Of a stretch of DNA of 38,823 nt, positions 1-38,823 are shown one piece after another (position 1 is the stretch's first letter; the number at the start of each line of letters is the position of its first letter). Source of the DNA: Actinomycetes bacterium (GTDB lineage Bacteria; Actinomycetota; Thermoleophilia; UBA2241); NCBI GenBank assembly GCA_029547745.1, contig JAKPOQ010000079.1:1-38823 (forward strand). The letters are read 5' to 3'. The notes under the pieces were generated by a model that worked only from the letters and a program-made list of their open reading frames with translations, searched no databases and was not told the origin of the DNA. The position numbers were made by a program, and so were the translations under genes.

Positions 1-1
1 C

Positions 2-496
2 GCGCTGTATCGCTCGCGCGCCGCCGGACGGCTGGGGCGAAAACCGCAGGCGATACTGACCCGCGAGCTGCGCCGCCGCCAGTGGACCCTGCTCCCCGAG
101 CAGAGCTTCCGCGGCGGCCTTCGCGACACGCTGTCGACCCTTAGCGAAGAGGCGCCGCTGCCGCTGCCCGGCGCCGTCGGCATCGGCGGCGTGCCGGCGC
201 CGGTCATACGGGAAGGCGGCGCCGCGCCCGTCCCGGGCGAGCCCGCCGCCCCCGGCGAGCCTGCCACTGCCGCGCCCGTCCCGGGCGAGCCCCCCGCCCC
301 CGGCGAGTCCGCCACTGCCGCGCCCGTCCCGGGCGAGCCCGCCGCCCCCGCCGTCCTGCGCGTCCCCGCCCGCATGCGCTTCTGGGCCCTGCAGGCGCTC
401 CGCGGCGGCCGCCTCAGCCTTGAGCGGGCGGCCGCCGCCCTGCACCAGACAGCGGCCGCGCTCGAGGCCGACCTCGAGCGTCTCGGCGTCGGATAG
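2..496 (+). CDS. C-terminal part of an unidentified protein with Pro/Gly/Glu-rich repeats (truncated at window edge)
   Basis: The reading frame is open from the window edge to a TAG at 494-496, so the 5' end lies outside. The visible part has a basic, Arg-rich segment with an ALYRSRAAGRLGRK start, then a low-complexity linker of repeated APVPGEPAAPGEPATA-like units, then a helical tail of about 40 residues ending in DLERLGVG. The tail looks like a small helix-turn-helix-type or helical bundle segment. I do not recognise the family. A resemblance to the C-terminal helices of ImmA/IrrE-type metallopeptidases is possible but weak. The methionine codon inside the frame at 191 is not a convincing start because coding character continues upstream of it. 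Confidence 0.6.
   Translation, partial: ALYRSRAAGRLGRKPQAILTRELRRRQWTLLPEQSFRGGLRDTLSTLSEEAPLPLPGAVGIGGVPAPVIREGGAAPVPGEPAAPGEPATAAPVPGEPPAPGESATAAPVPGEPAAPAVLRVPARMRFWALQALRGGRLSLERAAAALHQTAAALEADLERLGVG
221..364 (+). repeat. 48-bp tandem repeat inside the first gene
   Basis: Three consecutive units begin at 221, 269 and 317, each starting GCCGCGCCCGTCCCGGGCGA. The third is incomplete. They encode a 16-residue Pro/Gly/Glu/Ala unit and keep the frame open. Such a linker is likely flexible, and the array may vary in length between strains. Confidence 0.85.
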
Positions 497-679
497 CACG
501 GCTGCTCCCGCCCACGAGCGGCGCCGTGTAGCCGGACTGGACAACGCCGTCATCGTCCTATAGAGTGCCGCGAAACCGCGGCCGTTTGGGGACGGTTCCG
601 GCTCTTGCCCCCTCTCACGGACTCCAACAGGACGGTCGTGGCGTGCCGCGTCACGGCGAGCGACCACCGGGAGGCGCCC

Positions 680-1204
680 ATGAGAAAGGCCCTCGCCATC
701 ATCTGCCTCGCCCTCCTCGCTTCACTGTCGGCCTTCGCTCTGCCCGCCCTCCTGCGGCCGGCCACCGCTCGCGCGGCGACGCCGACCACGGCCGAGAAGC
801 GCCTCATCGCGGCGGTCAACCGCGTGCGCATCAATCACGACCTCGCGAAGGTGCGCTGCCGGAGCTTCCTCCTCGTCGCCGCGCGCTTCCACGCCGACGA
901 GCTCGCCGATCGTGAGCTGCTCACGCACAAGAGCGAATGCGGCTGGACCCTCGCACAGCGTGTGCGCCACCTCGGTTACACAGCCGACGGATACACCTAC
1001 TGGACGATCGGCGAGGACCTCGCCCACGTCACTGCCGGCACCTCGGCGGCACGGGCCAGAGCCGTCGTGCGCCGCTGGATGCGCAGCTCCGCCCACCGCG
1101 CCGTCCTCCTCGCCCCGAAGATACGGGATATCGGCGTGGGCACGGCCGTAGGCGCTGACGGGATGAAGTACGTGACGGTGGACTTGGGCCGGCGGATCAT
1201 GTAG
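680..1204 (+). CDS. secreted CAP (SCP/PR1-like) domain protein
   Basis: The 174-residue product begins with a clear signal peptide (MRKALAIICLALLASLSAFALPALL, with Ala-rich cleavage region ARAA near residue 33). A CAP/SCP domain follows: helix EKRLIAAVNRVRINHDL, conserved FHADELADRELLTH, GEDLAHV, and a C-terminal RWMRSSAHRAVLLAPKIRDIGVG segment. This is the pattern of the bacterial CAP superfamily (extracellular proteins of mostly unknown activity). The frame is open upstream to 605, but GGGAGG at 669-674 sits five bases before ATG 680 and the signal peptide starts there, so 680 is chosen. The stop is TAG. About 180 bases without a gene lie upstream. The product is probably exported; its ligand or substrate is unknown. 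Confidence 0.85.
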   Translation: MRKALAIICLALLASLSAFALPALLRPATARAATPTTAEKRLIAAVNRVRINHDLAKVRCRSFLLVAARFHADELADRELLTHKSECGWTLAQRVRHLGYTADGYTYWTIGEDLAHVTAGTSAARARAVVRRWMRSSAHRAVLLAPKIRDIGVGTAVGADGMKYVTVDLGRRIM

Positions 1205-1321
1205 CCCGCCTCCGGGCCGTTCACCCTTCAGCGCTCGCCTGCGTCCCGATCGCCAGGGCGTCGTCACTTGGAGCGTCGTCAACCTGGATAGCTCAAGCGT
1301 GGCGGTGGCCCTGCCGATGAA

Positions 1322-3550
1322 GTGGGGGACATGCCGCAGAGCGGGCACACGCCACCCATCCCAGCGCCGACCGACGTACTCGACATCCTCTGTCGGGCGC
1401 TGGCGACGCTCACGTCGGCCGACGACGCCGACGAGGTCGCGAGGCGCATCGTCCGCCTCATAGCGGAGGCCGTGGGCGCGAGCGAATGCGCTCTCTACGA
1501 GGACGAGAGCCACACCGGGCAGCTCATCGCGGCAGCGCATTGGAGAGCGGCCCCCGCGACCAGGGCGAGCGCCGAGACGCTACGTGATCTCGTGGAGACC
1601 GGGGATGCCACCGACGGCCGGCAGAGAGTGCGAGCCCGGACACCGCGTGAGATGAGATCCGGCCACCGCGACGCGTTCGCAGGTGATCGCGCGCTGACAG
1701 AGCGGGACGACGGGAAGAGCCGGCTCATCATCCCCCTCGCCTACGGCGACCGGACGATCGGTCGCCTCTCGATCGGACACCGCGACCAGCAAGGGTTCAG
1801 TGACGGCCAGAAGGAGCTGGCGACGATGCTCGCGGTGCCGGCGGCGCTCGCCTTGCACGACCTTCAGGCATCGAGGAGGATGACCGTGCAAGACCGCTTC
1901 TTGCGCTCGCTCGTCGAGTCGAGCAGCGCCATGAGCTCCACGGCCGGCCTCGACGAGCTCCTTCAGCGCGTCGCCCAAGAGGCATCGGAAGCGCTGCACA
2001 CGTCGCAAGCGGCCGTCTACACCCACGATCCCGAACAGGACGCGTTGATCTATCGTGTCTTCCACGTGCGCGTGCCGGCGCCTGGCGCGGATGACCCGCT
2101 CGGTACCGTGTGTCGGTTCTCGGACTGCCCTGGCAACAAGGCGATCCTCTTCAGCGACGACATCGTCGTGGAACACCAGTCCGACGCCGACCTGCCCGCC
2201 GATCGCCGACGCAATCTCGAGCGCTGGGACGAAAGGACCGTCCTCAGCGTCCCGCTGCGTTTCCATGACGAGCGGCTCGGCCTCCTGCGCCTGTACGAGT
2301 TCGAGGAGGAGCGCATGTTCACCCCGCTCGAGCTCCAGTTCGCGCGAGGCCTGGGTGAACTCGCCGGCGCGGCGATTCACGATGCGCAGAGTTTCCAGCG
2401 TGAACAGGCCCGTGGCCTTGAGCTCGAGACGCTGCTCGAGGCGAGCAAGGCCATGACCTCGAGCATGGAGCTCGAGGACATCCTCGGCCAACTGGCACGG
2501 CGCACCGCCACGGCTCTCGGTACCCCTCAATGCCTGATCTACGAGTACGACCCTGCCCGCGAGGTCACCGTCCTGCGCTCGGTCTTCAACGCGGACGCGC
2601 ACTCCTCCGACGACGAGACGCGCATCGGCGCCGAGTACGCCCTCGCCGACTACCCGACCGACCGCGAGGTCTTGCTCCGCAGCGAAGTCATCGAGGAACA
2701 TGTCTCAGACCCTGAGCTGCCGGTCGACGTGCGCTCCTCCATGGGACTATCCGGCGAGAAGTCGTGTCTGACTGTGCCACTCGTGTTCCGCGGTCACTCG
2801 CTCGGCATCATGGAGTTGGTCGAGACGCGACGCGAGCGTCGCTTCACGGCGAGCGAGATCGGCCTCGCTCGCGCCCTCGCCGAGCAGGCGGCGACGGCCC
2901 TGAACAACGCCCGCCTCTTCCGGCAGAGCAAGGACTACGCAGCCCGTCTCGAGTCGAGCTACCTCGAGACCGTCACGGCCCTCGCCGCCGCGATGGAGGC
3001 CAAAGACCACTACACGGCCGAGCATGCCGACATGCTGGCCAGAATGGCGGTGCTCGTGGGCCGACACCTGGGACTGAGCGAGGCACAGCTACGCGACCTT
3101 CAGTACGCCAGCGTGCTCCACGACATCGGCAAGATCGGGATCCCCGGGCACATCCTGAACAAGCCCGACAGGCTCACACCGGAAGAGTTCGCCGTGATGG
3201 CCGAGCATACGATCATCGGCGAGCGGATCGTCTCGCGCATCGACTATCTGGCCCCCATCGGCAAGGCGATCCGCGCCGCCCATGAGCGCTGGGACGGCCG
3301 CGGCTATCCGGACCGCCTCGCCGGCGACGAGATCCCGCTGCCGGCCCGCATCCTCTTCGTCTGCGATGCCTTCCACGCCATGACCTCGCGCCGTCCGTAC
3401 CGGCCGGCCATGCGGGCAGAGGAAGCCCTCGAGGAACTGCGTCGCAACGCCGGGGCGCAGTTCGACCCGACCGTCGTCGAAGCCTTCCTCGAGGTATGGC
3501 CGCGGCTCGGAGCAAGCGAGGCCGACGTCCGACCGGGCACCCTGAACTGA
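1322..3550 (+). CDS. multi-GAF HD-GYP domain protein (probable cyclic-di-GMP phosphodiesterase)
   Basis: The 742-residue protein appears to have three GAF-like sensory domains in a row (roughly residues 20-185, 200-365 and 375-545) followed by an HD-GYP domain (about 555-735). The HD motif LHDIGKIGIP has His600-Asp601. HERWDGRGYPDRL carries the GYP signature at 661-663, and DAFHAMTSRRPYRPA matches the conserved downstream block. HD-GYP enzymes hydrolyse cyclic-di-GMP; here the GAF domains presumably bind small ligands that set the activity. GAF domains 2 and 3 resemble each other, suggesting internal duplication. No membrane segment is visible, so it is probably cytoplasmic. The start is uncertain: GTG 1322 or ATG 1331, neither with a well-spaced ribosome site. 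It converges on the HAD gene of the methylamine cluster. Confidence 0.9.
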   Translation: MGDMPQSGHTPPIPAPTDVLDILCRALATLTSADDADEVARRIVRLIAEAVGASECALYEDESHTGQLIAAAHWRAAPATRASAETLRDLVETGDATDGRQRVRARTPREMRSGHRDAFAGDRALTERDDGKSRLIIPLAYGDRTIGRLSIGHRDQQGFSDGQKELATMLAVPAALALHDLQASRRMTVQDRFLRSLVESSSAMSSTAGLDELLQRVAQEASEALHTSQAAVYTHDPEQDALIYRVFHVRVPAPGADDPLGTVCRFSDCPGNKAILFSDDIVVEHQSDADLPADRRRNLERWDERTVLSVPLRFHDERLGLLRLYEFEEERMFTPLELQFARGLGELAGAAIHDAQSFQREQARGLELETLLEASKAMTSSMELEDILGQLARRTATALGTPQCLIYEYDPAREVTVLRSVFNADAHSSDDETRIGAEYALADYPTDREVLLRSEVIEEHVSDPELPVDVRSSMGLSGEKSCLTVPLVFRGHSLGIMELVETRRERRFTASEIGLARALAEQAATALNNARLFRQSKDYAARLESSYLETVTALAAAMEAKDHYTAEHADMLARMAVLVGRHLGLSEAQLRDLQYASVLHDIGKIGIPGHILNKPDRLTPEEFAVMAEHTIIGERIVSRIDYLAPIGKAIRAAHERWDGRGYPDRLAGDEIPLPARILFVCDAFHAMTSRRPYRPAMRAEEALEELRRNAGAQFDPTVVEAFLEVWPRLGASEADVRPGTLN

Positions 3551-3594
3551 AGGAGGAGCCGGCGCCGAGGCAGACCGCCGAGGCGGGCCGGTCC

Positions 3595-4278
3595 TCAGCC
3601 GGAGACGATGGTCACGATCTCGGCCGGGGTGCGCGCGATGCGCTCGGCGCCGGCGACGAGGAGGCGCTCGGGCTCGTGCCAGCCCCACGCGACCCCCAGC
3701 GGCGTGGCCCCGGCCTCGCACGCCTCGCGCATGTCGCCGACGGTGTCGCCCACAAACCACGGCCTCTGCTGGCCGGGGTGGGCGGCGACCAGCCGGCGGA
3801 TCTTCTCGACCTTGCTGGTCGCGGTCTCAGAGCCGGCGACCTCGCTCACGCCGTCCACCCGGTGCTGTCGCAGCCACTCGGCGACCACGGCTTCGCTGTT
3901 CGACGTGACGATGACGATGTGCCACTTCTCGCTGAGGACGGTGACCGCCTCGGGCATGCCCGGAAAAGGCGCGATCGTCGGGGCCTCGCGGACGGCTGCG
4001 GCCGATACCCGAGCGAGGACGCGCCGGACCTGCGCCGCAGTCCCGCCGCTGCGCCGCAGGCTCGCGTAGACATTGTCTTCGAACAGGCTCTTCACGTCGT
4101 CGGGCGTCCGTAGCGCGGCGAGGCCTTCCTTGCGGCTCGCCGCAAGGAAGGCCTCGCTCAACACAGCGAACGAATCGGCCAGGACCCCGTCATAGTCGAA
4201 CAGCACGAGCGGGGGGAGCTCGGCGTCCTTCCCCGGAGGGGTGGGAAGCGAAGCGACGGGGCCCTGGCCCTGTGTCAC
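3595..4278 (-). CDS. HAD-superfamily phosphatase (phosphoglycolate phosphatase-like)
   Basis: The 227-residue product has the HAD nucleophile motif LVLFDYDGVLADS near residue 27, motif II VIVTSNSEAVV, and motif III/IV FVGDTVGDMREACEAG. It has a helical cap, as in phosphoglycolate phosphatase-like (C1-cap) members. The open frame extends upstream to 4551, but that part overlaps the preceding gene out of frame. GTG 4278 is preceded by AGGGGAG at eight bases, so it is chosen. The gene starts 22 bases after the glutamine-synthetase-like gene and is the last gene of the minus-strand cluster. A phosphatase here fits with two sugar/choline-kinase-like proteins upstream: one or more intermediates may be phosphorylated. 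The substrate cannot be read from sequence. Confidence 0.85.
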   Translation of the reverse strand: MTQGQGPVASLPTPPGKDAELPPLVLFDYDGVLADSFAVLSEAFLAASRKEGLAALRTPDDVKSLFEDNVYASLRRSGGTAAQVRRVLARVSAAAVREAPTIAPFPGMPEAVTVLSEKWHIVIVTSNSEAVVAEWLRQHRVDGVSEVAGSETATSKVEKIRRLVAAHPGQQRPWFVGDTVGDMREACEAGATPLGVAWGWHEPERLLVAGAERIARTPAEIVTIVSG

Positions 4279-4300
4279 AGGATGGACTCCCCTGTGGCTG

Positions 4301-5728
4301 TCAAGCTTGCTCGAAGTACCGCTGGACTTCCCAGTCCGTGACGACGTTGTTGTCCAAGGCACTCTGTTCCTGCTTCGCGCAGTGCAACAGGTGCTGGAAG
4401 ACGTCCTCGCCGAACATCTCCCGCGCGACCTCGCTCTTCTCGAACTCGAGGATCGCCTCGTGCAGGGAGTAAGGCAGCCGGGTGACGTCCTCGGCCGCAT
4501 AGGCGTTGCCCTCGAAGCGTTCCGGCAACTCGAGTCGGTGCTCGATCCCATACAGACCGGCGGCGATGGTCGCCGCGAAGGCGAGGTAGACGTTGGCGTC
4601 GGCGCCCGGCGTACGGTTCTCGACCCGGAAGCCCCGGCCGTGGCCTACCGTCCGATACCCCACCGTACGGTTGTCGCCGCTCCACACACAAGCGGTCGGG
4701 GCCCACGAGGCAGGCTGGTAGCGCTTGTACGAGTTCACCAGAGGAGCGAACATCCAGCACAGCTCCCGTGCCGTCGCCAGTTGACCGGCAAGGTAGTGCT
4801 GGAAGGTCTTGGACATGTTGTAGGGCTGGCGCTCGTCCCACATCAGCGAATCCGTGTTCTCGGCGTTCCAGAGGCTCGAGTGGATGTGGCAGGACGAGCC
4901 GGCCTGCTGCATCGACCACTTGGCCATGAAGGTGATCGCCATCCCGGCGGCATCGGCGATCTCCCGGCAGCCATGCTTGAACACGGAATGGTTGTCGGCG
5001 GCCTCGAGCGCGTCCGCATACGTGATGTTGATCTCGTGCTGGCCGTGGCCCGCTTCGCCCTTGGAGAACTCGATCGGGATGCCGGCGGCAAGCATGTCGT
5101 TGCGGATCTTGCGGATGACGTGCTCGTCGCGCGTGGTCTGCAGCATGTGGTAGTCGATGATGTAGGTCGACGAGGGCCGCAGGGTGCGGTAGTCCGCATC
5201 GGCGATCGTCCGGTACGAGTCGTTGAAGAGGTAGAACTCAAGCTCGCTCGCCATGTTGACCGTGTAACCGGCCGCCCGCGCCCGTTCGAGCTGCCGCTTG
5301 AGGATGCTGCGCGGAGCGACGGCGATCAGTTCGCCGGTCTCCTCGTCCTCGAGGTCGCAGATCACGATCGCCGTCTTGTCGATCCACGGGCAGATCCGTA
5401 GCGTCGCCAGGTCGGGCACCAGACTGAAGTCGCCGTAACCGGTCTGCCACGAGGCGAACTTGTAGCCGGGAATGACCTGCATGTCCATGTCGACGGTGAG
5501 GAGGTACTCGCAAGCATGCAGGCCGGACGAGCCCAACACCTCCTCGAGGAAGAACCTCGGGACGACGCGCTTGCCGAGGAACCTCCCCTGCATGTCCGGG
5601 AACACGCACAGGACGGTGTCGACCAACCCGGCCTCGGCGAGCCGTCCTAACGTGTCGATGTCGATCTTGCCGGTCGGCACAGCTGTCACCATGCCCTCAA
5701 GGGTGTTCGCGTCAACCTCGACGGCCAT
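4301..5728 (-). CDS. glutamine-synthetase-like gamma-glutamyl-amine ligase
   Basis: The 475-residue protein has the glutamine synthetase catalytic fold: MASELEFYLF near residue 160, GEAGHGQHEINITY near 225, SSCHIHSSLW near 280, NSYKRY near 325 and NRTVGYRTV near 350 leading to VENRTPGADANVYLA. The GHGQHEIN block, the GSSCHIH metal site and the missing type-I adenylylation end resemble the PuuA / GlnA3 / GMAS-like ligases that couple glutamate to an amine rather than classical GlnA. ATG 5728 has GGAGA four to five bases upstream; the longer frame to 5773 lacks a site. It lies between the aldehyde oxidoreductase gene (54-base gap) and the HAD phosphatase. Probable role: ATP-dependent glutamylation of a small amine released by the methyltransferases (methylamine, ethanolamine or a polyamine). 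The substrate is inferred. Confidence 0.88.
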   Translation of the reverse strand: MAVEVDANTLEGMVTAVPTGKIDIDTLGRLAEAGLVDTVLCVFPDMQGRFLGKRVVPRFFLEEVLGSSGLHACEYLLTVDMDMQVIPGYKFASWQTGYGDFSLVPDLATLRICPWIDKTAIVICDLEDEETGELIAVAPRSILKRQLERARAAGYTVNMASELEFYLFNDSYRTIADADYRTLRPSSTYIIDYHMLQTTRDEHVIRKIRNDMLAAGIPIEFSKGEAGHGQHEINITYADALEAADNHSVFKHGCREIADAAGMAITFMAKWSMQQAGSSCHIHSSLWNAENTDSLMWDERQPYNMSKTFQHYLAGQLATARELCWMFAPLVNSYKRYQPASWAPTACVWSGDNRTVGYRTVGHGRGFRVENRTPGADANVYLAFAATIAAGLYGIEHRLELPERFEGNAYAAEDVTRLPYSLHEAILEFEKSEVAREMFGEDVFQHLLHCAKQEQSALDNNVVTDWEVQRYFEQA

Positions 5729-5782
5729 CTGCTCTCCTTCACGTATGGCGGCACGACCCGGCCGCATTGCCATGGGGATCGG

Positions 5783-7702
5783 TCATCCCGCCCTCACCGT
5801 CGCCGGGCTCCTGCGGGGCGCCGCCAGCGACGGCTGCAGCCACGTGAGCCCCAGCTCACGCAGCTTGCCGTCGCTCGGGCGCCCTGTCTCGAGGTCCCAG
5901 CCCATCATCTCGTAATAACTGCGCGCCGCGGCGACGATCTCGTCACGGTCCAGCCGCTTGCCCGGCGTCGTGCCCTTCTCGAACGCGTCGTAGACCCTGT
6001 CGGGCAACGCGTCGAACTGCGGCCTCGCACCTTCGCGGACGTTGAACGCGTTGAGCATGTTCGCGCGCCGCTCGCCGACCTTCATCAGGTACCACAGGTT
6101 GACCGGGAAGCCCGTCACGGCGCGCACGATGTCCTCGATGTCGCGGTAACCGTAGAGCCCGCCCGGTGAGTAGCAAAAAGCGCACAACTCGAGCGTGTCG
6201 AGGAGCGAGTAGAAGTACTGCGTGTAGACGACGTAGCGCACCTTCTGTTCGTTCATCTCGCCGAACGGCACGGCGCTCTCGATGCCCAGGCCGACGATGT
6301 CGGGGCCGCAGGCGTTGAGCATGCCGTCGTGTTCGCAGCTCATGTGGTCCGGTCCGAACGGGTTGACCGAGTACATGAGCGCCATGGTCTTCTTCGCCTG
6401 CGGCATGTGCGCCGGCAGCCCGACGCCCTTCACGTGCACGGCGTACCGCGCCGATCGCGGCCCGAACGCCTCGACGGCGCGCGAGAAGCCCTCGGCGAGG
6501 ACGTCGCCGATGCCCTCGCGCTCGGCGATCCGGCGCGTGAGCTCGACGAGCACGGCGCCGTCGCCGAAACGCAGTTCCAAGCCGTCCGTCTGCTCGGGCC
6601 CGATGACCCCGTTCTCGTAGCACTCCACGGCGAACGCGATGAGGCCCCCTGTGGAGATCGTGTCCATACCGTAGGCGTTGCAGATCTCGTTGGCCTTGGC
6701 CACCGCCCTGATGTCGCTCACCTCGAGGTTGGAACCCATCAGCCCGATGGTCTCGAACTCGGGGCCGCCGTACGCCTCGTCGATCTCCCATGGCTCGGTC
6801 GCGGCGACCTGCTGCTTGCAGCGCATCACGCAGTTGGCGCAGGTGTCGCGCCGCCTGAAGATCGTGGCATGGAACACGTCGGTCTTGAGGCCGTCGACGC
6901 CGTCGAACACGCCTTCGCGGAAGTTGCGCGTGGTGATGTTGTCGATGCCGGCGTTGCCGTCGACCAGACCCGGCGTGCCGTTGGCACCGAAGTCCTGCCA
7001 GCCGGGCGAGTCCTTGAACGTGTCGGCGCCCTTGCGCGCCAGCTCCTTGACCTTCTCCTCGTCGGCGAACGCGTAGCGACGCTTGCCGCGCGCGGCCACG
7101 CCGACGAGGTTCTTCGCGCCCATCACCGCACCCATGCCGGTACGTCCGGCGAAGTGGTGCAGGTTGTTGGTGAGGTTGGCGAAGCGCACCCCGCGGCGCC
7201 CCGCCGGTCCGCACTGGACGATCTGCACGCGGGGGTCGTCGAGTTCCGCGCGGAGAGCCTCTTGTGTCTCCCTGGTCTTGAGCCCGGCGAGGTGCGCGGC
7301 CGGGCGGATATCGACCGTGTCGTCGTGGACCCACAGGTACACGGGCGCCTCCGCCCGGCCGTGCACGACCAGGGCGTCGAAACCCGCGTACTTGAGTTGA
7401 GGGCCGAAGTGCCCGCCGCACTGCGCGTCGCCGATCAGGCCGCTCTCGGGCGACTTGGCGCTCACGTTGAAGCGCGACAGACCCGAGATCGGCGCTCCGG
7501 TCACCACGCTCGGCGCGATGACGAGCACGTTCTCCGGCCCCAGCGGGTCGGCGCCGACGGGCACGTCACGCAACAGGTAGTACGCGGCCAGGGCGCTGCC
7601 GCCCAGGTAGGTCAGGAAGAACTGCTCCCCGGGCTGTTCGACGCTGACCTCGCCGGTGGTCAGGTCGACGTGCGCGATCCTGTCGTTGTAGCCCTGCGGC
7701 AT
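5783..7702 (-). CDS. aor: tungsten-dependent aldehyde:ferredoxin oxidoreductase
   Basis: The 639-residue product is full length for the AOR family. The N-terminal domain (LTTGEV, YLGGSALAAYYL, GAPISGLSRFNVSAKSP) binds the pterin cofactor. TCANCVMRC near residues 286-294 gives a C-x2-C-x3-C cluster motif, and a further cysteine pair (CAFC) near 505 supplies the fourth [4Fe-4S] ligand, as in known AORs. The enzyme oxidises an aldehyde to the acid with ferredoxin as acceptor and is typical of anaerobes. ATG 7702 has GAGAGGG upstream and follows the type-I glutamine synthetase gene by 19 bases. In this cluster it could oxidise the aldehyde made by the neighbouring SDR. No dedicated small ferredoxin subunit gene is adjacent. 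The aldehyde itself is unknown. Confidence 0.93.
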   Translation of the reverse strand: MPQGYNDRIAHVDLTTGEVSVEQPGEQFFLTYLGGSALAAYYLLRDVPVGADPLGPENVLVIAPSVVTGAPISGLSRFNVSAKSPESGLIGDAQCGGHFGPQLKYAGFDALVVHGRAEAPVYLWVHDDTVDIRPAAHLAGLKTRETQEALRAELDDPRVQIVQCGPAGRRGVRFANLTNNLHHFAGRTGMGAVMGAKNLVGVAARGKRRYAFADEEKVKELARKGADTFKDSPGWQDFGANGTPGLVDGNAGIDNITTRNFREGVFDGVDGLKTDVFHATIFRRRDTCANCVMRCKQQVAATEPWEIDEAYGGPEFETIGLMGSNLEVSDIRAVAKANEICNAYGMDTISTGGLIAFAVECYENGVIGPEQTDGLELRFGDGAVLVELTRRIAEREGIGDVLAEGFSRAVEAFGPRSARYAVHVKGVGLPAHMPQAKKTMALMYSVNPFGPDHMSCEHDGMLNACGPDIVGLGIESAVPFGEMNEQKVRYVVYTQYFYSLLDTLELCAFCYSPGGLYGYRDIEDIVRAVTGFPVNLWYLMKVGERRANMLNAFNVREGARPQFDALPDRVYDAFEKGTTPGKRLDRDEIVAAARSYYEMMGWDLETGRPSDGKLRELGLTWLQPSLAAPRRSPATVRAG

Positions 7703-7721
7703 GCCCGTACCCTCTCTCGTC

Positions 7722-9206
7722 TCAGCGGTCGTAGTACAAGGCGAACTCGTAGGGGTGCGGCCTGACGGCCATCGGACCCACCTCGTTCCTCATCTTGAGG
7801 TCGACCCAGTCGTCGACGAAGGCCTCGTCGACGATGCCCGTGGCGGTGAGGAAGTCGTGGTCCTCGCGCAGCGCCTCGAGGGCGAGCTGCAGACTGGTCG
7901 GGGCCTGCTTCATCGCCGCCCGCTCGGCCTCAGGAAGCGTGTACACGTTCACGTCGAAGGGACCGAAGCCGAGCTCCTTCGGGCTCATCCGCTTCTCGAT
8001 GCCGTCGGCCATGGCGGCGATCACCGTGGCCAGCGTCAGGTAGGGGTTGCCGATGGGGTCGGCCATGCGGTATTCGATGCGCTGCGCCGTCGGCGAGATC
8101 CCGTACGCCGGGATGCGCAGCGCCGCGCTGCGGTTGGCGAGGCCGAAGAACAGGTGGACCGGCGCCGCCAACCCGGGCGCGAACCGGCGGAACGAGTTCG
8201 TCGACGGGTTGCAGATCGCCATCATCGCCGGCGTGTGCTGCAGGAGCCCGCCGATGGCGTACAGGGCGGGCTCGCTGAGTGAGGCGTACGTACCTTCCTC
8301 GTAGAAGAGCGACCTGTCGCCTTCCTTGAGGTACAGGTGGAAGTGCATGCCGTTGCCGGCCTCGTCATGGAGCGGCTTGGGCATGAAGGTCGCTGTCTTG
8401 CCGTGGCTCAGGGCCACGGACTTGATGACGTCCTTCGCCATTTGCATATGGTCGCCGGCCAGAAGAGCGGGCTCGAAGCGGAACTCGATCTCGACCTGGC
8501 CCGGTCCGCCGAGCTCGTGATGGTGGTACTTCACCGGCACGCCGCACTGCCCCAGCGCCCAGACGATGTCGGCGCGCAGCTCGTACAGGTGGTCACGGGG
8601 CGGAGCGGCATGTTGGCCGACGGCACGTCCCAGATGGTAGCCGGAGTTCGGTCCCCACTCGTCGGAGTCAGAGTTCCAGCTCGCTTCCTCCGCGTCGATC
8701 ACCACCGTCTGGCGGTCTTGCGCGGACGCGTAGCGCACATCGTCGAAGACGTAGAACTCGAGCTCCGGCAGGACCATCAGTCGACCCTTGCCGGCGACCG
8801 CGCTCAGGCGCTCGACGGCGCGCCGCAAGATGCTGCGCGGGCAGCGGCTGAACTCGCTGCCGTCGGCGTTGCGGATGGTGCAGAGGATGTCGAGGGTCTT
8901 CGTCTCGGTGGAGGGGTCGAGGAAGGCCGTCGGCAGGTCGGGGACCATGCGCATGTCCGAGGCCTCGATCGTGCGGTAGCCGGGGTAGTTGGACATGCCC
9001 GCCCCCGTGCCCGCCGTGAGCAACTCCTCGTCGACCGCCGAGGGCGGGAAGCTGAGCTGTCTCGTGAGGCCGTTGAGGTCGGTGACGCGGAGGTTCACCA
9101 TCTCCACGCCCGCGTCGCGTATCCAGCTCAGCAGTTGGACGGGCGTGTCCGGGATGACGGCGGGCAGCGGCGCCTCGCGCCTGCGGCTGTCGGGCGACGG
9201 AACCAT
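7722..9206 (-). CDS. type-I glutamine synthetase family protein
   Basis: The 494-residue protein is close to classical GlnA in layout: beta-grasp start, LPELEFYVFD, HHHELGGPGQVEIEF, GNGMHFHLYL, NSFRRFAPG, NRSAALRIP, IEYRMADPIGNPYL, and the type-I C-terminus RPHPYEFALYY. The adenylylation-loop tyrosine is not evident. ATG 9206 is two bases downstream of the SDR stop codon, so translation is probably coupled; the frame continues upstream inside the SDR gene only as a shadow. Two glutamine-synthetase paralogues flank the AOR gene. Because this one sits in a catabolic operon, its acceptor may be an amine other than ammonia, but genuine glutamine formation cannot be excluded. Confidence 0.88.
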   Translation of the reverse strand: MVPSPDSRRREAPLPAVIPDTPVQLLSWIRDAGVEMVNLRVTDLNGLTRQLSFPPSAVDEELLTAGTGAGMSNYPGYRTIEASDMRMVPDLPTAFLDPSTETKTLDILCTIRNADGSEFSRCPRSILRRAVERLSAVAGKGRLMVLPELEFYVFDDVRYASAQDRQTVVIDAEEASWNSDSDEWGPNSGYHLGRAVGQHAAPPRDHLYELRADIVWALGQCGVPVKYHHHELGGPGQVEIEFRFEPALLAGDHMQMAKDVIKSVALSHGKTATFMPKPLHDEAGNGMHFHLYLKEGDRSLFYEEGTYASLSEPALYAIGGLLQHTPAMMAICNPSTNSFRRFAPGLAAPVHLFFGLANRSAALRIPAYGISPTAQRIEYRMADPIGNPYLTLATVIAAMADGIEKRMSPKELGFGPFDVNVYTLPEAERAAMKQAPTSLQLALEALREDHDFLTATGIVDEAFVDDWVDLKMRNEVGPMAVRPHPYEFALYYDR

Positions 9207-9208
9207 GG

Positions 9209-9976
9209 TCACGTGGCGATGAAGCCGCCGTCCACCAGCAGCTCGGCCCCCGTCACCCAGGAGGCCTCGTCGCTGGCCAGATACAGGGCCGCGTAGGCGA
9301 TGTCGCGCGGCTGACCCACCCGACCCAGCGGGATGGAGCTCACGACGTCGGCGACCCACTCCGGCTTCGCCATCTCCCTGGCCTGCATCGGTGTGTCGAT
9401 GATGCCGGGATGGATGATGTTGGCGCGGATGTGATCGGGGCCGTACTGGACGGCGAGCGACTTCGTCAAGGCGATGAGGGCACCCTTGGCGCTGGTGTAG
9501 GCGTCCTGCGGACGCGAAAAGCCGACCAACGCGGAGATGGAGCCGACGTTGATGATCGAGCCGCCGCCGTTCTCTTTGAGGTGCGGGACCGCGTACTTGA
9601 GGACGAGGAACACGCCGGTGAGGTTGATGGCGATGACCTTGTCCCAGTGGTCGCGTGGCGTGTCGACGACACTGGAGTCGTAGTCGCGCCACAGCACACC
9701 GGCGTTGTTGTAGACGACGTCGAGCTTGCCGAACTGGGCGACGCCGCCTTCGACGCCGGCCTTGACCTGCTCCTCGTCGGAGACATCGGTGACGAAGCCG
9801 GCGATCTCGCCGCCCTCCCCTTTCACAAGGGCCACCGTGTCGGCGAGCGCCTTCTCGTCGATCTCGAGCGCGATGATGCGGGCGCCGTGCTCGGCGAAGA
9901 GCCGGCAGGCCTCCCTGCCCTGGCCCATCCCGGCGCCGGTGATGAGGGCTACCTTGCCCTCGAGTCTGCCGCTCAC
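9209..9976 (-). CDS. short-chain dehydrogenase/reductase (SDR), NAD(P)-dependent
   Basis: The 255-residue protein is a classical SDR: cofactor motif TGAGMGQG near residues 14-21, NNAG near 90, a catalytic serine in NVGSISA, YTSAK (Tyr and Lys) near 160, and the C-terminal LLVDGGF. An acidic residue after beta-2 (LEIDEK) suggests NAD rather than NADP. GTG 9976 has AGGAGG seven to nine bases upstream. It is the first gene after a GC-rich hairpin and a candidate promoter, so it may head a subtranscript SDR-GS-AOR-GS-HAD. Likely reaction: oxidation of an alcohol to aldehyde or ketone, feeding the AOR downstream. The alcohol is not identifiable. Confidence 0.9.
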   Translation of the reverse strand: MSGRLEGKVALITGAGMGQGREACRLFAEHGARIIALEIDEKALADTVALVKGEGGEIAGFVTDVSDEEQVKAGVEGGVAQFGKLDVVYNNAGVLWRDYDSSVVDTPRDHWDKVIAINLTGVFLVLKYAVPHLKENGGGSIINVGSISALVGFSRPQDAYTSAKGALIALTKSLAVQYGPDHIRANIIHPGIIDTPMQAREMAKPEWVADVVSSIPLGRVGQPRDIAYAALYLASDEASWVTGAELLVDGGFIAT

Positions 9977-10012
9977 TCCCTGCCTCCTGTCGTCCTCATC
10001 CGTCTGTCGTAC

Positions 10013-10046
10013 AGTCTACCACTATCGCACAGAAGCACACAAAAGC
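10013..10046 (-). promoter_or_regulatory. candidate promoter and operator-like repeats upstream of the SDR gene
   Basis: On the minus strand TTGTGT (10037-10042) and TAGACT (10013-10018) are 18 bases apart, and the GTG start lies downstream. Overlapping them are two 10-base direct repeats, GCTTTTGTGT and GCTTCTGTGC (8 of 10 identical), which contain TGTG/TGCGA elements also found near the deoR promoter. DeoR-family repressors often bind such direct repeats, so this may be a second target of the cluster's regulator. Confidence 0.4.
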
Positions 10047-10076
10047 TATCAGAGCCCACCGGCCCACCGGGCGCGC

Positions 10077-10103
10077 CGGCCGGGCGTTCTCGGCCGGGCG
10101 TTC
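10077..10103. repeat. 13-bp direct repeat in the intergenic spacer
   Basis: CGGCCGGGCGTTC occurs at 10077-10089 and again at 10091-10103, separated by one base, between mtbB and the SDR promoter. Function unknown. Confidence 0.7.
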
Positions 10104-10112
10104 AGGGCCGGC

Positions 10113-10173
10113 GGCGGGGGCGCCGGCGCGGGCGGGCGCAGGCGGGCGCCCCCCGCCGGCGGGCGCCCCCGCC
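10113..10173 (-). terminator. GC-rich hairpin after mtbB
   Basis: GGCGGGGGCGCC (10113-10124) is exactly complementary to GGCGCCCCCGCC (10162-10173), and the bases between can pair further. It lies directly after the mtbB stop on the minus strand. There is no T-run, so it may be a factor-assisted terminator, an RNA-stabilising end, or a partial attenuator between mtbB and the SDR gene. Confidence 0.55.
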
Positions 10174-10183
10174 GCACCCGGGT

Positions 10184-11605
10184 TCAGTCCGCCGGCGCCG
10201 GCGCGCCGCGCTGCAACCCGGTCTTCTTCAGGAACTGGTTGACGCAGTTGATCTCGATGTCGAGCAGCTCGGCGATGCGCACCTTGGCCGCGATGCCCTT
10301 GGCGACGCCGGGGACGCCCGTGACCGTGCCGATGTCGAGCTCCTCGCGGAGCTGACGCATCAGCGTCGGGTCGCTCAAGTCCAGCGGCGACACGTGGAGC
10401 TTGTCCGCGACGTACTTCTTGGCCTCGCCGATCCTCATCTTCTTGAGCTCCATCCTGGCTACCAGGTCTCCAGCAGCCCGGATGCCGCCCATCGATGAGG
10501 CCAGCAGATGCGCCATGTGCATGCCGGCAGGGTCGCCCGTGCCCACCTACAACCCGTCGCAGCGGCCGATCTCGATCATCGCCGCGCTCGCCCGGGTCAC
10601 GGCGTCGACGGCCGGCGTCTCGAACATCGGCACGCCGCCGACGCCCATGCCCACGTTGGCGTGCACGGGTATCTCGGCGATCTCGGTGCACTTCTTGATG
10701 AAGGTCAGGGCGCGCCCGAGGTTCCACGGCGCCGTCTTCTTGGTGTTCGTGTTGACGACGGGGCCGAAGATCGCCGCCCCCGCCTTCTCGCAGAGCTTGA
10801 GCTGCTCGTGCGGCCACAGGCCGGCGAGTCGCACCCCGTCGTACTCGAGCTCGCCGTGGAAGCCGAGCACCATCTCCGCCGCCATGCCGATCTCGACCGG
10901 CAGCCCCGTCTCTTTGGCCACGTGCTCCGTGCAGCGCAACACGGCGAGGAACTCGGCGTCGCCGGTCGAGGCCACGGTGTCGTAGTCGATGCCGTCGGCG
11001 CCCATCTCGACCATACAATCGCTCATCTCGATGCAGTCGCCGAGGCACGCCTCGAGTGCCTCTTCCTGAGTTCGACGCGCGCCGGCGATGTCGCCCTTCT
11101 GCAGCAGGTCGGACGGGTTCTCGAACGAACCGTCGGGGCGGTAATACAGCCCCAAGTTCGGCATGAAGCCGTAAAGCAGGGGAAAGATGGTGGTCTCCTG
11201 CAGCAGCTCCATGTGCAGTTGCTCGAGCGCCTTCAAGAAGCGTTGCGGCTTGACCGAGTAGTCGTTATGCGAGACCTCCATCGAGTCGAAGCCGAGCATC
11301 GACTCGAACAGACGCACGCCCACCTCGCGATTGACCGGAGCCACCACGCCGCTCGACATCCGTGACGAGTTGAGCGCGTTCACGCAGCCGTCCTTGGTCA
11401 TCACGACCTCGTGACCGCGCTCCACGCCCCAGACGCGTGTCGGCGCCGCGAAACAGTCGACGAGCCAGTCGACCTCGTTCTCGTCGAGGGCCGGGATCTT
11501 CGCCTTCGCCGCCGCGGCCTCCGACCCCTGCACGAACTCGGCGCGCAGTTCGTCCCGGGTCAGCTCGACGTTCGAGCCGTCGCCCATCCTCGTGAGGATC
11601 TTCAT
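10184..11605 (-). CDS. mtbB: dimethylamine:corrinoid methyltransferase with in-frame amber codon (pyrrolysine protein)
   Basis: The frame encodes 473 residues if the TAG at codon 353 (10547-10549) is read. Before it the sequence follows MtbB throughout: [101 protein letters not shown]. After the TAG the same frame continues with the conserved MtbB end: [43 protein letters not shown] and [18 protein letters not shown]. In known MtbB proteins pyrrolysine sits at this very spot, after a VDGI-type segment and before GVGDPLGM. MtbB moves a methyl group from dimethylamine to the Co(I) of a corrinoid protein, here most likely the product at 16933-17601. ATG 11605 has AGGAGG nine bases upstream. Ordinary gene calling gives two pieces (to 10547, and 10184-10546), which should be merged. 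Confidence 0.95.
10547..10549 (-). other. in-frame TAG, predicted pyrrolysine codon 353 of mtbB
   Basis: The minus strand reads GAC GGG TTG TAG GTG GGC ACG GGC GAC CCT, giving DGL-amber-VGTGDP with no frame change on either side. The flanking protein is conserved on both sides, which distinguishes recoding from a true stop or a frameshift. The final stop of the gene is TGA at 10184-10186. Decoding would need tRNA-Pyl(CUA) and PylS from elsewhere in the genome; none was seen in this window. Confidence 0.93.
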
Positions 11606-11687
11606 CCCTTTGGGCCTCCTCCTGCCGTCATGGCCCAAGCCCTCGCCGGCTCGGCAAGCCGACGTCGTCCTTGGCCTTTCGTGCTTC

Positions 11688-11729
11688 GCGGGCGGCGGGG
11701 CGGACCATGGTCCGCCCCGCCGCCCGCGC
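11688..11729. terminator. perfect 42-bp palindrome between the APC transporter gene and mtbB
   Basis: The sequence is self-complementary about 11708/11709 (centre GGACCATGGTCC) with 21-base arms rich in GC. It lies 39 bases after the transporter stop and about 80 bases before the mtbB start. There is no T-run. It could terminate or attenuate the upstream transcript, or protect its 3' end, thereby setting mtbB expression apart from the upstream genes. Confidence 0.7.
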
Positions 11730-11768
11730 GTCCGGTCACGTCCCACTTACGGCCGTACGCTCCGTCCG

Positions 11769-13511
11769 TCACTCGACCGGGATCTCCTTGGCCACTGCCT
11801 CGAGCGCCATGCCCTGGCTCTTGCGCACCGCCCAGGCGACCACCCAGATCACCGCGGCGGCGATGTACAGGACGCCCATGAAGATGCCGGACTCCTTGTT
11901 GTTGACGCCGTAGATCGAATCCTTGATGAACAGCGTGATGTTGAAGACCAGGAAGGCGGAGTAGATGGCCGCCACGATCGACATCCACGGAATGCCCAGG
12001 ATCTTGCCCTTGGGAAGCGGCGAGCTGTCCCAGATCGCCTTGCCGCGCCACGGCATGACCATGAACGCCAGGCCGCTGCCCAGGAACATGATGATGATGC
12101 CCAGCGTGGCGTCATAAGTGAAGAGCTTGACGATCGTCACCCCGTACTCCTCGACGACCGGCGTATAGGCATACAGGGCGGCGACGATGGTCGACGGGAT
12201 CGTCATCAGCAGCAGGGCGACGACTGGCACGCCGTTCGAGGTCACCCGCGCAGCGCCCTCAGGCAGGATCCGGTCGAACGCCGCCGCGAAGATCATGCGC
12301 GTCGACGAGAGGAACAGGGTGCCGAACCATCCGAAGAGCAACAGGCTGATGGCGGCGACGAGCACGACCTGGAAGGCCGCGTTCGGCACGATCCAGGAGA
12401 TCATCGCCGTCGGCGAGACGCTGTCGCCGCCGAGCGGCGAGATCCCCCACCAGTACGCTGCCATCGTCCCCATGAACGCCTGGTAGCCGACCTTCCACGT
12501 CATGAGGGCGAGGAAGGCCAGGGCGATGAGGGTCGGCACGAAGAGGCCGCCCAGCATCTGGTAGATGTTCTTGCGGAAGTCCTTGGCCCCGCGCACCTCG
12601 CCGTACAACGTGGCGCCCCAGTTCGGCCACGCCATCCAGAAGAGCATGAAGGGGACGAGGGTCCAGGTGGCCCAGCTCAGGCCGCCCGAGAAGGTCGAGG
12701 TCGGCATGCCTGTGCCCTTGCCGATCGCCTCCATGGCTTCGAACGCGCCGGCGTACGTCTCTCCCTCGACGGGGATGAGAGCGCCGGCGTCATCGTACTT
12801 GAAGAGGCCGGACGCGTCGGTCTCGTACTTCTGCAGGTTCAGCGTCCCGGCCTCACCGTAGTACTTGTTCGCCGCCTCGTTGAACCTGTCTTTGAAGCTG
12901 CTGCCGGACGTGACGAGCAAGAGGATGCCGGCCACGATGACGCCGGCGAGGCCGATCCACATGGCCCAGACCTGGAACTTGGCATAGGCCTTCATGCCGA
13001 TCGCCACGAGGGTCGAGGCGATGGCGATCACGACCAGGGCGGCGACGAAGATCCCCGTCGGGGTCCCCAGCCAGTCCGCCGCGCTGTTGAGCCCGAGGAT
13101 ACGGAAGATCGGTTTGACGGTGGTCTGCACGCCCATGTCGGCGTAGATCGGCGTCCAGAGCCACAGGATGAACCACCACCCTACGGCGGCGACGATGAAG
13201 CCCACCGCGCTGTGGAAGATGCGCGACATCCAGACGTAGTCGCCGCCGGCCCTCGGCATGGCCGAGATGAGGCCCGCGTACACGATGATCTCCATGACGA
13301 TGAAGACCGAGGTGATCACGATCGACCAGAACAGGCTGCCGCCGGGGATGAAGCACGCGTACGCGAACGACCAGATGGCGAGGAACAGGTTCACCGAGAA
13401 GAACGAATACCGGAACCCGTCCCCGCCCGACCACGCTTTGACGAGGCCGCTCGCTTTTCTCACGAACAGGGTCTGTTCCGCCGGCTTTGGTGGCTCCGCG
13501 GTTGTCGCCAT
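11769..13511 (-). CDS. APC-superfamily amine/amino-acid transporter
   Basis: The 580-residue product is an integral membrane protein with about 12 hydrophobic segments and the APC-type early motif (ISAMPRAGGDYVWMSRI near residue 85). It is longer than many APC permeases because of a roughly 70-residue hydrophilic insert (about 205-275) before the GGLSWATWTLVPFMLFWMAW segment. ATG 13511 has GGAGGAGG upstream. It sits between the metallophosphoesterase gene and mtbB in the same orientation, so it is the probable importer of the methylated amine used by the cluster. No closer substrate assignment is possible from sequence alone. Confidence 0.88.
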   Translation of the reverse strand: MATTAEPPKPAEQTLFVRKASGLVKAWSGGDGFRYSFFSVNLFLAIWSFAYACFIPGGSLFWSIVITSVFIVMEIIVYAGLISAMPRAGGDYVWMSRIFHSAVGFIVAAVGWWFILWLWTPIYADMGVQTTVKPIFRILGLNSAADWLGTPTGIFVAALVVIAIASTLVAIGMKAYAKFQVWAMWIGLAGVIVAGILLLVTSGSSFKDRFNEAANKYYGEAGTLNLQKYETDASGLFKYDDAGALIPVEGETYAGAFEAMEAIGKGTGMPTSTFSGGLSWATWTLVPFMLFWMAWPNWGATLYGEVRGAKDFRKNIYQMLGGLFVPTLIALAFLALMTWKVGYQAFMGTMAAYWWGISPLGGDSVSPTAMISWIVPNAAFQVVLVAAISLLLFGWFGTLFLSSTRMIFAAAFDRILPEGAARVTSNGVPVVALLLMTIPSTIVAALYAYTPVVEEYGVTIVKLFTYDATLGIIIMFLGSGLAFMVMPWRGKAIWDSSPLPKGKILGIPWMSIVAAIYSAFLVFNITLFIKDSIYGVNNKESGIFMGVLYIAAAVIWVVAWAVRKSQGMALEAVAKEIPVE

Positions 13512-13585
13512 GGATCAGCCTCCTCCTCCAGATCAGGCCGCGCGGTCCCCCCGCCGCGGCCAGTGCATGCTGCGCCCGGGTCGGT

Positions 13586-14542
13586 TCACCCGGAGGTGAG
13601 CCGATACTTCTTGACCTTGTCCTTGCCGTCGAGCTCGATGACGCAGCCGTCGAGCGTGCCCTCGACGTATGAGCTGCCCGGGTTCACCACGAGGGTCCTC
13701 CCCATGCGGATGGCTCCTCTGCTCTCGTGGATGTGACCGTGCAGCGACAACAGCGGCTGGACTTCCGTTATCACCTCCCTGACGGCCGTCGAGCCCACAT
13801 GGGCGGTATCCTGCCCCTGGACCTCGAGTCGCTCCCAGTCGATCTTGGGAGCCACGTCGAGCTGCGTATCGTACGGCGGCGCGTGCAGGCCCAACACGAG
13901 TCTGTCGGGGGGCGCCGTCGCCATCTCGATCACCCGCGCAAGTCGCTCCTTGAGCTTGTCCTCCTCTTCCTCACGAGGGGTGTCCCATGGGGTCGGATTG
14001 GTCCAGCCGCTCGACACAAGCTGGTAACCGGCCGGCAGGTCGATGGCGTTCGCCTCGCCCACCTGGATGGTGTGCGAGGTGGCGAGGATCTCATCGATGT
14101 CGTAGGCATCGTCGTTCCCGGGGCAGACGATGCACTGGATACCGCTTCCCTCAAGACGCTCGTCGGCGAACGCCACCCATTCCTCGACGGTCTTGCGCAT
14201 CTCTTCCTTGAAGAGGGCGTCGAGCGCACCGGTGTCGGCCGAGTAGCGCTGCATCTCCTCGTGGCTCATGACGACCGGGTAGTAGCCATGGTCGCGTACG
14301 GACCGCTTCGCCTTGGCGAGCTCGTCCTCGCCTTCGACCTCATGGCGGACGTCCTGGAGATGGAAGATCCAGTGGCCGCTTCCCTCCTCGGCGAACGGCA
14401 CGATGGCCTTGCCCGTCATGTCGCCGCCGAGGATCAGGACGTCGGCCTCGTAGTGCTTGCCCGCGTTCACGAACTTGCGCCAGCAGACTTCCGAGCCGTG
14501 TACGTCGGTGGCAAAAAAGACCCGTGGTCCCTTCTTGCTCAT
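13586..14542 (-). CDS. calcineurin-like metallophosphoesterase
   Basis: The 318-residue protein carries the metal-binding blocks of the family in order: FFATDVHGS (residue 13 region), LILGGDMTG (about 36-44), VCPGNDD (about 140), LGLHAPP and LSLHGHIHES. A longer than usual segment (about 50-130, rich in charged helices) separates the second and third motifs. Members hydrolyse phosphomonoesters or phosphodiesters. ATG 14542 has AAGGGGG upstream. It lies 25 bases after the choline-kinase-like gene, which suggests that the two act on related phosphorylated compounds, for example a glycerophospho-diester or phosphorylated amino alcohol. That link is inference. Confidence 0.88.
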   Translation of the reverse strand: MSKKGPRVFFATDVHGSEVCWRKFVNAGKHYEADVLILGGDMTGKAIVPFAEEGSGHWIFHLQDVRHEVEGEDELAKAKRSVRDHGYYPVVMSHEEMQRYSADTGALDALFKEEMRKTVEEWVAFADERLEGSGIQCIVCPGNDDAYDIDEILATSHTIQVGEANAIDLPAGYQLVSSGWTNPTPWDTPREEEEDKLKERLARVIEMATAPPDRLVLGLHAPPYDTQLDVAPKIDWERLEVQGQDTAHVGSTAVREVITEVQPLLSLHGHIHESRGAIRMGRTLVVNPGSSYVEGTLDGCVIELDGKDKVKKYRLTSG

Positions 14543-14567
14543 GTGCGCCCCCTTCTTGCGCTCGCCG

Positions 14568-15557
14568 TCATACGAGGGCCAGCCATGCCGGGTACTCCGG
14601 GTCCGCCACCACAGCCTCGGCGCGCGCCACGCGCTCCATGCCCCAGTCCATGTAGTCGTGCTCGATCTTCGAGACGGTGTGCTGGATCATCGCCCACACG
14701 CCCCACCAGACGCCGGAAACCATCTTGTAGAGCATCATGCGGGCGAAACGCTTCTCGTCCATGCGGCCGCAGTACGCCTCGATCACGAGCCGCTCCTCGG
14801 CGCGCGAGAACGGGTGCTCCATGACGAAGTCACCGAGGTCGAAGTAGGGGTCGGTCATCCCACCGTACTCCCAGTCGATGATCCACATGCGGCCGCTGGC
14901 GTCGACGATGAAGTTCTCGCTGAGGAGGTCGTTGTGGCAGGCCGCCGGTCGCGGCTGGTCACGTGCGCAAGCCGCCTCGATGTCGTCGAGGGCCTTGAGC
15001 ATGGCCGTGAGGCGCTCCGGCATGGGGGCGCCGATCTCGCGGGCGATCTTCACGTAGCCACGGATCATCTCGAACACGTGGATCTCGTGCTTGAAGATCG
15101 CCCGCTCGTGCACGCGACGGGCCGTCTCGACCGCCTGGCGTATACGCGCCGGATGCCCGGCCATCGTCTCGGGATGCATGATCTCGCCGTCGACGAAGGC
15201 GATCACCATCGCACCCTCGGGCTCGATCACGTACACCACTTCGGGGCCCACACCGGCTTTGGCCGCCTGGATCATGCAGTCGCGCTCGTTGGCCCGGTCG
15301 ATGAACATGTCCGTACCCTGTCCGGGCACCCGGAGCACGTACTTGCCGCCGCCGTTCTCGGGACCGCCGTCGACCCAGACGATGTAGTTGTGGTTGGTGA
15401 TGCCGCCGCCGAGCTCCTCCCAGCGGACGTCGTGGCCCTGCCACGCCGGGATGCGGGCGATCGCCTCGGCGGCCGTCATCGGGTGTCCGTTGCCGGCCGG
15501 CGCGCTTGCCTGCGGCTGCGCGCCGGCCTCGGCGCGAGCCTGTTCCGGCGCCGTCAT
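14568..15557 (-). CDS. choline/ethanolamine-kinase-like phosphotransferase (APH fold)
   Basis: The 329-residue protein shows the choline/ethanolamine kinase and LicA type pattern: GGGITNHNYIVW (nucleotide loop, near residue 49), CHNDLLSEN (Brenner motif, near 205) and IIDWEYGG (metal-binding Asp, near 226). These enzymes phosphorylate choline, ethanolamine, thiamine or similar alcohols with ATP. The first 25 residues are Ala/Pro-rich and probably disordered. Its ATG overlaps the stop of the MtmB-like gene as ATGA (15554-15557), so translation is coupled. Choline-kinase relatedness is the best clue in the cluster that the substrate may be an N-methylated amino alcohol. An unrelated small-molecule kinase cannot be excluded. 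Confidence 0.85.
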   Translation of the reverse strand: MTAPEQARAEAGAQPQASAPAGNGHPMTAAEAIARIPAWQGHDVRWEELGGGITNHNYIVWVDGGPENGGGKYVLRVPGQGTDMFIDRANERDCMIQAAKAGVGPEVVYVIEPEGAMVIAFVDGEIMHPETMAGHPARIRQAVETARRVHERAIFKHEIHVFEMIRGYVKIAREIGAPMPERLTAMLKALDDIEAACARDQPRPAACHNDLLSENFIVDASGRMWIIDWEYGGMTDPYFDLGDFVMEHPFSRAEERLVIEAYCGRMDEKRFARMMLYKMVSGVWWGVWAMIQHTVSKIEHDYMDWGMERVARAEAVVADPEYPAWLALV

Positions 15558-16936
15558 GAGACGGGCACCTCGAGACCCATGCCGGCGAGCTCCTCGCGGA
15601 CCTCGTCCATGACGCGCTGGTAGTCGGCGTTCACGATGCGCTTGGTGCGCGGGTCGTAGACCTCTTGGAAGGTGAGGCCCTTGTCGGGCTCCTTGAGCTT
15701 GTCGCCGAAGAGCGGGAAGAGCTTCTGGCAGATCGGCTCGGCCTCGGCCCGCGTGAGCCTGGCCGCGGCGAGGCCGATCTCGGCGTGGAAGCGGTGGTCG
15801 TCAGGCACCAGGGAGTCCGGCTGGACGGCCATCGCCGGATGGCCGCTGAACACGTTGCCGCCGGACGTGACCACGGCGAGCATGTAGCAGGCCATCTCGT
15901 AGTGGTACTGCTTCGTCCCCGAGCCGCCGCCCAGGTAGGGGAGGTTGACCATCGGGTAGCCCATGTTGCGCCCGACGGCCGCGTTGGAGAGGGCGATCGC
16001 CCAGATGAGCGGCTTTGTCGACGACAGGTGTAGCTTGCTGTGCAACGGCGCGTTGTAGTGGTACGTGCCGCGCATGATCAGGTTGCCCATGATCATGTAG
16101 CAGGTCGCCGTGACGGCGACGCCCTCGGCGCCGCCGGCATAGCCGCCGAAGAGCGGCGTCGACGTCGAGCCGATGTTGGCGCCGATGGTGTTGTAGAAGG
16201 CCACCTTCTGCAGCGCCTCGTAGCCGACCACCATCTCGCTGAGGAAGTCGATGAGGAAGCCGTCGCTGGGGCGCAGGCCAAAGTCCGGGTAGGTGGCGGC
16301 GAACATCGAGGCTGGCTGCGACGCCGCCGAGATGCCGTTGATGATCGGCAGGCCCACGCGTCCGGAGCGCAGGATGCCCTCGCGCGCGAGCCGCACTGTC
16401 TTGATGGTGGCAAGCACTTCCTGCGGCGAGCGCACGCGGGCGTCCTTCCCGCGGATGTGCAGGATCGACGGTACACTCACCGAGTCGACAATGCTGAAGG
16501 ACGCCATCTTCTCGACCGTGTCTACGAAGACCTGCTCGTCGGTCGTGTAGATGCCGCCGCCCACGTGCACCCACGGACGGTCGTCCGTGGTGTCGGGGCG
16601 GCGGCCCCTCATCGCCTTCCGTTCGCGGCCCTCGCCGAAGGTCGCGGAGGTGGGGGCCTGGGCACACGCCGTGAGGATCTCGTCCCGGGTGAACTCCATG
16701 ACCCGGTTGGTCTCGGGGCAGTACGCGCCCGCCTCGGCGAGCAGGTCGACGGCCGCCGAGAAGACGTTGTCGGTGAGCTCGTCGTCGGTGTTGACGATGG
16801 TCTGCTTGTCCCACTTGATGCCGTAGCGCGCGATGACCTCGGCGAGCTTCGGCACGTAGCGCTTCATGTAGTAGTCGGTCTCGCTCGTCAAGGGGCCGGT
16901 CTCGGCCCTATCGAAGACCTCGATCAGGTCGATCAT
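15554..16936 (-). CDS. MtmB-like (monomethylamine methyltransferase family) protein lacking pyrrolysine
   Basis: The 460-residue protein matches MtmB along its length: N-terminal EVFDRAETGPLTSETDYYM, LLAEAGAYCPETNRVMEFTRDEI, a central PLFGGYAGGAEGVAV, HYNAPLHSKLHLSSTKPLIW, VTSGGNVFSGHPA and C-terminal GLTFQEVYDPRTKRIV. Known MtmB proteins carry pyrrolysine at residue 202 in a GMGV-O-GPET segment. Here the equivalent region is GRVGLPIINGISAASQ with Ile198-Ile199-Asn200, and no amber codon occurs anywhere. The TIM-barrel fold is therefore kept but the special residue is replaced. The ATG overlaps the corrinoid protein stop as ATGA. It probably methylates the neighbouring corrinoid protein, but the methyl donor may differ from monomethylamine. 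Sequence divergence from MtmB is considerable, so the family call is firmer than the substrate. Confidence 0.85.
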   Translation of the reverse strand: MIDLIEVFDRAETGPLTSETDYYMKRYVPKLAEVIARYGIKWDKQTIVNTDDELTDNVFSAAVDLLAEAGAYCPETNRVMEFTRDEILTACAQAPTSATFGEGRERKAMRGRRPDTTDDRPWVHVGGGIYTTDEQVFVDTVEKMASFSIVDSVSVPSILHIRGKDARVRSPQEVLATIKTVRLAREGILRSGRVGLPIINGISAASQPASMFAATYPDFGLRPSDGFLIDFLSEMVVGYEALQKVAFYNTIGANIGSTSTPLFGGYAGGAEGVAVTATCYMIMGNLIMRGTYHYNAPLHSKLHLSSTKPLIWAIALSNAAVGRNMGYPMVNLPYLGGGSGTKQYHYEMACYMLAVVTSGGNVFSGHPAMAVQPDSLVPDDHRFHAEIGLAAARLTRAEAEPICQKLFPLFGDKLKEPDKGLTFQEVYDPRTKRIVNADYQRVMDEVREELAGMGLEVPVS

Positions 16937-17601
16937 GCCGCGCTCCCCGCTTGGGCGCCGACGAGACGGGCGGCCAGCGTGACGGCTTCGTAGGCGCTGG
17001 GCGCCCAGCCGTCGGCGCCGATCTTCTGCGCCCACTCCTCGGTGGTCGCGCCGCCGCCGACCATCACCCTGTACTTGTCGCGCAGACCCTGCTCGCCGAG
17101 GGCGTCGATGACGTCCTTCTGGCCGATGAGGGTGGTGGTCAGCAGCGCCGACATGGCGATGATGTCGGCGTCGACCTCTTTCGCCTTGTCGATGAACTTG
17201 AACAGGTCGACGTCGATGCCGAGGTCCCAGACCTCGTAGCCCGACGTCTCGAACAGCAGCCGCAAGATGTTCTTGCCGATCGAGTGCAGGTCGCCCTTGA
17301 CGGTTCCGAGCACGATCCTGCCCTTCTTCGGGCCCTCGCCCCCGCTCTCCCTGATCTTGGGCTCCAGTACCGCCATCGCGCTCTGGAACGCGAGCGCGGC
17401 CTGCATGAGCTCGGGCAGGAAGATCTCCTCGCACTCGAACTGCTCGCCGATGACGTCGAGCCCCGGCAGCAGGCCGTCGTCGATCACCTTGCGCGCGTCG
17501 ACGCCAGCGGCCAGCGCCTTGTCGACCGTGGCCAGGACTTTCTCCTCGTCCTGGTCGATGACCGACTGCTTCAACTCCTCGAAGATCCCGTCATCCCCCA
17601 T
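16933..17601 (-). CDS. mtbC: methylamine-type corrinoid (B12-binding) protein
   Basis: The 222-residue protein has the two-domain layout of MtbC/MtmC/MttC. An N-terminal helical cap (about 1-85: LKQSVIDQDEEKVLATVDKALAAG, LLPGLDVIGEQFECEEIFLPELMQAA) is followed by a Rossmann-like cobalamin domain with GTVKGDLHSIGKN, in which His of DxHxxG near residue 105 is the lower cobalt ligand. SALLTTT and VGGGATTEEWA follow. It carries methyl groups between methyltransferases. It is the only corrinoid protein in the window, so it presumably serves the MttB-like, MtmB-like and MtbB proteins. ATG 17601 has GAGGTGG eight bases upstream and is preferred over GTG 17613. The exact symbol is a best fit by context; mttC or mtmC would be equally compatible. 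Confidence 0.93.
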   Translation of the reverse strand: MGDDGIFEELKQSVIDQDEEKVLATVDKALAAGVDARKVIDDGLLPGLDVIGEQFECEEIFLPELMQAALAFQSAMAVLEPKIRESGGEGPKKGRIVLGTVKGDLHSIGKNILRLLFETSGYEVWDLGIDVDLFKFIDKAKEVDADIIAMSALLTTTLIGQKDVIDALGEQGLRDKYRVMVGGGATTEEWAQKIGADGWAPSAYEAVTLAARLVGAQAGSAA

Positions 17602-17723
17602 GGGATGCACCACCTCGTCTCAGGTCGCTCTTCTGGACCGGTCTCGCTGACCGCTCTGGCGGCAGCGGCTGTCAGGCTGCGTCTCGTCGTCCTCCTTCAT
17701 CCAGCTACCTGCGGTCGTCGCCT

Positions 17724-19175
17724 CTAGGCGAGCGCTTCCGGGGACGTCGCGTCTCCGTCCACGATCCCGGGGAAGTGCTCGCGGATGCGGGCGTCGAGGG
17801 CCCCGTCCCAGACGGCGGGGTTGGGGGCGGCGAGGATGCGCCGCGCCTCGGCGAGGGCGCGGTCCTGGAGCTGTGGACGGCCCGCGTCCTCCCACTGGCT
17901 GCGGGTACCGCGCTCGGCGAGGCGCGGCAGGAACGCTGCCGTCCTCATGCGCTTCTTGGTGTGGTCGCGGCCCATGTAGCTGCCGCCGGGACCGACGGCC
18001 GCGATCTCGTCGAGGGCCAGCTCGTCCTCGCCGAACTCGAGCCCGCGCCAGGCGCGCTTGTCCATCAGGGCGATCTCGTTGTCGGTAACGCACTTGCCGA
18101 AGTCGAAGGCCATGAGCGAACCGAGGAGGCCGCCCATGTTGAGCAGCGTGGCGCCGGCTTCGACCGCGAGCATGGTGTTCATGCCGGTCTCGAAGCCGGC
18201 CTGGGCGTCGTTCGCATGGGCGTTCGTGAGCCCGATGTACCCGCCCGCAGGCACGCCGTAGAAGCGCGCGAGCTGGGCCTGGGCGGCGATCAGCAAGCCC
18301 GTCTCGATGGCGCCGGGCGTGTACGCTCCGGTGCGCATGTCGGCCACCGTCGGCAGACCGGCGTAGATGACCGGCGTCGCCTCGCGCACCATCTGCTGGA
18401 GCACGGTGATGGCGAGGAACTCCGCGTTCCCCACGACGAGGCAGCCGGGAAGCGTCATGGGCGCTGTGAGGCCGGCATTGGGGACGACCGTCGTGTAGAC
18501 GGGCAGGCCCTGCTCGGTCAGCCACATCACAGCCTCGGTCGAGTCGACGTCCATGGTGAGCGGGCTGACCATGGGGCAGTAGTGATGGTTGATGATCGGC
18601 CGCTCACGGTAGGCGTCGCGGCCGCCGACGATGAGCTCGCCGAGCTCGAGCACGCCGTGCAGGTCGGCCATCGTCGGCGTGTTGCTGCGCACCGGCTTGA
18701 GGCAGTTCTTGAGCGCCGGGTAGAACCGGCTCAGGCTGAACTGCCCCTCGGGCGCGTCGGCCGCCAACGTCGAGATACTGAACACGTCGAACCCGGGCAG
18801 CTCGTTGACGAGGTAGGCGATCCGGGCGATGTCGGTCGAGGTCGCCCGGCGTTCGACGCCGGTGACCGGGTCGATCACGTTAGGCGCCGACGACCCCGTG
18901 ACGACCGTCGGCCCGTCGTCGGGGACGGTGCGGTCGAAGCGGGGGTCGCGGCCGCGGAAGGTGAAGCGCGGCGGGACCATCTTGCGGTACCGCTCGACGA
19001 CGTCGGACGGGAACTTCACGAGACCCGTGTCGCCGTCGACGACGCAGCCGTGCCTCCCAAGGACCTCGCGCGCTCCGGGATGATGGGCGAGGATACCGAC
19101 CGATTCGAGCACGTCGAGCGACGCCTCGTGGAGGCGCTCGACCTCGGCCGGCGTGAGCAGCTCTGCGAACGTCAT
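17724..19175 (-). CDS. MttB-family methyltransferase without pyrrolysine
   Basis: The 483-residue protein belongs to the trimethylamine methyltransferase family (COG5598). Features include LTPAEVERLHEASLDVLESVG at the start, VVTGSSAPNVIDPVTG, QGLPVYTTVVPNAGLTAPMTLPG, YAGLPTVADMRTGAYTPGA, NAHANDAQAGFETGMNTMLA and the terminal WDGALDARIREHFPG. There is no in-frame TAG, so it is a non-pyrrolysine member. Characterised relatives demethylate quaternary amines such as glycine betaine, proline betaine or carnitine; which one applies here cannot be read. Its start overlaps the upstream kinase stop (ATGA, 19172-19175). It ends in TAG at 17724-17726; reading through would add only eight residues before a TGA, so TAG is taken as a real stop here. 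Confidence 0.92.
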   Translation of the reverse strand: MTFAELLTPAEVERLHEASLDVLESVGILAHHPGAREVLGRHGCVVDGDTGLVKFPSDVVERYRKMVPPRFTFRGRDPRFDRTVPDDGPTVVTGSSAPNVIDPVTGVERRATSTDIARIAYLVNELPGFDVFSISTLAADAPEGQFSLSRFYPALKNCLKPVRSNTPTMADLHGVLELGELIVGGRDAYRERPIINHHYCPMVSPLTMDVDSTEAVMWLTEQGLPVYTTVVPNAGLTAPMTLPGCLVVGNAEFLAITVLQQMVREATPVIYAGLPTVADMRTGAYTPGAIETGLLIAAQAQLARFYGVPAGGYIGLTNAHANDAQAGFETGMNTMLAVEAGATLLNMGGLLGSLMAFDFGKCVTDNEIALMDKRAWRGLEFGEDELALDEIAAVGPGGSYMGRDHTKKRMRTAAFLPRLAERGTRSQWEDAGRPQLQDRALAEARRILAAPNPAVWDGALDARIREHFPGIVDGDATSPEALA

Positions 19176-20392
19176 GCGGCTGACCCTCCTCCCTCGCTTC
19201 CCGAGCTTGCGACGCCGACCGTAGCGGCCGAAGCCGCGAGCGCGGCGAGCTCGTCCTGGTGGGCCTCGATGTACTCCATGAACGCGAGCTGATGGGTGAG
19301 GAAGAAGAGGTACTCGTCCACATCGGGGTCACGAGCGCAGTCGTAGGCGGTGATGTCCCAGTTGAGGACGTACAGGTTGGCGTTGGCCACCATGCGCGGA
19401 AGGCAGGCGAGCTCGGCCTCGCTCATCGGGCCCGGCATGGCGTAGCGCGCCGCCTCCTCCTGGTAGGCGCGCACGAACAGCCGGGCCTTGTCGAGCCTGA
19501 TCTCGCCGTCGTCCGGGCCCTCCCATGAACTGCAGAAGTAGACGATCCCCTCCGCCACGTCGAAGAGCCGGTAGTCGAGCTTCGACCAGTCGAAGTCGAA
19601 CAGGGCGACCGCCTCCTCGCCGACCCACTTCAGGTTGCCGGGGTGGTAGTCGCAGTGGACCGGGATGTAGGGCATGCCCGCAAGTCGAGGTTCGATGGCG
19701 GCGCCCTTCCGCAGCACTTCGAAGACGCCGGGCAGGCGGGAGAAGAGACACTCCCCGAACTTGGTGTCAGCGGCGCGGTCGGCACAGCTCGTGAACGTCT
19801 CTCCGAGCGTCCGCAAGAACTCCATGATCGGCGGCTGATGGCGTGCGAACCCGCCTGGGTCGAAGTCGTGCGCCAGAGCATGGAAGCGGGCGAGCATACG
19901 TCCGCCGCTCTCGAACTCAGCGTCGGTGCAGCGGTTCTTCACCCACGTGTAGCGGTCCTCGCCGCCAAGGAGCTCGTAGACGGCGAAGAACCGGGGGATA
20001 CGCTGGCCGTCGAGGAGTTCCTCGCGCGTCACGAGCGTCCGTCCCAGCTTGTTCGGGTATACCTCGGCGGCGATGTGGTCGCGGCTGTTGATGTGACAGG
20101 TGAGAGCGTGTTCGAAGCAGATCTCGTTCTCGTCGGCGTACCGGTTGTACTTGCGCACGAAGTAACGATGCTCGCCGTCCGCTGCCCTCGTGACGACCGC
20201 GAAGCTCAGGTTCACGTAACCGCCGAGGACCTGCTCGACGCTGACCACCCGGCCGAGGTCGTAGTCGTCGTCCACGACCCCGGTGATCTGCTGGCTGAGG
20301 AACTCGGTCTCGAGCGCGTCCCGCAGCCGCGTGGCCTCGGCGGCCATCCTGTACGCGAGCTCGTAGAGCTCGTTCGCCTGCTCCACATCCAT
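19172..20392 (-). CDS. APH-fold small-molecule kinase
   Basis: The 406-residue protein has the aminoglycoside-phosphotransferase/homoserine-kinase fold: GGYVNLSFAV (nucleotide loop, near residue 57), VHCDYHPGNLKW (catalytic loop, near 245) and ALFDFDWSKLD (metal-binding Asp, near 268). It differs from the choline-kinase-like protein of the same cluster in length and motif context, so the two are not recent duplicates. ATG 20392 follows deoR by 27 bases and the gene overlaps the MttB gene by four bases. A kinase as first structural gene after a DeoR regulator fits the common scheme in which DeoR proteins sense a phosphorylated pathway intermediate. The substrate is unknown. Confidence 0.82.
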   Translation of the reverse strand: MDVEQANELYELAYRMAAEATRLRDALETEFLSQQITGVVDDDYDLGRVVSVEQVLGGYVNLSFAVVTRAADGEHRYFVRKYNRYADENEICFEHALTCHINSRDHIAAEVYPNKLGRTLVTREELLDGQRIPRFFAVYELLGGEDRYTWVKNRCTDAEFESGGRMLARFHALAHDFDPGGFARHQPPIMEFLRTLGETFTSCADRAADTKFGECLFSRLPGVFEVLRKGAAIEPRLAGMPYIPVHCDYHPGNLKWVGEEAVALFDFDWSKLDYRLFDVAEGIVYFCSSWEGPDDGEIRLDKARLFVRAYQEEAARYAMPGPMSEAELACLPRMVANANLYVLNWDITAYDCARDPDVDEYLFFLTHQLAFMEYIEAHQDELAALAASAATVGVASSGSEGGGSAA

Positions 20393-20419
20393 CAGTCGTC
20401 CACCCTCCCGGTCTCGCCG

Positions 20420-21214
20420 TCACACCGTGATGCAGCGCGGCCCCAGGCGCCCGATGTCCAGGCGCAGGCTCTCGTCCACGCCGTCGTCGAGGAGCACCGC
20501 ATCGACCTGGTCGAACCCGCAGACCGCCACGTCGGCGACGACGCCGATCTTGCTGCTGTCGGCCAACGCGATGACCTCGCCGCGGGTCCGCGCGATCATT
20601 GCGCGTTCGATGCTGGCCATGCCGACGGTCGGCGTCGTCAGACCTTCTTCGAGGTCGAGCCCGTCGACGCCGAGGAGCATCTTGCTCGCCGTGAACCAGC
20701 TCAGCATCTCGATGGTCAGCGACCCCGCGACGGCGTTGGAACGCGGACGGTACAGCCCGCCGAGCAGGATGACCTCGAGACGCGGGCCATGGGCCTCGGC
20801 GAGGGCGCCGACGTTGTGGGTCACCACACGCGCCTCGAGCGCCGGGTCGACGTGGCGCAGGACTTGGGCGGCGGTGGTTCCGGAGCTCAGGAAGACGGTC
20901 TCACCAGGCTCGATGAGTTGCGCCGCCCGCTGCGCGATGCGGCGCTTCTCTTCGGCATGAGCCGCTACCTTGTCGTCGTAGAGCGGCTCTTCGGCCATGT
21001 GGCGTTTGAGCACCGCGCCGCCGTGGGTGCGGACGAGCAATCCCTCCGACTCGAGGCGCTCGAGGTCGCGGCGGATGGTCATCTCGGACACGCCCAAGCC
21101 ATCGCTGAGGGACGAGACGCGCACGGCGCGGCGGTCCCTGAGGATCTCGGTGATGCGCGAACGGCGCTCGGCCGGGATCATCTCGTGGGCGTCCGGGGCA
21201 TCCTGTGACGCCAA
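20420..21214 (-). CDS. DeoR-family transcriptional regulator
   Basis: The 264-residue protein has a DeoR winged helix-turn-helix (RRSRITEILRDRRAV, LGVSEMTIRRDLERLESEG, RTHGGAVL) followed by the DeoR C-terminal sensor domain (EKRRIAQRAAQLIEPGETVFLSSGTT, LGVDGLDLEEGLTTP, ALADSSKIG). Such proteins usually repress catabolic operons until a phosphorylated metabolite binds. The start TTG 21214 has AAGGGGG about six bases upstream; ATG 21181 is an alternative, while the frame to 21295 runs through the promoter. It is the first gene of the methyltransferase cluster and so probably autoregulates it. TGTGTGCGA-like elements at its own promoter and before the SDR gene are candidate sites. Confidence 0.92.
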   Translation of the reverse strand: MASQDAPDAHEMIPAERRSRITEILRDRRAVRVSSLSDGLGVSEMTIRRDLERLESEGLLVRTHGGAVLKRHMAEEPLYDDKVAAHAEEKRRIAQRAAQLIEPGETVFLSSGTTAAQVLRHVDPALEARVVTHNVGALAEAHGPRLEVILLGGLYRPRSNAVAGSLTIEMLSWFTASKMLLGVDGLDLEEGLTTPTVGMASIERAMIARTRGEVIALADSSKIGVVADVAVCGFDQVDAVLLDDGVDESLRLDIGRLGPRCITV

Positions 21215-21252
21215 TGGACACCCCCTTTCAACACGGCCGACAACCGAACAAA

Positions 21253-21263
21253 GTCGCACACAT
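21253..21263 (-). promoter_or_regulatory. operator-like element at the deoR transcription start
   Basis: The minus strand reads ATGTGTGCGAC, followed by TTTGTTCGG. The TGTG/TGCGA pattern recurs at 21399-21412 and at 10021-10046. Its position over the -10 box and start site suits a repressor. Confidence 0.35.
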
Positions 21264-21289
21264 CCTATGTCGGTTCCCTTACGTGTCAA
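21262..21289 (-). promoter_or_regulatory. candidate promoter of deoR and the methyltransferase operon
   Basis: On the minus strand a perfect TTGACA (21284-21289) is followed after 16 bases by TAGGAT (21262-21267), about 50 bases before the TTG start of deoR. This is the best sigma-70-like promoter for the cluster. The start of transcription would fall within the operator-like sequence just downstream. Confidence 0.6.
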
Positions 21290-21398
21290 GCCCAAGCCGC
21301 GGACGCCTGCGGCGTTCAGTGCGCACGAGGACGGGCCGGAACGGCTGGGTCCGCACGTGCGTGGACGGGCGCAGACGGTACGTGACCGCGCAGAACCT

Positions 21399-21412
21399 CA
21401 CACAATCGCACT
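21399..21412 (-). promoter_or_regulatory. second operator-like element upstream of the deoR promoter
   Basis: The minus strand reads AGTGCGATTGTGTG, about 110 bases upstream of the -35 box. It repeats the TGCGA and TGTGTG blocks of the other two sites in a different order. It may be a distal repressor site or belong to the divergent antiporter genes, whose start is at 21490. Confidence 0.3.
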
Positions 21413-21489
21413 GGCGACCAGATCGACCGTCCGACCGCGACGAGCCGCCCCCCTGTCCCTCATGACCCGCCGTGGGCTACACTGCAGCC

Positions 21490-21975
21490 ATGAGCGAGGT
21501 CACTGAGACGCGGCTGCCGGGCGTGGGGATCCGTTTCACGTTCGAGACGCGCGACGGCGACTGCATCGTCGTCATCAATCACTACAGCGGGCGGGTCGAG
21601 ATCCTCAGGTGCGACCGCGACGACCCGGACACCTGCCACGAGGTCCTGCGCCTCGGAAAGGACGACGCGAAGACCCTTGCCGAGGTGCTCGGCCAGTCGC
21701 GCGTCACCGAGGAGGTGACACGTATGCGGCTCTCGCTCGAGGGCCTCACCATCGACTGGATCGAGGTCGAGCCTGGCTCGGCCTGCACGGGCCGCACGTT
21801 GCACGACGTCGAGCACCAGGACGAGGAGGCCGCGTCCATCGTCGCCGTGCTGCGCGACGGCGAGACGATCGCCGCGCCGCCGTCGACCTTTACCCTCGAG
21901 CCCGGCGACGTGGCCATCGTCGTCGGCACACCCGAGGGCGTCGAGGCCCTGTCCCACCTTCTGCAGTCCGGGTAG
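21490..21975 (+). CDS. KhtT-like regulatory subunit of a cation/proton antiporter (RCK-C domain)
   Basis: The 161-residue protein has an N-terminal domain starting TETRLPGVGIRFTFETRDG and a C-terminal TrkA-C/RCK-C domain (about 85-160: DWIEVEPGSACTGRTL, SIVAVLRDGETIAAPPSTFTLEPGDVAIVVGTPEGVEAL). This is the architecture of KhtT, the cytosolic gate of K+(NH4+)/H+ antiporters, whose RCK-C domain binds a nucleotide ligand. ATG 21490 is chosen by homology; the ribosome site is weak. It is divergent from deoR, stops with TAG and is followed four bases later by the antiporter gene. Confidence 0.88.
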   Translation: MSEVTETRLPGVGIRFTFETRDGDCIVVINHYSGRVEILRCDRDDPDTCHEVLRLGKDDAKTLAEVLGQSRVTEEVTRMRLSLEGLTIDWIEVEPGSACTGRTLHDVEHQDEEAASIVAVLRDGETIAAPPSTFTLEPGDVAIVVGTPEGVEALSHLLQSG

Positions 21976-21979
21976 CGTC

Positions 21980-23185
21980 GTGCCCGGCGTGGTCGCCATC
22001 ACCTCGAGCGGAGCCTTGCTCCTCATCGAAGTCGGCGGCGTCCTCATCCTGCTCGCGCTCCTCGCCCGCCTCGCCGCGCGCACGGGCTTCTCGCCTATCC
22101 CGCTCTATCTCCTCGCCGGCCTCGTCACAGGAGCGATCGCGCCGCGGGACCTCGACGCCACCACGGTCGAGATCGGCACACAGATCGCCGTCATCCTCCT
22201 GTTGTTCATGCTCGGTCTGGAGTACGTGGTCGACGACGTCGTGACCAGCCTCCGGTCGAGCTACGTCGCCGGGGTCCTCGACGCCGCCCTCAACTTCCCG
22301 CCGGGGTTTCTCGCCGGCCTCGCCATGGGCTGGGACTGGCTCCCGGCGCTCGTCCTCGGCGGCGTCACATACATCTCCTCGTCGAGCATCATCGCGAAGG
22401 TACTCGACGACCTCGGCCGGCTCGGCAACAGCGAGACCCCCGGCATGCTGGCGGTCCTCGTGCTCGAGGACCTCGTGATGGCGCCTTACCTGCCGTTCGT
22501 GGCCATCCTGCTCGCGGGCGGGACGGTCCTCGAGAGCCTTGCATGGGCGGCCGGCGCATGCGCTCTCGCCGCCGTCGCCTTGACGCTGGCGCGTCACCAC
22601 GGGCCGTCCCTCAGCCGGGGCCTCTCGCACCCCAAGAGCGAGGTCGTCCTGCTCAGCATCATGGGGCTGCTGCTCATCGCCGGCGGCGTGGCCGAGCTCC
22701 TGCGCGTGTCGGGGGGCGTCATCGCCTTTCTCGTCGGACTCTCCATCTCGGGATCCATCGCGCAGCGCGCGCGGGAACTTCTTGCTCCCCTGCGCGACCT
22801 GTTCGCCGCCCTGTTCTTCATGTCGTTCGGCTTCATGGTGGACGAGACGGCGATCCTCGGCGTCCTCGGCGCCGCCCTGGCACTGTGGGCGATCACGTCG
22901 CTGACGAAGGTCGTCACCGGGTGGATCGCGGTGCGGGCGACGAGCGGGGTGGCCGGCCGCTTGCGGGCCGGCACCGCCCTCGTCGCCCGCGGCGAGTTCT
23001 CGATCGTGATCGCCGGTCTGGCAGTGACCGCCGGCGGCGTCGATCGCCGACTCGCCCCGCTGGCCGCCGTGTACGTGCTGCTGACGGCCGTCACGGCGCC
23101 CCTGCTCACGCGCTACGCCGGCTCCCTGGCGCTGCGCGTGAGCAGGGGCGGACACGCCGCCGAGCCCGCCGAGCCGCCGGGCTGA
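21980..23185 (+). CDS. Kef/KhtU-type monovalent cation/proton antiporter (CPA2)
   Basis: The 401-residue protein is a 12-13 segment membrane antiporter of the CPA2/KefB group. LIEVGGVLILLALLARLAARTGFSPIPLYLLAGLVTG opens the first helices, FMLGLEY and ISSSSIIAKVLDDLGRLGN mark the transport core, and VARGEFSIVIAGLA is the typical late motif. It lacks a C-terminal TrkA-N domain; the preceding gene supplies the regulatory RCK-C subunit separately, as in KhtTU. It probably exchanges K+ or NH4+ for H+. GTG 21980 directly follows the stop of the partner gene. NH4+ export would suit an organism that degrades amines, but there is no sequence proof. Confidence 0.9.
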   Translation: MPGVVAITSSGALLLIEVGGVLILLALLARLAARTGFSPIPLYLLAGLVTGAIAPRDLDATTVEIGTQIAVILLLFMLGLEYVVDDVVTSLRSSYVAGVLDAALNFPPGFLAGLAMGWDWLPALVLGGVTYISSSSIIAKVLDDLGRLGNSETPGMLAVLVLEDLVMAPYLPFVAILLAGGTVLESLAWAAGACALAAVALTLARHHGPSLSRGLSHPKSEVVLLSIMGLLLIAGGVAELLRVSGGVIAFLVGLSISGSIAQRARELLAPLRDLFAALFFMSFGFMVDETAILGVLGAALALWAITSLTKVVTGWIAVRATSGVAGRLRAGTALVARGEFSIVIAGLAVTAGGVDRRLAPLAAVYVLLTAVTAPLLTRYAGSLALRVSRGGHAAEPAEPPG

Positions 23186-23658
23186 GCGAGGGTCACCCGC
23201 TCGCCGCGCGGGCGCCAGGTCAACGCCTTCGGACGACGCGCCGGCGCCGTACCCGGGAGACAAGCTTCGTCGCCGCCTCGTCTCCGTAGACGGCGAGGCG
23301 GCCGTCTTCCTGGACCCATCCGGCCCGGCCCGCGTGAAGGCAGGCACCGAAGGACTTCATCATCGCCCCGCCGCCGTGCAGACGATGCGCGATCTTCCTC
23401 GAAGCCCGTGTCGGAAAGGAGACGGCGTCGCGCACTCATTCGTGATCGTGCCGCGCGACCATAAGGATCGCCCGCGCGCGATCGATCAGCCCATCAGCCG
23501 GAGACCGAGCGGCAAGGAAGCCCATGAGTGGGGCTGCAAGGCCACCGATCACACCCGCCGCCTGGGTGTCCGCAGCGGTGGGGCCCAAGAGGCGTTGCTC
23601 GAGGAGGTGGAACGCGGTGCGCGCGGCGGGACCGATGACCAGGCAGGTCGTACGGACG
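23186..23658. other. 470-bp gap without a confident gene
   Basis: Two weak coding candidates lie on the minus strand. One (23220-23435) would give a 71-residue basic peptide containing MMKSFGACLHAGRAGWVQ. The other (23436 to about 23655) would give a helical sequence ending LIDRARAILMVARHDHE in a protein-like composition, but no ATG, GTG or TTG start precedes it after the radical SAM stop. Either could be a small gene or a decayed remnant. I see no RNA gene or clear hairpin here. Confidence 0.4.
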
Positions 23659-24927
23659 TCAGATGAAGCGCGCCCGCAGATCGCGCGCCGCAGCCAGCAA
23701 CTCGTCGGACGTCGGCCGTCGGCCTCCGGCGAGCCGGGCCTCGAGCGCGGCCCGGCGCTGTGGGTCGTCAAGGTCGGCGAGGCGACGGAAGAGGCCGAGC
23801 CGCGCCCCGATCGCGAACAGGGCCTGCTCGGACCTCGGCAGCGCCAGGTAGTCGTCAAGGATGGCGAGCAGGCGCTCGCGGTCGGCGGGCAGAGACCCCT
23901 CGACCTCGGGCAGCAGGTTGAGGGCGTGGTCGGAGTAGAGCTCGAACCGGGCGCCCCCGACCTCCACCAGGAGGTCGCGCAGCTCCCGGACGACCTCAAC
24001 GTCGTCGGGCAGATCGAAGTCGCCACGAGCGGCGCGTTCGGCGAGCGGCGTCCCGGGCGAGACCGCCGTGGTCCGCAAGCGGACCACGAAGGGATACGCC
24101 GTCCCGACCGCGACGCGAGACGCACCTGACGGCGCGGACGCCGGGGCGGCGGCCGCGACCGCGCGGATCACGCGGGCGGTGCCCGCGACGTGCGCGGCTG
24201 CCGTGGCCGCCTCGCGTCCGCCCAGCCCGGGCATGACGTAGTAGCACAGCTCCATCCCGGCGCCGAGCACCTTCTGTCCGGCCTCGACCAGCTCGTCCGC
24301 CGTCACTCCCTTGTCGACCGCGCGCAGCACCTCGTCGGAGCCCGACTCAAGGCCCAGGTGGACGCGCGTGAGTCCTGCGTCGTGGAGCAGCGCGAGCTGC
24401 TCGGGCGCGCGCCGCGCCAGCGTCCGCGCGCGCCCGTACGTCGTCACCTGCTCGATGGTCGGGAAGCGCGCCTTCACGCGCGCGATGACGGCGGCCAGCT
24501 TCTCCGGCCGTACGGCGCACGGGTCCGCGTCCTGCAGGAACACCGTCCGCGCCCCGCCGCGCAGGAACAGCTCCACCTGGTAGGCCTCGGGGGGCAACTC
24601 GCCCGGCGGCAGTCTCCTGCCTGCGCCGCGCTCGACCTGCGTCGCCCGCCATCCTCGATCGCGGAGCACCTCGGCCGCGGCCGCCATGGCGTCGACATCG
24701 GCGAGCACGTCGGCGAGGTCGCGCTGTGACGCCTTCTCTCCCTTGTACACGGGGCAGAACGCGCAGCGGTTCCACATGCAGTTGCGGACCACCCGCACGA
24801 GCAGGCTGAAGGCTTCGCTCGGCGGACGGATGGGGCCCAGCTCAAAGCCGCGCGTCGCGTCCGCCGACGTCAATGGCGAGAGCTCTGCCCCGGGAGCAGC
24901 AGCGGTCTGTCCGTCCCGTCCGGTCAC
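23659..24927 (-). CDS. radical SAM protein of unknown function
   Basis: The 422-residue protein has a cluster motif NCMWNRCAFCPVYKG near residue 50, with spacing C-x4-C-x2-C. That spacing is seen in one group of radical SAM proteins and differs from the usual C-x3-C-x2-C. TIM-barrel elements follow: VFLQDADPCA, VTTYGRARTL, RVHLGLESGSDEVLRAVDKG and CYYVMPGLGG. The C-terminal part is helical. It starts 42 bases after the P-type ATPase gene on the same strand with GTG 24927; the ribosome site is poor. It is not PylB: it is longer and shows none of the features expected for methylornithine synthase. Function unknown; the motif NCxWNRCxFC is shared with uncharacterised proteins common in anaerobes (from memory). 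Confidence 0.85.
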   Translation of the reverse strand: MTGRDGQTAAAPGAELSPLTSADATRGFELGPIRPPSEAFSLLVRVVRNCMWNRCAFCPVYKGEKASQRDLADVLADVDAMAAAAEVLRDRGWRATQVERGAGRRLPPGELPPEAYQVELFLRGGARTVFLQDADPCAVRPEKLAAVIARVKARFPTIEQVTTYGRARTLARRAPEQLALLHDAGLTRVHLGLESGSDEVLRAVDKGVTADELVEAGQKVLGAGMELCYYVMPGLGGREAATAAAHVAGTARVIRAVAAAAPASAPSGASRVAVGTAYPFVVRLRTTAVSPGTPLAERAARGDFDLPDDVEVVRELRDLLVEVGGARFELYSDHALNLLPEVEGSLPADRERLLAILDDYLALPRSEQALFAIGARLGLFRRLADLDDPQRRAALEARLAGGRRPTSDELLAAARDLRARFI

Positions 24928-24969
24928 GACTCTGTCACGGTATCGAGATGCTGTACGAAGATACCCTCC

Positions 24970-27816
<2,847 letters not shown>

Positions 27817-28253
27817 GCCTTCCCTCCTGTGCTCCCGCGGGACAGTCAAGATACCGCTCCCCTGCTCCCCGGTCCTTGCCGACACAGCCCGTGAGCATCG
27901 AGGCGCGCCTGTTTCGGGGCCGAGTGCGCACCGAGTGCGCGTGCACCCCCGAAGCAGGCCCCAAGGACATTCGCGACGACACTACCCGAGAAGGCGGCGT
28001 GACGCACGCCCGGATGCTCGTGGTCACTCGCGGCGTCGCGGCGAACACTCGCACGACGGCTCCTTGCCCCCAGGAGACGGCGTCGCAAGGGTGCGAGCCC
28101 GGCGGGGCCTCTCGGCGGCCGACCAGCAGCGTCGGGACGACAGCGCTCCAGGCGACGATCGAAGACCCGACACGGGTTCCGCTGACCGAGCGACATGACT
28201 CGCACGAAGCAGGGACGGATCGAGACGGTCGCACGCCAAAGTGGATACCGGTG
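27817..28253. other. 437-bp gap, no gene seen
   Basis: The frames open here on both strands lack starts with ribosome sites and have compositions typical of GC-rich shadow frames. The stretch holds the upstream region of the ATPase gene and the downstream region of ssrA (both minus strand). I found no convincing promoter hexamers or terminator. Confidence 0.6.
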
Positions 28254-28607
28254 TGGTGGAGGCGGCGGGAATCGAACCCGCGTCCACGGGCGCCTCAGCG
28301 GAGTCTCTACAGGCTTAGCCGACGCATTTCGTCTCGCTTGCGACCCCCGCGTCGGCCGGGTGCCGTTCGCCAGCTCCGTTCGATCTCGGGTCTGACCGGT
28401 CGGAGCCGGCCAGCCAGACCCCAGCCCGTTGAGCGACGCCACGATTCGGGCCACGGGCCTACCCGACGTGACGGGCTAGCCTAGATCAGGCAGCCAGTGC
28501 GAGATCACTCTCGGCAGTTGTGTGCTTCCGGCAGTTTAACGAGGCCACCGGACCTCGGCCTGCTGCTCCTGCCTCGGTGTCGCCCATGTCGAGACCAGTT
28601 CGCCCCC
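28254..28607 (-). ncRNA. ssrA: transfer-messenger RNA (tmRNA)
   Basis: The minus-strand 3' end reads GGTTCGATTCCCGCCGCC followed by TCCACCA, a T-arm and acceptor with encoded CCA. The 5' end GGGGGCG pairs with CGCCTCC of the 3' end and is followed by AACTGGTCTCGACATGGG, matching the usual tmRNA start. The tag reading frame ends HTTAESDLALAA then TGA at 28486-28488, giving the typical ALAA degradation tail. Length of about 354 nt is normal. tmRNA with SmpB rescues stalled ribosomes. The exact resume codon is not certain: the frame upstream reads NCRK before HTTAE. Confidence 0.95.
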
Positions 28608-28635
28608 ACGGGTGCCGGGCATGCGCACATCGGCG

Positions 28636-28641
28636 AGTATA
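28636..28641 (-). promoter_or_regulatory. -10 box of ssrA
   Basis: TATACT on the minus strand lies 29 bases upstream of the mature tmRNA 5' end, which leaves a short leader for RNase P to remove. No good -35 box was found; the region upstream is occupied by the hairpin at 28656-28705. Confidence 0.55.
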
Positions 28642-28655
28642 CCACCCCGGGCGCG

Positions 28656-28705
28656 GCGAGACCGCCGTCTGAGCGACAAAACGGCCGCTCAGACGGCGGT
28701 CTCGC
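28656..28705 (-). terminator. 20-bp perfect stem-loop after the Cys-rich gene
   Basis: Arms 28656-28675 and 28686-28705 are exactly complementary with a 10-base loop. The hairpin lies 18 bases after the stop of the Cys-rich gene and just before the ssrA promoter. No T-run follows on the minus strand; it nonetheless is well placed to separate the two transcripts. Confidence 0.7.
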
Positions 28706-28723
28706 GATGCGTCTGCGTCGCCG

Positions 28724-29080
28724 TCAGTCTTCGACCGTCTGGACCTCGCGCCGGTCGCGGCGCTTGAAGTACAGGTTACGGCAGATCGGTCCTTCGCCGG
28801 CGGCATAGCAGCTCTGGACCGCCACGGAGCACTGCGGCAGCGGCTGGCGCGTCACCTTCACGACGCCGAAGCCGCCCTTACCGCGCTCGATGTCCTGGAA
28901 CATCTGCAGATCGATCTCGTGCGGGAACACCTTTTCGATGCACCCGAAGAACGTGCGTCCGTCCTCGTTGAACGCATAGAGAAAGCGGCAGTTCGTGGCG
29001 AGGCAGGCGGCCGGGTAGACCACCTTCTCGCATTCCGCGGAGCACTCCTGGCACTCGAGCAGTTCGGGTTCTTCAGCCAA
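28724..29080 (-). CDS. small cysteine-rich protein of unknown function
   Basis: The 118-residue product contains about nine cysteines, many in an N-terminal half reading LECQECSAECEKV, AACLATNCRFLYAF, FFGCIEKVF and a later PQCSV, QSCYAAGEGPICRN. The spacing suggests metal or iron-sulfur binding. TTG 29080 is chosen because AGGAGG lies nine bases upstream; the frame to 29197 would run through the likely promoter region. It is a single gene between ssrA and the divergent cydAB operon. I do not recognise a named family, though the conserved aromatic-rich core argues for a real protein. Confidence 0.75.
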   Translation of the reverse strand: MAEEPELLECQECSAECEKVVYPAACLATNCRFLYAFNEDGRTFFGCIEKVFPHEIDLQMFQDIERGKGGFGVVKVTRQPLPQCSVAVQSCYAAGEGPICRNLYFKRRDRREVQTVED

Positions 29081-29238
29081 CGGTATCAGCCTCCTGCATG
29101 CAAACAAACGGCCGGCGCTCGCAGCCGACCCTCGTGTATGGTAGCACGCCCCAAGACGCTTGTATAGGGGGGTTAAGCATAGATTCTTCGATTCCACTCA
29201 ACTCGAAGCAAAGCGTTTGTCCTGCCTGGGACGCGACG

Positions 29239-29265
29239 TTGACATCGCGGCGGTTTCACTATAGG
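29239..29265 (+). promoter_or_regulatory. candidate cydAB promoter
   Basis: A perfect TTGACA (29239-29244) is followed after 15 bases by TATAGG (29260-29265), about 100 bases before the cydA start. The spacing is shorter than the usual 17, the same as in the candidate NCS1 promoter at 34920-34946. Confidence 0.5.
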
Positions 29266-29363
29266 AATAGCGGAGTCAATCGGTCCGGTCCCGGAAAGGA
29301 CACGGTGCGACCCGTGGACACGAGCGGACTTGGCCCCCGTCGCCGAGGAGGTGCCAGCACGGC

Positions 29364-30728
29364 ATGGACGCCCTGACGCTGTCCCGCATCCAGTTCGCCT
29401 TCACCGTCGGATTCCACTTCATCTTCGTCCCGCTCAGCATCGGTCTGGCGCTCATGGTGGTGTTGGCGGAACGGCGCTACTACAAGAGCGGCATCCCGGC
29501 CCACAGGGCGGCGTCCGACTTCTGGATCAAGCTGTTCACGACGACGTTCGCCGTCGGCGTCGCCACCGGGATCACCATGGAGTTCGCCTTCGGCGCCAAC
29601 TGGGCCGAGTACTCGCGCTTCGTGGGAAACATCTTCGGCGCCCCACTGGCGGCCGAGGGACTGTTCGCCTTCTTCCTCGAGTCGACCTTCCTCGGTATCC
29701 TTCTTTTCGGACGCAAGCGCGTCTCGCGAGGCTTCTACTACGCCTCCTGCTGGCTCGTCATGGCCGGCGCGTGGCTGTCGGCCCTCTGGATCCTGATCGC
29801 GAACTCCTGGCAACAGACGCCGCGCGGCTACAAGGTCGAGGACGGCAAAGCCGTACTCACCGACTTCTGGGCCGCGGCGTTCAACCCCTCGACCGCGCCG
29901 CGCTACGCCCACACCATGGCGGGCGCCCTCATCGCCGGTTGCTTCGTCGTGGCGAGCATCGCCGCGTGGTACCTGCTCAAGAGACGCCACCTCCACTTCG
30001 CCCGCCAGGCCATGAAGTCGACCCTCATCGCCGGCCTCGTCGTCTCGGCGGCGATGCCGTTCATCGGCCACTGGCACGCCCTCGAGGTCGCCGAGGAGCA
30101 GCCGGTCAAGATGGCCGCCTTCGAGTCCGTCTACGAGACCGGGCCAAACGCGACGCTTTGGCTCGCCGGGTGGGTCCGGGACGGCGGCAAGAGCGTCACC
30201 GGCGTCGGCATCCCGAGCGGGCTCAGCCTCATGCTGGGCCTCGACCCCGACCATGTAGTGACTGGTCTCGCGAGTGTCCCCGCGACCGATCGCCCGCCTG
30301 TGCAGCTGACCTTCCAGAGCTACCACATCATGATCGCGCTCTCGTTCCTCTTCATCGCGATCATGCTCGTCGCCCTCGTCCTCCTGCTGCTGAAGCGGCT
30401 CGAGAACGCGCGTTGGATGCTCTGGGTCCTCGTCGTCTCGTTCCCGCTGCCTTTGCTTGCCATGAACATGGGCTGGATGGCGGCCGAGGTGGGACGTCAG
30501 CCCTGGGTCGTGCAGGGTCTGCTGCGCACCGAGGACGGGGTCTCGCCGGTCGTCTCGGCGGGCGAGGTCTGGACGACGCTGGTCCTGTTCGCAGCCGTGT
30601 ACGCGGTCCTGTTCGTCGCCTGGCTGCGTGTCTTCCTCGGGATCATCCGCAAGGGACCCGACGAGCTGACGGCAGCGTCGGAGCCCGCAGCCGCGGAGAC
30701 GGCGCCGGTCGGCGGGACGGAGAGGTGA
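29364..30728 (+). CDS. cydA: cytochrome bd oxidase subunit I
   Basis: The 454-residue membrane protein opens with LSRIQFAFTVGFHFIFVPLSIGLALMVV, whose His is a haem ligand. AAEGLFAFFLESTFLGI carries the acidic residues of the proton path, and MNMGWMAAEVGRQPWVVQGLL is the GRQPW signature near residue 377. The Q-loop is short, as in many Gram-positive enzymes. The enzyme reduces O2 with quinol electrons with high affinity. ATG 29364 has GAGGAGG about 12 bases upstream. It forms an operon with cydB four bases downstream. It shows that the host meets oxygen despite the anaerobic-type enzymes elsewhere in the window. Confidence 0.96.
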   Translation: MDALTLSRIQFAFTVGFHFIFVPLSIGLALMVVLAERRYYKSGIPAHRAASDFWIKLFTTTFAVGVATGITMEFAFGANWAEYSRFVGNIFGAPLAAEGLFAFFLESTFLGILLFGRKRVSRGFYYASCWLVMAGAWLSALWILIANSWQQTPRGYKVEDGKAVLTDFWAAAFNPSTAPRYAHTMAGALIAGCFVVASIAAWYLLKRRHLHFARQAMKSTLIAGLVVSAAMPFIGHWHALEVAEEQPVKMAAFESVYETGPNATLWLAGWVRDGGKSVTGVGIPSGLSLMLGLDPDHVVTGLASVPATDRPPVQLTFQSYHIMIALSFLFIAIMLVALVLLLLKRLENARWMLWVLVVSFPLPLLAMNMGWMAAEVGRQPWVVQGLLRTEDGVSPVVSAGEVWTTLVLFAAVYAVLFVAWLRVFLGIIRKGPDELTAASEPAAAETAPVGGTER

Positions 30729-30732
30729 AGCC

Positions 30733-31752
30733 ATGACGCTCGAAGGCATCTGGTTCTTCCTCGTCGCCGTCCTCCTCACCGGCTACGTCGTGCTCGACGG
30801 CTTCGATCTGGGCACGGGCGTGCTGTACCCGTTCATCGCCACGGACGAAGACGAAAAGCGCGTCGTCCGCGCGAGCATCGGTCCCATCTGGGACGGCAAC
30901 GAGGTCTGGCTCATCACCGGCGGCGGCGCCCTGTTCGCCGCCTTCCCCGCCGTGTACGCGGCTACGTTCAGCGGGTTCTACCTGGCCATCATGCTCGTCC
31001 TCTTCGGCCTCATCCTGCGCGCCGTCTCGCTCGAGTTCCGACACCGCGACGAGGCCTGGCGACGGTTCTGGGACGTCACGTTCTTCGTCGGCAGCCTCCT
31101 CCCGTCGCTGCTTGTCGGCGTCGCCCTCGGGAACGTCATCCGCGGCGTGCCGCTGAACGACGCCGGCGACTACACCGGCACCTTCCTCGATCTGCTCAAC
31201 CCGTACGCACTGCTCGTCGGGGCGACCGGCCTCGCGCTGTTGCTCACCCACGGAGCCTCGTGGCTCGCCGTCAAGACCGAGGGGCCGCTCCATCGCCGCG
31301 CCGTCGCCTGGCGCACGCCGCTCTTCATCGTCGGCGGCGTGCTCGCCCTCGTGACCTCGGCGGCGACCATCACCTGGGTCCCCCGCGCGTCGGACAACGT
31401 GCTCCAACGGCCGGTCGGTTGGCTCTTCGTCGTCGTCCTGGTCGTGGCCCTCGTGTACACGTTCTGGCAACAGCGCCAAGAGGGTGGCGACGTGCGCGCC
31501 TTCCTCGGGTCGGCGGCGATCATCATCGCTCTCGCCGGCATCGCCGCCGTCGGCAACTACCCGGACATCATCCCGGCGCGCGGCACGCCGGAGACGACGA
31601 GCCTCACAGTCACCAACGCCGCCTCGGGACCGCTGACCCTGAAGGCGATGCTCGTCATCGCCATCATCGGCGTGCCGCTCGTGCTGACCTACACGACCAT
31701 CGTGTACCGCACCTTCCGCGGCAAGGTGAGGACGGAGCCGGGCGAGTACTGA
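30733..31752 (+). CDS. cydB: cytochrome bd oxidase subunit II
   Basis: The 339-residue membrane protein has the typical start LEGIWFFLVAVLLTGYVVLDGFDLGTGVLYPF, then IGPIWDGNEVWLITGGGALFAAFPAVYA and the later FWDVTFFVGSLLPSLLVGVALGN. These are the conserved CydB blocks. It pairs with CydA. GAGAGG precedes the ATG. The operon ends at a 21-bp perfect hairpin about 50 bases downstream. No cydDC or cydX gene is seen next to it. Confidence 0.96.
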   Translation: MTLEGIWFFLVAVLLTGYVVLDGFDLGTGVLYPFIATDEDEKRVVRASIGPIWDGNEVWLITGGGALFAAFPAVYAATFSGFYLAIMLVLFGLILRAVSLEFRHRDEAWRRFWDVTFFVGSLLPSLLVGVALGNVIRGVPLNDAGDYTGTFLDLLNPYALLVGATGLALLLTHGASWLAVKTEGPLHRRAVAWRTPLFIVGGVLALVTSAATITWVPRASDNVLQRPVGWLFVVVLVVALVYTFWQQRQEGGDVRAFLGSAAIIIALAGIAAVGNYPDIIPARGTPETTSLTVTNAASGPLTLKAMLVIAIIGVPLVLTYTTIVYRTFRGKVRTEPGEY

Positions 31753-31800
31753 GGGAGTCCTTGAGCGGCGCCCGACCGAGCCGGACGGGGAGGGAGACGA

Positions 31801-31845
31801 ACGTGGGCGGGGACGGGCTGCGTCGCAGCCCGTCCCCGCCCACGT
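31801..31845. terminator. bidirectional terminator hairpin between cydB and the HDAC-like gene
   Basis: A 21-base arm (31801-31821) and its exact complement (31825-31845) flank a GTC loop. The two genes converge here and the right arm touches the stop codon of the HDAC-like gene. There is no T-run, as with the other hairpins of this window. Confidence 0.85.
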
Positions 31846-32858
31846 CACAGCCGCCAATACCGTCCCTGGACCGCGCACGCCCGCTCGATCACCTTCTGGG
31901 CCTGCTCGCCGGCCCCACCGACGTCGGGCGCGCGCTCGTCTACTATCGCCGTGAGCACCGCCGCGACGGAACGGCTCGTCGCCGGACGGTCGTAGCCGCC
32001 CTCGAGGGCCAGCGCCAGCCGGCCCTCGCAGTGCCGCTGCGCCATGCGCAGAACGCGGAGGGCCATAGCGGCGAACCCGGCTTCGCTGAGCTGCAGGCTG
32101 GCGAGCGGCTCGCGGGCATGCGGGTCGAACCCCGCGGACACGAGCAATGCCTCGGGCGCGAACTGGTCGACGATGGGCTCGATGACCCACTCGAACGCGC
32201 CGACGTAGTCGCCGTCACGCGCCCCGATGGGCATCGGCAGATTGACCGTATAGCCCTCGCCGTCGCCCTCGCCGCACTCGCTGAACCATCCGCTTCCCGG
32301 GTAAAGCGGCCATTGATGGAGCGAGCAGAAGAGCACCCGGGGCTCGTCGTAGAACGCCGCCTGGGTGCCGTTCCCGTGATGGACGTCCCAGTCGATGATC
32401 GCCACCCGCTCCAAGCCGGCGACGAGCAGCTTGCGCGCCGCGATGGCGACGTTGTTGAAGAGGCAGAACCCCATCGCCCGGTCGGACGTCGCATGGTGAC
32501 CCGGCGGGCGCACGAGCGCGAACGCAGCGTGCCCGTCGTCCCATAAGTCGAGGGCGGTCAGCACACCGCCGGCGGCGAGCAGGGCGATGCCGAAGCTCGC
32601 CGCCGAGACCGGCGTCTCGGGATCCATCTCACCGCCCCCGCTCTCGGCGACACGACGCACACGCTCCACGTGGGCTTCCGTGTGCACGAGGAGCAGGTCG
32701 TCAACCGTGGCCGGTCGGGGCGCGACGAGCGCGAGGCGGGCCCAGAGGTCGAGACCGCGCAAGTAGTCGACGATCGCCGTGGCGCGGTCGGGTCCCTCAG
32801 GATGCCCTCCCGTGTCGTGTCGCTCGTAGTCCTTGCTCCAGACGATCGCCGCGTCCAT
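31845..32858 (-). CDS. histone-deacetylase-fold amidohydrolase (acetoin utilisation / acetylpolyamine deacetylase type)
   Basis: The 337-residue protein shows the zinc deacetylase motifs: [11 protein letters not shown] at the start, [36 protein letters not shown] near residue 155 (Asp and His zinc ligands), [16 protein letters not shown] and ALEGGYD. Bacterial members remove acetyl groups from polyamines or other amides. ATG 32858 is the only sensible start. It is a single gene between cydAB and the NCS1 module. A role in polyamine turnover would fit the carbamoyltransferase module to its right, but this is context only. Confidence 0.9.
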
Positions 32859-33018
32859 GCCGCTGCCTCTCTCGTCGCCCCGCTTCTGGAGGGTCCACTT
32901 GTACGTCGCCCCCGCATCCTACACGTGCGCCGGGAAGCGGTCCCCAGATCATGCCTCACGCAGCGACCGCTGCACAGCCTGGTGGCCCATGGTGGCCGCC
33001 GGTCTGCGGGCAAGGTCT

Positions 33019-34449
33019 CTAGTCCGTGTAGCCCCCCTTCCCGACGCGCTTCACCCAGAGCTGGGTGAGGACGAAGTAGACGAGGGCCGCGACGACGAGC
33101 GACGGCACGGTCGCCGAGGTGTAGCGGAAGGGCGCCGAGTTCCACAGCGAGACCGGGTTGAACAGCGCCGCGTAGACGGCGACGCCGGCGCCCATGGCGA
33201 TGTAGGCGGCGATGTTCCAGCCCCGCCAGAAGTCGTAGGGGCTGCCCTTGCGGGCATCGAAGATGGCCCACAGGTCGAGCGTCTGGTGCCTGAACAGGAA
33301 GTAGTCGACGCAGATGATGCCCATCACGGGCGAGTAGCTCAGACCGATCCAGTAGAGGAACTGGAAGAAGTTGTCGTAGATGAGACTGGGCTTGATGAGG
33401 AGGAACACGGCCAAGCCGAGGAAGATGGTGATCATCACGTCCCAGCGCATGGAGGCGAGGAACCTGACACCCTCCTGACGCATGGCCACGCAGACCTGGT
33501 AGGCCTGGACCGAGATCGTGGTGATGTTGGCGAACGCGACCCAGACCAGGATGACGACGCCCACGGCCGTGCCGGTCAGCGGGATCATCCACGCCGTCGG
33601 GTCGGCGTCGCCGAACTTGAGCGCCGCCATGAGACCGACGGTCTGGGCGATCAGGGTCACGACGAACAGGCCGATGACGGTCGCCCAGGCGCCGGCCCGC
33701 TGGGTCGTCGCGAGCCGGGTCAGGTTCCCCTGCGCCGGCCACCAGGAGACGCCGCCGGCGAGGCTGAACTCCACGACCATCATGAAGTCGAGGAGCTTGT
33801 TGCCGAAGGGCTCGAGGGGCTTGATCGCGGTGAGCTCCGCCCAGCTCGTCTCGCGGAAGATGAAGTACACCATCACGACGAGGACGATGGCCAGCCCGGG
33901 GGCCACCACGCGGTTGAACCACTTCAGCGCCACCGGCCCCTTGACGACCACGACCCAGCTCACCGCCAGGGCGATGACGCCGAACGCCAACACCAGCGCG
34001 CTGTCGCCGCCGTAGTCCGTCCCCGCGAGCTCGTTGAGGACGTTGACCCCGGCACGGCCGAACATGACCGACAGGACCCCGGTCCAGCCGATACAGACGA
34101 GGAAGTTGAGGATGTAGATGAGCGGCTTGATCCCGTGACGGCCGAAGACGGAGCGGATCAGAGTGAAGTGCTCGAGGCCGTACTTCGTGTTGCCGAGGAC
34201 GCTGATGACGACGAAGAAGACGCCGATCGCATTGCCCAGCACCATCGCCGCGATCCCGGCCTTGAGGCCGAGGAAGTAGACGACGTCGCCGCCGATGAGG
34301 AAGGCCCAGGTGGCGATGGCGAGGCCGGTCATCACCCAGGTGAAGTCCCAGAAGCCCCAGACGCGCTCCTTGGCGGCCACGGGCACGGTGGCCAGGAGCG
34401 CTTCCTTCGAGGTCTGTTCCGCGAACTCCTCGCTCGCCTGCTCGGTCAT
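33019..34449 (-). CDS. NCS1-family nucleobase/hydantoin-type permease
   Basis: The 476-residue membrane protein has 12 predicted helices and the NCS1 layout: DFTWVMTGLAIATWAFLIGG in helix 1, IRSVFGRHGIKPLIYILNFLVCIGW, EFSLAGGVSWWPAQGNLTRLA and YWIGLSYSPVMGIICVDYFLFR. NCS1 carriers import purines, pyrimidines, allantoin, hydantoins or thiamine with cations. It stops with TAG. ATG 34449 lies two bases after the small membrane protein, so the two are translationally coupled. The shared 20-bp operator core upstream links it to the carbamoyltransferase operon. Substrate unknown: a ureide or similar nitrogen compound would be consistent. Confidence 0.9.
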   Translation of the reverse strand: MTEQASEEFAEQTSKEALLATVPVAAKERVWGFWDFTWVMTGLAIATWAFLIGGDVVYFLGLKAGIAAMVLGNAIGVFFVVISVLGNTKYGLEHFTLIRSVFGRHGIKPLIYILNFLVCIGWTGVLSVMFGRAGVNVLNELAGTDYGGDSALVLAFGVIALAVSWVVVVKGPVALKWFNRVVAPGLAIVLVVMVYFIFRETSWAELTAIKPLEPFGNKLLDFMMVVEFSLAGGVSWWPAQGNLTRLATTQRAGAWATVIGLFVVTLIAQTVGLMAALKFGDADPTAWMIPLTGTAVGVVILVWVAFANITTISVQAYQVCVAMRQEGVRFLASMRWDVMITIFLGLAVFLLIKPSLIYDNFFQFLYWIGLSYSPVMGIICVDYFLFRHQTLDLWAIFDARKGSPYDFWRGWNIAAYIAMGAGVAVYAALFNPVSLWNSAPFRYTSATVPSLVVAALVYFVLTQLWVKRVGKGGYTD

Positions 34450-34451
34450 CT

Positions 34452-34670
34452 TCAGTACCCCCAGACGGTGAAGATGACGGCGCAGGCGGCCATGAAGCCG
34501 ACGAGGGCGAACCAGTCGAGGCCCGTCAGGTCTTTGCGCGCGGGGTCGACGTAGTCCGGGGCCGTCACCTCCCGGAGACGCTGCAGGATCGCGGCGCGCA
34601 CCTCATCGCCGCCCTCGATGCCGCCGCCGTCGGCGGCTGCACCGACGCTGTCAGTCATGTAGGCCGACAT
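34452..34670 (-). CDS. 72-residue single-pass membrane protein coupled to the NCS1 permease
   Basis: The product has an acidic, Gly-rich N-terminus, a short amphipathic segment (EVRAAILQRLREVTAPDYVDP), then one hydrophobic helix LDWFALVGFMAACAVIFTVWGY at the very end. ATG 34670 has GAGGGGG six bases upstream; the longer frame to 34811 runs through the operator and is rejected. It resembles small subunits that accompany some transporters, but I cannot name a family. Confidence 0.75.
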   Translation of the reverse strand: MSAYMTDSVGAAADGGGIEGGDEVRAAILQRLREVTAPDYVDPARKDLTGLDWFALVGFMAACAVIFTVWGY

Positions 34671-34756
34671 CTGTACCCCCTCTCTATCAGCTGTGCTAGC
34701 TGTGCTCCCCAAGCCCACCAGCTCACTCCATCCTCCTTCCTCCTCTTGCAGCGGTT

Positions 34757-34780
34757 GTTTGTCCGTCCGGACGAACAAAC
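34757..34780. promoter_or_regulatory. palindromic TetR operator upstream of the NCS1 genes
   Basis: GTTTGTCCGTCCGGACGAACAAAC is a 24-base near-perfect palindrome (one mismatched pair). Its 20-base core TTGTCCGTCCGGACGAACAA recurs exactly at 36110-36129, next to the tetR gene. It lies about 90 bases upstream of the small membrane protein start. Confidence 0.85.
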
Positions 34781-34919
34781 CACGAGACACACGAGAATCG
34801 ATCGCTGTCATGTCCTGGTCTTACCGCCGCTTCTTCCCCAGCCGCCTGACGGTGACGATCGGTAAGCCGCCCTCATCGCAGACACCGTCGCTACTCACCA
34901 GCAGCCGGTGATCCAGACT

Positions 34920-34946
34920 CGTATAGGAAAGCGTACGGGTTGTCAA
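34920..34946 (-). promoter_or_regulatory. candidate promoter upstream of the NCS1 operon
   Basis: On the minus strand TTGACA (34941-34946) is followed after 15 bases by TATACG (34920-34925). The operator lies about 140 bases downstream, so if this promoter is used the repressor would act as a roadblock. A promoter closer to the operator may exist but has no clear -10 box. Confidence 0.4.
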
Positions 34947-35027
34947 GGGACGCCGCGACACAGCGCCGGCGCCCATCCCCTACTGTGCAGGGAGGCGGTC
35001 AGCGATGCTCCCGTTGGCCTGGTCTCC

Positions 35028-35180
35028 TCAGTCGGAGATGAGCTGGCGGTGCTGAGCCACTGAGTCAAGGATCGGGGCAGCGGTCCTGTGCCAGACGAAC
35101 GGCCGCGGGTCCTCGTTCGAGTCCTCGATCCGGGTACGGATCGCGGCCACGAGCTCCCTCGTCGGGCCGACCCGCGCCAT
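35028..35180 (-). pseudogene. C-terminal remnant of an IS630-family transposase
   Basis: The minus-strand frame reads LVAAIRTRIEDSNEDPRPF then VWHRTAAPILDSVAQHRQL and ends ISD before TGA. This matches the end of IS630-type transposases, where a conserved (N)xDPKPFVWxxTADxIL block closes the protein. Only about 50 residues remain; the DDE catalytic part is missing and the frame upstream does not continue as transposase. No terminal inverted repeats were found. Confidence 0.75.
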
Positions 35181-35387
35181 CACCGTCTTCCCCTCGTCGC
35201 CGTCGTAAGGAGGGAGTGCGTAGCGAACGCACGTTACCTACGGACTGACGACCCAGGAGGCCAGCTCGACCGGAACGGGCGCTGAGCCGAAACCGCTGTA
35301 CCGTTGGAGGAGTGCCGGCGGGAGAGCTGGTGTCCGGCTTGCGAGATACTCGAGGAGCCGCGCGTCTGGGCGCCCCGGCGCCCCCTT
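35181..35387. other. gap between the transposase remnant and tetR, no gene seen
   Basis: Open frames on both strands are low-complexity Arg/Pro-rich and lack ribosome sites. Together with 34947-35027 it is probably decayed insertion-sequence DNA plus spacer. Confidence 0.5.
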
Positions 35388-36041
35388 TCACGTGGTGGGC
35401 AGGGCGCCACGTTCGGCGAGAAAGCTGCGCGCCAGGTGCTCCCAGAGATCGATGGCGGCGCGCACGTCCATGCCGTCAGGGTCGAGACCATGCTGAATAG
35501 CAAGGCCATCGACGATGGCGATCATGAGCATGGCGAAGGGCAGCGTGCTTCGACGCGACTTGTCGTCCGCCGCAGCGACGCAGCGCAGGACCGTCTCGCG
35601 GTAGCCGTCATAGAGTTCGGCGACACGGACGCGGAGACGTTCGTCACGCAGCGCGTGGGGAAGGATCGCGAAGAACGACCGGAACGTCTCGATGTCGCCG
35701 GCGATGCGCACCTCGCCATCGATCAGGGCGTGCAGGCGCTGGTCCCCCATCGGCAGACGTTCGGTAGCGGCGAGGAGCGCCCGATTCGCCTCGTGCGTGA
35801 GCACGTCGACGAGCGCCACGATGAGGCCGTCCTTGTTGCCGAAGTAGTACCCGATGCTCGCCTTGGGTTCGCCGGCTGCGGCCGCGATGGCCGAAAGGGT
35901 CAATGCCTCGTATCCACCCTCGGCAAGCAGCCTCCGCGCAGCATCGAGGATCGTCCGCGCCACTGGCGGGAGCAGGTCCACTGGGTCGGCGATGCCGAGC
36001 GAGCTCGGTATCCCCTCGCCTCTCGCGAGACTACGTCGCAC
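35388..36041 (-). CDS. TetR-family transcriptional repressor
   Basis: The protein (217 residues from GTG 36041) has a TetR helix-turn-helix: ARTILDAARRLLAEGGYEALTLSAIAAAAGEPKASIGYYFGNKDGLIVAL, with a divergent C-terminal ligand domain. The start is uncertain. GTG 36041 is the first in-frame start after the divergent promoter region, with a weak ribosome site; the GTG codon at D-P-V-D-L further in is possible too. The frame to 36230 crosses the operator and is rejected. It is divergent from the carbamoyltransferase gene, and the palindrome between them, repeated before the NCS1 operon, is its likely target. The inducer is unknown, plausibly a substrate of the module. Confidence 0.88.
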   Translation of the reverse strand: MRRSLARGEGIPSSLGIADPVDLLPPVARTILDAARRLLAEGGYEALTLSAIAAAAGEPKASIGYYFGNKDGLIVALVDVLTHEANRALLAATERLPMGDQRLHALIDGEVRIAGDIETFRSFFAILPHALRDERLRVRVAELYDGYRETVLRCVAAADDKSRRSTLPFAMLMIAIVDGLAIQHGLDPDGMDVRAAIDLWEHLARSFLAERGALPTT

Positions 36042-36076
36042 CGTGTCGGCTTGGTCGTGCGTGGCCGCCTCCTCGT

Positions 36077-36105
36077 TTGCAGCTCGTGAATACCGCGAGT
36101 AGAAT
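36077..36105 (+). promoter_or_regulatory. candidate promoter of the carbamoyltransferase operon
   Basis: TTGCAG (36077-36082) and TAGAAT (36100-36105) are 17 bases apart. Transcription would start inside the operator at 36109-36130. On the opposite strand TTGTTC and TATTCT, also 17 apart, overlap the same operator and could serve tetR. Confidence 0.5.
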
Positions 36106-36108
36106 ACT

Positions 36109-36130
36109 CTTGTCCGTCCGGACGAACAAG
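36109..36130. promoter_or_regulatory. palindromic TetR operator between tetR and the carbamoyltransferase gene
   Basis: CTTGTCCGTCCGGACGAACAAG shares its 20-base core with the site at 34757-34780. It overlaps both candidate divergent promoters, so one bound dimer could block both transcripts. Confidence 0.85.
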
Positions 36131-36165
36131 TGGCCTTGACAAGGCACGCGCCGCAAGGAGGACCG

Positions 36166-37188
36166 ATGGCTCTCGACGTCAGCAAGCCGCTTCCCCCGCT
36201 CAAGCGCTTCCGTGGTCGACACTTCCTCACTGACCTCGACTACTCTCGCGAGGAGCTCGAGGCCCTACTGCACCTCGCGGTCAAGCTCAAGGAGCTGTGG
36301 AAACGGCGCCCGCTCACGCCGTTCTTCCCCGGCAAGCATCTCGCGATGATCTTCGAGGCCGCCTCCACGCGCACGCGCGTAAGCTTCGAGAACGGCTTCG
36401 CCGAGCTCGGCGGCAACGCGCTCTACCTGCGCCCGGGCGAGATCCACCTTCCCGGGCGCGAGACGATCGCAGATACGGCCCGCACTCTGGCGCAGTACAA
36501 CGCCGCCATCGAGATCCGCAGCAAGAAGAACGAGACCGTGAACGAGCTCGCGCGGTGGTCCACCGTCCCCGTCATCAATGGCATGGACGCGAACCGCCAT
36601 CCCTGCCAGAGCATGAGCGACGCGCTGACGATCCTCGAGTACGCGGGTCAGCTCGAGGGCGTCACGTTCGCCTACGTCGGTGACGCCGCCCACCCTTGCA
36701 ACTCGCTGGCCACGACGCTCACCAAGCTCGGTCTGCACGTGCGCATCGGCAACGCCCCGGGATATGAGATCAGCGAAGACGTGCGCAAGAACGCGACCCG
36801 CTTCGCCGCCGAGAGCGGGGGGTCGTTCCTGCTCACCAACGACCCGCTCGAGGCCATCGCCGGGGCCGATTTCGTCTACACCGACTGCTGGTGGTGGACG
36901 GGTCAGGAAGAGGAGTACAAGGACCGCGTCGCCGCCTTCCGGCCCTTCCAAGTCAATGAGCGCCTGTGGTCGCACGCCAAGCCGACGGCGAAGTTCATGC
37001 ACTGCCTGCCGGCGATGCGCGGCGAGGAGGTCGTCGACGCGATCGCCGACGGCGAGATGTCGATCATCTTCCCCCAGGCCCAGAACCGCATGCACTTCCA
37101 GAAAGGGCTCCTGCTCGCGCTCATCGGTATCGACGAGCTGCCACCGGACCCCGACCTCCAGGAGATCGGCAGGGCGCTGCTCTCGTGA
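36166..37188 (+). CDS. ornithine/putrescine carbamoyltransferase family protein
   Basis: The 340-residue enzyme has the carbamoyl-phosphate loop ASTRTRVSFENG (near residue 66), HPCQSMSDALTI near 145, and MHCLPAMRGEEV near 278. The second-substrate loop reads TDCWWWTGQEEE where ornithine enzymes carry an SMG motif, so ornithine is unlikely to be the partner. The C-terminal half (FQVNERL, HCLPAMRGEEV) resembles putrescine carbamoyltransferase. ATG 36166 has AAGGAGG five bases upstream; the frame to 36130 includes the operator. With the APC permease and carbamate kinase behind it, it would work in the catabolic direction: carbamoyl-amine plus phosphate to amine plus carbamoyl phosphate, then ATP. 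Agmatine/putrescine is the closest known parallel, but the agmatine deiminase gene is not in the window. Confidence 0.85.
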   Translation: MALDVSKPLPPLKRFRGRHFLTDLDYSREELEALLHLAVKLKELWKRRPLTPFFPGKHLAMIFEAASTRTRVSFENGFAELGGNALYLRPGEIHLPGRETIADTARTLAQYNAAIEIRSKKNETVNELARWSTVPVINGMDANRHPCQSMSDALTILEYAGQLEGVTFAYVGDAAHPCNSLATTLTKLGLHVRIGNAPGYEISEDVRKNATRFAAESGGSFLLTNDPLEAIAGADFVYTDCWWWTGQEEEYKDRVAAFRPFQVNERLWSHAKPTAKFMHCLPAMRGEEVVDAIADGEMSIIFPQAQNRMHFQKGLLLALIGIDELPPDPDLQEIGRALLS

Positions 37189-37226
37189 CGCCCGCTCTCA
37201 TTTGACCGACGAGCGAAGGAGTTGCA

Positions 37227-38642
37227 ATGGGTCATGAATCATCGACAGAGGCACGCACTCTGCCGGATCAGAACGGCGTGAAGACCTTCGGTCTCTTCCA
37301 CATGGTCCTGTTCAGCGTGTCGGCTATCCTCGTTGCCGACACGGTGGCCACCTCCGCCGCCATCGGCGTGCAAGGCCTCACGTGGTGGGTCGTCCTCGCC
37401 ATCCTGTTCTTCGTGCCTTATGGCTTCGTGACGTCCGAGCTGGGCGCCGCGTGGCCCGAGGAGGGCGGTATCTACGTCTGGGTGCGCGAGGCGTTCGGAC
37501 CCCGCTGGGGCTCCGTCACCGCATGGCTCTACTGGGTCAACGTGGCCTACTGGGCGCCGTCCGTGTTCGTCCTCTTCGCCGGCACGCTGGCGACGGTCTT
37601 CTGGGCGGACATGAGCCTCTTCTGGCAGGAAGTCATCGTCATCGCCCTGATCTGGGCGGTCGTCGGGGTCGGCATCCTGCCGCTCGCGCTCTCGAAATGG
37701 GTGCCCAGCGCCAGTGCCGCCTTGAAGGTGATCGTACTCGTCGCCCTCGGCGTCATGGGAGCTGCCTACGCCATCCAGAACGGGACCGCGAACTCGTTTG
37801 CGCTCTCAGAGTGGAAGCCCTCATGGAGTGACAGTTGGTCGTACCTGCCGATCATCATCTACAGCTTCATGGGCTTCGAGCTCATGAGCTCGGCGGGAGA
37901 CGCGATAAAGAACCCCCGGCGAGACGTCCCGAAGATGATCATCGCCGCCGGAGCCGCGATCCTCGCCGTCTACATGTTCGCGACGTTCGGGATCCTCGCC
38001 GCGCTCAAGCTCGAGGACCTGAGCATCGTCACGGGCATCGCCGACGCCCTGAAGCTCTCCTTTGACAGCGTGCTCGGCGGATACGGCTGGCTCTACGACC
38101 TCGTGATCATCGGTCTGTTGTTCACCTTCGTCGGGAACATGGTGACGTGGTCGATCGGCGCCAACCATTCGATGGCTGCGACCGGACTCGACAAGACAGC
38201 GCCCGCGGTCTTCGGACACGTGAACCGTCGTTTTCACACGCCCGACTACACCTTCATCCTGTGGGGCATCGTGGCGACGATCGTGACCGTCCTCAACTAC
38301 GCGCTCTTCGGCACCAAAGAGAACATCTTCTGGACGATCTTCGCCCTGAGCTCGATCGTGTTCCTGCTGCCGTACCTCCTCATGTTCCCCTCGCTGATCG
38401 TCCTGCGCGCCAAGCAGCCCGACAGACCGAGGCCCTACCTCGTGCCTTGGGGCCGGTTCGGGACGTGGTTGTGGCCGCTACTGTGCGAAGCGGGGATCAT
38501 CTTCACCTTGGTGCTGTTCTTCTGGGTCGTCCCCGAAGACGTCCCCAGGGCGACGTTCTGGGGCATCACCGGCGGCGGTACGATCGTGTCGATCGTCATC
38601 GGCTGGTGGCTGAGCGCCCGCAGCGGAAGAAGGGCTGCATGA
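37227..38642 (+). CDS. APC-superfamily permease (probable amine antiporter)
   Basis: The 471-residue membrane protein has about 12 helices with the APC-type blocks FHMVLFSVSAILVADTVATSAAIG, PYGFVTSELGAAWPEEGGIYVWV, YSFMGFELMSSAGDAIKNPRRDVPKMI and TFVGNMVTWSIGANHSMAATG. It resembles the agmatine/putrescine and glutamate/GABA exchanger group. AAGGAG stands six to seven bases before ATG 37227. It is 38 bases after the carbamoyltransferase gene and 25 before carbamate kinase, so the three form an operon. It probably imports the carbamoylated precursor or swaps it for the product amine. Confidence 0.88.
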   Translation: MGHESSTEARTLPDQNGVKTFGLFHMVLFSVSAILVADTVATSAAIGVQGLTWWVVLAILFFVPYGFVTSELGAAWPEEGGIYVWVREAFGPRWGSVTAWLYWVNVAYWAPSVFVLFAGTLATVFWADMSLFWQEVIVIALIWAVVGVGILPLALSKWVPSASAALKVIVLVALGVMGAAYAIQNGTANSFALSEWKPSWSDSWSYLPIIIYSFMGFELMSSAGDAIKNPRRDVPKMIIAAGAAILAVYMFATFGILAALKLEDLSIVTGIADALKLSFDSVLGGYGWLYDLVIIGLLFTFVGNMVTWSIGANHSMAATGLDKTAPAVFGHVNRRFHTPDYTFILWGIVATIVTVLNYALFGTKENIFWTIFALSSIVFLLPYLLMFPSLIVLRAKQPDRPRPYLVPWGRFGTWLWPLLCEAGIIFTLVLFFWVVPEDVPRATFWGITGGGTIVSIVIGWWLSARSGRRAA

Positions 38643-38667
38643 TGACCCAAGACCGAGGGGCGCGACC

Positions 38668-38823
38668 GTGACCAACGGCAAGACCGTCGTCGTCGCCCTG
38701 GGCGGCAACGCCATCCTGCAGCCCGGCCAGGTCGGGACCTTCGAGGAGCAGCTCGTCAACGTCGACGGCGCGACGCGGCGCATCGCCCAGATGGTCGCCG
38801 AGGGCTACCGCGTCGTCATGACA
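38668..38823 (+). CDS. arcC: carbamate kinase, N-terminal part (cut by window edge)
   Basis: The first 52 residues contain the family start KTVVVALGGNAILQPGQ and RRIAQMVAEGYRVVMT, typical of carbamate kinase. The enzyme makes ATP and CO2/NH3 from carbamoyl phosphate. GTG 38668 has GAGGGG seven bases upstream. It follows the permease gene by 25 bases and completes the energy-yielding step of the carbamoyltransferase pathway. Confidence 0.92.
   Translation, partial: MTNGKTVVVALGGNAILQPGQVGTFEEQLVNVDGATRRIAQMVAEGYRVVMT

Follow-up and report, generated by a model that had tools for sequence, protein, structure and literature searches.

Evidence that a soil Thermoleophilia actinobacterium reads UAG as pyrrolysine in methylamine-degrading enzymes

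Can an actinobacterium read UAG as an amino acid in some genes and as a stop in others, and what might set the two kinds of codon apart? The question is raised by a methyltransferase gene with one in-frame TAG in a 38,823-nucleotide stretch of actinobacterial DNA (the window). A first-pass annotation had proposed that this gene encodes MtbB, of the dimethylamine:corrinoid methyltransferase family, with pyrrolysine at the TAG. It placed that codon exactly, at 10547–10549 in an otherwise continuous frame, but misjudged the strand: mtbB runs on the minus strand from 11605 to 10184, and the plus-strand reading of 10184–11605 is not a gene. An AGGAGG motif (11620–11615) precedes the ATG (11605–11603), and a TGA (10186–10184) closes the frame. 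Standard translation yields two open reading frames, as had been anticipated, and truncation at the UAG would leave a product of 352 residues; with the UAG read as pyrrolysine, the product has 473.

The merged protein is a full-length member of its family. It matches the Pfam profile Dimeth_Pyl (PF09505) from profile positions 5 to 462, across the UAG, with 610.9 bits (cut-off 25), and scores 513.5 bits against the equivalog model TIGR02368 (cut-off 369.1), in keeping with the identity first assigned to it. The UAG falls in the family's DGL-O-VG-GDP motif, within a conserved motif of 12 residues and a stretch of 13 (letters not shown). TAG occupies this codon in 39/39 codon-aligned homologues of a first set and 59/59 of a second, while wobble bases nearby are free to vary across both sets. 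A chance origin of the open frame with its single TAG is excluded. As controls, two other in-frame ‘ORF-TAG-ORF’ pairs in the genome, one pairing an ABC permease with its downstream ATPase and one an sdhC-like with a downstream sdhD-like gene, proved to be mere adjacent genes, each with a start codon soon after the TAG; mtbB is unlike them because a single domain profile spans its TAG. Structure comparison adds little beyond fold class. A PDB sequence search returned no MtbB relative, and an AlphaFold model (pLDDT 84.6) searched with Foldseek brought up nothing more specific than TIM barrels, betaine-homocysteine methyltransferases among them, at TM scores of 0.3–0.4.

If the UAG is decoded as pyrrolysine, the genome should hold the means to do so. 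The host assembly (2.27 Mb in 203 contigs, 95.8% complete, 3.1% contamination) carries every component whose absence would have spoken against the first-pass proposal, all on one contig, C81, which is not the contig of the window: pylSc (20206–21126, 299 bits), pylSn (23705–23965, 121.5 bits), tRNA-Pyl with a CUA anticodon (26977–27049, minus strand), and, each above its profile cut-off, pylD (27158–28222, 185.2 bits), pylC (28113–29579, 357.1 bits) and pylB (29315–30634, 438.6 bits). The best PDB matches of PylSc are 3dsq and 2zni, structures of the Desulfitobacterium hafniense PylSc. As in bacterial split synthetases of that type, PylSn and PylSc are separate, and the tRNA shares the 6-bp anticodon stem and 3-base variable loop. 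The arrangement differs in that pylSc lies on the opposite strand, several kilobases from the pylB-C-D-T block, and the D loop of the tRNA is longer in its ARAGORN fold. A single base separates acceptor and D stems; this trait, the anticodon stem and the variable loop are all listed as tRNA-Pyl features in PMC11764691. Further tRNA-Pyl genes occur in loci of related genomes. In a PylS tree, sequences group by lineage (Thermoleophilia/Actinomycetota and Chloroflexota relatives), with a genome of the same genus (G001) as sister, which argues against mis-binning of C81. Adjoining pylBCD are genes for a BluB-like flavoprotein and for another aldehyde ferredoxin oxidoreductase (11354–12145 and 13034–14962, minus strand, in locus L010 of that contig). 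The window also holds a tmRNA gene (28254–28607, minus strand) with the tag AESDLALAA.

UAG has evidently not been given over to pyrrolysine throughout. A crude gene call over 346 kb of the genome ended ORFs with TGA 174 times, TAG 41 times and TAA 8 times; some of the 41 TAG ends are recoded and others are plain stops, such as those of the two control pairs. Plain TAG stops thus coexist with recoded ones, so UAG decoding must be local or tolerated rather than a global reassignment. The TAG-joined pairs inspected for further pyrrolysine genes in this non-exhaustive 346-kb sample were ordinary neighbors or overrun gene ends. Selenocysteine in a RamA-like corrinoid activator encoded on contig C94 was considered and rejected, the apparent internal TGA being the gene's own stop.

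Pyrrolysine genes are numerous in this genome. All seven of its mtbB genes carry exactly one TAG, and of its 20 MttB-family matches five have one TAG and fifteen have none; its sole MtmB homologue lacks a stop, and no pyrrolysine-containing MtmB was found in the genome. Seven MtbB and 20 MttB-family members make a large expansion for 2.3 Mb. In a class-level sample of 99 genomes, mtbB occurred in 20, with one TAG in every match that spans the site, and PylS was present in 19 of these 20 and in 0 of the other 79; the exception, G013, is 84% complete. A wider draw from the phylum found mtbB in 2 of 397 genomes, both Thermoleophilia. The relatives that have names are MAGs of Thermoleophilia or Actinomycetota and two of Chloroflexota, and the close ones bear out the actinobacterial host proposed at first pass. 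Two MtmB groups without pyrrolysine exist in the class, the window's type, found in several relatives, and a second that is more MtmB-like. In one relative, an mtmB copy (G081:C1:99499-100850) looks broken, with two overlapping pieces, one containing a TGA, near an intact TAG-bearing copy.

The actinobacterial setting was at first thought unusual. It is indeed uncommon, as the phylum draw indicates, but pyrrolysine in Actinobacteriota is already known: expression of pyrrolysine mtbB and mttB genes in Actinobacteriota MAGs from Stordalen Mire is described in PMC10805028, and the review PMC11764691 includes two PylRS genes from actinobacteria in its count. The Stordalen Mire MAGs share phylum and enzyme families with our genome. 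Among the genera named in PMC10805028 is Bog-752, and a relative from a bog isolate labeled bog_752, presumably of that genus, has an orthologue of the window mtbB (locus L012). The paper's passage on these genes deals with gene expression, and pyl gene sets, cassette linkage and RNA context are not treated in it. Relative to the MtbB family at large, the present case is distinguished by its actinobacterial host, by seven paralogues in one genome and by an orthologue group placed inside a choline-kinase-type cassette.

In minus-strand order, that cassette comprises a DeoR-family regulator (20420–21295; PF00455, PF08220), an APH-type phosphotransferase (19172–20392; PF01636), a non-pyrrolysine MttB homologue without internal stop (17724–19175; PF06253, 271 bits), an MtbC/MtmC-like corrinoid-binding protein (16933–17613; TIGR02370, 202 bits, just below the cut-off of 215), a non-pyrrolysine MtmB homologue (15554–16933; PF05369, ~234 bits) with no stop in its domain and Ile opposite Pyl202 in an alignment to 1l2q, a choline/ethanolamine-kinase-like phosphotransferase (14568–15557; PF01633, 90.8 bits), a calcineurin-like phosphoesterase (13586–14542; PF14582/PF00149), an APC-type permease (11769–13511; PF13520) and mtbB. 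Two corrinoid proteins elsewhere in the genome, on contigs C11 and C81, exceed the TIGR02370 cut-off. Synteny of the kinase-like gene, phosphoesterase and permease is conserved; the whole order, with the APH kinase and regulator in the same places, is identical in one related locus (L014) and rearranged in two others (L011 and L013). In the mtbB tree, the window gene belongs to a seven-member clade with support of 100/100, and 6 of its 7 members have kinase, phosphoesterase or permease neighbors. The remaining mtbB loci examined lack the cassette set, and several adjoin pyrrolysine mttB or corrinoid genes. On the evidence of gene order, then, the window's orthologue group is tied to a cassette of choline-kinase-like, phosphoesterase, permease and non-pyrrolysine MttB and MtmB genes, a link for which we found no prior report in the literature searched.

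Known pathways suggest what this cassette might do. MthK, MthB and MthC phosphorylate and demethylate choline (PMC12155760), and MtqB, a non-pyrrolysine MtmB homologue, acts on tetramethylammonium and choline (PMC13044021). With the MthBCAK pathway the cassette has in common a kinase-like gene, a non-pyrrolysine MttB and a corrinoid protein encoded together, and with MtqB a non-pyrrolysine MtmB homologue; the likeness of the window enzymes to MthB or MtqB is Pfam-level homology. Unlike either system, the cassette predicted here from its genes combines both non-pyrrolysine families with a pyrrolysine MtbB, two kinases and a phosphoesterase. By analogy, we propose a choline-type demethylation cassette that includes a pyrrolysine MtbB for dimethylamine or a related methylated amine; judging from the neighbors, such an amine arising in the cassette pathway is the likely substrate. 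On the other side of mtbB (4301–9692, minus strand), a gene for an aldehyde ferredoxin oxidoreductase lies between two glutamine-synthetase-like genes. A link of these genes to amine nitrogen handling is possible; a scan of related loci did not find them next to mtbB, and they were rejected as part of the cassette.

What distinguishes a recoded UAG from a terminating one may lie in the surrounding RNA. In the window gene the UAG is preceded by a UUG leucine codon (10550–10552, minus strand), and leucine at this −1 position is encoded by UUR in 35 of 36 genes of the first set and 51 of 52 of the second (86/88), even though these genes use UUR for ~9% of their leucines. Among 25 leucine columns in 39 mtbB genes, the −1 column is an outlier, the next-highest reaching 17% UUR. 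Downstream, the glycine codon at +26 is GGA in 39/39 genes of the first set, with zero changes on a tree on which the majority of other wobble positions changed repeatedly, and in 59/59 of the second (98/98). The wobble positions of codons +24 and +29 rank 1 of 439 for pairing excess and for mutual information in the first set and 1 of 561 in the second, where the concentric pairs +23/+30 and +22/+31 likewise stand out; the second set, 59 mtbB genes fetched once the hypothesis had been formed, shares lineages with the first and contains paralogues, and is thus not phylogenetically independent of it. These covarying pairs define a candidate hairpin 66–97 nucleotides after the UAG (10452–10483, minus strand) with an apical GGAGAYCU. 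Its 11-pair helix is paired in 91.6% of cells, compared with 27–38% when slid, and has 66 doubly changed cells, compared with 23 in shuffles; independently, RNAalifold predicts the same hairpin core with an AGAY loop.

The same region matches the Rfam model PYLIS_2 (RF02509) at 10450–10549 on the minus strand (67.7 bits, gathering score 36), beginning exactly at the UAG, and PYLIS_1 and PYLIS_3 matches begin at the UAGs of related mtmB and mttB genes. The second PYLIS_2 helix (model positions 73–92) coincides with the inner helix of our hairpin, and its wobble pairs covary. Its outermost Rfam pair, 73–92, is mostly an A–C mismatch. Our helix extends about six pairs further outward than the model's, and the model does not cover the −1 UUR codon. 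By contrast, pairing in the first helix (model positions 7–38) is about what column make-up predicts across the 98 sequences, which give it no covariation support. According to a 2010 review (PMC2933860), a PYLIS-like element had not been observed in mtbB, covariance in mtmB was only limited, and replacing the mtmB PYLIS cut incorporation without abolishing it. Unlike the statement on mtbB in that review, we observe strong covariation in mtbB.

In the mttB family the constraint takes another form. Pyrrolysine mttB genes have UUG as the −1 leucine codon in 23/23 cases and GCA as the alanine codon at +24 in 42/42; in the set compared from UAG to the +33 codon (L260–L299), GCG-UUG-GCA at +22 to +24, GGU at +11 and GGG at +33 form an unusual and fixed combination that is not seen in non-pyrrolysine mttB of the same lineage. 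In the latter, the codons listed at +24 do not include GCA, and GGC encodes the +33 glycine in 22/25 genes, as against 3/39 pyrrolysine mttB genes, so the signature tracks the UAG genes. mttB showed no covariation, its constraint being on primary sequence alone, and the −1 UUR bias is common to mtbB, mttB and mtmB. As judged from codon alignments, the recoded UAGs lie in a synonymously constrained RNA context, and we found no earlier report of this codon and covariation context in the literature searched.

How should these observations be put together? Very probably, the window mtbB is a genuine pyrrolysine-containing MtbB whose UAG is decoded by the C81 system; insertion would be aided by local context, and the enzyme would serve a choline-type cassette. 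PylB, PylC and PylD would synthesize pyrrolysine, PylSn and PylSc would charge tRNA-Pyl(CUA) with it, and that tRNA would decode the UAG at 10549–10547. As in the Methanosarcina enzymes, and as family membership suggests, pyrrolysine in the MtbB active site would hold the methylated amine and help transfer its methyl group to Co(I) in a partner corrinoid protein. It is very hard to credit, instead, that the UAG genuinely terminates translation, results from a sequencing error or marks a decaying gene in two fragments. Standard translation does yield two ORFs, ordinary gene-TAG-gene neighbors do occur in the genome, and fragmented copies exist in some relatives (for example, the G081 mtmB split by TGA), but all aligned homologues spanning the site keep the UAG, in independent MAGs of several sources, the flanking protein is strongly conserved, and the genome has a pyl system, which co-occurs with UAG genes. 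The conserved UAG and the pyl genes in practice refute such a reading. Equally improbable is readthrough by a near-cognate tRNA or other suppressor that inserts an ordinary amino acid: the genome encodes a dedicated tRNA-Pyl and PylRS, the UAGs fall in families known to use UAG for pyrrolysine, and non-pyrrolysine MttB homologues carry sense codons, mostly for A, S or T, at the pyrrolysine column.

Rather doubtful, though well short of improbable, is the view that this MtbB is a plain house dimethylamine enzyme whose place beside the kinase and permease is incidental. Its equivalog score above the TIGR02368 cut-off and the six further mtbB copies fit that view; the recurrence of cassette neighbors across most of a fully supported clade, and the different surroundings of the other mtbB loci examined, favor an orthologue group that would serve the cassette, with its kinases, phosphoesterase, permease, non-pyrrolysine MttB and MtmB and corrinoid protein. 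Opinion on the RNA signals must be more evenly divided. The simplest idea would be that the context favors tRNA-Pyl over release factor, with UAG still a true stop in other genes, decoding local, and the UUR-UAG context plus a downstream element (the mtbB hairpin or the fixed mttB sequence) tipping the outcome toward pyrrolysine insertion rather than termination. The mtbB hairpin starts ~66 nucleotides downstream of the UAG, however, outside a ribosome paused there, which makes a role other than the choice between tRNA-Pyl and release factor possible. Codon constraint and hairpin could accordingly serve mRNA stability or other regulation unrelated to UAG decoding, a possibility to be taken seriously if not quite at even weight, and one that the lack of covariation in the mttB signature also suits; yet that signature is present in pyrrolysine mttB and absent from non-pyrrolysine mttB of the same lineage, and the UUR bias touches the UAG itself in all three families. 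Tentatively, we suggest that bacterial pyrrolysine insertion may be programmed in cis by UUR-UAG and a family-specific downstream element; together they would set recoded UAGs apart from those that terminate, perhaps with the help of a ribosomal or trans-acting partner. The downstream element might be, with the same reserve, the covarying hairpin with its invariant loop in mtbB and the fixed GCG-UUG-GCA-type sequence in mttB.

More broadly, the evidence from sequence supports the conclusion that a soil Thermoleophilia actinobacterium reads UAG as pyrrolysine, the 22nd amino acid, in methylamine-degrading enzymes such as this MtbB. Automated annotation splits such UAG-bearing genes (in this one genome, seven of mtbB and five of mttB), and a whole family of methylamine-degrading soil actinobacteria can be missed in consequence. 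The cassette link and the RNA-context evidence add interest beyond the presence of a pyrrolysine MtbB. High-GC codon usage makes testable the long-argued question of RNA signals at pyrrolysine UAGs, and the conserved signals described here, the hairpin included, suggest a possible way to tell ordinary from recoded UAGs.
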